A stretch of 58,726 nt of DNA. It comes from a virus. The notes below the pieces were generated by a model. It was not told where the DNA came from. It did not search any database and was given only the letters and a program-made list of their open reading frames with translations. Made by a program: the position numbers and the translations under genes. The stretch is from positions 1 through 58,726 of the IMG/VR virus record IMGVR_UViG_3300010391_000099. One strand, given 5' to 3'. Positions 1 through 58,726 of this stretch are shown one piece after another (within the stretch, counting starts at the first letter, position 1; every line of letters starts with the position of its first letter).

Positions 1-75
1 GATGCGCGTGGTCGTGAGTGGTTGACAACGCACGGCTACGATCTTCCGCCGTCCAAGCCAGCGCCGGAAGTTTAG
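1..75 (+). CDS. 3' fragment of 79-aa protein (start at 58463)
   Basis: This is the last 24 codons plus TAG of the gene that is whole at 58463-58702; it appears here only because the contig ends are duplicated. See that entry for the full protein. On the circular map the gene is continuous and is followed by a 97-base gap before the HNH gene at 173. Confidence 0.85.
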   Translation, partial: DARGREWLTTHGYDLPPSKPAPEV

Positions 76-99
76 GGGAAAGTAGGCAGTGAGTAGTGC
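1..99. repeat. Left copy of 99-bp terminal direct repeat
   Basis: These 99 bases are identical to 58628-58726. The repeat lies mostly inside the 3' end of a gene (codons up to the TAG at 73-75), so it looks like the overlap left when a circular genome is assembled with a fixed word size, not a biological terminal repeat. A true 99-bp direct terminal repeat cannot be excluded from sequence alone. Confidence 0.95.
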
Positions 100-172
100 C
101 GCAGACCCTGACTGCGAGAAGTGAACAGGAAGGTAAGAAAAAAACTACCAATGGTGTCTTTGGAGTTATCGG

Positions 173-724
173 TTGGCAAATATTATTTGCATCCTTCCTT
201 ACGAGACCGATGAATTCAGCCTCGACGACAATACAGACCACCGTCCTCATCACCACGTTAGCCGGAAGCAGGCTGTGAAGATGGTAGATGCCGGAATGGT
301 GGATTGCTGGTTCGTACCAAGCAAAGCCTTAAGGCTGAAGAAAGAAATACCACTCAATTTCGACCCAACACTAATTGAGAAATTATCTGTTTTCAGAAAA
401 AGGCTTCAAGAAGAAATGGAAAGGCTTGATAGGGAAGCGAGGGAGTTTGTTTGTTGTTACTGCGGCGGTTCCCCGCCGCAGAAGGAGAGACACATAGACC
501 ACGTGATACCAAGAGTGGTAGGTGGGCCAGATGAATCATGGAACAAGGTTCAAGCGTGCTCAGCCTGCAATTGCAAGAAGAAAGACAAGGTGATGATTCC
601 CGACAATGTTCCAGAAGAATTTTGGAACAAGGCATTGAAATGGGCTGCTGCGTACAAAGCAATCATAAGGGCTAAGCATTGGGCCGAATTCTTGGAGTCG
701 CGGTGGCGCATTCTATCTGCGTAG
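173..724 (+). CDS. HNH endonuclease with phage-specific N-terminal module
   Basis: A 183-aa protein that likely cuts DNA. The HNH core is in the second half: a Cys pair near residues 94-97, the motif HIDHVIPR at 107-114, an Asn near 124 and a second zinc pair CSAC at 129-132. The N-terminal third (about 28-62) resembles the next protein (703-1002), so this is an HNH domain attached to a module made in this phage. The start is TTG at 173: GGAG at 162-165 is seven bases upstream and no ATG fits the frame. It lies about 1.4 kb before the terminase genes; HNH proteins next to terminase often assist packaging in other phages, but that role is inference here. A homing nuclease is the alternative. 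Confidence 0.85.
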   Translation: MANIICILPYETDEFSLDDNTDHRPHHHVSRKQAVKMVDAGMVDCWFVPSKALRLKKEIPLNFDPTLIEKLSVFRKRLQEEMERLDREAREFVCCYCGGSPPQKERHIDHVIPRVVGGPDESWNKVQACSACNCKKKDKVMIPDNVPEEFWNKALKWAAAYKAIIRAKHWAEFLESRWRILSA

Positions 725-1002
725 TCCCGCCCTGGTGGACGGTCAAAGAGTTTTCGGTGCACAGTTGCCGGGACAAGAGCCACACGCACATTTCTTGGAA
801 AAAGTTCGACGACCTTGAGTCTGCTGGTCTTATTCACTGGATTGTGTTCCGTAGAGTAGCAAGGCTCAAGCGCCAGGTTCCCCTGCGCGATGTCAGCGCG
901 AGAACAGGCTGGTATGTGATGCAGCAGGCCCGGTTAGGCCAGATGTGGGCGCAAGTGCAAGTGGGAGAGATACTGAGGCCAGCGACCCCCTTAGCTGAGT
1001 GA
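703..1002 (+). CDS. Small protein sharing the HNH protein's N-terminal module
   Basis: A 99-aa protein of unknown function. I place the start at GTG 703 because GGAG lies at 694-697; it then overlaps the HNH gene by 22 bases. Residues about 24-60 match residues 26-62 of the HNH protein in pattern: His-x-His, Ile/Val-Ser, Ala-Gly-Leu/Met, a Trp, then Arg-Leu-Lys and Pro-Leu. It therefore looks like the module of the neighbouring nuclease without the nuclease domain. Upstream in-frame starts exist (679), so the exact N-terminus is uncertain. Confidence 0.6.
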   Translation: MAHSICVVPPWWTVKEFSVHSCRDKSHTHISWKKFDDLESAGLIHWIVFRRVARLKRQVPLRDVSARTGWYVMQQARLGQMWAQVQVGEILRPATPLAE

Positions 1003-1015
1003 GGGAAAGCGTCCG

Positions 1016-1243
1016 ATGGGCCAGTGCAGCGAGGTTGGCTGCGCGAGAGAGACAATGGACGGACGGAGAATCTGCGGCGTACACGAAGAGCAAAGAGCGA
1101 GAGGATTTCGCGTGGTGTGGACAGGGAGAATGCCGCTGATGGGTTTGCTGGAGGAATTTCTGCGCCAGCCTTTCGGTGATTACGAGATGCCGAGACGAAG
1201 AGCAAGGGCGAAAGTAAATTTGCAGTCTTGGTACGGGAGCTAA
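1016..1243 (+). CDS. Small cysteine/histidine protein, possible zinc finger
   Basis: A 75-aa protein with Cys4, Cys9, Cys20 and His23 in its first 25 residues (pattern C-x4-C-x10-C-x2-H), a spacing that could bind one zinc ion. The rest is basic, with an Arg-rich stretch near the C-terminus. The ATG at 1016 follows the upstream stop by 14 bases. No family recognised. It is part of a run of tiny genes just before the terminase genes. Confidence 0.55.
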   Translation: MGQCSEVGCARETMDGRRICGVHEEQRARGFRVVWTGRMPLMGLLEEFLRQPFGDYEMPRRRARAKVNLQSWYGS

Positions 1244-1247
1244 AAAG

Positions 1248-1412
1248 ATGCCGCTAGGCCCAGGAGTCAGGTTCAGGATGAAGAAAACCCCGAAGGGAAA
1301 TGTGCGGCTGGCCTTTCGCGGCAACAAAGTAGTCGAAGCCAAGAACATGAAAACAGGCGCAACACACACGATGAGACGCAAGCGCCGCAAGATGGCGCGA
1401 GCCTTCGCTTGA
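1248..1412 (+). CDS. Tiny basic protein A (54 aa)
   Basis: ATG at 1248 begins four bases after the previous stop. The protein is very basic (about a third Lys/Arg) and ends MRRKRRKMARAFA. The next gene ends with a closely similar tail (KRKKLKKMAKAFS), so the two are probably related. Such charge could mean nucleic-acid binding. Nothing else is recognisable. Confidence 0.6.
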   Translation: MPLGPGVRFRMKKTPKGNVRLAFRGNKVVEAKNMKTGATHTMRRKRRKMARAFA

Positions 1413-1424
1413 GAGGAGAGAATT

Positions 1425-1568
1425 ATGCCCCGTGGAGTCGGCTACGATCTTCGCAAGCCCGCCGTTCGCAAAGCCTTGATGAAGCAGTCCGGCCAAGAGA
1501 TTGAGAAGAACCCCTTCGCTGGCAACAAGCGCAAGAAGCTGAAGAAGATGGCAAAGGCGTTCTCGTAA
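1425..1568 (+). CDS. Tiny basic protein B (47 aa)
   Basis: ATG at 1425 sits behind a strong ribosome-binding site (GAGAGGAGAG at 1411-1420). The 47-aa product is rich in Lys and Arg and ends KRKKLKKMAKAFS, matching the tail of the preceding 54-aa protein. It could bind DNA or RNA, or coat packaged DNA; this is inference from charge and from position beside the terminase genes. Confidence 0.65.
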   Translation: MPRGVGYDLRKPAVRKALMKQSGQEIEKNPFAGNKRKKLKKMAKAFS

Positions 1569-1588
1569 AATAAAGAGAGGGAAACGGT

Positions 1589-2149
1589 TTGCCTGAGAAC
1601 TGCGAAGGTAACGTGCTTGTAACGACAGAAGTACAGCCTGCGGCCAAGCCCAAGAGAAAGCGCAAGCTGACACTGATGCAGCGCAAGTTAGCCAAGGCAG
1701 CGGCCCAGACAGGAAATATCTCTGAGGCTGGTCGCCTTGCTGGATACTCCCATGCGACTGCGGCCCATCGAGCCATGAAAGCCATCGAGCCTAAGCTGGT
1801 TGGAATCATGGAGAAGCACGGCCTGACAGACACCTTCCTTGTTGAAAAGTGTTTAAGGCCGGGCTTGGAGGCGATGGAAACCAAGTTCTTCGCCCATGAA
1901 GGTGAGGTAGTCACTGAGCGCGATGTAGTGGCTTGGGAGCCGCGCAAGGCTTTCTTGGACATGGCCTTCAAGCTGAAGGGAGCGTATCCGAAGAATGGCA
2001 ACAGCGATCACGTTGCGCCTATCGGAGTTGCCGTCCATTTGGTCATTGCTGACGGACGAAGAAAGGAAGCTGTTGTTGGAGCAGTCGCCCATCTGCGAGG
2101 TAGCGACGAATCCGTTAGCTTGGTTGACGAAGTGGACGAGAACCCGTGA
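1589..2149 (+). CDS. terS: Terminase small subunit (putative)
   Basis: A 186-aa protein. Residues about 26-60 form a helix-turn-helix of the terminase small subunit type (QRKLAKAAAQTGNISEAGRLAGYS region), after a basic lead. It would recognise packaging sites on phage DNA and load the large subunit. The start is TTG at 1589 with AGAGAGGG at 1574-1581. Its 3' end overlaps the large-subunit reading frame by 155 bases, unusually long for this genome. Position directly before the terminase ATPase supports the call; sequence similarity alone would be moderate. Confidence 0.75.
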   Translation: MPENCEGNVLVTTEVQPAAKPKRKRKLTLMQRKLAKAAAQTGNISEAGRLAGYSHATAAHRAMKAIEPKLVGIMEKHGLTDTFLVEKCLRPGLEAMETKFFAHEGEVVTERDVVAWEPRKAFLDMAFKLKGAYPKNGNSDHVAPIGVAVHLVIADGRRKEAVVGAVAHLRGSDESVSLVDEVDENP

Positions 2150-2699
2150 CGACCAGGACGCAGAGAACCCTTTCAAACCTTTCCCGGAGCGCGAGTACTT
2201 TCAAGTCATCTGGAATCTTTGGCAGTCTGAGCCAGTCCTGCTAATCGAGAAGTCGCGCACCATGATGCTGACGTGGTTGCTGGCCGGGTTGTGTATGCAC
2301 ACGGCGATGATGAGGCCAGCCACGACGGTGATCTTCTGGGCGCAGGATGAAGATCGGGCGCTGAAGCCGCTGGAGTACTGCGGGGTGTTGTGGGCGCAGC
2401 AGCACCCGAACCTGAAGATAGAGTTTCCGCTGGAGAAGCCCTGGCGAGAGCAAGGCTACAACAAGAAACGGCTTAGTAACGGCTCGGTACTACTGGCGTT
2501 GCCGGGTAAAGACCCGGAAAAAATACGAAGCGAGCACCCCACAATCATCATGATGGACGAAGCGGCGTTTATCGAGAACGGCGGGGAAGCATTCGACATT
2601 GCCCTGGCTACTCGTGTGCCTAAGATGGTGGCCGTAACATCAGCTACTCCTTCTTGGTTCAGGCAGGCGACGAAGAACGCCGTGGCGGTTCCGCTGTGA
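1995..2699 (+). CDS. terL: Terminase large subunit, ATPase part
   Basis: A 234-aa protein holding the packaging-motor ATPase. A Walker-A-like element (EKSRTMMLTW) lies near residues 84-93 and a Walker B (IIMMDEAAF) near 185-193, followed by the coupling motif (VTSATPS) near 215-220. The frame then closes at TGA 2697-2699, before the nuclease domain, which continues in the -1 frame. The start shown is ATG 1995; the conserved segment NPLAWLTKWTRT starts near residue 38, so part of the overlap with the small subunit is unavoidable. Together the two parts (234 + 301 aa) match a normal large subunit length. Confidence 0.85.
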   Translation: MATAITLRLSELPSIWSLLTDEERKLLLEQSPICEVATNPLAWLTKWTRTRDDQDAENPFKPFPEREYFQVIWNLWQSEPVLLIEKSRTMMLTWLLAGLCMHTAMMRPATTVIFWAQDEDRALKPLEYCGVLWAQQHPNLKIEFPLEKPWREQGYNKKRLSNGSVLLALPGKDPEKIRSEHPTIIMMDEAAFIENGGEAFDIALATRVPKMVAVTSATPSWFRQATKNAVAVPL

Positions 2700-3601
2700 A
2701 CGGCGTAACTCTTCGCCGCATTCCTGAGAACGGCATCCCCGTGCTCAGAGTTCACTACACATCAGACCCAACCATGACGCCGGAGCGCGTAGCGATTCTT
2801 CGCTCGCGGTACACATCGGATGCACGCTGGCGGCGTGAGATGGAGATCGAGTATGAGGCCCTCGAGGGTGAGCGGCTCTACCCGGAATACTCGCCGGAGG
2901 TGAACGACTGCGAACCGTTTGACGTTTCCGATCCTGCGCGCTGGACAATCTGGATGGGGTGCGACCCGCACGGACGGACGCCGCACGCCTTTGTGTGGCT
3001 GGCCTTCGACGCGGAAGGTGAGGCTGTAGTTTGCGGGGAGCTTTGGCCGAGTCGTCAATACACGGTGAGGGAGTACGCGGAGACCGTGGACTGGATTGAG
3101 TCAGACTCAGAAGGAAAGCCGCTGTGCTTCGAGTGGGCGAACGGCAAGGCGTTGCGGATTCACAAGCGGATAATGGACACCTTTGGCTCGAATGCCTACC
3201 ACTTCCGAGCGGGACACGCGCAAGAGCCGGGGGTAGATTTCTTCGACGCCTACAAGCAGAACGGTTTGACATTCTATCCCGCCAACAAGAGCAACCTGGG
3301 CGCGGTGCGGGATGAGATAGGCGAGCAAATGGTTCCTTCGCGCTTGGTGTTGGGAGACCAAGAGCGGATGGCTCCGCGCTTCCGTGTTTTCAGGCCGTGC
3401 GTAGAGACGCGCTCGGAGTTTGAGAACGTGCGCTTCCCTGAAGGAGATGCCGAGCGGCCAGGCGATGAGAAGCCGGAAACTTACAGAAAGCATTGCCTCG
3501 ATGTTATCCACTACGTCACCTCCGACAAGCCGCGTTTCGTAATGGTGCGCGGCGTGAGAGGCGATGGGTGGAAGCCCATCTACGCGAGCACGGGGTACTA
3601 G
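2696..3601 (+). CDS. terL: Terminase large subunit, nuclease part
   Basis: A 301-aa product if translation starts at GTG 2696, which overlaps the TGA of the ATPase part as GTGA. The RNase-H-fold nuclease is visible: first acidic motif in WMGCDPHG (near residue 82), a second region around FEWANGK, and the last Asp in HCLDVIHY near 277. It cuts concatemeric DNA during headful or site-specific packaging. GTGA coupling is used at ten other gene junctions here, so a two-cistron terminase is possible. A -1 frameshift fusing both parts, or an assembly indel, are the alternatives; no canonical slippery heptamer is visible at 2650-2699. Confidence 0.8.
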   Translation: MNGVTLRRIPENGIPVLRVHYTSDPTMTPERVAILRSRYTSDARWRREMEIEYEALEGERLYPEYSPEVNDCEPFDVSDPARWTIWMGCDPHGRTPHAFVWLAFDAEGEAVVCGELWPSRQYTVREYAETVDWIESDSEGKPLCFEWANGKALRIHKRIMDTFGSNAYHFRAGHAQEPGVDFFDAYKQNGLTFYPANKSNLGAVRDEIGEQMVPSRLVLGDQERMAPRFRVFRPCVETRSEFENVRFPEGDAERPGDEKPETYRKHCLDVIHYVTSDKPRFVMVRGVRGDGWKPIYASTGY

Positions 3602-3610
3602 ACCTAGCTG

Positions 3611-5683
3611 ATGCCGATTGATTCGGTTGTCTCCGATGTCCTAGAGCAGCGCAAGCAATCACTGGACTGGTTTTCGACCAACTATTACGGGGAACTGGCG
3701 GAGATTTACCGCAACATCAAGTGCCGCACTGTACCCATCACCGATCCCAAGACAGGGAAGGAAATAACCGACCGAACGAACGTTTGTTTGCCCGACCACG
3801 CGGTTATGGTGCGGCGGGGCACGGCGCGGCTGACGCAAAACGCGCCCAACTTGAAGGTGCGCGGCGGGCTAAATCAAGAGCAGCGCGACAAGGTTTCGCA
3901 CTTGCTGATGTTCCAATGGGACAGGAGCAGGCAGCAGAGGGTTTTTCGGCAGGTAGTCCACCAGGCGAAGGCGTTTGGCTGGTCAGTGGACAAGACCTAT
4001 TGGGATCGGGTGCAGATAGTACGGCGGCTGAGGCGGGCTACGCAGAAGTTGACGAGAGAAGACTTGCTGAGGCTGAAGGGAGTGCCGGAAGAAGAGGCAG
4101 CCCAGCAAATAAGCCAGATGGGGCCAGAGTTGTCAGAAGCGGAGATCACCGTAGCCCTAGCTGAGAACGGCGACGAAGTTTCGATGGGCGTTCCGGTGCT
4201 GAAGTACGAAGGGCCGGTCGGGGAGAGAATCTTCATCGGGGACATCTTCCCTGAGCCTGGGTTTCAGAGTTTGCACAAGTCGGCCTACATCATCGAGCAA
4301 GGCTTGTGGGATGAAGCCCGCTGCCGCTACTGGGTAAAGCAGAAGACGATGAACCCGGAGACAGGGGAAGAGTTGCCGGTGTTCAAAGAGGCAGAGGTTG
4401 AGGAGTTGCTGAAGTCGGGTGGCCGGACGCAGGGCAACCTGGCGCAAGGCAAGCAAGACCTTCGCTCGCAGTTGCGCGAAGCCATCAAGCAGACCGAGCC
4501 GCAGATTGAGCCGCGCCTGATAGGGCAGAAATACCTGGTATACGAGCGGCACACCTTTGAGAAAGGCCGGGGAAGGATTGACTGGATAGGGGAAGAGAAG
4601 GTCCATTTGGGAACAATGTGGTATCCGTGGGACACCTATGGGCGCTACATTTACAACGAACTGGTGTTATGGCCCGACTTGTTGGGCGGGATTGGGGATT
4701 CGGTCACGCGGGTAACGCGGTTCATCATGCAGTTGCGAAACACGCGGGCCAATCAGACCACCGACTTCATCAACAAGAAGCTGCGGCCTATGGTCACAGA
4801 ACTTGACACCGCCGACATCACCGACGAATCGTTTGTGCGGTACGCGGCGTTCACCTCGGTTCGAGTGAAAGACCACCGCGACTTGCAGGCGTTTCAGGAT
4901 CACCCGTTTCCGGCGGAGGCTTTTTCCGACCAAGCGCAATACATCCGCGAGATGCAGCAAGTAGACAGCGGGGCGGCTGACTTCGCGCCGGGAACACCGA
5001 GCGTCCCGCAAGCCGGGAGGCTGGCGACGGCTCTAGTGTTGCAACAGAAGGCTACCGACGTAGTAACCGCCGATGAGTTGCGCCAGGTAGACGAGTACTT
5101 GCGGGACGTGCTGGAGCTTCGCCTAGCAATGACCCAACAGGTAATGCAGGAGACGGCTGAGATTCAGACAGGGGTAAAGGAAGTAGTCGAGGCGGAAGGG
5201 ATTCGCAACGAAGGTATGCCCGCGATCCTCAAGGTTGACCCGCTAGAGATTCAAGAGGACTTCGAGATTTTCCCGGAGACAGGCTCGACGCTGGCGCAGG
5301 ATGACGAGTTCAAGCGAGCAGCGCGGGAGAAGTTCTACGTTTTGGCATCGAGCAACCCGCAGTTGTTCAACCAGCGGAAGGCAGCGGAGTTGTTGGTCGA
5401 GACCATCCCCGGACTGACGAAGGAGGAGGCGTTGAACCCGCCACCGCAAGGGCCGCAGATACCTCCTCCGCGAATGAGCGTAACGCTTTCCATGAAGCCC
5501 GCCGACTTGCCGGGAGACTTATTGGCGATGTTACTGGAGCAGGCTGGTTTGCCGAGCGAGGGCTTGAAAGCGCAGAGAGCCTTAGCACTTCCACGCCAAG
5601 TAGCAGACGCAGCGGAAGCGATTGACGAGTTGAACCAGCCGGTGATGGTTGAAGCCGGAGAGCACGGGGACGAAGGAGAGTAA
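3611..5683 (+). CDS. Portal protein
   Basis: A 690-aa protein located directly after terminase, the normal place for the dodecameric portal through which DNA enters and leaves the head. Length, Gln/Glu-rich helical C-terminus and the central aromatic-rich segments (for example [16 protein letters not shown] near residue 335) fit large podovirus-type portals. I see no protease or MuF fusion. The ATG at 3611 follows the terminase stop by nine bases with no good ribosome-binding site, suggesting translational coupling. The assignment rests on position, size and general composition, not on a decisive motif. Confidence 0.8.
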
Positions 5684-5693
5684 GGAGATGGCG

Positions 5694-5897
5694 ATGGCGA
5701 CAGGAAGGGTGAAGTGGTTCAACAGCAAGAAGGGTTTTGGATTCATCGGGCAGGGCGAAGGGCAGCCGGACATTTTCGTTCACTTCTCGCAGATTGAAAT
5801 GGACGGCTACCGCGAGTTGAAGCAAGGGCAGGAAGTGGAGTTTGAAGTATCGCAAGGCGAGAAGGGGCCGATGGCCGTAGGGGTGAAGGCAATCTAG
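5694..5897 (+). CDS. CspA-family cold-shock RNA/ssDNA-binding protein
   Basis: A 67-aa single OB-fold protein that binds single-stranded RNA or DNA and melts RNA structure. Both nucleic-acid motifs are intact: RNP1 (KGFGFI, residues 13-18) and RNP2 (DIFVHF, residues 26-31). I choose ATG 5694 because AAGGAG (5682-5687) is six bases upstream; an in-frame ATG at 5688 abuts that site. It lies ten bases after the portal stop, in the late structural operon, an odd place for an RNA chaperone. It may aid late mRNA translation or be a moron; this is inference. Confidence 0.95.
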
Positions 5898-6157
5898 TGG
5901 CAGAGCAAGACCGGCTGGAGCTTGAAGACAGGCGGGCATTGGAAGAAATCTTTGCCAACGAGCGATTGAAGGGGGCGCTGATTCGGGTGCTGTCCATCGA
6001 AGCGGGCCAGTGGCGAAGAAGGTTGGAAGCGGAAGCCTCAGCGCCGTTTCGCGGGGGAGAATCCATCGAGCAGTTGCTACGGTTGCGAGAGTTGGCGGTA
6101 CGAGCGCGGCAGTTGGATGAAACGATGAACGCCTTGAAAGGAAGGATCAGAGGATGA
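5897..6157 (+). CDS. Small helical protein of unknown function
   Basis: An 86-aa, charged, probably all-helical protein rich in Glu, Arg and Leu. The GTG start at 5897 shares its G with the TAG stop of the cold-shock gene, and its stop overlaps the next ATG (ATGA at 6154), so it is tightly coupled on both sides. Resembles small head-associated helical proteins in composition only. No family recognised. Confidence 0.65.
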   Translation: MAEQDRLELEDRRALEEIFANERLKGALIRVLSIEAGQWRRRLEAEASAPFRGGESIEQLLRLRELAVRARQLDETMNALKGRIRG

Positions 6158-7212
6158 AAGTCGCCGTTTTTCACCCCCGAAGCCAGTACGCAAGCTGGAA
6201 TATGTCGGGCGGCATCGTCGAGGTCTTGGGGCGGATGGGCCACCAAGCAACAGGCTTCCACTTGCCAGCAGTGAAAGAGTTGCCGCGCTATATGTTCGAG
6301 AAGTTGCAGAACCGTTTGCCGACGGCGGAAGGTTTGAAAAAGTTCGACCTAATTCTGTTGAGCGGCTTGGAGCATATAGTTCACATCTTGGACTTGCTTT
6401 ACGGCCTGTACGAGTGGAAGCACACGGTAACGGTTCCAAAGGCGGCGTGGTATCACGAGTCATTCACGCGGCCCGACGTGATGATTGATTTTCATCCCTT
6501 GCGTCCGTGGGCAGACGACCATTTCTTTCCCGCGTGCCAGGATGCGGAGATGTTCGACCAAGAGGCGTTTGAAGCGCAAGGACATAGCCACTGGTTGCCG
6601 CTGGGGGTGGATACGGAAGTTTTTAGGCCGTGCGTGGAGAATGGCTGTGAATTACCTTCTCCGCATGGGCACTGGTTTGAGAACCTGAAGACCTACGACT
6701 GCGCCTTCATCGGCCTGCTCTACGGCCCGCGCCAGCAATACGTCCAAAAGCTCTCCGCTCACCTGAAGGATGTTGAACTGCACTACGGGCAGGTCGGTGT
6801 CTACGATATTTCGGGAGTGTTAGAGAAGCGGACGGCGGAATTGCTGGCGGACAACTACCGCAAGATCAAAGTGTTTTTGAACCTGCCGTCGCTATCGAAG
6901 TTGCTGGTGTCGAAGGTCTACGAAGTGATGGCTTGCGGAACGTTTCTGTTGACTCCGGCGCTGGAAGGCACGGAACCGCAGCGGCGGAACATGAACCTGT
7001 TCCAGAGCGGCGAACACTGCATTTTCTACCGAGCGACGAATTTGCCCTACATCAACCAGCTTTTGCGGGACTACAGCAGCGCGGAGAAGGACGACGAGCG
7101 GGAGAAGATAGCTAGGGCTGGCTGCGAGCTAGTGCAGCGCGAGCACAGCTTAGAGAAGCGGCTGGCCTTGATGATGGAGAAGGTCGGAAACAAGGTGGAG
7201 AGCGTTAGCTAA
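6154..7212 (+). CDS. Glycosyltransferase, CgeB / GT4-like
   Basis: A 352-aa enzyme predicted to transfer a sugar from a nucleotide-sugar donor. Features of CgeB-like GT-B enzymes are seen: an N-terminal start KVAVFHPRSQY, a central WLPLGVDTEVFRP segment near residue 150 and the C-terminal donor-site region SKVYEVMACGTFLLTP near 252-267. The ATG overlaps the previous stop (ATGA). It opens a cassette with a radical SAM enzyme and two methyltransferases. The acceptor is unknown: virion protein, DNA base or host surface glycan are all possible. Confidence 0.85.
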   Translation: MKVAVFHPRSQYASWNMSGGIVEVLGRMGHQATGFHLPAVKELPRYMFEKLQNRLPTAEGLKKFDLILLSGLEHIVHILDLLYGLYEWKHTVTVPKAAWYHESFTRPDVMIDFHPLRPWADDHFFPACQDAEMFDQEAFEAQGHSHWLPLGVDTEVFRPCVENGCELPSPHGHWFENLKTYDCAFIGLLYGPRQQYVQKLSAHLKDVELHYGQVGVYDISGVLEKRTAELLADNYRKIKVFLNLPSLSKLLVSKVYEVMACGTFLLTPALEGTEPQRRNMNLFQSGEHCIFYRATNLPYINQLLRDYSSAEKDDEREKIARAGCELVQREHSLEKRLALMMEKVGNKVESVS

Positions 7213-7226
7213 ACAAGGAGAGAACA

Positions 7227-8292
7227 ATCAGCACGAACGTGGGTGAAAGATTCTCCGAGCTTCGTGTTCTCCGTTGGGGAGACCGCTTGCAGGCAGTGAT
7301 GGCGGGAGAGAAGCGCGGGCCGGTCAGGGTAAACATTGACCTGACGAATCTTTGCTCACATTCGTGCTGGTGACTGCTTCTGCGAACCTCTGCAATACCG
7401 AGAGGAGACTATCCGCGATCGCAAGCACACCTTGGCGACGGAGAAGGTTTTGGAAGTGCTGGAAGAATTGGCCGAGATGGACTGCAAGACGGTGAACTTC
7501 TCCGGGGGTGGCGAGCCGACGCTGCATCCCGACTTCGGGAAGATTCTCGGCAAGGCAGCGGAGTTGGGCTTCCGCACCTGGGTAGTAACGCACGGCGGGT
7601 TCATCCACAAGTGGTTGAACGAGCTTTTAATGGCAAGCCACGTGCGAGTGAGCTTGGACGCCTCGAATGAGTTTGAGCACGAAGAGATGCACCGCAGCAA
7701 GGCAGGAGAGTTTGAGAGAGTACGTGAGAACATCAGGGCACTCATCGCGGCCAAGAAAGGCTTCGGGTTTGGGCCGGAGATCGGGTTGAGCTACCTGCTG
7801 TGGCAGAAGAATAGTTCGCCGCAAAGCATCGAGAGAATCATCCAGTGGGCGGGTGAGGTAGGGGTTGAGTTCATCCACTTCCGGCCTCTTTCGATGGAGA
7901 CGAGCGCAGCGGGCGATCTGCCGAAGTCGGTGACGGACGCGATGGTGGCGTTGGAACGGATGGCTCCAGTGGTGGCGCGGCCTCAGTTGTTTCCTATCTC
8001 GAAGCGCGGGACAGATGTTTTCTTGCAGCGGGAGTTTGCCGAGTGCTACGCCTCTCTTTTGTTTGCCGTCATTGGGGCCGATGGAAACGTGCAGGCGTGT
8101 TGCGACCGCAGAGACATCCGCTTTGGAAACATCTACGACCGCCGGTTCAAGGACATCTGGCTCGGCGAAGAGCACCTACTGAAGCAGCAGAAGATTGAGC
8201 CGAAGTTGTGTGTGCGTTGTACGATGTGTTCCACCAACAGAGGATTGGGGAAGTACGTTGTGCGGGACGAAGCCCTAGCTGGTTTGATGTGA
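7227..8292 (+). CDS. Radical SAM/SPASM enzyme, frame interrupted in the cluster motif
   Basis: The coding frame starts behind AAGGAG (7215-7220) at a non-standard codon, ATC 7227, since the next usual start (GTG 7239) is 18 bases from that site. It reads to Cys43-x3-Cys47-Trp48, then hits TGA at 7371-7373. Skipping one base (+1) reads GAC TGC and restores the third Cys (Cys50), giving the exact radical SAM motif C-x3-C-x2-C, and the frame stays open to 8292. A glycine-rich SAM-binding motif (NFSGGGEPT) follows. The C-terminus has a SPASM-like zone: VQACCDRR, FGNIYD and CVRCTMC. It would generate a 5'-deoxyadenosyl radical. Programmed frameshift, decay and sequence error all remain open. Confidence 0.8.
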
Positions 8293-8882
8293 GGAAGCGC
8301 CGGGAGCGGACGCAGGCGGATTGCATCGCCTTGCATTTGGAAGATGGCCGAGCGCCGGAGTTTGATAGCAGCGGCCAATGGGCAAGGATTCACCGGGCGC
8401 GGCGGCTGTTGGAAGCAGCCTTGAGGGAGTGTCCAACGCCCGCCACGATTGTAGAGCTAGGCTGCGGGGCCGGGGACATCAGCGGGCCGCAGGCCGAAGT
8501 ACACGCCGTAGTTGGGGTTGACATCGTGCCGGAAGCGCAGAGGGTATGCGCGGAGCGGTGGCCGAAGATGGAGTTTTGTCTGATGCCAGTGGAAGAGGCC
8601 GTTCCGCATCCCTGCGATGTAGTTGTCTTGTGCGAGTTCTTAGAGCACGTCGCCGATCCTGAAGCCATTGTTCGAGCGTGGTTGCCGATGGCGAAGTGGA
8701 GCATCATCGGGCATCCGTTGAATGAACCGGATGAGTGGGGAGAAGAAGGCCATACCTGGAGCTACGACGAGGACGACTTTGATAACTGGTTTCGACTGGG
8801 CGGGCATGAGATGAAGAGCAAGGAGATTTTCCCGATGACGATTTACCCGGAGATGGTGTTGGGAATGGGGAAGAGAGCGTGA
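8289..8882 (+). CDS. SAM-dependent methyltransferase 1 (class I)
   Basis: A 197-aa class I methyltransferase. Motif I is IVELGCGAGDISGP near residues 53-66, the acidic ribose-binding Asp is in VVGVDIVP near 77, and VVVLCEFLEH near 107-116 matches motif IV. GTG 8289 overlaps the radical SAM stop (GTGA). It is clearly paralogous to the protein at 9350-9961, sharing the tail pattern W-S-[YF]-x-E/D-[ED]-D, LGGHEM and EIFPM. The substrate is unknown; adjacent glycosyltransferase and radical SAM genes suggest a sugar or nucleotide-sugar product. Confidence 0.88.
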   Translation: MRKRRERTQADCIALHLEDGRAPEFDSSGQWARIHRARRLLEAALRECPTPATIVELGCGAGDISGPQAEVHAVVGVDIVPEAQRVCAERWPKMEFCLMPVEEAVPHPCDVVVLCEFLEHVADPEAIVRAWLPMAKWSIIGHPLNEPDEWGEEGHTWSYDEDDFDNWFRLGGHEMKSKEIFPMTIYPEMVLGMGKRA

Positions 8883-9349
8883 ACTACCCAGCCGCAGAAG
8901 TTTTCGACCGCCTGACGATTGAGACGCGGAAACGATTCTACGGCGCGGAGAATCAAGTCCTGCTGGGAGAGTTGGAACTGGAAGCCGAGAGGCTTGCTTT
9001 GCTGCTTGAGGCGCACAAGCGCGGGCGGTTGACGCTGCTGGTAGGCAAGCTGGGAATCTACAATTCGGACATTGCGGGGCTGGAATGGCAACTACGCCAG
9101 GGCGACAGGTTCACTTTGGAAGAGCACGGTCGTCGGGCGGTGAAGGTGAGGGAGATCAACGACAATGGCCGGGTGAAGGTGAAGCAAGAGATTGCCAAGC
9201 TGTTTGAGGAGAGCGCCGAGGCCCGTCTGTACGGTTACGGCAATGGAGCGGAGGCGGAGAAGCTGACGCTGGACGTTCAAGATGGTAAAGCTCCGCAGTT
9301 TTCAGCTTACACTCCCGAACAAAAGGAATCTGTTTTTGGGAAAGGATAG
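8879..9349 (+). CDS. Unknown protein with DRLTIE motif, cassette partner
   Basis: A 156-aa soluble protein. GTG 8879 overlaps the methyltransferase stop (GTGA). Its N-terminus carries VFDRLTIETRKRFYG (residues 8-22), then a long Leu/Glu/Arg-rich helix. Proteins with a DRLTI-type start have, as I recall, been seen near glycosyltransferase genes in other phages, but I cannot name a function. Its place between two paralogous methyltransferases suggests it takes part in the same pathway. Confidence 0.6.
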   Translation: MNYPAAEVFDRLTIETRKRFYGAENQVLLGELELEAERLALLLEAHKRGRLTLLVGKLGIYNSDIAGLEWQLRQGDRFTLEEHGRRAVKVREINDNGRVKVKQEIAKLFEESAEARLYGYGNGAEAEKLTLDVQDGKAPQFSAYTPEQKESVFGKG

Positions 9350-9961
9350 ATGCTGCGACTGAAAGAGCGTAGCGCAGACTTAGGGATTGAGCACCACAAG
9401 TTGAACCCGCCGCGAATCTACGAGAAAGATTCAATTCAATGGCAGCGGGTAGTGAAGACCCGCCGGTTCATCCAGCGAGCGGTAGAGAGTTCTCCGAAAG
9501 GAAAGGTCATCGAGCTAGGTTGCGGGACGGGAGACCTGAGCGGCCCGACTTCTTTTGTTCGCCGCATAACCGGGATTGACTGCAATGAGAAAAGCATCGT
9601 GGAAGCTCGCCGCCGGTTTCCTGAAGGTGATTGGCTGGTGGGCGATGTAACCGAGTACGAGCCGGAAGATTGCGCCGTGGTGGTGTTGTGCGAAGTTTTG
9701 GAGCACTTGGAACACCCGGAGTTAGTGGCGCGAGCGTGGCTGAAGAAGGCCAAGATGTGCGTCATCAGCCACCCGATTGACGGCGACCTGAAAGAAGACT
9801 TGAGCGGCGGGGATCACGAGTGGTCGTTTTCCGAGGAGGACTTGCACGGATGGCTCGGACTAGGCGGCCACGAAATGGTCGAGCACGAAATCTTTCCGAT
9901 GGGGCAGTACCGCGTGGGAATCATTCGGGGCCGACGAGCCGATGCGAGTCTTGCGGCGTAA
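9350..9961 (+). CDS. SAM-dependent methyltransferase 2 (class I)
   Basis: A 203-aa class I methyltransferase starting at ATG 9350 directly after the previous TAG. Motif I (VIELGCGTGDLSGP) is near residues 53-66; the acidic Asp in ITGIDCNEKS near 76 and VVVLCEVLEHLEHPE near 104-118 complete the fold. It is a paralogue of the 8289-8882 protein: both share C-terminal LGGHEM and EIFPM. Having two related enzymes in one cassette suggests two methylation steps or two acceptor positions. The 3' end overlaps the following small gene by 20 bases. Confidence 0.88.
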   Translation: MLRLKERSADLGIEHHKLNPPRIYEKDSIQWQRVVKTRRFIQRAVESSPKGKVIELGCGTGDLSGPTSFVRRITGIDCNEKSIVEARRRFPEGDWLVGDVTEYEPEDCAVVVLCEVLEHLEHPELVARAWLKKAKMCVISHPIDGDLKEDLSGGDHEWSFSEEDLHGWLGLGGHEMVEHEIFPMGQYRVGIIRGRRADASLAA

Positions 9962-10112
9962 GGCTGCGCTGGAATACCGCGCATCACTGCCTGAAGTCAG
10001 GCGCAACCGTTTTCTGGCCCGCGAGAGCGATTTGAGGACAACGGTAGAGTTTTGCGCGTTCGTTTCCGCGCTGCTTCTTTTACTAGCAGTTCTAGCTTTG
10101 GTCTTGGCCTAA
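9942..10112 (+). CDS. Small single-pass membrane protein (56 aa)
   Basis: ATG 9942 lies inside the end of methyltransferase 2, and the frame ends with TAA 10110-10112. The first half is basic (MRVLRRKAAL and further Arg residues). The last 20 residues are almost all Leu, Ala and Val: one transmembrane helix at the very C-terminus, a tail-anchored topology. It fills most of the gap before the scaffold gene. Function unknown; a lysis accessory or membrane recruiter for the enzyme cassette are guesses. Confidence 0.5.
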   Translation: MRVLRRKAALEYRASLPEVRRNRFLARESDLRTTVEFCAFVSALLLLLAVLALVLA

Positions 10113-10219
10113 AAGAATTTCCCGCAACAGAACGAGTACGGCTTCAGCGTCCTCAGCCACCGACGAGGCAGGCCAGAGGACGCGGGGGCGGAAGTGTTTT
10201 TCAAAAGGAGAGCAAGACA

Positions 10220-11503
10220 ATGGCGACGAGCCAAACACCAGGACAGACAGCACCAGCCAGTCCATCCGGCGAGGTTGGATTGGAGCAGTTGATTGGGCCG
10301 ATACCCGGCTCAGGAGAACCGGCAACAGCGCCGCAAACACCCCAAACGGGGCCAGGCTCTCAGAGGCCGCAAGCAGTAGCGACCAAAGAGGCGGAAGCGG
10401 CGGCAGTAGCCGAGGAACCTGAAGTTGGAGAAAGCCAGCAGGAGGTTGAAGGGACAGAAGGCGAAGCACCAACCGAAGAGGTAGAGGCGGCTGAGTTCGA
10501 GGAATCCGACTTATTCCCTCAAGAGGGAGAAACGGACTACTCGGATGCAGTGTACGCCCGCTTTGCCGACCACCTGAAGCGGACAAAGGGATTCGAGTTC
10601 GACTTGAAGAACCCCAAAGACCGCTTTGCGTTGAAGGAAATCATTGACCGGGGAAATGCGTTGCGCCAGCAGAGGGAAGCTCAAGCCGCGACCGAAGAGG
10701 AAGAGGCTGAGCGAGAGACCGAAGAGGCCAAGCCGCAGCAGGCGCAACCACAGCAACAATCGCAAGTCTCAGCAGAGCAGGTACAGCAGTTGCTTCAAAT
10801 CGCCGACCAAACGGCACAAGCTATGCTTCGGCCAGAAGTAGCCGACGCTTTCACCGAAGAGACGATGAAGGCGTGGAAGATTGAAGACCCGAAGCAGCGA
10901 GCGGTGGCGTGGACGAAGGCGATGACGAAGTTTGGCCTGCTGTTGGTGAACGATGCGTTGCAAAACCTGTTTGTTCCGAAGTTGCCGGAAGTGCTCAACG
11001 CTGACCCGGTGATGGCGCGAGTGTACGCCAGCGCCATTCGGGAAGAGGCGTTGGATCGAGTGCAGGCAATGACGGAAAAACAGACGGGCAAGCCTCTCTA
11101 TAGCGACCTGGAAGAGCTGATCAACTCCGGCGCTATAGAGAAAGCGAAGCGGGAGAACCCCGACATCCAATCAGCGCAATATCAGGATGCTCGGACGGGG
11201 AAACCGCTTGGCCCGATTGAGAATCAAATGCGTCGGATTGTCTTGCTGGCAAAGCTGGCTCGCGGCGAGCGAGTGAACCCCGAATTGATGAAGCAAGCGG
11301 TTCAGAAGGGAAAGCAACAGGTGAAGAAGGCGCAGGCGGTAGCGGCTGCGTCGAAACTGGCCCCAGGGGAATCCAAGGGAGCCTTCCAGACCCAAACGCC
11401 CGAAGACAGGATGAAGGACGGATTGTTCGGAGGCGGGAGTTCAGAGTGGGAGAAGGAGTTTGACAAGGCCCGCGAAGAAACCCGCCAGCGGATGAGTCGC
11501 TAG
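10220..11503 (+). CDS. Capsid scaffolding protein (putative)
   Basis: A 427-aa acidic, low-complexity, helix-rich protein just before the capsid gene, as expected for a scaffold that guides procapsid assembly and then leaves. Residues 1-100 are disordered (Ala, Pro, Glu, Gln); a Glu-rich coiled-coil-like zone near 155-190 is followed by helical repeats, and the C-terminus is charged (EKEFDKAREETRQRMSR). I choose ATG 10220 because AAAAGGAG lies at 10203-10210; the frame is open further upstream but without a good start. Bases 10113-10219 contain nothing I recognise. Confidence 0.75.
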   Translation: MATSQTPGQTAPASPSGEVGLEQLIGPIPGSGEPATAPQTPQTGPGSQRPQAVATKEAEAAAVAEEPEVGESQQEVEGTEGEAPTEEVEAAEFEESDLFPQEGETDYSDAVYARFADHLKRTKGFEFDLKNPKDRFALKEIIDRGNALRQQREAQAATEEEEAERETEEAKPQQAQPQQQSQVSAEQVQQLLQIADQTAQAMLRPEVADAFTEETMKAWKIEDPKQRAVAWTKAMTKFGLLLVNDALQNLFVPKLPEVLNADPVMARVYASAIREEALDRVQAMTEKQTGKPLYSDLEELINSGAIEKAKRENPDIQSAQYQDARTGKPLGPIENQMRRIVLLAKLARGERVNPELMKQAVQKGKQQVKKAQAVAAASKLAPGESKGAFQTQTPEDRMKDGLFGGGSSEWEKEFDKAREETRQRMSR

Positions 11504-11537
11504 GAAGGTTCACCGAAAACCCTAAGAGGAAAAACAA

Positions 11538-12770
11538 GTGGCGTTACTCCAAGCAGCACGTTCTGTGGCGCAAGCGATTTCGCCAGAGAACATCGAAAGG
11601 CGGTATATCGTTGGGGAGAACGACATTCTTCTCAACCCCAACCTGACACCGCTTTTCTCACTCATCACCAAGTACCCTGGCCGAAGAACGCCCTCTATCT
11701 CCACTCGTTTGGAGTGGTTTGAGGACGACTTCGCCGGGGTGTGGGGACAGGTCAACAACGGAACCACGTCCCTTGCTTCCAACAACACCAACATCCCCGT
11801 ACTCGACGTGACTATCTTCGCAGTCGGTGATCTCGTGGCTGTCCCGCAAGTAGACAGCGTGAGCACGGCTGAGGAGATTCTCCGCGTCACGGCAGTAGCG
11901 GGGACAACCAACGGCACACTGACCGTCACACGCGGAATCGGCGGTGCGGGCGCAGACACCATCGGCCCAACTGTTGACCTTCGTGTGGTGGCTCCAGCCT
12001 ACGCGGAAGGCGCGTCGTTCGGTACGCCGCGCTTTACCTCGAAGGCGAAGAAGATCAGCTACACGCAAATCTTCCGGCAGCCTGTCACCGTCACGAAGTC
12101 CATGGTGGCGCAAGGGCAGTACGGCACGCCGGAAAATGAGCGGATGTTCCAGCGGCGCAAGATGCTTGAAGAGCACCGCAGGCACATCGAGTCGGCGGGT
12201 CTCTGGGGCCGTGCTTCCGAGTCGTTGGTTACAGGCGCGCCTGGTTCCATCCGAACCTCGATGGGGCTGAAGTCGCGTCTGACCACCAACGTCCACGACG
12301 TAAACAGCACCTTCACGGAAACCTCGATGATGACCTTCTCGGAGTTGTCTTTCGGGAAGTACTACAACGGGGACAAGAAGGTGTTGCTGGCGGCAGCGAG
12401 AGTCATCAGTGCTTTTGACTTTCTTGCCGACAACCGTTTGCGCTTGACGCCGGAGACCACCGTCTTCGGAGTCAAGGCGCAGATGTACGTCACTTCGCAC
12501 GGCACGTTCGCCATTGTGCGCGACCTGCTGCTGGAAGATGGGCCGAACGGCGGCATTGGCTGGGGCGACGAAGCCTACGCCATTGACCCCGACAGCATCA
12601 GCTTCCACCCGCTGAACGGCAACGGCGAAAACCGCGACACTCAACTGCTGCTGGACGTGAAGAAGAACGGCGACGACCTGTACGCAGATGAGTGGCTAAC
12701 TGAGGGCGGATGGGCTGTGAGGCACGAGAGCCGTCACTCGCGCCTTTTCGAGTGCACGGCGTTCGCGTAG
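11538..12770 (+). CDS. Major capsid protein
   Basis: A 410-aa protein between scaffold and a strong terminator. Features fit the HK97-fold capsid of SU10-type podoviruses (DUF5309): RTPSISTRLEWFEDDF near residues 54-69, a beta-rich insertion with VTRGIGGAGADTI near 132-144, FRQPVTVTKSM near 178-188, and a C-terminal WAVRHESRHSRLFECTAF. The start is GTG 11538 with AAGAGGA about ten bases upstream. Codon use is rich in C-ending codons and unlike the Glu/Lys-rich genes around it, as expected for a highly expressed gene. Confidence 0.85.
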   Translation: MALLQAARSVAQAISPENIERRYIVGENDILLNPNLTPLFSLITKYPGRRTPSISTRLEWFEDDFAGVWGQVNNGTTSLASNNTNIPVLDVTIFAVGDLVAVPQVDSVSTAEEILRVTAVAGTTNGTLTVTRGIGGAGADTIGPTVDLRVVAPAYAEGASFGTPRFTSKAKKISYTQIFRQPVTVTKSMVAQGQYGTPENERMFQRRKMLEEHRRHIESAGLWGRASESLVTGAPGSIRTSMGLKSRLTTNVHDVNSTFTETSMMTFSELSFGKYYNGDKKVLLAAARVISAFDFLADNRLRLTPETTVFGVKAQMYVTSHGTFAIVRDLLLEDGPNGGIGWGDEAYAIDPDSISFHPLNGNGENRDTQLLLDVKKNGDDLYADEWLTEGGWAVRHESRHSRLFECTAFA

Positions 12771-12792
12771 TTTCTGCTGTAGTTTTGCTGGG

Positions 12793-12834
12793 AGCAGGGG
12801 ATGGGAGTTTCGGCTTCCATCCCCTGCTGTTTTT
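12793..12834 (+). terminator. Rho-independent terminator after capsid gene
   Basis: A 12-bp perfect stem (AGCAGGGGATGG at 12793-12804 with its complement at 12817-12828) is extended by three pairs (GAG/CTT), closes on a short TTTCGG loop and is followed by GTTTTT. It lies 22 bases after the capsid stop and just before the next gene, so it should reduce read-through and keep capsid mRNA more abundant than the tail genes. Confidence 0.93.
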
Positions 12835-12867
12835 GAAAGAGAAAAAAGAAAAGAAGGAGGAAGGGAA

Positions 12868-13287
12868 ATGGTAGAGCAAGAGCAAGAATCGGCCACGTTG
12901 TACAGTTGGATTGAGGGAATGCCCTCCAGCCTGTCGGTTCACATTACTGGCGGGGAGAAGTGGAGAGACTCGAACACCGGCAGGGCTGGGGTAAACCCGA
13001 CCAAGCAGATTCGTTTCAACAAGGGCATCTTCCACACTTCCGATCCTGAGACCATCGCTGTACTGCGGAAGAAAGCGAAGTCTCGGAACGGAGGAATCAC
13101 TGAGGACTACGAGTTGTATCTTTCGCACGTCCTGCCTGTGGAAGACCAGAAGAAGCGGGCGGAATTGCAGTTGCAGGAAACGCGGCACGAGTTGAACCGC
13201 TTGAAGGACGAGCTTCAAACGGCAACCGAGGAAGTGAAGAAGCGTGGGCCGGGCCGACCGAAAAAGGAGGCAGTACCCGCAGCGTAG
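12868..13287 (+). CDS. Structural-region protein with C-terminal AT-hook-like tail
   Basis: A 139-aa protein with a very strong ribosome-binding site (AAGAAGGAGGAAGGG) before ATG 12868. The middle (residues 85-125) is a coiled coil rich in Glu, Leu and Gln. The tail reads KKRGPGRPKKE, an AT-hook-type Gly-Arg-Pro core that binds the DNA minor groove in other proteins. Its place after the capsid suggests a minor head or completion protein that may touch packaged DNA. Function otherwise unknown. Confidence 0.6.
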   Translation: MVEQEQESATLYSWIEGMPSSLSVHITGGEKWRDSNTGRAGVNPTKQIRFNKGIFHTSDPETIAVLRKKAKSRNGGITEDYELYLSHVLPVEDQKKRAELQLQETRHELNRLKDELQTATEEVKKRGPGRPKKEAVPAA

Positions 13288-13290
13288 ACG

Positions 13291-13533
13291 ATGGGCGGAC
13301 TCACCTGCTCGAAGTGTGGGGCGGACGTAAACCGCCTGTACTTTACCGATGAAGGCGGATTCTGCCGCGAGTGTTTTCACGCTCCCCGCGACGTTCATGT
13401 CTACACGGGAAGAAAGAACTGGGCAGGGATTGACGTTTGGGGCGAGAAGAAGTTGAAGTCGGATGCGTTCCGGGCCGACTTGGAAGAGGCGTTTCAAAAC
13501 CGCAGGAAACACGTAAGTTTGATGGGAGTCTAG
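13291..13533 (+). CDS. Small zinc-ribbon protein (80 aa)
   Basis: Two Cys pairs (CSKC at residues 6-9 and CREC at 25-28) form a typical zinc ribbon in the first 30 residues; the rest is charged with an aromatic centre (YTGRKNWAGIDVWG). ATG 13291 follows the previous stop by three bases. It sits in the head-tail region but has no clear virion role. Confidence 0.65.
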   Translation: MGGLTCSKCGADVNRLYFTDEGGFCRECFHAPRDVHVYTGRKNWAGIDVWGEKKLKSDAFRADLEEAFQNRRKHVSLMGV

Positions 13534-13561
13534 GTGTTCAATTTCACTCTGGAGGCAAATC

Positions 13562-13828
13562 ATGGCACGGAGAAAAAAGGAAGAAGCGAGCAAGTCTGGC
13601 AAAGGAGAGTTTGCCACCGTGAATGTGTTCTCGGTGGACTACCTGATCCGAACCTACAACAAAGAAGGGAAGGTGACGCACACTTCCGCGCCGAAGCACC
13701 GCACGATTGGCATTGACGGCGAGTCCGGAGCGGTCGGAGCCTTCCTTTCCGAATTGGAGGGGATTGGCAAAGACCAAGCCGTTGAAGTCACGGCCATCGT
13801 CAACGGGCCTGCGGGAGTAACCATCTAG
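13562..13828 (+). CDS. Small protein of unknown function (88 aa)
   Basis: ATG 13562 is preceded by CTGGAGG (13551-13557), a good ribosome-binding site. The N-terminus is basic (ARRKKEEASKSGKG), followed by a probable beta-rich domain (FATVNVFSVDYLIRTY) and ends VEVTAIVNGPAGVTI. No family recognised. Position between capsid and tail adaptor allows a connector or decoration role, but nothing in the sequence proves it. Confidence 0.6.
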   Translation: MARRKKEEASKSGKGEFATVNVFSVDYLIRTYNKEGKVTHTSAPKHRTIGIDGESGAVGAFLSELEGIGKDQAVEVTAIVNGPAGVTI

Positions 13829-13835
13829 GCAGCCA

Positions 13836-14810
13836 ATGGCTTCAGTTGACATCCTTGTTCCAGCGTACAGAGGTCTCCAGACGATGACCTGGACGACTCT
13901 TGTAAGCATGATGCGGGCTTCGGAGTGTCAGTGCATCAACCCGAAGACGGGCGGCAGGCTGCATAACCAGTGGGAGTGCAAGAACGGAAAGCACAGCGTC
14001 TACCACAGGCCGCACGTTCAAAGTTGCGTGGTGCACTGGAGCCGCAACAGCCTGATCTCGCAGTTCCTTTGGGGAGTGCAGCCGGAAGGACGTCTGCCAG
14101 CGGACTACGCTTTGTTGGTGGACGACGATATGGTGGTGGAGCCAAACTACCTCAATCGGCTGCTGTCCTATCGCTTGGACTTTGTTGCGGGCATTTGCAC
14201 CCGAAGACGCGATCCGCCCAGCCCCGCCATCAAGTTTTGGAACGAAAAGCTGCAAGGTTATGTTGAGCCGATTGAGTGGCAGTGGGATGCGGAGAAGCTG
14301 ATTGAGATTGACGCTTGCGGTGTAGCCTTTGCGCTGATTCATCGGCGGGTATTCGAGAAGATGGCGGAGGCTTTCCTGAACTGCCACTTCGAGAGGGAAG
14401 CGGACAAGGGGAAATTCCCATCCGAAATGCACGAGAAGGTGGACGCCTACTGGAACATTCAGTCGGTCAAGCGCAAGAAGTTCCAGCAAGAAAGCCTGTC
14501 TGACTGGCAGGCCACGCAGAACCCCCGCTCACTGGAAGCGGCGGGTTGCTGGTGGTTCAACTTTCTGTGGAACCCGACCGGAAACGAGAAGGGAGAGTTT
14601 GCCGAGGATATTTCGTTTTGCTGGCGGGCAAAGAAGTTGGGCTTCCGCATCTTCGCCGACCCGCAGATTTTGCCGGGGCATATCGGAGACTACTACTACT
14701 CGGTGCGCGACTGGCAGGCGCACGTTGAGAACTGCAAGGAAGAAGGCTTGATTCAGAAAGAGATGGAGCAGGAGAACACGCCGAAACTTGAGGCGGTAGC
14801 GGGAGACTAG
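13836..14810 (+). CDS. Family-2-like glycosyltransferase
   Basis: A 324-aa GT-A enzyme. The N-terminus SVDILVPAYRG (residues 3-13) and the metal/nucleotide-sugar site ALLVDDDMVVEP near 91-102 (DxD type) are typical of GT2. A late His/Asp zone (GEFAEDISFCWRAKKLG near 252-268) matches the acceptor-side motif ED..fc.r....G. It is the second sugar-transfer enzyme within structural genes, again between a head gene and a tail gene, which favours glycosylation of a virion component; this is inference. ATG 13836 lies seven bases after the previous stop. Confidence 0.82.
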   Translation: MASVDILVPAYRGLQTMTWTTLVSMMRASECQCINPKTGGRLHNQWECKNGKHSVYHRPHVQSCVVHWSRNSLISQFLWGVQPEGRLPADYALLVDDDMVVEPNYLNRLLSYRLDFVAGICTRRRDPPSPAIKFWNEKLQGYVEPIEWQWDAEKLIEIDACGVAFALIHRRVFEKMAEAFLNCHFEREADKGKFPSEMHEKVDAYWNIQSVKRKKFQQESLSDWQATQNPRSLEAAGCWWFNFLWNPTGNEKGEFAEDISFCWRAKKLGFRIFADPQILPGHIGDYYYSVRDWQAHVENCKEEGLIQKEMEQENTPKLEAVAGD

Positions 14811-14812
14811 CC

Positions 14813-15496
14813 ATTTCACACACAGTTCAAGAGATTCAAGTCCTCGCCAACAACAGAACGGAGCAACGGATTGACCCCGCCAAGTTCGACCTGAACCTTG
14901 AATTCTGGCTGGCCTTTCAAGAGTTCTGTTTGGAGAAGCACTACTTCTGGCGGCGGAAGACCTTCACCCTCAGCACGGTTGTAGGAACGAAACAGTACGA
15001 CTTGGCGGCTGATGCCGGGCCGAACGCTGACGATTTCGCCGAAATGGAAATTCTTTACCTGATGAACGGGGATCAGATTGAAGGGGAACTGGCAGAGCTT
15101 GTTGACCTGCGAGACCAAGCGAAAGCCTTGCAGACAACAACGAACGCTGCGCCATCGGGTTTCTTCATCAAGCCAGGGACAACGCAGACGCTCCATCTGA
15201 ACGCGCCTGCTGATTCCGTCAAGACGCTGCTCGGTTTCTACTGGGCGATTCCGAACCCTGCCGTAGACACGAGCATTGAAGTCGTTCCCTTGATTCCAGG
15301 GCAGTTGCATTTCTGTCTGGTGACGGCGCTGGAGAGAAGCATCTTGAGATTCCTTTACGGGCAAGGGGACACTAGGTATGCAGCGGTTGAGTTGCGCTAC
15401 CAGCAAGCGATTCAGGCGGCGTCAAGGATTCGCCACTGGAGCACGGCAGCGCGGCGGGCGTTTACGACAGGCGAGCCAGCGGTGAGAGCAACCTAG
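14813..15496 (+). CDS. Tail-tube adaptor / head-tail connector, AUU start
   Basis: A 227-aa protein in the position of T7 gp11-like or P22 gp4-like adaptors that join portal to nozzle. The open frame begins after a TGA at 14789-14791 and contains no ATG, GTG or TTG until 14930, yet the reading upstream is good protein (for example AKFDLNLEFWLAFQEF near residues 25-40). The only codon spaced correctly from a ribosome-binding site (GGGAG 14801-14805) is ATT 14813. Starting at TTG 14930 would remove 39 residues, including that conserved-looking helix. Virion role is inferred from position and from the following nozzle gene. Confidence 0.7.
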   Translation: MSHTVQEIQVLANNRTEQRIDPAKFDLNLEFWLAFQEFCLEKHYFWRRKTFTLSTVVGTKQYDLAADAGPNADDFAEMEILYLMNGDQIEGELAELVDLRDQAKALQTTTNAAPSGFFIKPGTTQTLHLNAPADSVKTLLGFYWAIPNPAVDTSIEVVPLIPGQLHFCLVTALERSILRFLYGQGDTRYAAVELRYQQAIQAASRIRHWSTAARRAFTTGEPAVRAT

Positions 15497-15498
15497 AG

Positions 15499-17913
15499 AT
15501 GCCAGCGAGAATCGCCGAGCAATTTTCTTTCGGCGGAGTTGACTCGCGCAGCAATCCTACTAATTTCGTTCCTGAAAGAAGTTTGAGATGTAAGAACTTT
15601 GCTCCGCAACAAAACGGCAGTCTGCGGCTTCGTTTGGGGTACACCAACCCCACGATGTCCACGCAGGACACTTCTACAGCCATTCATTCGGGAGAGTATT
15701 TCGAGCTTTGGAGCGGGTCGCAGTACGTTCTCTTCGGGCAAAGCACGGGACTGAAGAGAATCAATCTTCTTACGGGAGATGTGGTTTCGGTCGGTACGCT
15801 GGACAGTTCAAACCCGTGGAACGTCTTCCGCGCCAACAACAAGATTTTCTTAGGCAATGGCACGGATATGAAGTCGTATGACGGGGTAACGCTGCGGAAC
15901 ATCGGTATTCAAGCGCCGATAATCAAGGGCAGCGTTCAGGATGACGCCAGCAACGCGACCAACGATGCTTCCGGCGGAACGGTAGCGTGGTCGAATGTGA
16001 CCAACGCCTTAGTCTCTGACGACCTCCGGGCGGATGTTATTTTGGCGGCTGGACAGACCAGCCAGTTTTTGAAGATCACCGGATTTGATTTCTCGGCCAT
16101 TCCGTCCAACGCCACCCTCACAGGAGTACAGGTCAGGGTTGAGTCAAGGCGAGGCATAGGCAACCCCAGCTTTACTCGCACTGTGTATTTGGTCAAGAAC
16201 AACGCTGTGGTTTTAGAAAGCGAGAAGTTGGTCGAGAACAAAGGAAAGTTGAACAACGTGTTCGATAGCAACGAGGACTTTGGGGTAGATGGAGACCTTT
16301 GGGCTACAAGCCTAGTTCGTGCGGATGTGATTGCTTCTACCTTTGGGGTGGCCGTGCGAGTAACCGCCTTGGGAGCGTTTCAGTGGTTGGTTGACTACAT
16401 TCGGATGAAAGTTTTCTACATTGCCCCCGGAGCAGGGGTAACGGTAGCGGCTTCCACGGCGGCAACAGGCAGTTTCAGCGCGACGACTCTTTCGGGCTAT
16501 CAAGGGTACATAGCCTATCGAAACCGAATCACGCAGCACGTTGGGAATCGGGCTGCGGTTGGTTCGCGGGTAACGATTGCTTCAGGAGTAACGAATGCCG
16601 TGCTGGTTTTCAGCGGCCTCCCCGATCTCAGCACCACCGACGCCGAGTGGGACAAGATGCTAGCTAGGACACCAGATGGCGGCGAGGTTCCCTACGCTTT
16701 CATTGATGCGCTGGGGAACTTCATTGTAGCGGGAAACACGGCAACGGTTTTCACCGTCACTCTTCCCACCGTTGACTTCAACGCCGAGCTTCCGACGCGC
16801 AATGGCGTGCCGCCGCCGATGAACAGATTTGCGCGAGTGCTGGGAAGAGTGTTCGGAGTTTCAGACATCGAGCCGACCATCATCCGCTATTCAGAAGCGG
16901 AAGAAGATGCGGTCAGCGGGGATTTCTTGGGACGGCCAGAGGAAAGTTGGCCGGGAAACAACGCTGAAGTTTTCCCGACAGGGGAGCCGACTACGTGCTT
17001 GGCGGAGAGAGAGTTTGAAGGCTGGTTCTTTTCCCGAAATCATCTGGCAATCTGGTCGGAAGTATTGCGGCAGATGGGCGCAAACCCGTGGCGCGGCCCG
17101 TGGCCCGCAGGGTGCGCGGGCGAGAGAGCCTTCACCGAGACTCCATACGGCCCCGTGTGGCTGAGCGGAGATAAGCAGTTGATGACCTTTGCGGGGGAAG
17201 GGCCGCAAGTTATCAGCGAAGAGTACGAGAAGGCGTTGCTGGAGAAGATTTCAGACGCGAATCTTTCCGCTGCCGAAGTCAGCTACCTCCGCGATCCTGC
17301 TCAGTCAGTGGACAAGGTGATGGTGAAAGGGAAAGACTCCTCGAACAATCCCGTGGTTGTGCTTCACGACATGAGGATTCGGGATGCGCGCAGTCCTATT
17401 GGGCAGGGATACGAGTACACCTACACGGGGATGACGCCGAACATTCTGGTTCCAATTCGAGATGCGAACAAAAAGCAGCGGTTGTGGTGCGGGGACACGG
17501 CGGGAAAGTTTCACCAAGTAGAAGATGGAAATATGGACGGCGTGAGCAACAACACCTACACAGGAGACTACATCGGACTGTTTCCTTTGGGTGAAGACGA
17601 CCCGCTGGCGGTGGAAGCGGTGTGGGAAGGCGACGAGACTGTCATCTTCTCTTATGCCGACAGTCTTGATTCTGCACTGGCGGACTTCACCGAGAAGTCA
17701 ACCGAAACTCCGCATTCCGTGGATGAACCGTTGCGCCACATCGCCAAGATTGGAGTAGCGACGAACAAACTCTACTACCGCTTCCAGTTGTCAAGTCATC
17801 CAGGGGACGGAGATTTTTCTTTGGGAGACCCACCCTATGTACCTGTAAACGATTATGGGGTGATTTACTCTGCCCGGTTGAAGCAGGGGCGGACGAGACC
17901 GGAAGGACGCTGA
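15499..17913 (+). CDS. Tail nozzle / P22 gp10- or T7 gp12-like protein
   Basis: An 804-aa beta-rich protein following the adaptor. Its N-terminus (FSFGGVDSRSNPTNF then ERSLRCKNFAPQQNGSLRLR) is the pattern that opens phage nozzle and 'stabilisation' proteins, which form a hexameric beta-propeller closing the short tail. Repeated short beta segments follow through the protein. A jelly-roll-like insertion may lie near 140-300. ATG 15499 follows the previous TAG by two bases. It should form the distal tube to which the fibre attaches. Confidence 0.75.
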   Translation: MPARIAEQFSFGGVDSRSNPTNFVPERSLRCKNFAPQQNGSLRLRLGYTNPTMSTQDTSTAIHSGEYFELWSGSQYVLFGQSTGLKRINLLTGDVVSVGTLDSSNPWNVFRANNKIFLGNGTDMKSYDGVTLRNIGIQAPIIKGSVQDDASNATNDASGGTVAWSNVTNALVSDDLRADVILAAGQTSQFLKITGFDFSAIPSNATLTGVQVRVESRRGIGNPSFTRTVYLVKNNAVVLESEKLVENKGKLNNVFDSNEDFGVDGDLWATSLVRADVIASTFGVAVRVTALGAFQWLVDYIRMKVFYIAPGAGVTVAASTAATGSFSATTLSGYQGYIAYRNRITQHVGNRAAVGSRVTIASGVTNAVLVFSGLPDLSTTDAEWDKMLARTPDGGEVPYAFIDALGNFIVAGNTATVFTVTLPTVDFNAELPTRNGVPPPMNRFARVLGRVFGVSDIEPTIIRYSEAEEDAVSGDFLGRPEESWPGNNAEVFPTGEPTTCLAEREFEGWFFSRNHLAIWSEVLRQMGANPWRGPWPAGCAGERAFTETPYGPVWLSGDKQLMTFAGEGPQVISEEYEKALLEKISDANLSAAEVSYLRDPAQSVDKVMVKGKDSSNNPVVVLHDMRIRDARSPIGQGYEYTYTGMTPNILVPIRDANKKQRLWCGDTAGKFHQVEDGNMDGVSNNTYTGDYIGLFPLGEDDPLAVEAVWEGDETVIFSYADSLDSALADFTEKSTETPHSVDEPLRHIAKIGVATNKLYYRFQLSSHPGDGDFSLGDPPYVPVNDYGVIYSARLKQGRTRPEGR

Positions 17914-18407
17914 TGAGCCGCTTTGAGAAGTTGCCGGAGAATTGGGGACAAGCGCGACCGATTGTGCAGAAGATTTCCGATGAGCTTACGGCGCAAAGCA
18001 TCACACTGGCAGGAACTCGGCGTCGTCCAGAGCCTCCAACGAATCTTCAAGCGCAGGGCGGTTCTTTGGAGATTCTTCTGACGTGGAATGCAGCCTCCTT
18101 GAGCAAGGGAATAGTTGGCTGGAAGGTTTTCAAGGACAACGAGAACAACCTTGTTGCCACCATCAAGGATTTCAACACACGGCAGTACAAGCACAAGATG
18201 CCAGCGGACACGACAGCGGCGTTCTATGTGTGCTCCATAAACTCTCTTGACCGCGAATCCATCAAAGTGCAGGTGATTGGAAAGTCGAACACGGACAAAC
18301 TGGTAACTACGGGAACTGCTGGAGCAACCAGCGGAACTCCAGCAGAGCCTCCTCCTGAATGGCCGGATGAGCCTTTTGGTGGTGGAAACGTGCCGATCCC
18401 ACTCTAA
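17913..18407 (+). CDS. Fibronectin-III-like minor tail protein
   Basis: A 164-aa protein whose centre (residues about 40-125) reads as a fibronectin type III domain: PPTNLQAQGG, ILLTWNAAS, GWKVFKDNENN and a later YVCSINS. FN3 domains in phages often bind carbohydrate or act as spacers on virion surfaces. The tail is Pro/Gly-rich. ATG 17913 overlaps the nozzle stop (TGATG), so the pair is co-translated. Confidence 0.65.
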   Translation: MSRFEKLPENWGQARPIVQKISDELTAQSITLAGTRRRPEPPTNLQAQGGSLEILLTWNAASLSKGIVGWKVFKDNENNLVATIKDFNTRQYKHKMPADTTAAFYVCSINSLDRESIKVQVIGKSNTDKLVTTGTAGATSGTPAEPPPEWPDEPFGGGNVPIPL

Positions 18408-18865
18408 TGCGTAAACTCAGAGCCTTGCCGATTGACTTCCTCTCCGGCTCAGGAGTCGTGCATCCAGCCGATCCGCAGTTGTTCAAAGCAGCGCAGGTTT
18501 TTTGCCAAGAGCAATTGGGCAACGAGGTCAATCTCGGCAAGATGACGAAGTGCTGGATTGTTTTTGAAGAGAACGAGGACGGCTCGCTGCTGCGAGTGGT
18601 CGCTATCGGAGGGATTGTATGGCGGCTGGACATACCCTTGTTCCACGTTGCCAAGCCTTCTAACGGCGCAGGCCGAGAGGGGATGGTGTCTTCGCTGCGG
18701 GCCAGTGAATTGTTGTACGAGCGCATTAAGTCTTACGTCGAGGACAACGGCGGGCGCGGGTACGAAGTATTCATCGGAGTGCAGGATGACGCCGAGGGAA
18801 CGTGGGCTAGATTTCTGGAGAAGATTGGCGCGAAGAAAGCGCAGCGGTATGTGGTTACGGCCTAA
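18407..18865 (+). CDS. Possible GNAT-like acetyltransferase
   Basis: A 152-aa protein starting at ATG 18407, overlapping the previous TAA. The layout (VVAIGGIVWRLDIPLF near 63-78, SSLRASELLYERIKSYVEDNGGRGY near 94-118, then WARFLEKIGAKKAQRY at the end) follows the acceptor strand, CoA-side helix and terminal helix of the GNAT fold, but the usual R/Q-x-x-G-x-G/A pyrophosphate loop is not evident. It could act on small molecules or protein N-termini. Confidence in function is low; the gene itself is solid. Confidence 0.5.
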   Translation: MRKLRALPIDFLSGSGVVHPADPQLFKAAQVFCQEQLGNEVNLGKMTKCWIVFEENEDGSLLRVVAIGGIVWRLDIPLFHVAKPSNGAGREGMVSSLRASELLYERIKSYVEDNGGRGYEVFIGVQDDAEGTWARFLEKIGAKKAQRYVVTA

Positions 18866-18889
18866 CAAGAAGGCAACTGGAGGTGTGAA

Positions 18890-19381
18890 GTGTGCTTAGG
18901 CGGCGGCGGGTCAAGCGGGCCAGGAGAGCAGCAAGAAAGATTCACCGGCCAGTTGGCCGACATCTTCCGTTCGAGAGAGAACGAGCTATTCCCGTTTCTA
19001 CGGTCACGTATTAGGGGAGGACTGCCGTTTCTCCCGCAGCTTCTTGACTTCCAGGGAGGACAGTTAGCGCGGCAGTTTGCTCCCGTGCGGGCGGCGCAAG
19101 CGAGGCGGTTTGCGCGGATGGGAGACTTGCCAAGCGGTTTCCGCGAGCAGTCTGAGGTTGACCTGGGGACAGGGCAAGCACGGGCGTTTGACGACCAGGT
19201 AACGCGAGCTTTGCTTTTGGATGAAGAAACGAGAGCGCGGGCAGCGGGAATGCTGAACCCGCTGGGCTATGCCAACGCCGCGCAGCAAGGCTACTCCAGT
19301 ATTCTAGGCAATCAACAGCCAAGTCCGTGGGCGGGTATTCTTGGCGGGGCACTCGGCGGATTGGCGGGAGCGTTCCTCTAA
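18890..19381 (+). CDS. Met-Cys ejection-module protein 1 (gp14-like)
   Basis: A 163-aa protein starting at GTG 18890 after a strong site (GGAGGTG). It begins MCLGGGGSSG and ends with a Gly/Ala/Leu stretch (ILGGALGGLAGAFL) able to enter a membrane. T7 internal core protein gp14, which forms the outer-membrane part of the DNA-ejection channel, also begins Met-Cys and occupies this place before large internal proteins. I infer the same role. Four neighbours share the Met-Cys start. Confidence 0.65.
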   Translation: MCLGGGGSSGPGEQQERFTGQLADIFRSRENELFPFLRSRIRGGLPFLPQLLDFQGGQLARQFAPVRAAQARRFARMGDLPSGFREQSEVDLGTGQARAFDDQVTRALLLDEETRARAAGMLNPLGYANAAQQGYSSILGNQQPSPWAGILGGALGGLAGAFL

Positions 19382-19641
19382 TGTGCAACCTCAGCAGCCT
19401 TGGTAGTTTTCTATCCCCAGGCGTGGCGATGGCAAAGCATCCCAACATTGCCGCCGCTGTCTCTCCTGCGGCAGCGATTGCAATGGGTAAACTTGACCCG
19501 CGCATCTTCAGCTTGCTACTTCAATTAACCCAATCACCCAACGGGGGCACACCGCAAGGAATGGATTTTGGGATGTCGCAGTCAGGTGCTCAACCACCTG
19601 GGCCGCTTACTGGTTCTATGCTTTCGCGGGGACTCTACTAA
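19381..19641 (+). CDS. Met-Cys ejection-module protein 2 (86 aa)
   Basis: Starts at ATG 19381, overlapping the previous TAA. It begins MCNLSSLGSFLSPG and ends GPLTGSMLSRGLY. Both ends match the next protein (MCNLGSLLFK and GPVTGSLLSQGYQGF), showing a tandem duplication. A hydrophobic Ala-rich middle (NIAAAVSPAAAIAMG) could be membrane-active. Likely packaged with the ejection complex; function is inferred from neighbours. Confidence 0.6.
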   Translation: MCNLSSLGSFLSPGVAMAKHPNIAAAVSPAAAIAMGKLDPRIFSLLLQLTQSPNGGTPQGMDFGMSQSGAQPPGPLTGSMLSRGLY

Positions 19642-19642
19642 A

Positions 19643-19972
19643 ATGTGCAACCTCGGCTCATTACTTTTCAAGACCGTTCCGACGATCTCAAATGTTGGCG
19701 GTCAGTTCTCCGCGCAGAACGTCCAGCAGATAACGCCACTAGGGAAGATTCTAGGTGCTGGGCTGCAAGGTTTAAGTGGTGGGCTACAGCAGCAACCACA
19801 ACCAAAGGGAGTTTTCCCCAGCTTCACCGTGCAGCAGCCGATGGAAGAAGCTGGTAGTGCTGGGCCAGTGACAGGCTCTCTTCTGTCGCAAGGCTATCAG
19901 GGATTCCTCTCGCCGCAGGATGAGATTCTGAAACGGTTGATGCAGCAGAGCGGCGGGATGATGAGGTTCTAG
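19643..19972 (+). CDS. Met-Cys ejection-module protein 3 (109 aa)
   Basis: ATG 19643 begins right after the previous stop. The protein starts MCNLGSLLFKT, has a Gln/Gly-rich middle and carries GPVTGSLLSQGYQGF near the C-terminus, so it is a longer paralogue of the 86-aa protein. The last part (EILKRLMQQSGGMMRF) is an amphipathic helix. Likely a virion-internal protein. Confidence 0.6.
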   Translation: MCNLGSLLFKTVPTISNVGGQFSAQNVQQITPLGKILGAGLQGLSGGLQQQPQPKGVFPSFTVQQPMEEAGSAGPVTGSLLSQGYQGFLSPQDEILKRLMQQSGGMMRF

Positions 19973-19984
19973 GGAGAAACTGCG

Positions 19985-21232
19985 ATGTGCCTGACGAAAG
20001 AATTGTTCCAGCCTGCGGGCACGCTAGGGAACCTGCCACCGGATGCCATTCGCACCGAGTCTCGTCCAGTGGGTGAGGATGAACAGGGGCCGAGGGTGCG
20101 CGGAGTGGTGCGTCAAGTGCCGACGAAGTTTGGACGGTTCTTGCAGTATGCGCTTCCGGTTTTGCAAGGCGGGTTGATGGGCGCGGGATCGCTGCGTCGC
20201 GGCCAAGGGGGAGGATTTCTGCGGGGTGTAGGTCAAGGTTTTGCTGGGTCGAGCGGTTACTTCAACGACCTTCAGCAACAGCAGTTGGCGAGCCAACAAG
20301 GGCAGCAACGTCTGGGACTAGAAGAGCGCAGGGTGGTAGCGGCGGAGAGAGAAGCTGGGCAAGACCCGATTGTAGCGCGAGACACCATCGTTGGCCCAGA
20401 CGGGAATCCGCAGGTTGTGGGGATCACGCGCAGCGGAAAGACGGTTCCGATTGGCAGTGCACCGCAAGCGCCTGCGAAAGAAGAGCAGCCAGTCGGAGGG
20501 CCGCTCTTCCGGACAGTGCCAGGGCAACCAGAACAAGAACAACCTTTCCTACTCTTCCCTAGCGGTCGGATGCAACCGGGATTCACTGAGGAGACTCAGC
20601 AGTTGCCAGCGGGGGCGGGTATTGCGCCATCGGTTCCTGCGCGGCCACCTATCAGTACAACCACACAGGTTCCATTCACGCGCCCACGTCAGAAGGAAGA
20701 ACCCAGAAGCGCGCTTGACTTGCAGATTGCTCGGCGAGAGGAAGAGTTGGGCCGGAAACTGACAGCGGCGGAGATTGACCGGATTCGTCGCAGGCCGACA
20801 GGCGAGGGCGGTGTTGGTGGCGGACTAACCGCGAATCAGAATCGGGTGCTGGACAGGATTGACAAAGAAACGAAGGAAAGGCAGCAGCCGATTATTGATG
20901 AAGCTACTAAAGTCGGCAACAGGTTCCGCCCAACCGAGCAACAGAAAGAGCAATTGCGGCAGATTTCTGAGCAGTCTACCGAAGCGAAGGAGCAGGCGTA
21001 TGACGGCGTTCCTGCGAACAAGATTCCCTTCCTGCGCGGCGGTCAGAAGCCGGGCGGAAACGGTAAACCAAAGCCTGCGCCGCAAGTGAATCAACAGCAG
21101 ATTACCGAAGCGGCCAACTTCGCCCTTCAGCGGGCGGGGAATGACCGCAATCGAGCAGTCCAATTGGTGAATTCGAGCGATATGGATTCCGCTTCCAAGA
21201 GTGCGGTCATACGTGCGATTCAAGGGCGGTGA
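19985..21232 (+). CDS. Met-Cys ejection-module protein 4 (415 aa)
   Basis: A Gln-, Gly- and Arg-rich protein, largely disordered, starting MCLTKELFQPAG at ATG 19985 with CTAGGGAGAAAC upstream. A Gly-rich stretch near residues 60-92 (ALPVLQGGLMGAG then GFLRGVGQGFAG) may be membrane-interacting; residues 230-330 are charged helices, and the end (ALQRAGNDRNRAVQLVNSS) is a small helical domain. It contains one VPFT motif (20669-20680) related to the VPFR motifs of the following 2541-aa protein, linking the two. Probably an internal virion protein ejected with DNA. Confidence 0.6.
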   Translation: MCLTKELFQPAGTLGNLPPDAIRTESRPVGEDEQGPRVRGVVRQVPTKFGRFLQYALPVLQGGLMGAGSLRRGQGGGFLRGVGQGFAGSSGYFNDLQQQQLASQQGQQRLGLEERRVVAAEREAGQDPIVARDTIVGPDGNPQVVGITRSGKTVPIGSAPQAPAKEEQPVGGPLFRTVPGQPEQEQPFLLFPSGRMQPGFTEETQQLPAGAGIAPSVPARPPISTTTQVPFTRPRQKEEPRSALDLQIARREEELGRKLTAAEIDRIRRRPTGEGGVGGGLTANQNRVLDRIDKETKERQQPIIDEATKVGNRFRPTEQQKEQLRQISEQSTEAKEQAYDGVPANKIPFLRGGQKPGGNGKPKPAPQVNQQQITEAANFALQRAGNDRNRAVQLVNSSDMDSASKSAVIRAIQGR

Positions 21233-21609
21233 AGTTTGCGCCGATAATTTCGGCGTAGAAAAAATGCCGAAACAATTGAGGTTGCCATAAGAACCAGCCC
21301 AGCCAAGAAGTTTGTTTGCATCCACACGATAGAAAGGGTGAAAGTTACATACAACAGCAACAGAAGAGAGTGATACGCCACAGATTTGAAAGTGGCATTC
21401 TCCCTAAGACGCGCTTTATTCGGGGACAAAAAAACTTTGTAGACGCCGAAGGCCAGCAAGCCGAGGAAGAGAATCCCGATGGTTTCTTCGGAAAGCGCCG
21501 GAAAGACTATGTAATTCACAATGACTAAGAAACCAAAGATGATGAAGAATGCTCGATTGTCTGGCGAAAGAGCCATCGCGTTGCTGTTTCCAAATCGGAA
21601 TCCCGACAC
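21220..21609 (-). CDS. Opposite-strand multi-pass membrane protein (129 aa)
   Basis: The only leftward gene within the structural region. It fills the 416-base gap between two rightward genes and overlaps the end of the first by 13 bases. The protein has four hydrophobic segments (for example FFIIFGFLVIVNYIVF, GILFLGLLAFGVYKVF, LLLLLYVTFTLSIV and FLAGLVLMATSIVSAFF) and a basic tail. GTG at 21609 has AAAGGA just upstream; an ATG at 21576 is the alternative. An inserted moron, a superinfection-exclusion protein or an antiholin would fit, but nothing identifies it. Confidence 0.7.
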   Translation of the reverse strand: MSGFRFGNSNAMALSPDNRAFFIIFGFLVIVNYIVFPALSEETIGILFLGLLAFGVYKVFLSPNKARLRENATFKSVAYHSLLLLLYVTFTLSIVWMQTNFLAGLVLMATSIVSAFFLRRNYRRKLHRP

Positions 21610-21648
21610 ACTATCCTTTGGAATTCGGGGCTGTCAAGGAAAACCTTT

Positions 21649-24600
21649 GTGGCAACTCAAGAGAATCCGCTAATCCAAAGCCTGACTAGAGCAGGAACAA
21701 AAACGGGAAACCCTCTCATTAGGAGTTTGCAACAAGTTCCACTGGAAGAAGAAAAACCCGGAATTGGCAGATTCGTGCCAGATTTTCTTCGTCGCGCCCT
21801 AGAATCGGAATTTGTTCAACAGGGAGTCGTTGAGCCAGGACAAGCAATCATCGAGAGTGCGGCCTCAATACCACAAGCATTTTTGCCAAGAGAGGAAGTC
21901 GGCCCACTCCGCAGGAGTGAACTTGCGGCCCTTAGGGGAGCGCGTGCTATTGCTGAAACCGCTTTAGGTGCGTTCGCACCATTAGAAACCGCAGCGGAGG
22001 CGATTGAGCCAGCAGTAGAATCCTTAGCTGATCTCAATCCGCTGCAAAGGGCTGCGATGCTGGCGAATCCAGCCACAGCGATTACCTCGGAAGCGGCGAG
22101 AGTCCTAGACCCTAGAGCGCGAGGGACACGGAATGTACTGGAATCAGCTTTTGCTCCATCGGCAGCAGCGGCTACGCAGATTCTTTCTGCGCTTGCTGGG
22201 CCTGTTGAAGCGAATCCTGAATTGGCCGATGTTCCTTTCTCGACCTTTCTGACTACTCCAGGTGCGGCACAGTCAACCATTCCAGAAGTTCGAGAAGTGT
22301 CTGAATTTGTTGGAAGTCTGCTGCCTTTCCTTGCGGTAGGTGCTGGCGCGGAAAGGATAAAGCTACCGGGGCCGCGAGTTGCTACTCCCGTAGAAGCGCC
22401 GCGCCCGATTCGCGGTCTTCTGCCAGGTCAAGTTGTTCCGCCTGAAGTCAGAACTTTTATCGGGCCATCCGAGAAGCCACTAGTTACGCCGCCGCCTGCG
22501 GATGTTTCTGCGGTACGCGGCGTTCCAGCGGAAGTTCCTTTTCGTATAGAGACACGGCCTTCGAGACTACTGACGCCTGGCGAACCTGAAATATCTCTTG
22601 GTGTCAGGGCTGCTCAGTTGCCAGAGCCGAGGATCATTACTCCTCCGCCTATTCAACGGAGAGCGTTGCCGCCTGCTAGACCAACAGCCGAAGAGATTCT
22701 AGCTGGTAGGTTTCAGCCACCCCCTGAGGGAGCTTTGGAGACAGCCGCGCCGCTGACCAATCGGCAGATTATGGAGCGTGCGCCTATCAGAGAAGTAATC
22801 CGCCAGCAGGTACGGGAAGCCGTTCGTACAGAAGTTAGACAAGCAGTAGCTGAGGAGCTAGGCGTACCGTTCCGAGAGGCCAAACCTGTAGAAGCCGCCA
22901 CAAGGCCAGAATTAGCTCAGGAGCCACGAACGGCGGCTATACCGCCTACGGCGGAGGCCATCCGGACTCCTGAAGCCCTACAGCGGCCACAGGAAGCCCC
23001 AGCGCGGCCTATTGCGGAAGCGCCAGCGGTTCCTTTCCGCCCCGAACTCCGCGAAACCACCCCGCAGGAAAGAATCAGGACGTTGGAAGCGGAAACCGGA
23101 GAGTTGACTAAGAGAGTAGGTCAAGCGCGCACGACGCAAGAGCGTACAGAAGTTGAACAGCGGATTCGGGAGAATGAAGGCTTGCTGCGGGAGATGCGGG
23201 GAGAAGAAGCTGCTGCTCCTACCGCTGCGCCGCAAGTTCCTTTCCGAGAGCCAGCGGAAGAAGCGGTTCCGAAGCCAGATCGTTTCCGCGACCTAGCGCC
23301 TGAGAAGAGGCAGCAGTTATCCAGGGCGGTTGAGGAAGACATTGTTGACCTAGAGAAGCAGTTGCGGATTTCCGGTCTTGGGGAGCCGATGGGGTTGGGA
23401 GAAGAGAGGGTACGCCTGAGAGAAGACATTGCGGAAAAGAGAGCGTTGCTGGAAGAACTGCGCGGCAACGTGCGGGAACTTGGAGACGAGTGGGTGTCGT
23501 CCGTGCGCGGATTGAAAGGAAGCCGAGCGTCGTTGGCGAGAGAGATTGTGTCTGACAAGAAGAGGGCGACCCACCCGCTCACGCCAACCGAACAAGACTT
23601 GATTCAGAGCATTGGTGACGGTTTCAACCTCGGAAAAGGAAAGCTGGCAAAGACCGACCCGATGCGCCGCTGGCCGTTGAATGAAGCGAAGGCGCTGAAC
23701 TCACTCATCAAGCGTGGCGTGCTGAAGGTAGTGGAAAAAACGGATGGCCGCCGTGTGATTGAAATAGACGCGGCAGCCGCCGACCGTGCGCTGGGAGAGG
23801 CGATTGCCAAGGAAGCCAATGTAGGAACGGGTAGCAGGAAAGCTCCCGACTTCGGCGGAGCCGGATTTCTTTCGACGGCAGAGGAGGTAGCAGGACTTGC
23901 TCCACTGGAACACCCAAGAGAGAGCGGGTTTGGGCGGGAAGAGAGTCGTGGGCGTCGTGGTGGTAGCGGCGGCGGGCCAGCTAGTGAAATCGTGGCTGAG
24001 TACGGTGGTCGGAACCAAGTCTTCACCCGTGATGCCTATGACGCCGCGCTTCGCAGTGTCAACGAAAAGACAGGGAGATTGAATCTTGGCGCTGATCCTA
24101 CGGTCGCCAAAGACCTTGTAACCATTGGCGGGTATCACTTTGAGGCGGGGCTGCGGACGTTCGCGCAGTGGTCGCAAGCGATGGTGCGGACGGTGGGAGA
24201 GAGGGTTCGCCCGCTGCTGGAGCAGTTGTGGAGCCAAGTGCGGGAGCGGTTTGGGCGTGAGACGCCGACTTTCTACAGTCGTGCGGCAAAGACGCTGGCA
24301 CAGAAGATGCCCGCGAGTGCTACGGCGGAGCAAGTTCGCGGGATTCTTCGCGGGCAGGGAAGTGGGGTAACGGCGGAAGAATTGAAGTGGATTGGGCTAG
24401 AGGACTTCCTGGCGGGGAAGGAGAAGGTGTCGAAGCAGGAGGTCTTGGAGTTCATCCGACAGAATGATGTGAAGATTGAGGAAGTATCGAAGGGAGCACT
24501 GCGCCGATTCCCCTTATTCCTTGAAAGCAAGACAAAAGAGGGGAAGAGGCAGTGGGTAACGAATGAGGGGGATTACGAATACGTCATAACGCAAGAGAGT

Positions 24601-27600
24601 AGAAACCAATTCCGAGCCGAAAGGCACGTAACGAAAAGCGGGCATATGTTGGATGAAGTTTTTGATTCCTATGACAAGGCGGTGTCTTGGTTCAAGGGAA
24701 TGAGGGGCGAGGACTTGACTGGCGGCACGAAGTTTTCACAGTACACCCTCCCTGGCCCGAAGGAGAACTACCGGGAGTTGCTGCTTACGCTGCCGGATAA
24801 GACTGAGCGGGTAGGGATAGACCGGAAAGCTCCTGGAAGCGCCTTGCAGATGACAGAGGCGGAGAGGCGTGCCGGAACATTTACCGGCGGTCACTTCGAG
24901 GAGCCGAATGTTCTCGCCCACGTTCGCTTCGACGACCGGATAGACGCGCAGGGCAAGAAGGTTCTCTTCGTCGAGGAGATTCAATCCGACTGGCACCAGA
25001 AGGGCAAGCGGTATGGGTATCAGCGGCCATTGACCGTCGAAGAGCAGCAGCGAGTAGGCGCATTGCGGGAGGAGTACCGCAGCCTGCAAGAACAACGAGA
25101 ACTGGCATTCGGTGGGATTGAGCAACGAGGACTTCCACGCCTGACCGAACTTGAGGAGCAAAGGCTACCTTCGCTTAGAAGGCTTGAAGAGCGCGGACAG
25201 CTTTCAAGGAATGAGCGAATAGAACTAGAAGAGCTTGAACGTCGCCAAGGTGCGGTCAGAACTCTACCACCAGAGCGATATGAACTTCCCGAAGGCTATC
25301 GAGCCATTGAAGCAACTAACAATCCATCTGAGCGCCGCTGGATAGTCACGGAAGAAGGGAGCACGACAGTCCTCAACGCTGGCCCGACAAGAGAAGCGGC
25401 CATCCGAAACACGATTGATGGATTTAGGGAAGCTGGCAGGCTTACCGGCTACGAATCGCTGGTAGCCCAGCGCGTAAATGGTAGACAGTCTGAAATCAAT
25501 CAAGAGCTGAACACGCTCTACAACAAGCCAACTCAAGGTGTACCAGAAGCTCCCTTCGCAAAGACTTGGCACGAGTTGGTTTTGAAGCGGATGCTGCGTT
25601 ACGCCGCCGAGAACGGCTACGACAAGGTAGGCTGGACGACAGGGGAGCAGCAGGCGGCAAGGTACGACCTGAACAAACAGGTGGATGCGATTCAGTGGAA
25701 TCCTAGGTTTGGGTCAGTTCGCGTGTTGCTCAAAGATGGAGCATGGAAATTCATTAAGGATCGCGGCGTAACCGAGTCTAACCTAGCTGATTATGTAGGA
25801 AAAGAACCAGCGCAGAAACTCATCCAAGGCCCATCCGCTGCGGGCGAACGCTATGCCTTTGGGAAGGCAGAAGAAATTGGCGGCTGGAGGGAAATTCGCG
25901 GCGAAGACTTGAAAGTTGGTGGCGAAGCTCTCAAGTCTCTCTACGACCGCATTCTCCCTGAGTTCTTGAATAAGTACGGGAAGAGATGGGGCGCGGAAGT
26001 TAGAACGGCACAGCTAGAAATGCCGTTCACCGGAGAATTGAGGGGAAGGGCAGGGGAGACGGCGATCCAAGCCCTCGAACGCCAGCGCGGAGGAGAGATG
26101 GCCGATGTTCATTCTCTCACCGTCTCTCCTGAGATGAGGCGGTCTGTGCTTGAGGAAGGGCAACCGCTATTTGGGAGTGAGCGCGGCTTCGCTGCTCCTG
26201 AGTTCGTCTTCGGTGAACGTGGAGCCAAGGCACTGACAAAGGCAGGGGAGAAGTTGCGCGGAGAAGAACAACCAGCGCCGCCCGCCGAGAGGCCACTGAC
26301 GCCTGAAGAGCTACGCCGCCAGCGGATTGCCGAGAAGGGGAAACTGCGCGTACTGCCTGCCGAGCCTAGACCGCAAGTGCCTTTCGCGGTAGCGGAAGCG
26401 CCAAGAGCCGCCGCGCCGCGTCCTGCATCCGAAGTTCTGCCGCAAGTTCCTTTCCGTTCGCCTGCTCCAAGCGGCGCTGGTGGAGTGGGTCAGCCGCCGC
26501 GCCCGCCAGCACGAGGACAACTGGATGTAGCCACGCCGAGATTGAAGCAAGTGGAAGCCGCCCGTGAAGCTCGCCCTAGTAGCGCCAGCCGAATCCTAGA
26601 AACGGCTAAGGAGATTCCGACTAACGCCGTTCGGAAGTTCGTCAGTCAATTCGTTGATATTGAGCAGATGGTTCGCGGCGCACAGAAACGCGGGATAAAG
26701 GTCAAACCTGAGCAGAACCCCGCCATCATCAACGACTTGGTATATGGAGGTACGGGCGGACGGTTGGAACTGGCGGCAATGGACTACCGCGCCGTGGTAG
26801 AGCAGGCAACTAAATCCGGCCTGCGCCGTGCTCTGAACAATTACCTTGACCTACGCGGCTATGACCGAGCCATCAGGATCATTGAAGAGCGGATTGCGGA
26901 AGCGGAAAAGGCGGGAGACAAGAATGCCGCCGCAGAGTTGCGAGGGAGAATTGAACGCAACGAAGTAGTCCCCGCCGAGTACACGCGAGAAACCATTGCT
27001 GCCGACCTGAAGGCTATCGAAGCAAAGCTCGGCCCCAAGAACTTTGCCGAGGTGAAACGCTTGGCGGAACAAGTAAACAATCTGAACCGCGCAGCGTGGG
27101 ACATGGCACACAAGGAAGGGTTGATCTCGCAGGCGGTTTATGACCAAGGGCTTCGGCGCGGCAACGACTACATCCCACTCGAACGGATAATGGATGATGT
27201 GGTTGCCGATTCCCAATCCCGCATCCGACAGACACTCTCGCTCAAACAACAGCAAATCCTAAAGCGGCTGGAAGGATCGAAGCGCGTCAACGTAGACCCG
27301 GTGCAGGCTTCTTTGGAACGGCACGCGGAAACCATCCGTGAGGCTGGGAGAAACGAGGCAGCGCGGACACTGATTGAGTTCCGCAAGATTGACCCCGAAG
27401 GCTTTGGAAAGCAAGTCTTCGAGGTCAAGGAAGGCCAAAAGCTGCCGCAAGGAATGGGCACAATAGCCTTCTACGAGGCTGGCACGAAGAAACTGTTTGC
27501 CATGCCTGATTTGTACGCCAACGCAATGAATCTGGCGAACGCGCATGAGCTGACTTTTTCTAGGAATGCCTTGCTGCGGTTAACTCGAAGTGGGTTCAGG

Positions 27601-29274
27601 GTTGGAGCGACAACTGGCAACCTAGCTTTTTCTCTACCCAACGTAATACGCGACATTTCTGAGATGTCAGTATTGTCCAAGGCTGGGGTGAGCAAGCCAC
27701 TCGACCCGCTGCTCATCATTGGGCAGTTTGCAAAGTCGGTCTATGAGGTTGCCTCGAAGTCGGAACGCTATCGAGAGTTTCTGCGTTCACGAGCAGCGTT
27801 CTCCACCTTGCAGAAGAACATTGACCCGGCCCCATTCCTAGCGCGTGGCGAACCGTTGCAAGGCGTAAAGAGGCTCAATCCGCTACGAGTCATTGACGGA
27901 ATCGAATCGTTCAACAACTGGCTGGAAGAAGCGACAAAACTCACGACCTTCAAGCGTGCTCGGCGTATGGGCATGGCAGAAGTGGAGGCGGCATTTGAGA
28001 CTAGACGTTACGGAGGTTCCCCTGACTTTGCCCGTCGCGGCACAGTAAGCGCGGACATCAATCTGGCGGTGATGTTCTTCAACGCTCAGGTGCAAGGAAT
28101 TACCAGAATGGCAAGGATTCTAGGCCAGCCGCGCCGTTTGGCTGGGTTTCTCTCCGTGATGACAGCGGCGGAATTGGCGCTCTACAGTTGGAATCAGCAA
28201 TTCCGCGATGAAGATGGAAACCTAGAGCTTGACCGCGTGCCACGCTGGGAGCGAGACACGCATTGGGTGATTCTCCGTCCAGATACATACCAGACCAGTT
28301 CGGGAAGAATCCGCCACAGGGTTATCAAAATCCGCAAGGGCGATACGATGGAAGTGGTTTCCAATCCTCTAGAAAGAGCGATTGAGGGAGCGTCTGGCGG
28401 GAAAGTAGATATTCCGCAGGTTGCCTTGGATACGATTTCCGGGCTTACACCTGGACAGCCACAACTCAAGCGTGGCGAGATAGGGAGAAGCCTTGGGCGC
28501 GGCGTAATTTCTACCTTGAATCCCATACTCCGAGCGCCGCTGGAGCAGCTTGCAAACCGTGAGATGTTCCGAGACGTGCCGATAGTGCCGCGCAGTCTAG
28601 AGGAAGCCATACCAGGCGAGCAGAAGCGAGAGACCACCAGTCCGGTTGCGGTCGCGGTGGGTAGAAAGATTGGCGTTAGCCCGCTGAGGCTAGAACACGG
28701 CATCAGGTCATTCTTCGCCGGACTTGGGGAACAAGGGCTAAACATTGCCGATGCCGTTTATGGCGACGACAGGCGGCGTTTGCCATTGGAAGGCGACGAA
28801 GAAATTGCGCGGACTAGAGTGCTTGGGCCAATTCTTCGCCGGTTTGTGGGCAGCACAATGGATCAGAAAGAGAAAGACTTGGAGGAAGATTTCTACGACA
28901 GGTACGACCAAGCACGGGAAACGGTGCGAACCTTCAACTTGATGGCCGAGTCGGATGAAGCGCGGGCGGAGGAGTTTCTGTCCGATCCAGAAAGACTTGT
29001 TCTGTACCATTTGAACGGAGAAATTCAGACAGCGGTGCGAGACTTGAGCGACATCCGGGACTTGCAACGCGAAACGGCGCGCAGCGACATGAGCGACGCG
29101 GAGAAAAAGGAAGCGATACGGTTTTTGCACCAGCAGCGGCTTGAAATCCTTCGCGGCACGACTGAGCTTGTAGAAGAGCTTCTTGCAGAGGAGCGCAGCC
29201 GTAATCCACGACAGTCTGAGAATCGGTTCGTACCATTTAGAGCGCCGGAATCTTTGCCGGAGGCGAGGCCGTAG
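21649..29274 (+). CDS. Giant polyvalent internal virion / ejection protein
   Basis: A 2541-aa protein, GTG start at 21649 with AAGGA at 21636-21640. Low-complexity Pro/Glu/Arg linkers separate several domains. Around residues 1030-1310 lies a domain with LPGPKENYRELL, EEIQSDWHQKGK and WHELVLKRMLRYAAENGYD, a set I associate with large polyvalent phage proteins. Around 1990-2230 is an LPD38-like region (NLAFSLPNVIRD, LEEATKLTTFKRARR, ADINLAVMFFNAQVQ) with a hydrophobic helix near 2165. Seven VPFR-type motifs sit in linkers. By position and size it corresponds to the T7 gp15/gp16 complex: carried in the head and pushed into the cell with DNA. No lysozyme motif was found. Confidence 0.75.
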   Translation: MATQENPLIQSLTRAGTKTGNPLIRSLQQVPLEEEKPGIGRFVPDFLRRALESEFVQQGVVEPGQAIIESAASIPQAFLPREEVGPLRRSELAALRGARAIAETALGAFAPLETAAEAIEPAVESLADLNPLQRAAMLANPATAITSEAARVLDPRARGTRNVLESAFAPSAAAATQILSALAGPVEANPELADVPFSTFLTTPGAAQSTIPEVREVSEFVGSLLPFLAVGAGAERIKLPGPRVATPVEAPRPIRGLLPGQVVPPEVRTFIGPSEKPLVTPPPADVSAVRGVPAEVPFRIETRPSRLLTPGEPEISLGVRAAQLPEPRIITPPPIQRRALPPARPTAEEILAGRFQPPPEGALETAAPLTNRQIMERAPIREVIRQQVREAVRTEVRQAVAEELGVPFREAKPVEAATRPELAQEPRTAAIPPTAEAIRTPEALQRPQEAPARPIAEAPAVPFRPELRETTPQERIRTLEAETGELTKRVGQARTTQERTEVEQRIRENEGLLREMRGEEAAAPTAAPQVPFREPAEEAVPKPDRFRDLAPEKRQQLSRAVEEDIVDLEKQLRISGLGEPMGLGEERVRLREDIAEKRALLEELRGNVRELGDEWVSSVRGLKGSRASLAREIVSDKKRATHPLTPTEQDLIQSIGDGFNLGKGKLAKTDPMRRWPLNEAKALNSLIKRGVLKVVEKTDGRRVIEIDAAAADRALGEAIAKEANVGTGSRKAPDFGGAGFLSTAEEVAGLAPLEHPRESGFGREESRGRRGGSGGGPASEIVAEYGGRNQVFTRDAYDAALRSVNEKTGRLNLGADPTVAKDLVTIGGYHFEAGLRTFAQWSQAMVRTVGERVRPLLEQLWSQVRERFGRETPTFYSRAAKTLAQKMPASATAEQVRGILRGQGSGVTAEELKWIGLEDFLAGKEKVSKQEVLEFIRQNDVKIEEVSKGALRRFPLFLESKTKEGKRQWVTNEGDYEYVITQESRNQFRAERHVTKSGHMLDEVFDSYDKAVSWFKGMRGEDLTGGTKFSQYTLPGPKENYRELLLTLPDKTERVGIDRKAPGSALQMTEAERRAGTFTGGHFEEPNVLAHVRFDDRIDAQGKKVLFVEEIQSDWHQKGKRYGYQRPLTVEEQQRVGALREEYRSLQEQRELAFGGIEQRGLPRLTELEEQRLPSLRRLEERGQLSRNERIELEELERRQGAVRTLPPERYELPEGYRAIEATNNPSERRWIVTEEGSTTVLNAGPTREAAIRNTIDGFREAGRLTGYESLVAQRVNGRQSEINQELNTLYNKPTQGVPEAPFAKTWHELVLKRMLRYAAENGYDKVGWTTGEQQAARYDLNKQVDAIQWNPRFGSVRVLLKDGAWKFIKDRGVTESNLADYVGKEPAQKLIQGPSAAGERYAFGKAEEIGGWREIRGEDLKVGGEALKSLYDRILPEFLNKYGKRWGAEVRTAQLEMPFTGELRGRAGETAIQALERQRGGEMADVHSLTVSPEMRRSVLEEGQPLFGSERGFAAPEFVFGERGAKALTKAGEKLRGEEQPAPPAERPLTPEELRRQRIAEKGKLRVLPAEPRPQVPFAVAEAPRAAAPRPASEVLPQVPFRSPAPSGAGGVGQPPRPPARGQLDVATPRLKQVEAAREARPSSASRILETAKEIPTNAVRKFVSQFVDIEQMVRGAQKRGIKVKPEQNPAIINDLVYGGTGGRLELAAMDYRAVVEQATKSGLRRALNNYLDLRGYDRAIRIIEERIAEAEKAGDKNAAAELRGRIERNEVVPAEYTRETIAADLKAIEAKLGPKNFAEVKRLAEQVNNLNRAAWDMAHKEGLISQAVYDQGLRRGNDYIPLERIMDDVVADSQSRIRQTLSLKQQQILKRLEGSKRVNVDPVQASLERHAETIREAGRNEAARTLIEFRKIDPEGFGKQVFEVKEGQKLPQGMGTIAFYEAGTKKLFAMPDLYANAMNLANAHELTFSRNALLRLTRSGFRVGATTGNLAFSLPNVIRDISEMSVLSKAGVSKPLDPLLIIGQFAKSVYEVASKSERYREFLRSRAAFSTLQKNIDPAPFLARGEPLQGVKRLNPLRVIDGIESFNNWLEEATKLTTFKRARRMGMAEVEAAFETRRYGGSPDFARRGTVSADINLAVMFFNAQVQGITRMARILGQPRRLAGFLSVMTAAELALYSWNQQFRDEDGNLELDRVPRWERDTHWVILRPDTYQTSSGRIRHRVIKIRKGDTMEVVSNPLERAIEGASGGKVDIPQVALDTISGLTPGQPQLKRGEIGRSLGRGVISTLNPILRAPLEQLANREMFRDVPIVPRSLEEAIPGEQKRETTSPVAVAVGRKIGVSPLRLEHGIRSFFAGLGEQGLNIADAVYGDDRRRLPLEGDEEIARTRVLGPILRRFVGSTMDQKEKDLEEDFYDRYDQARETVRTFNLMAESDEARAEEFLSDPERLVLYHLNGEIQTAVRDLSDIRDLQRETARSDMSDAEKKEAIRFLHQQRLEILRGTTELVEELLAEERSRNPRQSENRFVPFRAPESLPEARP

Positions 29275-29577
29275 ATGTGCAATATGACTGCACCAAAATT
29301 CTTTCCTCTACCTCTTTCACTGGGGCAGGTTTCCTCACGGTCTCCTATTGTGACGCAGAGCAGGGAAGCGCAGCGGATTGAAGCGCCCGCACAACCACAA
29401 CAACCTCCCAACCCGCCGTTTCCCATTGAACCTCCTGGTGGCCCACCGGGAGGCCCGCCCATCTTCGACCCAGACGACCCGACTGGTGGAGACGGAGACT
29501 TCCCTGGTGGACAACCTCCAGCCCTTGCGCCGGACACTGCTTACGACCCCTTCGTCCGAAGGAGAAGGTCTTTCTAG
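29275..29577 (+). CDS. Met-Cys proline-rich protein (100 aa)
   Basis: ATG 29275 immediately follows the stop of the 2541-aa gene. It begins MCNMTAPKFFPLP, is dominated by Pro, Gly, Gln and Asp (PPGGPPGGPPIFDPDDP) and ends with RRRRSF. It is the fifth protein with the Met-Cys start and closes the ejection module. Probably disordered; function unknown. Confidence 0.55.
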   Translation: MCNMTAPKFFPLPLSLGQVSSRSPIVTQSREAQRIEAPAQPQQPPNPPFPIEPPGGPPGGPPIFDPDDPTGGDGDFPGGQPPALAPDTAYDPFVRRRRSF

Positions 29578-29582
29578 AAAAA

Positions 29583-29972
29583 ATGGGCAAGATAATCCGG
29601 GCAGCGGTTTTGCTGCTGGTACTAGTGGTGTGTCCGCACGCTGAAGCCAGCACTGTGTCGGGAACCTTGAAAGACATCGGCGGCGCGGCCATAACCGGAA
29701 GAAACGGTTTTGTCCGAATGGAGTTGCGTAACTTCGGCGCAGCCATTCCCAAGGTTTCAGGAACCAACATCATCGCCGTCAGAAGCAAGGACTTCTTCCC
29801 CAACGCCAGCGGGAACATCTCAGGTGACATCACTGGCAACGACACCATCACGCCAGCCCAAACTTTCTATCGGGTGTGCTTGTTTTATCAGGGAGTTCTT
29901 TTTCGATGTAATGACTACGACATCAACGGCGCTTCTTTCAACCTAAACACGGCCACTCCGAGGCAACCCTAA
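29583..29972 (+). CDS. Exported single-domain protein, paralogue of fibre N-terminus
   Basis: A 129-aa protein with a Sec signal peptide: MGKIIRAAVLLLVLVV followed by a probable cleavage after HAEA (near residue 22). The mature part aligns over its whole length with residues 20-125 of the fibre, sharing FVR[MF]ELRNF, GNISG, ITGNDTI and FRC.DY. Two Cys residues (near 98 and 108) may form a disulphide in the periplasm. It is thus a free-standing copy of the fibre's first domain. Function unknown; it may cap or compete with the fibre. Confidence 0.7.
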   Translation: MGKIIRAAVLLLVLVVCPHAEASTVSGTLKDIGGAAITGRNGFVRMELRNFGAAIPKVSGTNIIAVRSKDFFPNASGNISGDITGNDTITPAQTFYRVCLFYQGVLFRCNDYDINGASFNLNTATPRQP

Positions 29973-29973
29973 A

Positions 29974-32900
29974 ATGATTCGACGCAGCTTGCAGTTGTTG
30001 TGTCTGCTACTTTTCTCGGCCATCGGGCTATCGGCCACTACGGTCAGCGGAAACCTGAAGAACGCCGGGATCGAAAATGTCACTGACCGCAATACCTTCG
30101 TCCGATTCGAGCTTCGGAACTTTTCCTCCAACATTCCCAGAGTCGCCGCCTCTCACGTCATCGCCGTGGTCATAAAGGATTTTCCACCGGACGCGAACGG
30201 AAACATCTCCGGGTCAATCACTGGCAACGACACCATAATTCCCGCCGGAACTTTTTTCCGTGTCTGCATTTTCAACGCAGGCAGTCAATTCCGTTGCGCC
30301 GACTATCTAATCACGGGATCAACCTTCGACCTCGACACCGCCACGCCCATCACTACTGCGCCCGTACCAGGGCTTCCATCGGTTTACACAACGATTCTGG
30401 AAGAAGGGACGGAACTGGTAGGCCGTTTCAAGCTGAACTTCATCGGTAGTTCAATCACTTGTGCCGACAACCCATCTACTCTGCGAACCGATTGCACCCT
30501 CACCGGCGGCGGCGGAACTCCGGGCGGGGCGGATACACAGATTCAATTCAACGACGCGGGAGCGTTCGGCGGCGATGCCGACTTCACTTGGAACAAGACG
30601 ACCAACGTATTGACTTTGAGCGGCGATTTGGAGATTGCACGAGGTAGTGTTGCTGACAGCATCCGCATTGGTGGAGGCTCATCTTCTACCTTTACAGGAA
30701 ACATTGCGCTGGGAGAAGCTGCCGCCTCGACAGGAGACAACGATTCCATTGCCATCGGTCATACGGCAGTAGCTTCCAACAACGATGCTATCGCCATCGG
30801 GTTCATTACGGCCAGCGGCAACAGCGCCACCGCCATCGGGCGTTCCAACAACGGCGCATCGGGAAATGGTGCGGTAGCCATCGGAACCAGCACCAACGTC
30901 AGTGCGCTAAACTCGATTGGGATAGGCGACACAGCCACCGTCAGCCAGGCTTCAGCGGTTGCTATTGGAGCAGGGGCAGCGGTTACTCAATCCGGCGGGG
31001 CGGATTCCGGTGTAGCCATCGGGCATAGCACCGCCGTTACCAATGTCCAGAACGGAATCGCCATCGGCAACGGTTCTGTAGTCACTCATCAAGCCTCCAT
31101 CGCCCTCAATGGCAGTTCAAGCGCGGCCAACCAGATGACGATTGGCGACACCAGTGGCGCAACTACACGCATCAACTCAATCCGTGTGGGCGCGGCGGAT
31201 TCGACTTTCGGCATCCTCGATTTCGCCAGCCTTGCTACTTCCAGTAAGACCTTCACCTTCGCTAACGCCAGCGGGACTATCTGTACCACAGGGACATTCT
31301 GCTCTGGCACCGGAACCAACCCGTTCTACGGCATACGAATTGTGGATGATGTGGTGTTCACCGACCTACCTTCCGCTGAAACGGATTGCAGCACAAGTGC
31401 CTGCATTGTCCTCGTTCGCCCTAGCGAGGGCGCGGGGACATTCACCCGCCAGAACTGGAACGAGACGGCTGGCTTGCTCGACTTGCGGCAGTTGGGTGGA
31501 CAGTTTACCGGCCTGACTGCCATCAAAGCTCCTTTCGACTTCCAAGCCCGGCGCACCACTGGCACCGCAGCCACACTCGATGTGCAGAGCACGCTCGATG
31601 TGACGATGTACCACGATGCGGGCGGTGAGAACGTCGGCGGCGGGCCGAAAGACCAGTATCAGGGAATCCGGCTCTACAACATCTCGGCAGGCAAGGGTGA
31701 AGACCACGGCTATTGGGGCGAGGTAGTCAAGCTGGGTGAGGGGGACGCCACAGGGATTCTAGCTACCTCCATGCAGGCGGGAAATTGCCTAGAAGGCGGT
31801 GGGGAATGTGCGACAGGTGGACGCTTCACTTCTCGGCAAGGGACGAGTACGGAAGTGATGACCGCCACCGTGTCAAGCTACACGGGCGGGTCGCGCACTA
31901 TCGCCTACTCCAGCCCGGTCAATGAATCGGCGCGAGGAGAAGGCCGCTACATCACCAACACCAACGCGGCTAAGATTTACTCAACTGGCACCATTTCCAG
32001 CGTGAGCACTACTACTCCGGCAACTGTGACCGGTTCGGGCACGCTTTGGGCAACCCAATTCGGGGCCGGGGCGCACACTGACCTCTGCTTCTCGCAGGCC
32101 GATGATGATGCGGCTGGCTTTAAGTTTGTCGTTCCTATTCGCTCGATAACCTCTGAGACCGTGCTGGTGCTGGACTTCGACCCGATGGCGCTGGACAGGA
32201 ATTGGCCTGGAGATGTCAACGGCTCTACGGTCTACCGGATTTACAAGTGCGCGCAGGTAGAAACCATTAATTACGCGGGCGGGTCTTTCACGCATAGTTC
32301 GGGCGGCACGACCGATTGGGTTGCTACCGACACTTTGGAAGTTCCGCTGGGCTGGGCGTGGTTCGGTTCGGCAGGAACTTTCATAGTACAGAACGACCTT
32401 CCTAGTTTCGAGGCCAAGGGGATCGTAATTACCAACACTACCAGCGATGAACCGATGCGGTCTGTCGCATCTATTGGGGGCAAAGCCTATCTCGGCCTTC
32501 TGTTCGGGAACACCTGGTCGTGCTATGCAGGGAACACCAACTGCTCTCAGGGTTCAACGACTGGAATCTACTATGCCAACCCGCCCACACTCGGCACGGT
32601 CTACGCTTCCTCAGCAGCGGGCAACAACATTTTCTTCCGGCTGGTGGACACAACCGGCGGAGTTACGGGCAACTTCGATGCCTATTACAACACTAGCGGC
32701 GACTCGCTCAACTTCGAGCACAGCACGTCTCTCACAACTCCGATTGTGTTGCAGCCCAGCACTGGCGGTTTAACCACCAACATCCACACCATCCGCAACC
32801 AGGATGCTTTGCGGCTGGGGGAATTGACTGCAAATGGCTCTCAGTTTGTGGCGCACCGTGCAGCAGCGGCGATCACCACCAGCCCGACCTACACTTGGCC

Positions 32901-35900
32901 GGAGACAACCGATAATCGATTTCTCAATAGCGGCACAGGTGGGACGCTTGTTTGGTCGCAGGTGGCCTTCACTGATCTTACCGGAACGGCCACGGCTGGG
33001 CAGGTTCCGAATTTAGAGAATTTGAACGGCACGCTCGACCTGGCTTCAGGTGGAACGAATCAGTCTTCGTGGACGGCAAGCCGGTGCGTACAGGTCAATG
33101 CTGGTGGTACGGCGCTGGAGTCAGCTTCGGCGGCTTGCGGCTCCGGCGGATCGGGAGATAACATCACCATCAATACCACGGCGGCCACCGACGCCAATTT
33201 CAACGACACCGACCCTGCTGCTGTCGGTTCGGGGCTGAATGTCAAGTTTCAGATTGATACCACCGACACTCCCGACAACATCTCCGCCTACGTCCAAGAG
33301 GCCAGTATATCTCAAGCAGGCATCGTCACCACCGCCGCACAAACCTTCAACGGCGAGAAGACGATGGATGACGGCGTGATTGCGCTGACCTACAAGACGA
33401 CTGCCGCCGACTTGCCAGAGAGCGGGCAGTATCGTGTCGGGGTGGGGGACATCATCGCCTTTGAAGGCGCAGGGGGGGATGATGTTCAACTGAAGGCCAC
33501 GAACGTAACCAGCCGAACAGTTGTTGACCTGTTCAATTCTGCCGACCCGATAACTTCCATCGGAGGGACGGCTCAACTCCGTTATCACGGCAGTTTCGGG
33601 GAGTTGCGCTTTGGGCAGTACGACGACCTTCAGTGCGGCGACTCTCTCGGATTCTACGGTCTGTACGTCCACGACAACTTCAGCGTGTCCTTTGGGCCGG
33701 ATTGTGTAACCGACCACCAACACGCGATGCGGGTGATGAAGGTTTGGCGGTCAACTGGTAGCGATGGCGGTACTTCTGAGGCTGCACTTCAAGTAGTTGG
33801 CGGTGTAGGGACGACTGGAACTCAAACAGGAACCTTGTCGCAAGCCAATATGGTGTACGTCATTGCTGATTACGAAGGTGGCAGCGGGCATACAGCAACC
33901 ATTTTCCGTGGCATCTACATTGAGCCGACCACCGGCCAATTGGGTGGCGGCGCTGGAACGGTAACAACCTGGGACAACATCGCCGTCAGCTACGCAAACC
34001 TTAGTCTAGCCACGACAGTTACGACTATGAACGACATTCACCTTGGGGCTGCTGCCCTGGATGGCAGTTTTGCGACCTCGCGTGGCTTGTTCATCGAGAA
34101 GCGTTCAGGAGCAACCACCAACGTCGGTGCATTGATTCAGATGGCCGAGAACACGCTGAGCCTGCAACTGGAAGACCCTGACAACCCCGCCAACGGTTCT
34201 TTCAAGGACGCGCCGATCCTGCGACTCACTGGATCCTACGATTCTGACGCTGGGGCAGGCGTTACCCGCACCACCCGCGACGCCGACATCATTCACAACG
34301 TTATGTCCACTACTCCGGCCAGCCAGCTTGACTTCAAGATTGGCGGCACGGTGCGCCTTAGCATCCTCGACACGAACGGCCTTGACCTTGGAACAGGTAC
34401 GAATCTTTCTAGCTGGCGTCATTCTTCCATCAGCTTCGAGGGCGCGACCGATGACGCATTCGAGACTACCATCAACATCGCAGACGCAACCGCCGACCGT
34501 GCAGTAAATGTTCCCAACACCGACTCGTCAACCGGACAAGCTGTAACCTGCTCCGGCACCGACAAAGTTTCTGCTTTCAGCGCGGCGACTGGTGCGTTCA
34601 CCTGCACGGCAGATGTGAGCGGGGGTAGTCCGACGTGGAACTCCATCGCCAGTCCGGTCGGCGCTCAAGCCTTGACGATGGGAGCCAACAACACTACTTG
34701 GACGTGGGATTCTGCCAGCGGAGTTTTCCTGTCCACCTTCAGTTCGGCTTTCTCGTCGGGAAGCCAGTTCAAGATCAACGCCACCGGAGCTTTCACGGGC
34801 GGGACACTGTTAGAAGTCGCCCAGGAAACCGGTAACACAACCAGCACCGGCCCGTTGATGGCAATTCGCGCCGCTGACGTGACCTTGACGGAATTGCTAC
34901 GGATTGACCACAGCGGAGATGCGGATGCCATTATTGCGATTGATTCTGGCTCTACTGCGGCCTTCGGCGCGTTTATCAAATTCTATGACCGGGGAACCCT
35001 GAAATGGGAGTACGGTAAAGAGACTGGCGGGAACAACTTTGTGGGGCCATTCGATAATTCGGTAAGTGTTATTCGGCAATATTTTCAGGCTGGGTCTCAC
35101 AGCAGCTACGCCAGCGGCTCGACGACCGGCGACCACATCTTTACCGACAGCGTTGGTACAGAGCGGTTCCGCATCCTGGGCGACGCCGACACCATCGCCA
35201 TCGGCAATTCGGAGAACACAACGCTGACACGGCTGGCGGCTGACTCACTCGACCTGCCCGGAACCCTTCAAAACAGTGGTGCGGCTTTGGTCTTTTTGAT
35301 GGACGCCACCACAGAGACCCTCAGCAACGACATCACAGCGGCCTTCTCCACCGGCTCTCAATGGCGGGTGAACGTGACCGGCGCACCCACTGGCGGCATC
35401 GCGGCGCAGTTCATTCAGCAGACAGGGAATCCAACGCTCCTGACGCTTGTTGATATGCGCGCTGCCGATGTAAATGTGACGGTACTGCGAGCCGGAGACG
35501 GCACGAACGGCATCACGCTGTCCCAGGCTGGGGCGTTGACGGCTGAGGGTACAGGCACAATCATCGCCACCGACCTTTCCTGTACCAACTGTATCGGGCC
35601 GACTGAGATCACCGACCTCACGCTTTCTACCGACACCGCCGGAAACTACGTCTCGAACGTGGCTGACGGTTCCGGCATTGATGTAACGGGCACAGCGGGC
35701 GAAGACTGGACGGCAACTGTCAACCTGCTCTACACCGACACACTGGCTGGCAACCCGGCGATGAATGCCGATGAGTGCCGGTTCTCGACCGACGGCACAG
35801 GAGGAGGAATCATTTGTGAAGGTGCGGCGGATACAATCGAGGGTCTACTGGTTTGGAACCCTGCTACTTCCGACCGCACCCTTACCCTGCCCGACGCGAC

Positions 35901-36498
35901 CGATACCCTCGTAGGCAAAGCCACTACCGACATTCTGACGGGCAAGACGATTGACGTGGAAGGCACTGGGAATGTCATCACCACCGTCAGCAAGGTTTGG
36001 ATTCCCGCCGCCACCTGTGTAACGGCCACGGCCACGCTCAACTGGGACGACGACCCAGCGGTGGCCGAGCCTGCGGCGGCTTGTGTTGCTGGCACGAATA
36101 TCACAAAGGGATTAGCTGATTTCTCGGATGCAGCAACGAACGCGATGCAGATGCCCTTGATGCTGCCCGCCGACTTCACCGGCAACATTGACGTGCTGAT
36201 CAAGTGGCTCTCGACCGCCATCACCGGCAACGTCAAATGGCAGGTAGCGACCATCTGCGTAGCCGATGCTGAGACTGATGACCCTGCGTTCACCGCAGCC
36301 TCGACGGTCACGGACACGACTAAGGGTACGGCGAGTCAACTCAACGACGCCGCGATTACCGCTCTGACTATTACTGGCTGCGCGGCGGGTGAATTGATGC
36401 ATCTTCGAGTGCTAAGAGACCCAGCAGATGCGGCAGACACACTCGGAGCTACAGCGCGTCTCTATGGCGTAGAACTGACGATGAGAAGAGCACAATGA
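29974..36498 (+). CDS. Giant tail fibre / adhesin with signal peptide
   Basis: A 2174-aa protein rich in Thr, Ser, Gly, Asn and Asp. Residues 1-20 (RRSLQLLCLLLFSAIGLSA) form a Sec signal peptide, unusual for a virion protein. Then come an exported beta domain shared with the previous gene (20-125), a Gly-rich linker, and a YadA-head-like left-handed beta-roll (about 255-395) with repeated AIAIG, TAIG, VAIG and GIAIG turns. The long remainder is repetitive beta structure; one module of about 75 residues occurs twice (near 1590-1650 and 1785-1840, both with AFS.GSQ, TG and AADV). No intramolecular chaperone tail is obvious. Likely the host-recognition fibre; secretion as an adhesin is the alternative. 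Confidence 0.75.
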   Translation: MIRRSLQLLCLLLFSAIGLSATTVSGNLKNAGIENVTDRNTFVRFELRNFSSNIPRVAASHVIAVVIKDFPPDANGNISGSITGNDTIIPAGTFFRVCIFNAGSQFRCADYLITGSTFDLDTATPITTAPVPGLPSVYTTILEEGTELVGRFKLNFIGSSITCADNPSTLRTDCTLTGGGGTPGGADTQIQFNDAGAFGGDADFTWNKTTNVLTLSGDLEIARGSVADSIRIGGGSSSTFTGNIALGEAAASTGDNDSIAIGHTAVASNNDAIAIGFITASGNSATAIGRSNNGASGNGAVAIGTSTNVSALNSIGIGDTATVSQASAVAIGAGAAVTQSGGADSGVAIGHSTAVTNVQNGIAIGNGSVVTHQASIALNGSSSAANQMTIGDTSGATTRINSIRVGAADSTFGILDFASLATSSKTFTFANASGTICTTGTFCSGTGTNPFYGIRIVDDVVFTDLPSAETDCSTSACIVLVRPSEGAGTFTRQNWNETAGLLDLRQLGGQFTGLTAIKAPFDFQARRTTGTAATLDVQSTLDVTMYHDAGGENVGGGPKDQYQGIRLYNISAGKGEDHGYWGEVVKLGEGDATGILATSMQAGNCLEGGGECATGGRFTSRQGTSTEVMTATVSSYTGGSRTIAYSSPVNESARGEGRYITNTNAAKIYSTGTISSVSTTTPATVTGSGTLWATQFGAGAHTDLCFSQADDDAAGFKFVVPIRSITSETVLVLDFDPMALDRNWPGDVNGSTVYRIYKCAQVETINYAGGSFTHSSGGTTDWVATDTLEVPLGWAWFGSAGTFIVQNDLPSFEAKGIVITNTTSDEPMRSVASIGGKAYLGLLFGNTWSCYAGNTNCSQGSTTGIYYANPPTLGTVYASSAAGNNIFFRLVDTTGGVTGNFDAYYNTSGDSLNFEHSTSLTTPIVLQPSTGGLTTNIHTIRNQDALRLGELTANGSQFVAHRAAAAITTSPTYTWPETTDNRFLNSGTGGTLVWSQVAFTDLTGTATAGQVPNLENLNGTLDLASGGTNQSSWTASRCVQVNAGGTALESASAACGSGGSGDNITINTTAATDANFNDTDPAAVGSGLNVKFQIDTTDTPDNISAYVQEASISQAGIVTTAAQTFNGEKTMDDGVIALTYKTTAADLPESGQYRVGVGDIIAFEGAGGDDVQLKATNVTSRTVVDLFNSADPITSIGGTAQLRYHGSFGELRFGQYDDLQCGDSLGFYGLYVHDNFSVSFGPDCVTDHQHAMRVMKVWRSTGSDGGTSEAALQVVGGVGTTGTQTGTLSQANMVYVIADYEGGSGHTATIFRGIYIEPTTGQLGGGAGTVTTWDNIAVSYANLSLATTVTTMNDIHLGAAALDGSFATSRGLFIEKRSGATTNVGALIQMAENTLSLQLEDPDNPANGSFKDAPILRLTGSYDSDAGAGVTRTTRDADIIHNVMSTTPASQLDFKIGGTVRLSILDTNGLDLGTGTNLSSWRHSSISFEGATDDAFETTINIADATADRAVNVPNTDSSTGQAVTCSGTDKVSAFSAATGAFTCTADVSGGSPTWNSIASPVGAQALTMGANNTTWTWDSASGVFLSTFSSAFSSGSQFKINATGAFTGGTLLEVAQETGNTTSTGPLMAIRAADVTLTELLRIDHSGDADAIIAIDSGSTAAFGAFIKFYDRGTLKWEYGKETGGNNFVGPFDNSVSVIRQYFQAGSHSSYASGSTTGDHIFTDSVGTERFRILGDADTIAIGNSENTTLTRLAADSLDLPGTLQNSGAALVFLMDATTETLSNDITAAFSTGSQWRVNVTGAPTGGIAAQFIQQTGNPTLLTLVDMRAADVNVTVLRAGDGTNGITLSQAGALTAEGTGTIIATDLSCTNCIGPTEITDLTLSTDTAGNYVSNVADGSGIDVTGTAGEDWTATVNLLYTDTLAGNPAMNADECRFSTDGTGGGIICEGAADTIEGLLVWNPATSDRTLTLPDATDTLVGKATTDILTGKTIDVEGTGNVITTVSKVWIPAATCVTATATLNWDDDPAVAEPAAACVAGTNITKGLADFSDAATNAMQMPLMLPADFTGNIDVLIKWLSTAITGNVKWQVATICVADAETDDPAFTAASTVTDTTKGTASQLNDAAITALTITGCAAGELMHLRVLRDPADAADTLGATARLYGVELTMRRAQ

Positions 36499-37010
36499 GG
36501 CGCGAACTAGCAATCTGCTTCTTTCTGACTTGGCTATTGGCAACGGTGTTTTCGCCTGAGCTTGCAACAGGTCTGCTCCTGTTGTCCGTATCAGTGGCGC
36601 TTCCTGCTTGGCAGGCCATCTTCGGCGCGGGGCAGTCCGTGGGCAACGTAGACCAGACGAATGTAGTCGGCTGGAAGATTCGCTATGCTGACGCCAGCAT
36701 ATCCAGCGGCACCACTTTCCTCGCTTGGACGCTGGCTCCGTCTACCAATGTAGTGACGGCGGCTTTCTTTCTCGCTGACCAGTATGACGAAGCGGACGAC
36801 CCGACGCGCTACAACTTCGTCAACCTCTTCGCCCATGAAACAAACTACTGGTTCGTGGATGGGCTGGCCTACGGCGGCGGCTCGGAATTGCCTGTTGGTC
36901 TGCCGCTAGGTGCGGCGAAGGCTGGGGTGGCAGCGCCCGCTACAAACCAAGAAGCAGCCGACCGTGACACTGTTTACAACGCTGCTTTGGCTGACAGAGT
37001 TTGGGGATGA
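36495..37010 (+). CDS. Membrane-anchored or exported protein with WKI-Y domain
   Basis: A 171-aa protein coupled to the fibre gene (ATGA at 36495). The first 45 residues hold two hydrophobic stretches (ICFFLTWLLATVF and LLLLSVSVALPAW). The rest has GWKIRYADAS, LAWTLAPSTNVVTAA and NYWFVDG, a pattern shared with the protein at 37204-37650. This aromatic beta domain (W-K-I-x-Y ... W ... A-P ... V ... Y-[YW]-[YF]-x-D-G) resembles short domains seen near phage fibre genes. Function unknown. Confidence 0.6.
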   Translation: MRRELAICFFLTWLLATVFSPELATGLLLLSVSVALPAWQAIFGAGQSVGNVDQTNVVGWKIRYADASISSGTTFLAWTLAPSTNVVTAAFFLADQYDEADDPTRYNFVNLFAHETNYWFVDGLAYGGGSELPVGLPLGAAKAGVAAPATNQEAADRDTVYNAALADRVWG

Positions 37011-37216
37011 GTGATGACGAGCCGGATGAAATACGCCGCCTGCGCCACAAAGTCGCCAGACTGCGAAACGTTCTGGTGTGGGCACTGGACAATCGCAACG
37101 CTTACGACAACGATTTCTGCCGCTGGTGTTGGAAACTCGGCGGGCAGCACAACCCTGGCTGCTGGGTTGAACGGGCGGAGAAAGTATTGAAGGAGACCGG
37201 AGAATGGAGCGGCTGA
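37007..37216 (+). CDS. Small Cys/His protein (69 aa)
   Basis: Coupled to the previous gene (ATGA at 37007). The sequence has CRWC at residues 39-42, then His49 and Cys53 (C-x2-C-x6-H-x3-C), a possible zinc site. The N-terminus is acidic then basic. No family recognised. Confidence 0.55.
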   Translation: MSDDEPDEIRRLRHKVARLRNVLVWALDNRNAYDNDFCRWCWKLGGQHNPGCWVERAEKVLKETGEWSG

Positions 37217-37650
37217 AGAAAGTCAACTGGCTAGTCGTAGCTGTTGTACTGGCATTCCTTCTGTTCGCAGCGTGGGCGCTGTTTGGCGAAGAAGCGCCGC
37301 ACGTCAGGCAGCCAGAACTCAAGGTGCTGTGCTGGAAAATCTGGTACAGCAGCAAGGTTGTTACTTGCAAGCAGGTGACGTGGGATAAAGCACCAGCCGA
37401 CGATGTGCAAGCGACTGTCATTTGGTACGCTCAGACCTATCACACTTTCTCAGATGGCAAGTGGCGCGAGGAGCACTATCGCCACATCTGCTCAGGAGAG
37501 GACTACTACTATCTCGACGGCTGCGGCAGCGCCGATGAAGCCGCTGCCTATAAGGGGCCACACTCGGTCAAGCTGGGTAAATGGACTTCCGACCGCAACT
37601 TTCAGCGCATCTACAACCGCGCGATGAAGGACTTGAGGCCACCACAATGA
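37204..37650 (+). CDS. Single-pass membrane protein with extracytoplasmic WKI-Y domain
   Basis: A 148-aa protein with one transmembrane segment (residues 8-28, LVVAVVLAFLLFAAWALF) and a C-terminal domain that would face the periplasm. That domain carries CWKIWYSSKVV, TWDKAPADDVQA and DYYYLDG, aligning with the 171-aa protein upstream, plus four Cys residues that may pair. ATG 37204 overlaps the previous gene by 13 bases. The next gene is coupled through ATGA. Confidence 0.62.
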   Translation: MERLKKVNWLVVAVVLAFLLFAAWALFGEEAPHVRQPELKVLCWKIWYSSKVVTCKQVTWDKAPADDVQATVIWYAQTYHTFSDGKWREEHYRHICSGEDYYYLDGCGSADEAAAYKGPHSVKLGKWTSDRNFQRIYNRAMKDLRPPQ

Positions 37651-39002
37651 GACTCCTCAAGTCCATCCTCCTGACCGTCGCCCTTGTCTTTGCTTTCTCG
37701 CTCGATGCGTCGGCGCAGATAGCGGTGAAGAAGGGGAGCTTCACGGCCAACACGGGCACTGGTAATCAAGCCGTAACTGGAGTTGGGCTAGGGGTTGCGG
37801 GAAAAGCTATAATCTTCTTTACTACCAACCAGACCGCAACCGGAACGGCTGCTGACCAGGCGATTGCCTTTGGCTTTGCTACTAGCTCTACCAACCGCGG
37901 TACTCGTCACGCCTACAACAACGATAACGCAGCCACGACGGCCAACGCGCACGGCGGTTCCGACACTAAATGCCTCGATCTTCGGGACACTGGTGGCAAT
38001 ATCAAGGTTGAAGCGGATTTCGTGTCTTTTGATGGATCAGACGGAAATTTCACGGTCAATATAACAACTGCTGGTTCCGCCCTCATCGTCCACTACATCG
38101 TTTTGGGCGGCGCTGATCTTACCAATCAGACGGTGAAAGTTCTGGCACTGACTGCCGGAACGGGTAATGTTGCCTACACAGGTGTTGGCTTCCAGCCGAA
38201 TTTCGGCATTTGGGTCACGGTGAATGACACCGGAACTGGCTCGGCAGTCAACCTAACCTACGCCGTGGGGTGGGCGGTAAACACCTCCAAACGCGGGGCC
38301 GTCTCCATCAATGCTGATAATGGCGTGACGATGACCACGCAGATGGACTGGAACCGCATCATCGCCAATGACCGCGCCCTCGTTTGTCTGACTAATGCCG
38401 CTTCCACGCTCGATGTCGAATTTGACTTCGTATCTTGGGATTCTGACGGCGTGACCTTCAACCAAATCAATGCTCCTACTGTCAATACTCAACTGCTCGG
38501 ATTGTTCCTCAAGGGCGGGCAGTACGATGCAGGGAGTTTCTCCGCTCGGACGACAACAGGTGACGACAACATCACCGTCGCGTTTACGCCCAAAGCAATG
38601 ATGTTCGGAATGGCGCAAGGCGTGACCGCAAACCGCACTGTGACCGCCGATGCGAATATGGCTTTCGGTGCTGGGACTTCCACAGATGGGACAGCGGAAG
38701 GTTCAGTTTCTACCGCAGCAAGCGATGCTGTACTCAACACTCAGGCCGACCAGCGAACCGTAACCACGAAGGTCATCACTTCTCTTGTTGACGGCGCACC
38801 GGGAGGTGTAGACGGAGAAGCTGACCAAACCGCTTTGGGAACGACAACCACAATCAACTGGACGGACGCTCCCGCGACAGCCGACATTGTAATTTGGGCC
38901 GCCTTCGGCGACGCCGCTGCTCCCGCCGTCGTCAAGCCACGCAGGAGAGTGATAATCACTCAGTTGGAGCCAAGAGAGTACGAGTACGAGGCGACCCGGT
39001 GA
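37647..39002 (+). CDS. Exported repetitive beta protein (451 aa)
   Basis: Starts at ATG 37647 (ATGA overlap). The first 23 residues are a clear Sec signal peptide ending DASA-Q. The mature protein has three related segments of about 130 residues, each with TG.GN/DD..V, a KA[IM]-F or P.FGIWV strand, and a later A.GF/VGWA/MAFG.. turn. Thr, Asn and Ala dominate. It may be a second fibre or a secreted adhesin/decoration protein. It ends in a basic-acidic tail (KPRRRVIITQLEPREYEYEATR region). Confidence 0.65.
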   Translation: MRLLKSILLTVALVFAFSLDASAQIAVKKGSFTANTGTGNQAVTGVGLGVAGKAIIFFTTNQTATGTAADQAIAFGFATSSTNRGTRHAYNNDNAATTANAHGGSDTKCLDLRDTGGNIKVEADFVSFDGSDGNFTVNITTAGSALIVHYIVLGGADLTNQTVKVLALTAGTGNVAYTGVGFQPNFGIWVTVNDTGTGSAVNLTYAVGWAVNTSKRGAVSINADNGVTMTTQMDWNRIIANDRALVCLTNAASTLDVEFDFVSWDSDGVTFNQINAPTVNTQLLGLFLKGGQYDAGSFSARTTTGDDNITVAFTPKAMMFGMAQGVTANRTVTADANMAFGAGTSTDGTAEGSVSTAASDAVLNTQADQRTVTTKVITSLVDGAPGGVDGEADQTALGTTTTINWTDAPATADIVIWAAFGDAAAPAVVKPRRRVIITQLEPREYEYEATR

Positions 39003-39280
39003 ACGGCTACCTGATCTACATTGCCATCATTCTCACCGTTCTAGCCGTGGTGTGTTTGAGCAACTGGTTGGAGATTGGGAAGCTCCGCAAGAGGGTTCAC
39101 CGCAACGATAGCGACGTTAGCGCAGCGATGATGGGCGTCTATATGCTGGTGAAGAAATCGGGGGACAAGGACTTGGAAAAGTCTCTTGACGCTGACATTC
39201 GCAAACGATTGAAGGCGCTGGAGCAGAGTCCGTATGCCCACTTCCGTCGCGCCGATGAAGAAGAAAATGGAGGCAGCTAA
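38999..39280 (+). CDS. N-terminally anchored membrane protein (93 aa)
   Basis: GTG 38999 overlaps the previous stop (GTGA). Residues 3-22 form one transmembrane helix (YLIYIAIILTVLAVVCL); the rest is a charged helix (KLRKRVHRND then KDLEKSLDADIRKRLKALE) that would be cytoplasmic or periplasmic depending on topology. Its place just before the holin-like gene suggests a role in lysis, for example a spanin-like or regulator subunit; this is inference. Confidence 0.55.
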   Translation: MNGYLIYIAIILTVLAVVCLSNWLEIGKLRKRVHRNDSDVSAAMMGVYMLVKKSGDKDLEKSLDADIRKRLKALEQSPYAHFRRADEEENGGS

Positions 39281-39304
39281 CTTGAAAATCTTCGAGAAAC
39301 AGCG

Positions 39305-39766
39305 ATGAACGGGCACTCAGCCTTAGTTTTGTACTGCTTCTTGACCGGAACAGTCGGCCTCGCCGCCGCCAGTGGCGTTGACCCACTGTGGATTATCCTC
39401 ATCCTCTTGCTTCTGGTGGGCGCACTGGAGTGGATGAACGTGCGCGCCATTCAGTCCATCAAGGGTGACATCGCGGGAATGAATATCGTCCTGTTCGGGA
39501 AGGACAGGACAGGGGGGTTGTGGCAAGCCGTGTACCATCCCAAGCATGGCCTAGTCAGGGCAGGGAATGACTACAACATGGCGCTGGCTTTTCTTCTCCA
39601 GCAGGGAAGCCAGGTGGTTCGGGCGGTGGCGGAAGCGGAAAGCTATCCAGAAGCCCGCCAGAGACTCCGGCCTTTTCTCACTCACAGCCAGAGCGAGATC
39701 GCAGAATTGCGCGACAGGCTGAAGGGATTGGAGCTTGCGCCAAGCGGTTTTGTGAAAGCTGAGTAA
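39305..39766 (+). CDS. Two-pass membrane protein in lysis cassette (153 aa)
   Basis: ATG 39305. Two hydrophobic helices (LVLYCFLTGTVGLAAASG and WIILILLLLVGALEW, residues 7-45) are followed by a soluble helical region of about 100 residues (ALAFLLQQGSQVVRAVAEAE). It could be a holin-associated protein or antiholin given its neighbours. No family recognised. Confidence 0.55.
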   Translation: MNGHSALVLYCFLTGTVGLAAASGVDPLWIILILLLLVGALEWMNVRAIQSIKGDIAGMNIVLFGKDRTGGLWQAVYHPKHGLVRAGNDYNMALAFLLQQGSQVVRAVAEAESYPEARQRLRPFLTHSQSEIAELRDRLKGLELAPSGFVKAE

Positions 39767-39788
39767 ACCAAATCAAAAGGAGACAGAC

Positions 39789-40040
39789 GTGAACCTAGAG
39801 CAGTTGAGTAGCCCGAAGACTTGGCTGGCGGGATTGGTGAGCGCGGCCATCACAGGAGCGGCCAATGCAGCTACCGCGATCTTGGTGGCCCCGGAAACAT
39901 TCAACATCCACGAAGGGTTGTCGAAGCTGGGCACAATGGCGATGGCCGGGGCGTTTATTGGCGTCATAGCCTATTTGAAGCAAAGCCCGCTCCCGCCAAC
40001 CTGGGACGGTAAGGATCGCAGAGAGTCTAAGAATCCGTGA
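39789..40040 (+). CDS. Putative holin
   Basis: An 83-aa protein with GTG start at 39789 behind AAAGGAGACAGAC. Two hydrophobic segments (WLAGLVSAAITGAANAATAILV near 12-33 and LGTMAMAGAFIGVIAYL near 47-63) are joined by a short loop, and the C-terminus is short and charged (DGKDRRESK). This is the shape of small two-helix holins, and the next gene, coupled by GTGA, looks like a cell-wall peptidase. It would make the inner-membrane hole that releases the endolysin. Confidence 0.65.
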   Translation: MNLEQLSSPKTWLAGLVSAAITGAANAATAILVAPETFNIHEGLSKLGTMAMAGAFIGVIAYLKQSPLPPTWDGKDRRESKNP

Positions 40041-40519
40041 AGCTGAAGAGAGAAGGAGTTGTCCTCGTCGGCCTTCACCCCGAAGTGTACTTCTACTGTG
40101 GTGTGGCCGATGAAATCTGGCGGCGCGAGTTGGGCGAAGAGTTCGCGGTAACGAACGCCTTTGCAGGCCGAAACTACTTGAGCTTCCACACCAAAGGGCT
40201 TGCCGTAGATGGAAGGACGATGAAGTGGTTTGACTACGGGAAGTGGAGGCATCAACGGAAGCTATTGGAAGTGGTAGCGATGCTTCGCCAGCGACTTGAC
40301 AGCCGGGGCTTTGATGTTGTGCTCGCACCCGACGACCTGACGGCTGACAACATCACCAAGCGATTTTCGGATGAAAGGCTTCGCGCCCTCATCGGCCACT
40401 CGGATAGAGCCAAGATTAGTGACGAGCAGTTGGAAGTCCTGCGTCGGCAGATTCCACCGCACTGCCACGGTGAGTTTGACCCAAAGCCGGGGGAAGTTCT
40501 GTGGCCTGCCGTAGACTGA
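40037..40519 (+). CDS. Endolysin, M15-like D,D- or L,D-peptidase
   Basis: A 160-aa protein starting at GTG 40037, coupled to the holin-like gene. Zinc ligands of the VanY/M15 fold are visible: the motif S-x-H-x2-G-x-A-x-D (Ser49, His51, Asp58) and a later His-Cys-His-Gly-Glu (residues 142-146) supplying the catalytic Glu and third His. T5 endolysin and related phage enzymes cut the peptide stem of peptidoglycan with this fold. There is no signal peptide, in keeping with holin-dependent export. Last rightward gene before the divergent regulator locus. Confidence 0.72.
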   Translation: MKLKREGVVLVGLHPEVYFYCGVADEIWRRELGEEFAVTNAFAGRNYLSFHTKGLAVDGRTMKWFDYGKWRHQRKLLEVVAMLRQRLDSRGFDVVLAPDDLTADNITKRFSDERLRALIGHSDRAKISDEQLEVLRRQIPPHCHGEFDPKPGEVLWPAVD

Positions 40520-40667
40520 CAAGCCCCAGCAAGTAGTCCAGCCTGTAGGACTCCGCCAAGTAGACCATCTCTAACTTTCCCCGAAGCGGGTACTCCCCGC
40601 GCTTCCAGACCAATAGAAATCCCTTCTTGCTTCTCAGAGCAGGGAACACGCGAGCGAGAATCAGCAT
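40416..40667 (-). CDS. Doubtful small leftward protein (83 aa)
   Basis: ATG at 40667 directly abuts the TAA of the upstream leftward gene (TAAATG), which favours coupling, and the frame fills the 148 bases after the endolysin. But the last 104 bases are antisense to the endolysin, the ribosome-binding site is weak, and the C-terminal third reads like out-of-frame sequence. The first 55 residues (VFPALRSKKGFLLVWKRG and LAESYRLDYLLGLVSLRQ) look plausible. Function unknown. Confidence 0.35.
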   Translation of the reverse strand: MLILARVFPALRSKKGFLLVWKRGEYPLRGKLEMVYLAESYRLDYLLGLVSLRQATELPPALGQTHRGSAVESADAGLPTARH

Positions 40668-40946
40668 TTACTTTTTTCTTCGTCGTGCTTGCGCGATGGC
40701 TACGCGAAGGATTCCTGAACGGCGCGTAGAAGCGTAAGACGCCATCCCAAGTTTCTTCAACTCATCCTCCGACAGAAAGCACGCCATAAATTCTTCCAGC
40801 ACGGTACGGCCAAGGTCGGTAGGGTTGTCGAACTGGTAGCCCAGTTTTTTCAGCCGTGGCGGAACTGTGTGTTTCCAAACTTCCAGCCGTTGCTCCGGCC
40901 AGGGAACACTGAATTGCGGCTTCTTGGCCGGTTTGTTCTTGGGCAT
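40668..40946 (-). CDS. Leftward basic protein of regulator locus (92 aa)
   Basis: ATG at 40946. A 92-aa protein with basic ends (PKNKPAKKP at the start, QARRRKK at the end) and a helical middle containing LGRTVLEEFMACFLSEDELKKLG. It is transcribed away from the XRE gene at 41042, and its ATG lies only about eight bases from the -10 element, so the mRNA may be leaderless. A divergent partner of an XRE regulator is often a regulator or its antagonist; that is inference. Confidence 0.6.
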   Translation of the reverse strand: MPKNKPAKKPQFSVPWPEQRLEVWKHTVPPRLKKLGYQFDNPTDLGRTVLEEFMACFLSEDELKKLGMASYASTRRSGILRVAIAQARRRKK

Positions 40947-40950
40947 AAGG

Positions 40951-40972
40951 GCAAGCTATATCAAGAGCTTGC
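40951..40972. promoter_or_regulatory. Inverted-repeat operator candidate
   Basis: GCAAGCT (40951-40957) and AGCTTGC (40966-40972) form a perfect 7-bp inverted repeat with an 8-base spacer. It covers the -10 region and most of the spacer of the leftward promoter. A dimeric helix-turn-helix protein such as the one at 41042-41242 could bind here and shut leftward transcription. Confidence 0.55.
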
Positions 40973-40981
40973 GGGAGTCAA
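40953..40981 (-). promoter_or_regulatory. Leftward promoter of regulator locus
   Basis: On the minus strand: -35 TTGACT (40976-40981) and a -10 of TATAGC (40955-40960, spacer 15, with an extended TG one base before it) or TAGCTT (40953-40958, spacer 17). The gene's ATG starts at 40946, so the transcript would have almost no 5' leader. Confidence 0.5.
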
Positions 40982-41002
40982 TAAAAAAGTGGTAAAAAGT
41001 AC

Positions 41003-41032
41003 TTGACTTAACATAATATCTGTAGGTAGACT
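41003..41032 (+). promoter_or_regulatory. Rightward promoter of XRE gene
   Basis: -35 TTGACT (41003-41008), 18-base spacer, -10 TAGACT (41027-41032). The ATG of the XRE gene is at 41042, nine bases on, so the mRNA would be leaderless or nearly so. A perfect 8-bp palindrome AAGTACTT overlaps the -35 (40997-41004). Confidence 0.45.
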
Positions 41033-41041
41033 TCCGCCGCT

Positions 41042-41242
41042 ATGAGAGCGGCGACGAAGGAAGCCAAGCAGTTAGGCGCAAGGCTCCGCCAGTACAGACG
41101 CGGGCGCGGCTGGACGCAAGAGAAACTTGCCGACCTTACCGAGTTGTCTGTTACGCAAGTCTCAGACCTAGAGCGCGGCCTCTCTCTCCACCCTAAAAAC
41201 CTCCTCAAGATTCGCACCTTCATCGGAGACAACCATGCCTGA
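41042..41242 (+). CDS. XRE-family helix-turn-helix regulator (66 aa)
   Basis: A 66-aa protein that is almost entirely a Cro/CI-type DNA-binding domain: LGARLRQYRRGRGWTQEKLADL (helices 1-2) and LSVTQVSDLERGLS (recognition helix and turn). It has no dimerisation or protease-sensitive domain, so it is more Cro- than CI-like. Divergent to the 40668-40946 gene with overlapping promoters and an inverted repeat between them, a classic autoregulatory switch layout. Its last 75 bases overlap the leftward gene at 41168-41461. Confidence 0.85.
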   Translation: MRAATKEAKQLGARLRQYRRGRGWTQEKLADLTELSVTQVSDLERGLSLHPKNLLKIRTFIGDNHA

Positions 41243-41461
41243 GTGTTCTTCGAGGAGTTCCTTGTACTCGCCGACCCAGCGTGCGAAACGGGCTTGGGCA
41301 ACGGCTTCAATCCACTCTTGGATGAGTTCGCCCATTTCTTTTCTCAGATTGGCGGCTTTGGCAAGGCGGTTGAGTTCGATGTCGCTCAAGCAAATCTTAG
41401 AGTGGAGCAGGATCGCCGACTGGTGGAAGGTGAGGGTTCGCTTTTCTTTTTTCGGTGGCAT
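41168..41461 (-). CDS. Leftward helical protein of unknown function (97 aa)
   Basis: ATG 41461 has GGAG six bases upstream on the minus strand, supporting real translation. The product is charged and helical: LSDIELNRLAKAANLRKEMGEL then WIEAVAQARFARWVGEYKELLEE. It is convergent with and overlaps the XRE gene by 75 bases, so the two transcripts are antisense to each other there. No family recognised. Confidence 0.6.
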   Translation of the reverse strand: MPPKKEKRTLTFHQSAILLHSKICLSDIELNRLAKAANLRKEMGELIQEWIEAVAQARFARWVGEYKELLEEHSGMVVSDEGANLEEVFRVEREAAL

Positions 41462-41524
41462 TAGCGTCTCCGCTTTGTAGATGTTGAGTTGAGTCTGACG
41501 CAGGAAGGAAGCTGAGAGTTGCCG

Positions 41525-41998
41525 ATGAACGAGACGAACGCAAACCTGAAGCCAGAGAGGTTTCCCGCCATGACCCGGCTAGAGGGATACCTGATTCGCT
41601 GGCTTGACCAACAGGCAGACCTGTACGACTCCAAACGAGGGGCGGTGATGCGGTTGTTTCTCAAGGCTCTGTACTGGTGGGTACACCGGGACGGGGAAGA
41701 GATGGCAACACACAGGCTGGCGCAGTTTCTCATTGAAGCCCAGATGTTGAAGCATTCGCAGGATGTGGCGCAAGTGTTACTACAGAAACAGATCGTAGCG
41801 GAGCGTAACGAATCCGCAGCGAAACCGAGCCGGACGGAAGAGGCTTCCTTGACGGGCGAGCCGAGCCGTCCGGCCCGGACTTCACGCCCTACAAGCCCAC
41901 GATTGGCTCATAGTCACCGTTTGGCGGTGGTAGAGGCGGTGGTTTCGGCATGGCAGTTCACCCCCTTGGAGCGAGGATTCGCTTACCGTGGAGTGTAG
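41525..41998 (+). CDS. Unknown protein (157 aa)
   Basis: ATG 41525 with GAGAG six bases upstream; a TTG at 41519 is possible. The first half is helical and aromatic (RLEGYLIRWLDQQADLYDSKRG then LFLKALYWWVHRDGEE), the second half is Ser/Pro/Arg-rich and probably disordered. No family recognised. It begins the rightward early region. Confidence 0.5.
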   Translation: MNETNANLKPERFPAMTRLEGYLIRWLDQQADLYDSKRGAVMRLFLKALYWWVHRDGEEMATHRLAQFLIEAQMLKHSQDVAQVLLQKQIVAERNESAAKPSRTEEASLTGEPSRPARTSRPTSPRLAHSHRLAVVEAVVSAWQFTPLERGFAYRGV

Positions 41999-42020
41999 CG
42001 CGAAAAAAGAGGAAACGACG

Positions 42021-42725
42021 ATGGAACTGCCGATTACTTTCTTCATGGTAACGGTTCTGTTTCTACTCATCGGAGTACTTGGTGGGCGCGGGGTTCTGCT
42101 AAAGGACTTGATGTTCACCGGCTACCTGCTGTGGTTCCTTCTGGCGACTGCCGGGTTGTGGGTGTTCATGCAGTCGAAATCTCCGCCACGACTGCACGAG
42201 ACTGCCTACTTGTTTCTCTATGGAGCATCCTTGCTGCTGGCAATGGCAGTCATGCTTCGGCATCCGCAGGGATGGCATCCGGTTCTACTTGGTTCGTTGT
42301 GCGCTGTGGTTTGTTTTTGGCTGGGCTGGGGAGACTTTCCAAGGGCTACGGTGCTGGAAGCTGCATCCTGCTTCATTCACCTAAGCCTTGGCCTCTACGC
42401 CTTGACGCAGAGTTTTTCAGCAACGCCGGGGTTTGAGGTTGTGAAGTTGCGCGGGCTGGGTCTGTTCTGGCTGGGACAGTTGGGGGCGTCGGCGATCTAC
42501 GTGGCGGGAGTTCTTCGCGGGCAGCAGCCGCAAAAGTTTACGACCGACATTGCCGCAGCGGTAGGCGCGATGGCGATTCTTTGGATGGCGCTGACTTTCT
42601 GGTTTGGCGGCGGGCAAGCGTGGAGCGGCGTTCCAGTCGAGGACAAGAAGGACAGCGACCGTGGCGGCTGGCTGGAAGTACAGGGAGAACTAGCAAGAGG
42701 GAAGGCCAGGGTTTCTCTGCGATGA
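42021..42725 (+). CDS. Polytopic membrane protein (234 aa)
   Basis: ATG 42021 with AAGAGGAAAC upstream. About six or seven transmembrane helices are seen, e.g. ITFFMVTVLFLLIGVLGG, LMFTGYLLWFLLATAGLWVF, AYLFLYGASLLLAMAVML, VLLGSLCAVVCFWLGW and AAAVGAMAILWMALTFWF, with a short charged tail. No enzyme motif. Early membrane proteins in phages often block superinfection or defend the cell; that is inference only. Confidence 0.65.
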   Translation: MELPITFFMVTVLFLLIGVLGGRGVLLKDLMFTGYLLWFLLATAGLWVFMQSKSPPRLHETAYLFLYGASLLLAMAVMLRHPQGWHPVLLGSLCAVVCFWLGWGDFPRATVLEAASCFIHLSLGLYALTQSFSATPGFEVVKLRGLGLFWLGQLGASAIYVAGVLRGQQPQKFTTDIAAAVGAMAILWMALTFWFGGGQAWSGVPVEDKKDSDRGGWLEVQGELARGKARVSLR

Positions 42726-43030
42726 GGATAGAACTTGGAAAGATGAGGGTGTTGGAGTTCGACGTACAGAACTCTAGCTGCTGGCTGCATGACTACACTT
42801 TCGAGGTTGCCGGTGTCGCAGGTTCGCTAGATCAGCTAGGGATTTGTCTGTTCTGCCGAAAAGAGCGGCAATTCACAGTTGACGAATTAGCCGAACTGGT
42901 CGGCAAGCGAGGCCACCAACCCCGCGAAAGCGGGGAATACTGCACCACAGTAAGAAAGGCCGGGAACGACCCTTCGACACCCCACCCAAACCGTTCCCGG
43001 CCTCCCTCTCTTGGAGGAGCGGTGCAATGA
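42722..43030 (+). CDS. Small protein with CxxC (102 aa)
   Basis: Coupled by ATGA at 42722. One Cys pair (CLFC near residues 42-45), an N-terminal beta-like half and a Pro/Arg/Ser-rich tail (HPNRSRPPSLGG). Perhaps a half zinc ribbon. Next gene is again coupled by ATGA. Confidence 0.5.
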   Translation: MRIELGKMRVLEFDVQNSSCWLHDYTFEVAGVAGSLDQLGICLFCRKERQFTVDELAELVGKRGHQPRESGEYCTTVRKAGNDPSTPHPNRSRPPSLGGAVQ

Positions 43031-43365
43031 ACTACCCGCCGCCATTCAACGGATGCGACCCGACCCACGAGGGCGACCCGCGAATATGGATCAACGAGAC
43101 GGAGCCGGAGCCAGAAGAAGAGATTGGGGCCGTTGACCTGTCGGGGACTCCTTCCTCGTCAGTTTGGTACGCGGCGCGGGATACAGGTCAAAACCGCCTC
43201 CGCCCTTTTCCCGTCTACGTGGACAAGAAAATCTGTGTCAAGGGCAACTGGATTGTCTGTCCCTTCTGTTGGCGGAAGTGGGAACGCGGGATTGACTCAC
43301 TTCCGGGCGATCTAATCGAGTGCCAGTGCAAGAAGGTGTTGGAGGTCGAGGCGGTGGAGGCGTAG
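43027..43365 (+). CDS. Zinc-ribbon-like protein (112 aa)
   Basis: Coupled by ATGA. Acidic N-terminal half (ETEPEPEEEIGAVD), then CPFC near residues 78-81 and CQC near 99-101, a zinc-ribbon spacing. No family recognised; one of a series of small zinc proteins in this region. Confidence 0.55.
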   Translation: MNYPPPFNGCDPTHEGDPRIWINETEPEPEEEIGAVDLSGTPSSSVWYAARDTGQNRLRPFPVYVDKKICVKGNWIVCPFCWRKWERGIDSLPGDLIECQCKKVLEVEAVEA

Positions 43366-43530
43366 ATGGCGCTAAAGATTCAGTGCCGCAAGCACCCGAA
43401 GTACAACGGGAAGAAAGAGCCGCTGGCCTCGTGTGAGGGATGCCAGTTTGTTCACGCGCTGCGGCTAGAGATTCAGAGCCGGTCGGGAGTGCCGATTAAA
43501 TTCCCCGATACGGTTGAGGTTTCAGAATGA
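43366..43530 (+). CDS. Small zinc-binding protein (54 aa)
   Basis: ATG 43366 directly follows the previous TAG. Cys7, His11, Cys25 and Cys28 (C-x3-H ... C-x2-C) make a compact zinc site in QCRKHPKYNGKKEP and SCEGCQF. This Cys-x3-His-Pro-x-Tyr pattern recurs in small phage proteins of unknown role. The next gene overlaps by ATGA. Confidence 0.6.
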   Translation: MALKIQCRKHPKYNGKKEPLASCEGCQFVHALRLEIQSRSGVPIKFPDTVEVSE

Positions 43531-43694
43531 GGACGGTTTGCGCTTGGTGTGGCGCTGTTATTCAAGAAGGCGAAGAGCCAACCACTCACGGCATCTGCCC
43601 TTCTTGCGAAGCCGCCGAGCGCAAGGTTGACCCGCTGCAACTCAGGCAAGAGGAAACAATGACGAGTTTGATGTTTCGGCGGAGGTTGCCGTGA
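43527..43694 (+). CDS. Small zinc-ribbon protein (55 aa)
   Basis: ATGA-coupled. CAWC (residues 5-8) and CPSC (24-27) form a compact zinc ribbon (C-x2-C-x15-C-x2-C), followed by a short basic helix ending RRRLP. Likely a nucleic-acid or protein adaptor; function unknown. Confidence 0.6.
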   Translation: MRTVCAWCGAVIQEGEEPTTHGICPSCEAAERKVDPLQLRQEETMTSLMFRRRLP

Positions 43695-43870
43695 CGGTTG
43701 CTGAGTTAATTGCCGCGCTGGAGAAAGCCGAGAACAAGAACGCAGAAGTGATGGTCGTGGACGAACAAGGAAAGCTCACGCTGGAAATTGCCTCAATAGA
43801 TGAATCTCCGGCGGGCAAGCACTATGAGGGGCAGGTCAACATCATCGTCGAGGAGTGGCCGAGCCTGTGA
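43691..43870 (+). CDS. Small acidic protein (59 aa)
   Basis: GTGA-coupled on both sides (starts at GTG 43691, stop overlaps GTG 43867). It has a helix (VAELIAALEKAENKNAEV) then beta strands (VMVVDEQGKLTLEIASID). Pattern resembles small phage proteins with an N-terminal LI..L....n..a.V motif; function unknown. Confidence 0.55.
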   Translation: MTVAELIAALEKAENKNAEVMVVDEQGKLTLEIASIDESPAGKHYEGQVNIIVEEWPSL

Positions 43871-44670
43871 ACCTAGAAGTCAACAAGCGCGATGCGCTGG
43901 AGTTGATGGCGGATATGGCCTATCTGCCGGATGAGTCGGTGGATGTGATTGTTAGTGATCCCCCCTACTGGACTCTGGACAAGTGGCGCAACGTCGGGAC
44001 GACTACCCGGCTGGGCGGGCACCGCAACAAGGGCGAGCAGAGGGACGAGATGTGGTTCCCGACGATTGACCAAGAATACCTCTGGCAGTGTTTCTTGGAG
44101 TTCGACCGCATCTTGAAACTGGACGGACATCTCTACCTTTTCTGCGACGACAAGGTAGGCACAATCCTGATGAATTGGGTGCAGGAGGCGCAGGGAGACC
44201 ATCGTTTCGGGGACGCCCACCTGCTTGTATGGGACAAGGTGAATCAAGGAATGGGCTACCACTACCGACGTCGCTACGACTTCATTCTGTTTGCATGGCG
44301 AACTCCGAGGGATGGCGTGCGTGGTTTCAAGCCTCGCAAATTGGCCGACTTGGGAATCCCCGACATCCTCACGGCGAAGCGGGTAACGAACAGCTACCCG
44401 ACTGAAAAGCCGGTAGAGATTTACCGAACGCTAGTCAATCAATCGGCTCGATGCAGAGATACCTTGTTCGATCCTTTCGCGGGGAGCGGAACCTTGGCGG
44501 CTGCTATTCCAGACGAAGGATGGCAAAACTGCCGTGTGATTCTGAACGACATTTCAGACGGCTCTATCGCCCATATGAGAAATCGCTTCCGGCAAAGTGG
44601 CGGACTATTCCGCTCAAGCCTGCCTGCGATTAACTGGCGTTGTGATGCGGCGGAGGTAGCAAGTGGCTAA
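43867..44670 (+). CDS. DNA methyltransferase (N6-adenine or N4-cytosine)
   Basis: A 267-aa class-beta-like amino-methyltransferase: the catalytic DPPY is at residues 31-34 and the SAM-binding FDPFAGSG at 201-208. It transfers a methyl group to an exocyclic amino group in DNA, giving protection from host restriction or marking phage DNA. GTG 43867 (GTGA overlap) is preferred over GTG 43855, whose ribosome-binding site would overlap the codon. No matching restriction enzyme is nearby, so it is an orphan enzyme. Confidence 0.92.
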   Translation: MNLEVNKRDALELMADMAYLPDESVDVIVSDPPYWTLDKWRNVGTTTRLGGHRNKGEQRDEMWFPTIDQEYLWQCFLEFDRILKLDGHLYLFCDDKVGTILMNWVQEAQGDHRFGDAHLLVWDKVNQGMGYHYRRRYDFILFAWRTPRDGVRGFKPRKLADLGIPDILTAKRVTNSYPTEKPVEIYRTLVNQSARCRDTLFDPFAGSGTLAAAIPDEGWQNCRVILNDISDGSIAHMRNRFRQSGGLFRSSLPAINWRCDAAEVASG

Positions 44671-45004
44671 GAGGATTCGGCGCAAGAGAAGCAAGAATTG
44701 GAGGATGCCCCCGAACGCTGTCTATGTGGGCCGTCCTACTAAGTGGGGCAATCCGTTCGTGGTTCACCTAGATGGATACGCAGCCGCGCCGCAAATTGCG
44801 CTGGTTTCATTCCGCGAAATGCTCAGGAAAGAAGGGGCGTGGTCGCCTATTCCGGTTCACAAATGGCCGAAAGGAAAAATCCCCGCCCAGTGGACTACGG
44901 TTGAGGATGTAAAGCGGGAACTTCGTGGAAAAGACTTAGCCTGCTGGTGCCCGCTCGACCAACCATGTCACGCCGACATTCTGTTGGAGATTGCCAATGC
45001 CTGA
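44663..45004 (+). CDS. DUF4326 family protein
   Basis: A 113-aa protein starting at GTG 44663 after GGAGGTAGC. It shows the family's two signatures: VYVGRPTKWGNPF (residues 20-32) and LRGKDLACWCPLDQPCHADILLE near the end. DUF4326 proteins are common in phages; their function is unknown, though a nucleotide-related role has been suggested by gene context. It overlaps the next gene by eight bases. Confidence 0.85.
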   Translation: MAKRIRRKRSKNWRMPPNAVYVGRPTKWGNPFVVHLDGYAAAPQIALVSFREMLRKEGAWSPIPVHKWPKGKIPAQWTTVEDVKRELRGKDLACWCPLDQPCHADILLEIANA

Positions 45005-45572
45005 GCTTCTGCTGGACGAAGCGACCCACACCTACACGGTGGAAGGGCGTGAAGTGATCTCCGTCACCCAGGCGCTTGACCGCTGCGGGCTGCTGTGGCG
45101 GTCGGAGGACGAAGGGCCGCGAGAGCGGGGCCGGAGAGTTCACGAAGCCTGCCACTATTTTGATGAACAGGATTTGGACTGGAGCACGGTACTTGCCGAA
45201 GACGAGCCGTATGTACGGGCGTGGGAGAGTTGCCGGAAGCAGTTCCACCTAGAGATTCTGGCGGTGGAGAAAAAACTGTACGACCCGTTGCGCCACTACG
45301 CTGGTAAGCCCGATGTGGTAGGGAAGGTAGATGGATTGAACGCCGTGCTTGACCGCAAGGCGGGACAGGTGCAAGCGGCTGCCGCGCTTCAAGTGGCAGG
45401 GTACGGGAATCTGGCTTGGCCTGGAAGTGTTGTATGGCGGGCAGCGGTACAACTGAAGCCGGATGGGAAGTTTTCGCTGCACATCTACCCGATGGAGGAA
45501 TACCTGAGCGACCTGCACGACTTCTATTCGTGCCTGCGAGTCGCGGCGTGGAAAGAGAGGAATGGCAAATGA
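44997..45572 (+). CDS. PD-(D/E)XK exonuclease, Cas4/RecB-like
   Basis: A 191-aa nuclease. His49 in RGRRVHEAC, then GKPDVVGKVDG (Asp106) and VLDRKAG (Asp119-Arg-Lys121) give the H...D...[D/E]-x-K arrangement, with a later Q-x2-G-Y (132-136). Such phage enzymes chew 5' ends to prepare single strands for recombination. It is followed by two recombination-type genes, so it probably belongs to a phage recombination module. ATG 44997 is chosen; TTG 44991 is also in frame. Confidence 0.82.
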   Translation: MPELLLDEATHTYTVEGREVISVTQALDRCGLLWRSEDEGPRERGRRVHEACHYFDEQDLDWSTVLAEDEPYVRAWESCRKQFHLEILAVEKKLYDPLRHYAGKPDVVGKVDGLNAVLDRKAGQVQAAAALQVAGYGNLAWPGSVVWRAAVQLKPDGKFSLHIYPMEEYLSDLHDFYSCLRVAAWKERNGK

Positions 45573-46252
45573 GCACAGCGGCAACGCAACCTAAAGAACT
45601 CGAAAGCCAAGCCCTTGCCCTGCCAGAGCAGGCGCGAGAACTCAGCATTCGGGATCAAGGAAGCTACGACGCGGCGGTAGCGTTTCTTTCCGTGGTTAAG
45701 CAGATGCGGCAGGAGATTGACCGCACCTTCGATCCGATTATCAGCAAAGCTCACGCCGCCCACAAAGAAGCCTGCGAGCAGAAGCGGCGCGTAGAAGCTC
45801 CCGTAGTGGAAGCGGAGCGCATTGTGAAGGGAGCTATCGGCGGGTTTGCCTTGGAGCAGAAGAGGTTGGCCGAGGCCGAGGGCGAACGGTTGCGCCAAGA
45901 GGCGGAAGCGCAGGAACAAGAACTGCGGCAAGAGTTGTCGTTGCGAGTGAAGGCCGCTGGCGCGTCGGAGGAAGAAGTCAGGGCAATCGTTGAATCTCCC
46001 AGCACGGCCCCGCCGCCCGTAGCCCAGCCGAGCTATGAGCAAGACACCCGCGTTTCTACCAGGGCCAATTGGAAGGCTGAAGTAACCGACTTCAAGTTGC
46101 TGGTGAAGGCGGCGTCGGAGAAAGACGAACTACTGAGTCTCTTGCAAGCGAACCAGACGGCACTAAACCAACTGGCGAAGGCGATGAAAGAGAAGATGAA
46201 CGTGGCGGGAGTGCGGGCGTACAACGACACGGTAGTTTCGGCGAAAGTCTGA
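45569..46252 (+). CDS. Coiled-coil recombination-module protein
   Basis: A 227-aa, Glu/Ala/Gln-rich protein coupled to the exonuclease by ATGA. Residues 35-160 form a long coiled coil; the C-terminal part (NWKAEVTDFKLLVKAASEKDEL and a terminal VAGVRAYNDTVVSAK) is a small conserved-looking domain seen in phage proteins located beside recombinases. It may serve the annealing protein or ssDNA handling. A direct function cannot be read from the sequence. Confidence 0.6.
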   Translation: MSTAATQPKELESQALALPEQARELSIRDQGSYDAAVAFLSVVKQMRQEIDRTFDPIISKAHAAHKEACEQKRRVEAPVVEAERIVKGAIGGFALEQKRLAEAEGERLRQEAEAQEQELRQELSLRVKAAGASEEEVRAIVESPSTAPPPVAQPSYEQDTRVSTRANWKAEVTDFKLLVKAASEKDELLSLLQANQTALNQLAKAMKEKMNVAGVRAYNDTVVSAKV

Positions 46253-46266
46253 GCAGGAGGAAGAGA

Positions 46267-47820
46267 ATGGCGATTTTGGGACTGACACACACGGCGGACG
46301 GAACGCCGCTGCAAAGGCTGGCGGTGGAAGTGAAAGTAGCCATCGGCCTAGGGCCGGATGAGCAGGAAGGCCGGAAAGCACCAAAGAAGCTAGACCACTT
46401 CGTTTTTCTGCGGAAGAAGGGCGCGGAGTTGAAGTGGAAGCTGGATGAGGAGTTGAACGCTTTCTACTGCAAGCGGGCAGGCGGCGACCCCCAAGAGATT
46501 CCCATTGTGCTGATGGCCGACGACCCCGAAAACATCTTCCGCACAGCCTACGAATGGTGGACGGCTACGGAGCGGCGGTGCTGGAGCAATGTTCTTCAAG
46601 AGAATGGGAAATTGGTACAGGTTGCTACGCGAAGGACAAAGGAGTATCCAGACGGCCAGCCGTGGTCGCCGCCGAACCCTTGCGGGGATGGCTGCCCTGA
46701 CTTGGAGCGTGGGGACTGCAAGCCCAGCGCCGACCTTTACTTCATCTTGGCCGACTTCCCGACCCTTGGTTCGGTCTGCCGCCTGCACACTTCCAGCTAT
46801 CGTTCTATCCGTCAGATTCACTCCAGCTTGGAGCAGTTGCGCTACACCTTTGGCGGGCGCTTGATGGGGTTGCAGGTGATGCTCACCTGCCGACCGGAAA
46901 AAACTGCCTACTTGGACTCGCAGGGCAAGAAGCACACCACGACCATCTACGCGCTGAGTTTGGAGCTTTCGGCTAATCGAATGCGGGAGTTGTTGGAGAA
47001 GGCGACAGCCAACGCGCAGTTGTTCGAGCAGACGCGAAAGCTCTTGGGCGGGCAGCGCATCGAGTTCGTTGAGGAGGAGGAGGTAAAAGCCCCGGAGATC
47101 AACGCGGAGTTCCACCACGTTGAAGATGAGGCGGATGAGGAGAAGTTGCATCCCAAGCGAAGGTCGCAAGGAAACGGCTCTGCGGCCACAGTTGAACCGG
47201 AGGATAGTGACGCAGGGATTCGCTACGCTCACGGCGACAAGGTTGTATTTCTCTCTGGTGCTGGATTGTCCAAGATGGCCGATGTGTTGAGAGCCTACAA
47301 AGCCAAGGAAATCAAAGAAACGGGCGAGTGGGCGATTCACAAAGGATGGTTCGCAGCGTTGAAGCAGGCTTGCGAAAAACGGAAAGTGCCCTTGGTTGAA
47401 ACAAGAGCGGTAGAGAAGGCAGAGCCGCCGCCCCCGATTGAAGGTGAGACGGTAGAGCCAGCGGAGCCAAGCGGGACGCTTTTTGCCAAACCGCCGACGA
47501 TTGAGGAGCCGTTCTTTCCAGAAGCAGAACTAGAAGTGCCTGCTACCGCGAACGGCCTGGTCAAGCGCACCGGAATGGTCAAGAGCGTCCACGGGCCGAA
47601 AACGGCGAAGAACAACGCCAAATACTACTCGCTGATGATGGGCGGGGTAGGCTACTTCTGCTACAAGCGCGACCTCTTCGACTTCATCCGGGACTCGGAA
47701 GGCTACGACTGTACCTTCCTTGTTCGGGTTGACAGCAGCGATTTTCCTCGTATTGAGAGCGTGCTGAAAATCGGCGAATTGGAGTGGACGGAAGAGGGCT
47801 TGCCCGTGGTGAGGCGATGA
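46267..47820 (+). CDS. Gp3-like protein (phiC31 RDF family), extended
   Basis: A 517-aa protein. Residues 1-260 resemble the Gp3-like family that includes the recombination directionality factor of phage phiC31: a Cys cluster (Cys139, Cys143, Cys151) followed by ADLYFILADFP and HTSSYRSIRQIHSSL near 155-187. Residues 300-430 are a charged linker and an OB-like segment may follow at 435-510 (TGMVKSVHGPKTAKNN). No integrase is visible here, so it probably has a general recombination role in this phage. ATG 46267 follows GGAGGAAGAGA. Confidence 0.65.
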   Translation: MAILGLTHTADGTPLQRLAVEVKVAIGLGPDEQEGRKAPKKLDHFVFLRKKGAELKWKLDEELNAFYCKRAGGDPQEIPIVLMADDPENIFRTAYEWWTATERRCWSNVLQENGKLVQVATRRTKEYPDGQPWSPPNPCGDGCPDLERGDCKPSADLYFILADFPTLGSVCRLHTSSYRSIRQIHSSLEQLRYTFGGRLMGLQVMLTCRPEKTAYLDSQGKKHTTTIYALSLELSANRMRELLEKATANAQLFEQTRKLLGGQRIEFVEEEEVKAPEINAEFHHVEDEADEEKLHPKRRSQGNGSAATVEPEDSDAGIRYAHGDKVVFLSGAGLSKMADVLRAYKAKEIKETGEWAIHKGWFAALKQACEKRKVPLVETRAVEKAEPPPPIEGETVEPAEPSGTLFAKPPTIEEPFFPEAELEVPATANGLVKRTGMVKSVHGPKTAKNNAKYYSLMMGGVGYFCYKRDLFDFIRDSEGYDCTFLVRVDSSDFPRIESVLKIGELEWTEEGLPVVRR

Positions 47821-49562
47821 GCCGAGTTGTGCTAGGGAAATCTGGAAGAGAGAACGTCTCCCTTGATCTGGATATTGTGCTTACCACTCGCGCTCTTCTT
47901 ACGGCTGATTCTGGCGGCGGAAAGACTTGGGCGCTGAAGAGGATTTGTGAGCAAGCCTGCGGGAAGATTCAAATTCTGGTGGTTGATCCTGAAGGCGAGT
48001 TCTCTCCCCTGCGAGAAAGGTTCCCCTTCGTCCTTGCAGGAAAGGGAAGGGGCGCGGACACGCCTGCCGATGTTCGGTCTGCGGAGCAGCTTGCTCTGAC
48101 GCTCCTGCGTACGAGGGCCAACGCCATCTGCGACCTGTATGAAATGAAATCGTCGGAGCGGCACGAATGGGTAGCGCGGTTCATTGACGCACTGCTCGAA
48201 GCTCCCAAAACGCTGCGGCATCCCTGCCTCGTGATTGTTGACGAAGCCCACATCTTCTGCCCTGAGAAGGGAAAGGGTGAATCCCAAGCCTCGGATGCAA
48301 TGAAAGGTCTCTGTACTCGCGGAAGGAAGCGCCTACTGTGCCCGCTGTTTGCTACTCAACGTCTGGCCGAACTTGACAAAGGCGCGAGCGGGATGCTCAA
48401 CAATCGGCTTATCGGCCCGACATTCGAGGATGTAAACCGCAAGCGGGCGGCTGAGATTCTGAGCGTGACTTCGGAAGAGATGGGAGACTTCAAGAAGAAG
48501 ATTCAACTCTTGGAGCCTGGGTATTTCTACGCTCTAGGTAGGGCAATCTGCAAGGAACGAACCCTCCTTTATATCGGCCCTATTGAAACGGCGCATGGAG
48601 AGGAAGCGCGGAAGTACGAGTTGGAACCTCCGCCGCCGCCAGACAAAATCAAGGCGCTGCTGCCGAAGCTGGCCGATCTGCCACGGCAGGCTGAGGCTGA
48701 AGCAAAGACAAAGGCTGAGTTGAAGTCTCGCATCCGCCAACTTGAGATTGAAGTGCGCTCGAACAAGAAAGCGCAGGCTGCCCCTGTTCAGATTCAGGAC
48801 AAAAGAGCTACGGAGCGTGCGATAGTTGAAGCCACTAAGCCGCTGAAAGAGCAGAACGATGAGTTGCGTAAGAAGATAGGCCAGCAGGAGAACAGCATCC
48901 GCTGGGCGGTTGAGGGAATCGCCAAGGCTTCGCACTTTCTGAGTGAAGCCAATAAGCGGTTGGGTGGAAGGGGTGTTCCCTTGCCGCCACTCCCCAAGGT
49001 GAAAGTGGCGGAAGTGATTGAACGACCACTATATAAGCCTGGCCTGTCCACAGAGTTGTCTCCAGATTACCGCCAACAAGTAGACAACAACGGGAAGCTG
49101 CGCTCTGGAGCCGAGCGGATGCTGTCGGCGCTGGCGCAATGGAGTCCGAACGGAATGAGCGAAGGGCAGATGCGGGCACACGCAGGGTTGAAAAAGAGCG
49201 GAACTTTCTCAGCCTATATGAGCGATCTACGGCGTGGACAGTTCATTGAAGAACGAGAGGGTTTGGTATTCGCTGCCCCTTCCGGCTTGGAGTATTGCCA
49301 GCATAGCCCGCCCGCTCCGTCTACCACGGAAGAGGTTGTGGATGTGTGGAAGCCAAAGCTGCGCGATGGCGCAAGGAGAATGCTGGATGTTCTTGTAGAA
49401 GCTCAGGGGGAGCCTGTCAGCAAGGAAGAGTTGGGAGAGCGGTCTAGGCTTACCAAGTCTGGCACCTTTAGCGCCTACCTTAGCGACCTGAAAACGGCGC
49501 GGTTGGCGGTAGTTCACAGGGATGGGACTGTAGCCGCGAATCGGGAGACGTTGTTTCTTTGA
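47817..49562 (+). CDS. HerA/DUF87-like ATPase with two C-terminal winged helices
   Basis: A 581-aa protein, ATGA-coupled. Walker A is ADSGGGKTW (residues 30-38, Lys36), then VVDPEGEF (55-62) typical of HerA/FtsK-like pumps, Walker B VIVDEAH (139-145) and the arginine-finger-like zone CTRGRKR near 163-169. A coiled coil lies near 300-370. The C-terminus has two tandem copies of a winged-helix unit with the shared core KSGTFSAY[ML]SDL. It likely moves on or unwinds DNA with the exonuclease upstream, like HerA-NurA. Confidence 0.82.
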   Translation: MSRVVLGKSGRENVSLDLDIVLTTRALLTADSGGGKTWALKRICEQACGKIQILVVDPEGEFSPLRERFPFVLAGKGRGADTPADVRSAEQLALTLLRTRANAICDLYEMKSSERHEWVARFIDALLEAPKTLRHPCLVIVDEAHIFCPEKGKGESQASDAMKGLCTRGRKRLLCPLFATQRLAELDKGASGMLNNRLIGPTFEDVNRKRAAEILSVTSEEMGDFKKKIQLLEPGYFYALGRAICKERTLLYIGPIETAHGEEARKYELEPPPPPDKIKALLPKLADLPRQAEAEAKTKAELKSRIRQLEIEVRSNKKAQAAPVQIQDKRATERAIVEATKPLKEQNDELRKKIGQQENSIRWAVEGIAKASHFLSEANKRLGGRGVPLPPLPKVKVAEVIERPLYKPGLSTELSPDYRQQVDNNGKLRSGAERMLSALAQWSPNGMSEGQMRAHAGLKKSGTFSAYMSDLRRGQFIEEREGLVFAAPSGLEYCQHSPPAPSTTEEVVDVWKPKLRDGARRMLDVLVEAQGEPVSKEELGERSRLTKSGTFSAYLSDLKTARLAVVHRDGTVAANRETLFL

Positions 49563-49888
49563 AGCAACTGACCATCTTCGATCAGCGCGGGTTCGATGCG
49601 CGGGATATTTGCGCGAATCGCCACAAAGGGAATCCGCAGTCGGTCAGGGCGAATCTTGCCGTAGCTCCGCACAAGGAATCAATCCGAGAGCGAGTCTTGG
49701 CCTATGTGCGGGAGCAAGGGGAAGTAGGCGCAACGTCCTATGAAATTGAGCAGGCTTTGGGAATCAGGCATCAGACGTGCGCGGCGCGTTTGGCGGAGTT
49801 GAAGCGCGATGGATTCGTCGTACCTACGGGAAAGACGAGGGCGACGGACAGTGGATGTCAGGCAATGGCGGTGAGGGCGGCGGCGTGA
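49559..49888 (+). CDS. Winged-helix protein (109 aa)
   Basis: TTG 49559 overlaps the previous stop (TTGA). Residues 40-90 form a winged helix: RERVLAYVREQGEVGATSYE, IEQALGIRHQTCAARLAEL, then the wing DGFVVPTGKTRAT. This is a DNA-binding fold also used in phage replication regulators. The N-terminus (LTIFDQRGFDARD) is short. Coupled to the next gene by GTGA. Confidence 0.7.
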   Translation: MKQLTIFDQRGFDARDICANRHKGNPQSVRANLAVAPHKESIRERVLAYVREQGEVGATSYEIEQALGIRHQTCAARLAELKRDGFVVPTGKTRATDSGCQAMAVRAAA

Positions 49889-50514
49889 CTGACAAGCGGC
49901 TACGGTTCAAAGAGTTGGTCGCGCAGGGGAAAGAAGTCGGTCGTTTGCAGATAACTTTCTGGATCAACTTGGAGAAGTACCGCCGCGCCGAAGGATTCGG
50001 AGAAGATGGCTACGGGAGTTTCGAGGATTGCTTGACAGAGTTGGTGCAGAAGATTCGCCGTTCACGGTCAACCATCTGGAACAACCTGCGGATGGTGAGG
50101 TTGCTGATTGATTCCGGCAAAGTTCGCTATGAAGATGTGGAGGCGATGGGGTCAACCAACTCTCAGGCGCTTTACCGGCTGCACAAGGCGACGGGGAATT
50201 TGAAAGTTGAGTGGATAGCCAAAGCCAAGAAGCAGTCGGTCGAGCAGTTCAAAGAGTTTGTGGTGAAACTTCTGAAGCCGACCGCGCAGCAACAGAAGTT
50301 TTGGAAAGTGCTCTTGCCTGCCGATCTTCACCAGGCTTGGAAAGAGCAGGTAGAGCGGGTACAGAAAGTTCTGGAGATGAAGGCGGAGAACGCGGCGGGT
50401 GTAGTCGAATTTCTGCACAGCCTACTTTCCGGCGCAGAGGATGTAGAGCTTCTGCACTTGGCCGGGCAAGGGGCAGAAGCGGAAGCGGCGATGAAGAAGA
50501 GGAAAACGGGGTGA
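49885..50514 (+). CDS. Unknown helical, possibly DNA-binding protein (209 aa)
   Basis: GTGA-coupled. An N-terminal region (LEKYRRAEGFGEDGYGSFEDCL) is followed by a possible helix-turn-helix (KIRRSRSTIWNNLRMVRLLIDSG, residues 55-77) that recalls ParB/KorB-type domains. The C-terminal half is basic then acidic helices. No ParA partner is present. Function unknown. Confidence 0.55.
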   Translation: MTDKRLRFKELVAQGKEVGRLQITFWINLEKYRRAEGFGEDGYGSFEDCLTELVQKIRRSRSTIWNNLRMVRLLIDSGKVRYEDVEAMGSTNSQALYRLHKATGNLKVEWIAKAKKQSVEQFKEFVVKLLKPTAQQQKFWKVLLPADLHQAWKEQVERVQKVLEMKAENAAGVVEFLHSLLSGAEDVELLHLAGQGAEAEAAMKKRKTG

Positions 50515-50777
50515 AAGAACTTCTCGAAGCCATCATCCGCAGCTTGGTAGACGAGCCGGAAGAGGTTTACGTTCGGGCGGTGAACGGAGATGCGACGACC
50601 ATCTTGGAGTTGACGGTTGCGCCCAACGACATCGGGAAAGTGGTGGGTCGGCAGGGAAGAATGGCGGAGGCGCTGCGAACTTTGCTGGCGTCTGTTTCGG
50701 GACGAGAGCGAAGAAGGTACGTGTTGGAAATCGTAGGGGAGCGTGAGGGGGTGGGGCGGTGCCAAAAAGGGTCATAG
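50511..50777 (+). CDS. KhpA-like KH-domain RNA-binding protein
   Basis: An 88-aa single KH domain, GTGA-coupled. The sequence KELLEAIIRSLVDEPEEV at the start, VAPNDIGKVVGRQGR at 37-50 with the RNA-binding loop Gly46-Arg-Gln-Gly49, and a final strand RRRYVLEIVGE match bacterial KhpA (YlqC), which with KhpB acts as an RNA chaperone controlling translation. The family is normally chromosomal; finding it between replication genes of a phage is unusual. No KhpB/Jag gene is visible, so it may pair with the host protein. Confidence 0.88.
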   Translation: MKELLEAIIRSLVDEPEEVYVRAVNGDATTILELTVAPNDIGKVVGRQGRMAEALRTLLASVSGRERRRYVLEIVGEREGVGRCQKGS

Positions 50778-51658
50778 ACTTCGACGCAATGTGGGGCAGC
50801 ACAAAGATTGCGCTGTGCTCGGAGTGGGTGAGGCCGTACTACGCTTGGCTCTACGGGCTGGCGGACGCCAACGGCAGTTTCGAGATGACCGACCTTCGGG
50901 TTGTGTGGGGAAAGGTGACGGCGATCCTGCCAAACTTAGGGCTGTCGGAGGTCGGGAAGATTTTCTCAGAGTTCGAGCGCAACGGTCTGCTGTTCACCTG
51001 GACTGTGGGTGGAAAACGCTACGGTCACTGGACTAAATCCGACCTACCAGGGAGGCTTCCGGCGGCATCACATCGGTTGCGTCGGAGACAAAAGCTGTTC
51101 GCGCCGATGGTTCCGGCAAGGGAGTTAAGGCTTTATTTGCAACGGTTTGATGAGAAGGAACTGCCTTGCACCGGTCTAGGTCTTGGTCTAGGTCTAGGAA
51201 TAGGAGAAAGCAAAGACCAAAAACAGGTCGCTCAGGCTACGCCTTCACGCTTCGCTTTTGAGGGAACACACTTGAAGATTTCGGAGGGACAGGACAGGCT
51301 ACTGGCAGAAGCCTTTCCCTGGATTGACCGGAAGCAAGAGTACCGGAAGATGGATTCGTGGTGCGAAGCGAACCCAAAGAAGAGGCCGAAGAGCTACAGC
51401 AAGTTTGCCCACAACTGGTTTCAGCGGATAGACCCGCCAGGAGTCCGAGATGACCGAGCAAAACAAAGAACGCAAAGGAACGTTGACGCGGCAGGAAGAT
51501 TTCTCCGAAAAGTTGGCGCGGTGGATGGTGCTGTTCGGGGAAGCGATGGGGGAAACGGCGACGGAGCAGCGGATCGCCATTTACTACCAAGCATTGAAGA
51601 GCGCGATGAGAACGGAGGAGTTGGAGATGGCGTGTCAGGCAGCACTCCGGCTGTGTAA
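50759..51658 (+). CDS. Replication initiator, lambda-O / DnaD-like
   Basis: A 299-aa protein; GTG 50759 has GAGGGGGTGGGG upstream. The N-terminal 115 residues look like a winged-helix origin-binding domain (ALCSEWVRPYYAWLYGLAD, VGKIFSEFERNGLLFTWTVGGKRYGHW, DLPGRLPAASHRLR). The centre encodes LGLGLGLG from repeated GGTCTA hexamers, in the position where lambdoid phages keep their origin. Residues 165-225 look like a C-terminal domain (AEAFPWIDRKQEYRKM then FAHNWFQRID). The last 209 bases overlap the next gene and encode a Gly/Asp/Arg-rich tail, probably unstructured. Confidence 0.7.
   Translation: MPKRVIDFDAMWGSTKIALCSEWVRPYYAWLYGLADANGSFEMTDLRVVWGKVTAILPNLGLSEVGKIFSEFERNGLLFTWTVGGKRYGHWTKSDLPGRLPAASHRLRRRQKLFAPMVPARELRLYLQRFDEKELPCTGLGLGLGLGIGESKDQKQVAQATPSRFAFEGTHLKISEGQDRLLAEAFPWIDRKQEYRKMDSWCEANPKKRPKSYSKFAHNWFQRIDPPGVRDDRAKQRTQRNVDAAGRFLRKVGAVDGAVRGSDGGNGDGAADRHLLPSIEERDENGGVGDGVSGSTPAV
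51173..51202 (+). repeat. Hexamer repeats within initiator gene; possible origin
   Basis: Five adjacent six-base units: GGTCTA, GGTCTT, GGTCTA, GGTCTA and GGAATA. They form an iteron-like array inside the initiator coding sequence, comparable in place to the lambda origin inside gene O. The array is short, and simple coding repetition (Leu-Gly) is the alternative. Confidence 0.45.
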
Positions 51659-52142
51659 GCGGTTCCCGACGATTGCTGAATTGCTGAGCTTTGCGAAGCC
51701 GCAGCGCGATGAAGCGGCGAACACCGAAGCTGAGTATGCGTGGAAGGTGATTGCGGATGAGACGGCACAGTGGAAAGAAGTTTGGGAAGGAATGTGGGAC
51801 GGACTGAAGAAGCAACAAACGGCGGAGATGCGATATGCAGTCAGAGTCTGCGGTGGATGGCGGCGCTTCTGCCGCGCATTCAATGAGGCAGGCAGCGACC
51901 TATCTTTTCTGCGGAAAGAATTTCTCGAAGCCTACAGACGGGCAAAGTCCGACCCGAAGTTGCTGCCCATCGGGGCAGAAGAGGCCAGCAAGCTCCTGAA
52001 GCCATTTCTCCCAGAATCGCCTAGGAGCGGACTTCGCAGGCTTCCCGCCACCACTACGGGGCACGGACAGGGAGAAAACGCAGCCAGCGCAACGCCACGC
52101 GCTAGGACAAGCGGTGTACGACAGGCTAAGGACGGCAAATGA
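51450..52142 (+). CDS. Helicase-loader-like protein (P-like, by position)
   Basis: A 230-aa protein; ATG 51450 has AGGAG seven bases upstream. The N-terminal 90 residues (FSEKLARWMVLFGEAMGETATEQ, AIYYQALKS, EELEMACQAALRLCKRFPTIAELLSFA) follow the helical pattern of phage proteins lying after an O-like initiator, which recruit host DnaB. The C-terminus is Pro/Ser/Thr-rich and disordered. The gene has no AAA+ Walker motif, so it would be a lambda-P-like rather than DnaC-like loader. Assigned mainly from context. Confidence 0.5.
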   Translation: MTEQNKERKGTLTRQEDFSEKLARWMVLFGEAMGETATEQRIAIYYQALKSAMRTEELEMACQAALRLCKRFPTIAELLSFAKPQRDEAANTEAEYAWKVIADETAQWKEVWEGMWDGLKKQQTAEMRYAVRVCGGWRRFCRAFNEAGSDLSFLRKEFLEAYRRAKSDPKLLPIGAEEASKLLKPFLPESPRSGLRRLPATTTGHGQGENAASATPRARTSGVRQAKDGK

Positions 52143-52375
52143 GCAACGGGAAGAACGGAACGAGAACCGAACGGGTAGTGCTGGCGTTTTTGGGGGCGTT
52201 GGGATGGCTGTGTGCCGCAGAAGAACTTCAGCGGTCAACGACAAGTGGAGGAGGGGTGAAGTACGCCACGTTCATCGTCGTAGTTCTACTCGGCTGGGGA
52301 ATTTACCGGGCAGGGTTGAGGGTGAATTGGCAGGCGGTGCGAAGCGTGTTTGGCTGGAAGGAAGCGGACGAATGA
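52139..52375 (+). CDS. Small membrane protein (78 aa)
   Basis: ATGA-coupled at 52139. Two hydrophobic stretches (VVLAFLGALGWLCAA near 13-27 and ATFIVVVLLGWGIY near 43-56) with a Ser/Thr/Gly loop, so two short membrane helices are likely. Function unknown. Confidence 0.5.
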   Translation: MSNGKNGTRTERVVLAFLGALGWLCAAEELQRSTTSGGGVKYATFIVVVLLGWGIYRAGLRVNWQAVRSVFGWKEADE

Positions 52376-52509
52376 GCGTTCTGTTGAAAGATGGAGAACC
52401 AACGTGGTATCGCGCAGCCAGGATGGGACTCTTGGTTGGTTTTCTTTGTGGCTTCGGCTCTGGAATAGGCATCACCATCTTGTGGTTCTTGTGGCGCACT
52501 GGTTTCTGA
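52372..52509 (+). CDS. Tiny membrane protein (45 aa)
   Basis: ATGA-coupled at 52372. The first 17 residues are polar and basic; the remainder is a Gly-rich transmembrane helix (GLLVGFLCGFGSGIGITILWFLW). Its stop overlaps the next start (TGATG). Function unknown. Confidence 0.5.
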   Translation: MSVLLKDGEPTWYRAARMGLLVGFLCGFGSGIGITILWFLWRTGF

Positions 52510-53117
52510 TGAAGAAGCCCTACACGCCACCGAAACTTACCGAGCTAGGGCGAGTGCGTATTTGTGTAAGTTGTGGACTACCGTTCAACGCGGACGAGTT
52601 GCCGAAGAGTTGGCGCGGCTCTCGGAGAAGGCATTTGAAGTGTTCCCTTGCTACACGCAGAGCAAGGGCAGTCCAGAAACCAAACCGGCGTCGGCGGTTT
52701 CTCTCCCCTGGAAAGAGAGTGGATCGCCGACGCCGCCCTGGACGGAGAGGAGAGCCGAGCGCGTCGTGGTTTCGGATTCCGTTGAAGAAGCGGTGCGAGT
52801 GCTGCGGCATGAAGTTGAGTAAAGGTGAAGCGGTGAGAGACCACTGCGTTCCAAGAAGGCTTGCGGTAGCCGCCACGTTCAACACTTTTCTGTTTGGTAC
52901 GAACGAGAAATTGCCCTCTCCCGATTCTGCGAAGAATCAGGCAACAATTTGCGGCTCGTGCCACGGAAAGAAGGGAGCAGCAGAAACCGCGTTGTGTGCT
53001 GGCGACATACTGACCTTTTGGAGAATCCTGAAGCTCATCCACTATCCGTTGCAGAAAGCAAAGGCGGCGCTGGCGATGTACGGGTTCAAAACAGACTGTT
53101 TGGAGGTAGCCGCGTGA
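52509..53117 (+). CDS. HNH-type nuclease with N-terminal zinc pair
   Basis: A 202-aa protein beginning at ATG 52509 (TGATG overlap). An N-terminal CVSC (residues 19-22) and Cys45 precede a very Arg-rich linker (45-90). The second half is an HNH-like core: CECC near 95-98, VRDHCVPRRLA near 108-118, an Asn near 143 and CGSCHGKKG near 148-156. The Arg-rich linker could be normal or could reflect a short frame disturbance. It likely nicks or cuts DNA. Confidence 0.68.
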   Translation: MKKPYTPPKLTELGRVRICVSCGLPFNADELPKSWRGSRRRHLKCSLATRRARAVQKPNRRRRFLSPGKRVDRRRRPGRRGEPSASWFRIPLKKRCECCGMKLSKGEAVRDHCVPRRLAVAATFNTFLFGTNEKLPSPDSAKNQATICGSCHGKKGAAETALCAGDILTFWRILKLIHYPLQKAKAALAMYGFKTDCLEVAA

Positions 53118-53527
53118 GGAGAAACTACTTCGTTGCTGCGCTGATTTTCACGGCGATTTCGTGTGCATCGCTCTACTATCCAGGGATGCCACTCAATCCG
53201 CACGTTTGGGCGTCAGAGCTTCCAGCAAAAGTAGAACCACGAAATCCGCTTCCAACTTCCTTCTCTTTCCTGCTTGTCGAGCTTGCCTGTAGAGAAGACG
53301 AGGCCGGTAAACAGAAAGTACAATCACTCACTTGTCTTGGAGGCGACGGAGAGACCTGCGAAAAAGCAGACGAGAATTTCAGGGTTTTCTTTCAAAGTCG
53401 AGTGTACGCTTCCGCAAAGGTTGACGTCTGCTTGATGCACGGCGATGTCCGTGTCTTGGAGCGCACATTGCCCGAAGAGGGTTTCCGCTGTCCTAATCCA
53501 CCACGATACGAGGAGAACAAGAAGTGA
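53114..53527 (+). CDS. Exported or membrane-anchored protein (137 aa)
   Basis: GTG 53114 overlaps the previous stop (GTGA). An N-terminal hydrophobic segment (YFVAALIFTAISCASLYY, residues 5-22) acts as signal anchor or signal peptide; SCAS contains a Cys that might be a lipobox-like site but the consensus is poor. The mature part has five Cys residues and no known motif. Function unknown. Confidence 0.55.
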   Translation: MRRNYFVAALIFTAISCASLYYPGMPLNPHVWASELPAKVEPRNPLPTSFSFLLVELACREDEAGKQKVQSLTCLGGDGETCEKADENFRVFFQSRVYASAKVDVCLMHGDVRVLERTLPEEGFRCPNPPRYEENKK

Positions 53528-54012
53528 GAGTTTGGCTAGGGATTGACGTAGGACTTTCAGGAGCCGCCGCCTGCATCAACGAGAACGGCGAGCTAGTCGT
53601 TCACGACACGCCGACTTTAGAAGTAGGGAAGGGAAGGCGCGGCTACGACGTGGGAGCAATGGCCGACATCTTGGAAGACCTGGTGAGCTACGGAGATTCG
53701 GCGCAGAGAGTGTGCGCGCTGGAGCTTGTTCACTCGATGCCGAAAGAAGGTGTGCGTTCCGCCTTCAGTTTTGGATGCGGTTTTGGAATCTGGCAAGGAC
53801 TGCTGGTGGGGTTGCGAATCCCCTATGAGCTAGTAACCCCGCAGGCTTGGAAGAAGTTGCTGCTCAACGGCCAGCCGAAAGAGAAAGGAGCTTCGATCCT
53901 GAAGGCAAAGCAGTTGTTTCCGAATGCGCCGCTGACGTTGAAGAAACATCACAATCGCGCCGACGCAATTCTACTGGCGGAGTTTTGCCGAAGAACTACA
54001 CGAGGAGGATGA
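53524..54012 (+). CDS. RuvC-like Holliday-junction resolvase
   Basis: A 162-aa RNase-H-fold nuclease, GTGA-coupled. Catalytic residues fit the family: Asp8 in GIDVGLSGA, Glu67 in CALELVHSMP, and the final HHNRADAILLAEF (His142/143, Asp147). It resolves branched DNA before packaging, which phages need after recombination-dependent replication. The middle motif (SFGCGFGIWQG) and PQAWKK support the call. Confidence 0.88.
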   Translation: MRVWLGIDVGLSGAAACINENGELVVHDTPTLEVGKGRRGYDVGAMADILEDLVSYGDSAQRVCALELVHSMPKEGVRSAFSFGCGFGIWQGLLVGLRIPYELVTPQAWKKLLLNGQPKEKGASILKAKQLFPNAPLTLKKHHNRADAILLAEFCRRTTRGG

Positions 54013-54016
54013 GAGA

Positions 54017-54415
54017 ATGGTGAAGCGAATGGCACTACGGACGCTGTTCATCTTGCTAGTGGCAACACTTGTGCTTGCAGTTGTCGGATGGCTCGGAGCG
54101 CAGGAAGTACAGAAACAAGACAACGCCGCCAAGCCTATCACCCTGAGCGACGACCAAGCCAAGGTCGGGAAGATTCTATTCTCGAACTTTCAGGAAAGAA
54201 ACGACGCGGTGGGCCAGAAGCAGCGAGAGTTGGAAGCAGCGATTGAGTCAAGGATTGAAGCGCGCACGGCTCTAATCTCCGAAGCGGAGAGGCAGCGCCA
54301 ATCCTTGAAGTTGCAAGAGCCGCTGTGTCTCGCCACGCAGCAACCGCCATGCTACGACGTGAACTTTCAGGCGTGGACTTTCACGCTGCGCGCAGGATCG
54401 GCGGCACGGAGGTAG
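54017..54415 (+). CDS. Anchored coiled-coil protein, spanin-like shape (132 aa)
   Basis: ATG 54017. One N-terminal transmembrane helix (TLFILLVATLVLAVVGWLG, residues 9-27) and a long charged coiled coil (FQERNDAVGQKQRELEAAIES and onward) give the shape of an inner-membrane spanin, but it is 13 kb from the holin-endolysin genes. Two Cys residues lie near 103 and 111. Function unsettled. Confidence 0.5.
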   Translation: MVKRMALRTLFILLVATLVLAVVGWLGAQEVQKQDNAAKPITLSDDQAKVGKILFSNFQERNDAVGQKQRELEAAIESRIEARTALISEAERQRQSLKLQEPLCLATQQPPCYDVNFQAWTFTLRAGSAARR

Positions 54416-54458
54416 GGGAGACGATGACAAAGTTGGGTTCATTTGAAGGAGATAATGG

Positions 54459-54722
54459 ATGCCCACAACCCTGAGACAGCTTGAAGAGGAGTTGCGGAAG
54501 CAGGCGATGGCTATGGTTCCGCCGGAGTACGCAGACCGCGATTTGCACTACAAGTATTTTCGTCTCGACAATGAAGCCGCCGGGCTGATTGCTGCCGCCG
54601 ACGACATCGCCGCGTTTCGCAAGGAGGCCAGCCTTGGGGCTAGTGAGCACCCTCGCTTAGACGGCGAGGCGCGGGAGTTCATGCGCGAGTTGCTGGGGGA
54701 GGACGACGATGCCGCTGACTGA
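54459..54722 (+). CDS. Small helical protein (87 aa)
   Basis: ATG 54459 with AAGGAG at 54447-54451. Charged and helical: LRQLEEELRKQAMAM, a Tyr/Asp-rich centre (EYADRDLHYKYFRLDNEAAG) and an acidic end (LLGEDDDAAD). No family recognised. It overlaps the next gene by 14 bases. Confidence 0.5.
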   Translation: MPTTLRQLEEELRKQAMAMVPPEYADRDLHYKYFRLDNEAAGLIAAADDIAAFRKEASLGASEHPRLDGEAREFMRELLGEDDDAAD

Positions 54723-54924
54723 CGAGCAGTTGAAGGAACAGTTGCAATACATTGCCGACAGCCCTGCGCCGGAGTACGGCGGGGGCAGGCGTTTTAGTTC
54801 GCAAGCTGGTAAGCCGTTGGTGTACCCCACCAAGTCTGATGCACAGGACGAAATAGGGTACTCAGGAATGCGGCGCAGTTGGAGAGCTTGCCCCGCCACG
54901 CTGACGGTGGAGAGCGAACGATGA
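54709..54924 (+). CDS. Small protein of unknown function (71 aa)
   Basis: ATG 54709 within the end of the previous gene. Short helix (TDEQLKEQLQYIADS) and a Gly/Ser/Tyr-rich remainder. Its stop overlaps the next ATG (ATGA). Nothing identifies its function. Confidence 0.42.
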   Translation: MPLTDEQLKEQLQYIADSPAPEYGGGRRFSSQAGKPLVYPTKSDAQDEIGYSGMRRSWRACPATLTVESER

Positions 54925-55022
54925 GCTACGCTGGACTTGTGGTGTTGCTCGTTCTAGTGCTGGTGATAGGTTTCTATGGCGGCCATCAAATCGGATTCGA
55001 TGATGGGAAGGGAAAGCGATGA
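54921..55022 (+). CDS. Tiny membrane protein (33 aa)
   Basis: ATGA-coupled on both sides. It is one transmembrane helix (YAGLVVLLVLVLVIGFYGG) and a short polar tail (DDGKGKR). Real small proteins of this type are common in phages; the double coupling supports it. Function unknown. Confidence 0.5.
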   Translation: MSYAGLVVLLVLVLVIGFYGGHQIGFDDGKGKR

Positions 55023-55123
55023 CCATCCCACCGCAGGGCAAGCCGATGAACGCGGAGGAACGGGCGGAGCAACTACGCGATTACTTGGAAGTGGCACAAC
55101 CTGGGGAGGGATTTTCTGGATGA
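55019..55123 (+). CDS. Short protein, probably truncated by a frame shift (34 aa)
   Basis: ATGA-coupled at 55019. The product starts MTIPPQGKPMNAEERAEQL and stops at TGA 55121. Reading one base further along after the TTTT run at 55112-55115 continues plausibly (GEGF then LDDATVLRESVRLLN) in a frame open to 55292. This suggests a longer ancestral gene cut by one inserted base, or a sequence error. Nothing is recognised in the remaining stretch to 55298. Confidence 0.4.
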   Translation: MTIPPQGKPMNAEERAEQLRDYLEVAQPGEGFSG

Positions 55124-55259
55124 TGCCACTGTTCTCCGCGAGAGCGTCCGGTTGCTGAATCCTGTACTTCACTTAGGGCCTCGAAGTCTCAAGCGCACTT
55201 TGGCCTCCGCTGGCCCTAGACGCATTTTGTGGCATCGTTGGTACCCGGAAGACGGGAAA

Positions 55260-55275
55260 GGGGCAGAAAGGCCCC
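55260..55275 (-). terminator. Weak hairpin between convergent operons
   Basis: GGGGC (55260-55264) pairs with GCCCC (55271-55275) around a six-base loop. On the minus strand it is followed by TTTCCC, so it might end the leftward operon. The stem is only five pairs and the U-tract is poor. Apart from the out-of-frame tail noted for the previous gene, the 175 bases from 55124 to 55298 hold nothing else I can support. Confidence 0.25.
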
Positions 55276-55298
55276 GTAGAACGCGAAATTAGGCCATC

Positions 55299-55640
55299 CT
55301 ACGAACGGGAGCCGAGCAATTCCTCCATTTTGCGGATAGCGGATTCGAGTTGGCTTGCATAGTTCGGATTGTCCAATAATTCCTTCGCCGCTTCCACCAG
55401 TTCGCGGGCGGCTTGCTCTATGGACATAGTTCTGTTGTGCCAATGGGAAGCATCACGACTTGCAACCTGGGCGGCGAGTTCTCCAATGCATCCCTGCTGA
55501 TGGTGTCGGGCGATGATGGTTTCTGGTGCTGGGCAACCTTCGGCTTCATACTGTAAGCCTGGACGCGGAACCATTACATACCTGTTGCTAATTTCTTTGT
55601 CCGCCTCCATCATCCACTTTTCCACTTTGGAGTCAGTCAT
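55299..55640 (-). CDS. Leftward operon gene 5, unknown (113 aa)
   Basis: ATG at 55640 with GAGG about eight bases upstream. An acidic helical protein with His and Cys in the middle (ARHHQQGCIGELAAQV) and helices at the end (EQAARELVEAAKELLD). The start overlaps a TGA in the -1 frame that would be the natural stop of the gene before it (see 55708-56031). No family recognised. Confidence 0.6.
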   Translation of the reverse strand: MTDSKVEKWMMEADKEISNRYVMVPRPGLQYEAEGCPAPETIIARHHQQGCIGELAAQVASRDASHWHNRTMSIEQAARELVEAAKELLDNPNYASQLESAIRKMEELLGSRS

Positions 55641-55707
55641 TGTCGGGCCTCACGCAAATACGCCAGGATTTCTTCAACGGCGATGGTAAGTGATTGTAGC
55701 TTGTCCT

Positions 55708-56031
55708 CTAGGTGGCCGCACTCGTCGAGCTTACCCGACTCCTTCGCCCCAGGGCGGCTTCGGCTTGGTCGTGGATAAGGCGAACCTCGTCAGACGGAAC
55801 CCAGCTTAGTGAACGGTGGCGGATATTCTCGACAAACTCCACCAGCGCCTGGTTAGAATTGACGGCGCGGACGATGAGACGGGCGCGATCAATGGCAGGG
55901 CCGTAGTCAACCCCGCCATCCCAGCCGCCCACCACGGTGGCGATAATCTTGTCGTCCTGCTTGATATAGGCGACACCCGGATTGCCTTCGGTCACGGCTT
56001 CAAACGGTGTGTGCTTCCCTTGCTCAGTCAT
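55708..56031 (-). CDS. Leftward operon gene 4, C-terminus frame-shifted (107 aa)
   Basis: ATG at 56031 behind AGGAGGACACA, a strong site. The first 93 residues look normal (FEAVTEGNPGVAYIKQDDKI, ATVVGGWDGGVDYGP, RLIHDQAEAALG). After a GGGG run (minus strand, about 55748-55751) the frame becomes basic and ends at 55708. Adding one G restores a natural sequence (GAKESGKLDECGHLEDKLQSL) that stops at 55637 as ATGA with the next gene. So this is a one-base deletion relative to an intact gene, real or from sequencing. Function unknown. Confidence 0.6.
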   Translation of the reverse strand: MTEQGKHTPFEAVTEGNPGVAYIKQDDKIIATVVGGWDGGVDYGPAIDRARLIVRAVNSNQALVEFVENIRHRSLSWVPSDEVRLIHDQAEAALGRRSRVSSTSAAT

Positions 56032-56040
56032 TGTGTCCTC

Positions 56041-56601
56041 CTAGACCGACAGATTGCTCAATGCTTCTTCGGCTTGGTCGCACAACTCGTCACGCCTGCG
56101 GGCTTCGGCTTCCTCTTTCGTCTCTTTCTCCTGCGGTTCCGTCTCGCCAGACGAATCTGATTCGATGTCTGAGGCTGCGGAGCGCAGTTCCTCCGCGAAA
56201 GTTTCTAGCGCGTCAATCTTCTCTTGGATTTCTTCCCCTGTCGGCCCGCCTTGCAGGGGTTCGGGCATATTTTCAAGAGACTCCTGGTACTCGTCACGAA
56301 CCGACTCAACTTCGTCCGCGGTGCTTTCCAGGTCGGATGATAGATCGGTGAGGGGAGCCTTGCCTGCCCTGATTTCCGCAATGGAGTCCTCAGCGCCCTC
56401 GATGGCAGCATAGACTCCACTCATCTTGCTCTGCGTCAACTCGGAAGGGCGGGGGAAGTGTGCGGAGCAGCGGTAGTGCTTCCCGCCGTAGCGAAACTTG
56501 AAGTGGTAGTATTTCTCCTTCGGCTCAATCTTCTTTCCACAACGCCCACACTGCACTTCCTTTCCGGCCTTGTTCTTGGTTGCGGTATTGACTCTCGGCA
56601 T
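56041..56601 (-). CDS. Leftward operon gene 3: zinc-ribbon plus acidic coiled coil (186 aa)
   Basis: ATG at 56601 with GAGGGGAAG upstream. The N-terminal 50 residues hold CGRCGKKI (near 17-24) and YRCSAHFP (near 42-49), a zinc site of C-x2-C ... C-x2-H type. The rest is a strongly acidic helical region (Glu/Ser/Asp), e.g. YQESLENMPEPL and EPQEKETKEEAEARRR. The design, a zinc finger on an acidic tail, could mimic nucleic acid or bind RNA polymerase; this is speculation. Confidence 0.65.
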   Translation of the reverse strand: MPRVNTATKNKAGKEVQCGRCGKKIEPKEKYYHFKFRYGGKHYRCSAHFPRPSELTQSKMSGVYAAIEGAEDSIAEIRAGKAPLTDLSSDLESTADEVESVRDEYQESLENMPEPLQGGPTGEEIQEKIDALETFAEELRSAASDIESDSSGETEPQEKETKEEAEARRRDELCDQAEEALSNLSV

Positions 56602-56602
56602 T

Positions 56603-56905
56603 TTACTTCCCCTCTCGGTTTTCGTCGAGCTTGCGCTGATCTTCTTCGGTGAACTCGAACAATTCCGGCCTCTGCTGGCGTAGCAGCTTGGCCTGGGCTT
56701 CTTCGTCGGGTAGGTCATACTTCCAACCCCTCCTGAAAAGCGGTTGTGTCTCAGGCAATACGCCGGGGAGTTTTGTCTGCTTCTTCCGGCGATCCGAGAC
56801 AAGTGTGTACTCAGGCGGAGGCTCAGAGGGCCGCAGCTTCTTGCCTAGAAAGCGGCACATCGAGCCTCGATTGCGGGGCACGGTGATAAGGGAAGGCTTA
56901 GGCAT
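56603..56905 (-). CDS. Leftward operon gene 2, basic protein (100 aa)
   Basis: ATG at 56905, overlapping the end of gene 1 by eight bases. Basic N-terminus (KPSLITVPRNRGSMCRFLGKK), Pro-rich middle and a charged end (FEFTEEDQRKLDENREGK). No domain recognised. Confidence 0.55.
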   Translation of the reverse strand: MPKPSLITVPRNRGSMCRFLGKKLRPSEPPPEYTLVSDRRKKQTKLPGVLPETQPLFRRGWKYDLPDEEAQAKLLRQQRPELFEFTEEDQRKLDENREGK

Positions 56906-57050
56906 TTTTCGCCGCCTTCTTCTGACGAGGAACCTGCCAGTACGGAGACTTGCAACCAGCACAGCACCGTGGCACTTCATTCTTTCTCGGATGCCAGGTA
57001 TGCTCACAGCGCAAGCATCGGTAGGTCGGTAGCTGTTTTACTTTCGTCAT
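56898..57050 (-). CDS. Leftward operon gene 1: 50-aa zinc ribbon
   Basis: ATG at 57050. A compact four-Cys zinc ribbon: CLRC (residues 12-15) and CAGC (30-33), with HTWHPR between and SPYWQVPR after. This arrangement, a Cys pair, Trp-x-Pro-Arg and a second pair followed by Lys/Ser-Pro-Tyr-Trp, is a known small zinc-ribbon type found in phages and mobile elements. The promoter's -10 ends six bases before the ATG, so translation may be leaderless. Confidence 0.75.
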   Translation of the reverse strand: MTKVKQLPTYRCLRCEHTWHPRKNEVPRCCAGCKSPYWQVPRQKKAAKNA

Positions 57051-57056
57051 AACCAA

Positions 57057-57084
57057 AGTATATACCAGGATACGGCAGAGTCAA
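57057..57084 (-). promoter_or_regulatory. Promoter of leftward operon
   Basis: Minus strand: -35 TTGACT (57079-57084), 16-base spacer, -10 TATACT (57057-57062). Transcription would begin within a base or two of the ATG at 57050. It is the clearest leftward promoter in the window and is back-to-back with the rightward one at 57152. Confidence 0.65.
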
Positions 57085-57151
57085 GAGAAATCTTCTTCTT
57101 CCACGAACGGAAACAAAGGAGATGTAGGACAATCTTCGGCAATGAAATTGC

Positions 57152-57180
57152 TTGACAGGGGAAACGGAATGGCGTAGAAC
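57152..57180 (+). promoter_or_regulatory. Strong rightward sigma70-type promoter
   Basis: -35 TTGACA (57152-57157, perfect consensus), 17-base spacer, -10 TAGAAC (57175-57180). It lies in a 212-base intergenic region and would drive the genes from 57263 through the circular junction toward the terminase. About 75 bases of leader precede the first gene. Confidence 0.6.
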
Positions 57181-57262
57181 ATACGACGTAGGTGCGCGGA
57201 ATTGTGGTAGTACAGATTGTGAACACAGGACTCAAAGGACAAGTAGCTCACACATCCCCAAG

Positions 57263-57949
57263 ATGAAGAGGGCGGTTGAGATCGCAAAGGTAGCGAGCTT
57301 GGCCGCCCTATCTTTTTTTCTCCTCAGCCTTTCGGTTCTCTGTTGGGAAGCGACGGGCTTAGTGCGGGAGAGTCGGGCACTGGTAAGCGAGAGTCAAAAG
57401 CGCGTCTCCGACACAAGCTCAAACCTCAACGCCTTGCTCATTCAGATGGGCTTGACGGCGGACAATCTTCGGCGTTCTTCGGAGAGTTGGGAAGCCGCCA
57501 GCCAAGAGCAGCGAGTGTACTTCGGCAAAGCAACGAAGAAAATGGAGTACGTTTTGTCGGAGGCAGAGCAAACGCTGATTGATGTGCGGACTCAGACGTT
57601 GCCGCGAATCAATTCCGCCATTGAAGCCAACGATCTTCGGACTCAGGTAGTCTTGGACGAAACCGCGACAGCCATTCGGGAGATGCAACCTGCGATTGAG
57701 CACTTGAGCCTGGCGGCGGAGAACGCAGCAAAGGTAGCGGGCGATCCGAACATTCCTGCAACCCTGGCCCACGTCGAGAAAACCTCTGAGCACGTAGAAG
57801 AGACGGCGGAGAACATCAAGAAAACGACCGCGCACATTGAACAACGGGTTGCTCAGGCTACCAAGCCTGCGAGTTTGGCAAAGTCGGTGGGATTATTTCT
57901 GTTGAACGCCATCGGCTCGATAGGGAATTTCCTGAGAGGGGTGAGCTAG
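57263..57949 (+). CDS. Membrane-anchored coiled-coil protein (228 aa)
   Basis: ATG 57263 lacks a clear ribosome-binding site. One transmembrane helix (AALSFFLLSLSVLCWEA, residues 13-29) is followed by about 150 residues of heptad-type coiled coil with many Ser, Thr, Glu and Ala (ESQKRVSDTSSNLNALL, AENIKKTTAHIEQR). The C-terminus has a second amphipathic/hydrophobic stretch (SVGLFLLNAIGSIGNFL). The shape recalls MCP-like or spanin-like proteins. First gene after the 57152 promoter. Confidence 0.6.
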   Translation: MKRAVEIAKVASLAALSFFLLSLSVLCWEATGLVRESRALVSESQKRVSDTSSNLNALLIQMGLTADNLRRSSESWEAASQEQRVYFGKATKKMEYVLSEAEQTLIDVRTQTLPRINSAIEANDLRTQVVLDETATAIREMQPAIEHLSLAAENAAKVAGDPNIPATLAHVEKTSEHVEETAENIKKTTAHIEQRVAQATKPASLAKSVGLFLLNAIGSIGNFLRGVS

Positions 57950-57950
57950 A

Positions 57951-58460
57951 ATGAGGAAACAGGTTCAAGCGTTGCTTTGCGTTTTCTTTTTTCTGGCGAC
58001 ATTCGGTTGTGGCGCGAGAAAGAACCCCGCAACCGGTCAGCCGGAAGTCCTTACGCCAGAAATGAAGTTGAACCGTGCGGCCAACTACGGTCAAGCCGCC
58101 ACCCGTAGCCTGAAAGAGTTGCAGGAGATTGTCATAGGGCTGGAAGCGCGCAACGGTATCAGCCCTGACGACACGGCCGTTCTCATCACGCAGATTCTCT
58201 TGACCAACAACGCCTTGCAATCGGCGAAGAACGCCGTATCGGAGCTAGAGAAAAAGCGCGCCGCTGGCGCAGCGATTTCAGACGCCGATTTCATCGAGTT
58301 GCGGTCTCTCTTTCAAGTGTTCGCCACACGGTTGCACGAATTAAACCAAGCCGGGGTGCTTAGGATCAAGAACACGGAAGCGCAGCAGGCATTCGGCACA
58401 GCGGTCAATTCACTCTTGGCTGTGGCGCAAACCGTAGTCGCCTTGTGGGGAGGGTTCTAA
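57951..58460 (+). CDS. Putative lipoprotein (169 aa)
   Basis: ATG 57951 right after the previous stop. A signal sequence (VQALLCVFFFLATFGC, residues 5-20) ends in a Gly-Cys that could be lipidated; the lipobox is imperfect (Thr-Phe-Gly-Cys). The mature part is helical (AATRSLKELQEIVIGLEARN, SELEKKRAAGAAISDADF). Lying next to an anchored coiled-coil protein, the pair might bridge inner and outer membranes like i- and o-spanins; that is inference. Confidence 0.6.
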   Translation: MRKQVQALLCVFFFLATFGCGARKNPATGQPEVLTPEMKLNRAANYGQAATRSLKELQEIVIGLEARNGISPDDTAVLITQILLTNNALQSAKNAVSELEKKRAAGAAISDADFIELRSLFQVFATRLHELNQAGVLRIKNTEAQQAFGTAVNSLLAVAQTVVALWGGF

Positions 58461-58462
58461 AG

Positions 58463-58702
58463 ATGGCAACTGTGGCAGAACTTCTCGCAGCCTTGAACGG
58501 GTTTCTGGCGCTGACGCCCTTCGTGGTCAACGTGATTCAGATTATCCGTGAGGCGGTACGAAACAACGAGCAATCCATCCCCACCCAGCGATTCTTGGAT
58601 GCGTGGCAGACAGCTTTGGACGAGGTTGATGCGCGTGGTCGTGAGTGGTTGACAACGCACGGCTACGATCTTCCGCCGTCCAAGCCAGCGCCGGAAGTTT
58701 AG
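58463..58702 (+). CDS. Small helical protein spanning the contig join (79 aa)
   Basis: ATG 58463 two bases after the previous stop. A hydrophobic first part (LLAALNGFLALTPFVVNVIQII, residues 6-27) may bind membranes; the rest is a charged helix and a Pro-rich tail (LPPSKPAPEV). Its 3' end is the region duplicated at the contig ends. A small holin-like or envelope protein cannot be excluded. Confidence 0.55.
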   Translation: MATVAELLAALNGFLALTPFVVNVIQIIREAVRNNEQSIPTQRFLDAWQTALDEVDARGREWLTTHGYDLPPSKPAPEV

Positions 58703-58726
58703 GGGAAAGTAGGCAGTGAGTAGTGC
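58628..58726. repeat. Right copy of 99-bp terminal direct repeat
   Basis: Identical to bases 1-99. See the left copy: most simply an assembly overlap showing a circular or circularly permuted genome of 58,627 bp. Confidence 0.95.

Follow-up and report, generated by a model that had tools for sequence, protein, structure and literature searches.

Signal peptides and paired cysteines suggest that some tailed phages export their distal tail fibres

The virions of tailed phages, ordinary tail fibres included, are taken to be built wholly in the cytoplasm. Virion proteins with signal peptides are known from filamentous phages: pIII and pVIII of M13 carry them and are processed at the inner membrane, and pIII has disulfides. 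The exported fibres proposed here have the signal peptide in common with pIII and pVIII but show no homology to them, and M13 is a non-tailed phage that is assembled at the membrane and extruded. The known tail fibres of Caudoviricetes have no signal peptide and few cysteines. Late addition of a fibre has a precedent in T4, the annotation of which says of gp12 that it 'can be added after phage completion'. No exported tail fibre of a tailed phage with an experimentally shown precursor was found in the open-access literature. Lambda Lom is a signal-peptide-bearing protein encoded beside the tail spike and tail fibre genes (PMC12309495).

The DNA analysed here, referred to as the window, comes from IMG/VR, where it is a tailed-phage record of 58.7 kb (IMGVR_UViG_3300010391_000099; 58,726 nucleotides); it has a 99-bp terminal repeat, so it is probably a complete genome. 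Its features are collected in Table 1, together with two genes from related contigs. In the nearest capsid relative of the window (G020), too, a signal-bearing protein is encoded downstream of the capsid genes. The head-gene module of the window includes a Radical SAM/SPASM protein and two methyltransferases (7432-9961); Radical SAM/SPASM is also found at 11172-12215 of contig L137 and the gene recurs near the capsid genes of G021, modification of virion proteins being a possible role. Two separate window genes, at 1995-2699 and 47784-49562, match large-terminase PHROGs (phrog_2 and phrog_2666), and a 169-aa protein with a lipobox-like N-terminus (ATFGC; 57951-58460) is a possible phage lipoprotein. 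A capsid relative of the window, the 38-kb viral contig L132 (IMGVR_UViG_3300032829_000294), carries a Type I-C-like CRISPR-Cas set at 10780-19522, with Cas3, Cas5, Csd1/Cas8c, Cas7, Cas4 and Cas1 (Cas2 lay outside the search) and an array of about 15 repeats, the spacers of which had no convincing match among the loci fetched for this analysis.

Table 1 Features of the window and of two related loci (positions are those of the window unless a contig is named)
Feature	Position	Strand	Basis or remarks
Major capsid gene	11538-12770		phrog_1328
2541-aa polyvalent protein (LPD38, DarB-like), zero Cys	21649-29274	+	Pfam/PHROGs; directly before the exported-protein region
129-aa putative exported protein: signal peptide and solo copy of the N-terminal domain of the 2174-aa protein	29583-29972	+	
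Predicted signal peptide of the 129-aa protein	about 29583-29648	+	
2174-aa putative exported fibre-like protein	29974-36498	+	
Predicted signal peptide of the 2174-aa protein, 21 aa	29974-30036	+	Cut placed by homology with the 129-aa protein and L050
TVSGxLK N-terminal domain of the 2174-aa protein, predicted all-beta	30037-30351	+	Model pLDDT 74
YadA-head-like repeats (AIAIGxxAxAxx) in the 2174-aa protein	30661-31173	+	Extent by eye; PF05658 17.9 bits, under the 25-bit cut-off
C-terminal jelly-roll/CBM-like tip domain of the 2174-aa protein, four conserved Cys	35974-36495	+	Cys at domain positions 15, 37, 95 and 136
171-aa protein, two N-terminal hydrophobic segments	36495-37010	+	ORF and hydrophobicity
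148-aa protein, N-terminal membrane anchor, then four Cys	37204-37650	+	ORF and hydrophobicity
451-aa putative exported protein, beta-rich composition, 2 Cys	37647-39002	+	Signal peptide 37647-37715
Probable lysis genes adjoining the fibre block: 153 aa (two membrane segments), 83 aa (holin-like), 160 aa (M15-peptidase-like)	39305-40519	+	160-aa endolysin assigned by an M15-peptidase-like motif seen by eye; no family match
Docking gene of L005, 234 aa, signal-less	L005, 7230-7934		phrog_1640, 1.6e-25; directly upstream of the exported fibre gene, 4-nt overlap
Docking gene of L024, signal-less	L024, 4768-6333		phrog_8469; the exported fibre gene starts about 11 nt later

The preliminary description had placed signal peptides at the start of the 129-, 2174- and 451-aa proteins and membrane segments at the N-termini of the 171- and 148-aa proteins; all five open reading frames lie where it had put them. 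A home-made heuristic gave the same picture. The first three proteins have n-, h- and c-regions of the Sec/SPase I type, with a positive n-region, a hydrophobic core and small residues at -3/-1, and hydrophobic segments are present at the N-termini of the other two. The predicted cuts fall between MGKIIRAAVLLLVLVVCPHAEA and STVSG in the 129-aa protein, between MRLLKSILLTVALVFAFSLDASA and QIAV in the 451-aa protein, the start codon of which lies inside a 473-aa open frame, and between MIRRSLQLLCLLLFSAIGLSA and TTVSG in the 2174-aa protein, which has Leu at -3. For the last of these the heuristic favoured a later site and the cut was placed before TTVSG by homology to the 129-aa protein and to a protein of contig L050.

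As controls, the heuristic called none of 29 T7 genes and none of 39 genes in 40 kb of T4. Among E. coli proteins MalE and LamB were positive and MalK and XylE negative, and the membrane anchors of MalF and MalG were also positive, so signal peptides and N-terminal anchors look alike to the method. In the 171-aa protein two hydrophobic stretches follow each other, and the 148-aa protein has a single N-terminal helix, which makes it more likely that these two are membrane-anchored than that they are cleaved; they may belong with the adjacent probable lysis genes and not with the fibres. Pfam and PHROGs gave no family match for the 171-aa protein and none better than E = 0.03 for the 148-aa protein, for which a search of named phages returned one chance-level match. 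The mature 451-aa protein had no named-phage homologue and no relatives of it were found.

Comparison of the 129-aa protein with the N-terminal domain of the 2174-aa protein showed the two to be paralogues (56-60% identity), with an invariant Cys pair, VC..FRC. A third copy of this TVSGxLK domain was found in a 1209-aa protein of contig L050 (62.5 kb), directly after a signal peptide cut between MKRCFLLLALVCLLAPLGLRA and QVTVSG, and this protein is preceded by a cysteine-free giant protein, as in the window. A polyvalent protein is also encoded at 3-5072 of contig L007, with portal-like, LPD38 and 2'-5' RNA ligase/Acb1-like parts and a possible anti-CBASS domain. The TVSGxLK domain had no relative in the named-phage collection, and its model gave no Foldseek match with E ≤ 0.001. 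It occurs both alone and at the N-terminus of the fibre, and is a candidate connector in the window.

A signal peptide followed by YadA-head-like repeats is also the arrangement of the YadA trimeric autotransporter adhesins. These end in an anchor barrel, whereas the 2174-aa protein ends in a jelly-roll tip common to phage fibres. No Pfam anchor match was found and the C-terminus was modelled as a soluble beta sandwich, and a trimeric autotransporter was rejected. Lom, the outer-membrane protein of lysogenic conversion, is a beta-barrel membrane protein, whereas the window protein is large and fibre-like and had no match to the Lom or OmpX family in Pfam or PHROGs; a small beta-barrel conversion protein of this type was rejected too.

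The last 174 aa of the 2174-aa protein were modelled as a beta-sandwich (pLDDT 87), the fold of which has a weak likeness to carbohydrate-binding modules and the K2 tailspike and a clearer one to an uncultured Caudovirales protein and other viral models. A sequence match ties this domain to gp74 of EBPR siphovirus 2. It is likely to be the sugar- or receptor-binding end of the exported fibre. Window-type tip domains were found on 18 viral contigs and had no relative in an 84,980-species bacterial and archaeal genome collection, and no prophage copy of the tip or N-terminal domain, which could have led to a bacterial host, was found. The gp74-type tip occurs on 429 viral contigs, of which 80 were fetched. 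In a tree of 87 tip domains the two types formed separate clades with full support.

Eighteen members of the window clade (window included) were scored, and every complete protein has a signal peptide or an internal signal-like segment; in L009 the 5' part of the gene spans the contig ends. Protein length varies between 215 and 2174 aa and the stretch that joins signal to tip is for the most part unrelated from one member to another; retention of the signal across such lengths in 18/18 makes a chance signal unlikely. In the gp74-type clade there were no credible signals in 63 scored viral rows, L079 having been set aside as it was scored only from an internal start. The N-termini of this signal-less clade resemble tail-fibre docking or collar sequences, and three members (L070, L103 and L060) match PHROG profiles of tail or tail-fibre families. 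The L114 protein is nested in the signal-less clade, yet has its own signal peptide. There are only two signal gains on the tree, so a sign test has no power.

The cysteines track the signal. All members of the signal-bearing clade but one have the four tip cysteines, compared with none or one of the four in the signal-less clade. Eight cysteines, arranged as four tight pairs, are present in the mature L114 protein, and four of the eight lie in the tip at shifted positions; this looks like an independent gain of signal and paired cysteines. The same swap is seen in a separate small domain when exported L023 (CGTGVSCAYQAGDKFGYQ) is compared with signal-less L018 (TGTGASSAYQAGDKFGYQ). Counted for exported mature proteins with at least four cysteines, an even number was found in 33 of 36, against 59 of 96 others (P = 0.0006), although the family members are related and these are therefore not independent events. 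The 28 cysteines of the mature 2174-aa protein fall one after another into close pairs, 14 in total (P = 0.0002 when compared with random placement); the 2541-aa protein next to it is cysteine-free. Cysteine density was 1.58 against 1.05 per 100 aa, and richness was dropped as the sole test, as parity, pairing and the swap with signal-less homologues discriminate better. The patterns used to find the tip held some of the cysteine columns, but never the N-terminus. Disulfide formation in an oxidising compartment is the simplest reading of the paired cysteines, and would mean that the export signals work. Because conservation of the signal is joined by even, paired cysteines, which are indirect support for a location outside the cytoplasm, export into such a compartment is very likely.

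These data also bear on whether the signals could be an artefact, produced by misplaced start codons, by chimeric contigs or by genes captured from a host. The starts are predicted ones, and that of L023 has to be internal to a long GC-rich frame, but independent contigs agree, both a terminal repeat and a major capsid gene are present in the window, the bacterial genome collection lacks the tip domain and the evolution of the cysteines tracks the signal. We regard an artefact as very improbable and rejected it.

The hydrophobic N-terminus might instead be an uncleaved anchor, the fibre then being a type II membrane protein that tethers virions or fibres to the inner membrane. Such anchoring would suit L013 (1492-3681) and L022 (3622-7377), in which an N-terminal part of 80-90 aa, of cytoplasmic type, precedes a signal-like segment that is internal and bears a cleavage motif; the two parts have 'YRLLTR' in common and may be a fused docking domain or a membrane tether. 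The 148-aa window protein is anchor-like, and the heuristic does not separate anchors from signal peptides. In most members, however, the n-region is short and the cleavage site is of the AxA type, with Q as a frequent next residue, and the hydrophobic core directly abuts a domain that is also found behind other signal peptides. An uncleaved anchor is thus an improbable explanation of the family.

Homology of shaft or tip to tail fibres was found for the family, and for the window protein through its C-terminal domain. Over a short stretch, shaft pieces of the exported 863-aa protein of L005 reach 81% identity with the signal-less protein annotated as tail fibre in podovirus MW202697, and L114 matches tail-fibre PHROGs at 1e-42. 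The exported proteins have tips, shaft modules or a docking domain homologous to those of Caudoviricetes tail fibres (EBPR siphovirus 2 gp74, MW202697, PHROGs 1640, 9942 and 18345) and the gene order of the late tail region in common with them. They differ in that a Sec-type signal replaces or splits off the docking domain, which usually marks the virion end of a tail fibre and is missing from their chain, and in their paired cysteines. L020 had no named-phage homologue.

L005 and L024 encode the docking part separately, in a gene that has no signal and stands directly upstream of that for the exported fibre (Table 1), and the L005 product matches many larger tail-fibre families in their N-terminal docking part. 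PHROG profiles recognised this domain; the T7 gp17 N-terminus had no match among local ORFs. A type IV prepilin-like gene (PF07963 N_methyl, 3e-10) lies at 12607-13071 of L005, a few genes downstream of the exported fibre. In the window 2174-aa protein no in-chain docking domain was found with Pfam or PHROGs, the sole hit being a sub-threshold YadA_head, and at most loci, the window included, no docking protein was recognised beside the exported fibre.

The preliminary description had offered two readings, secreted adhesins and virion fibres made from exported subunits. Export, common to both, is strongly supported by the conservation of the signal and the evolution of the cysteines, and the proteins are derived from tail fibres. 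The second reading is favoured, by that derivation and most of all by L005 and L024, where the docking domain has an upstream, signal-less gene to itself. Going by these comparisons of sequence, it is somewhat probable that distal receptor-binding tail fibres are exported, disulfide-bonded and docked to virions at or after lysis. Sec would take the fibres across the inner membrane and signal peptidase I would remove the signal peptide; once in the periplasm, or outside, the fibres would become disulfide-bonded and probably trimeric. They would stay separate from the virions, whose docking proteins would be assembled in the cytoplasm, until lysis mixed the compartments and let the fibres dock onto the tails. 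We see an even chance that a widespread group of tailed phages works in this way, with docking proteins and tails cytoplasmic and receptor-binding fibres secreted, SPase-processed, periplasmically disulfide-bonded and attached only at or after lysis. We have good support for export, and attachment to the virion is a step that we infer; that step is weaker for the window than for L005, as no docking partner was recognised in the window. Late attachment must also overcome dilution at lysis.

The main rival, possible though doubtful, is that the proteins are secreted, non-virion adhesins or receptor-blockers in which tail-fibre parts are reused to coat the infected cell or nearby surfaces. They would occupy receptors, and in this way keep sister phages from superinfecting and progeny from sticking to debris, or they would bind or degrade extracellular polysaccharide. 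A secreted copy would need a signal peptide where a fibre has its docking domain; several loci have runs of exported genes that include right-handed beta-helix proteins, which could be enzymes and count against a virion fibre, as does the membrane tethering that the N-terminal parts of L013 and L022 could mean. Lambda Lom, with its signal peptide, is encoded between the tail spike and tail fibre genes (PMC12309495). Receptor blocking, however, predicts a virion-borne copy of the tip as well. Sixteen of the 18 records have one tip copy, the second copies in the other two are in or beside signal-bearing proteins, and no signal-less copy was seen in the 18, an absence that is uncertain because many records are fragments. 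This, with the docking gene immediately preceding the exported fibre in L005 and L024, leans against secreted adhesins and towards fibres that join the virion.

Given the cytoplasmic origin of ordinary fibres, exported fibres hint that phage fibres may be made or used in a way not recognised so far. If true, they would alter the understanding of assembly, fibre stability and receptor blocking, and would have a bearing on the laboratory production of such fibres, because periplasmic, disulfide-bonded receptor-binding proteins would need the Sec and Dsb functions of the host. Secreted decoys, if that is what these proteins are, would be a new strategy of superinfection control. On either reading, the 'secreted' signal-peptide proteins of environmental viral contigs may often be fibres and not auxiliary metabolic genes.
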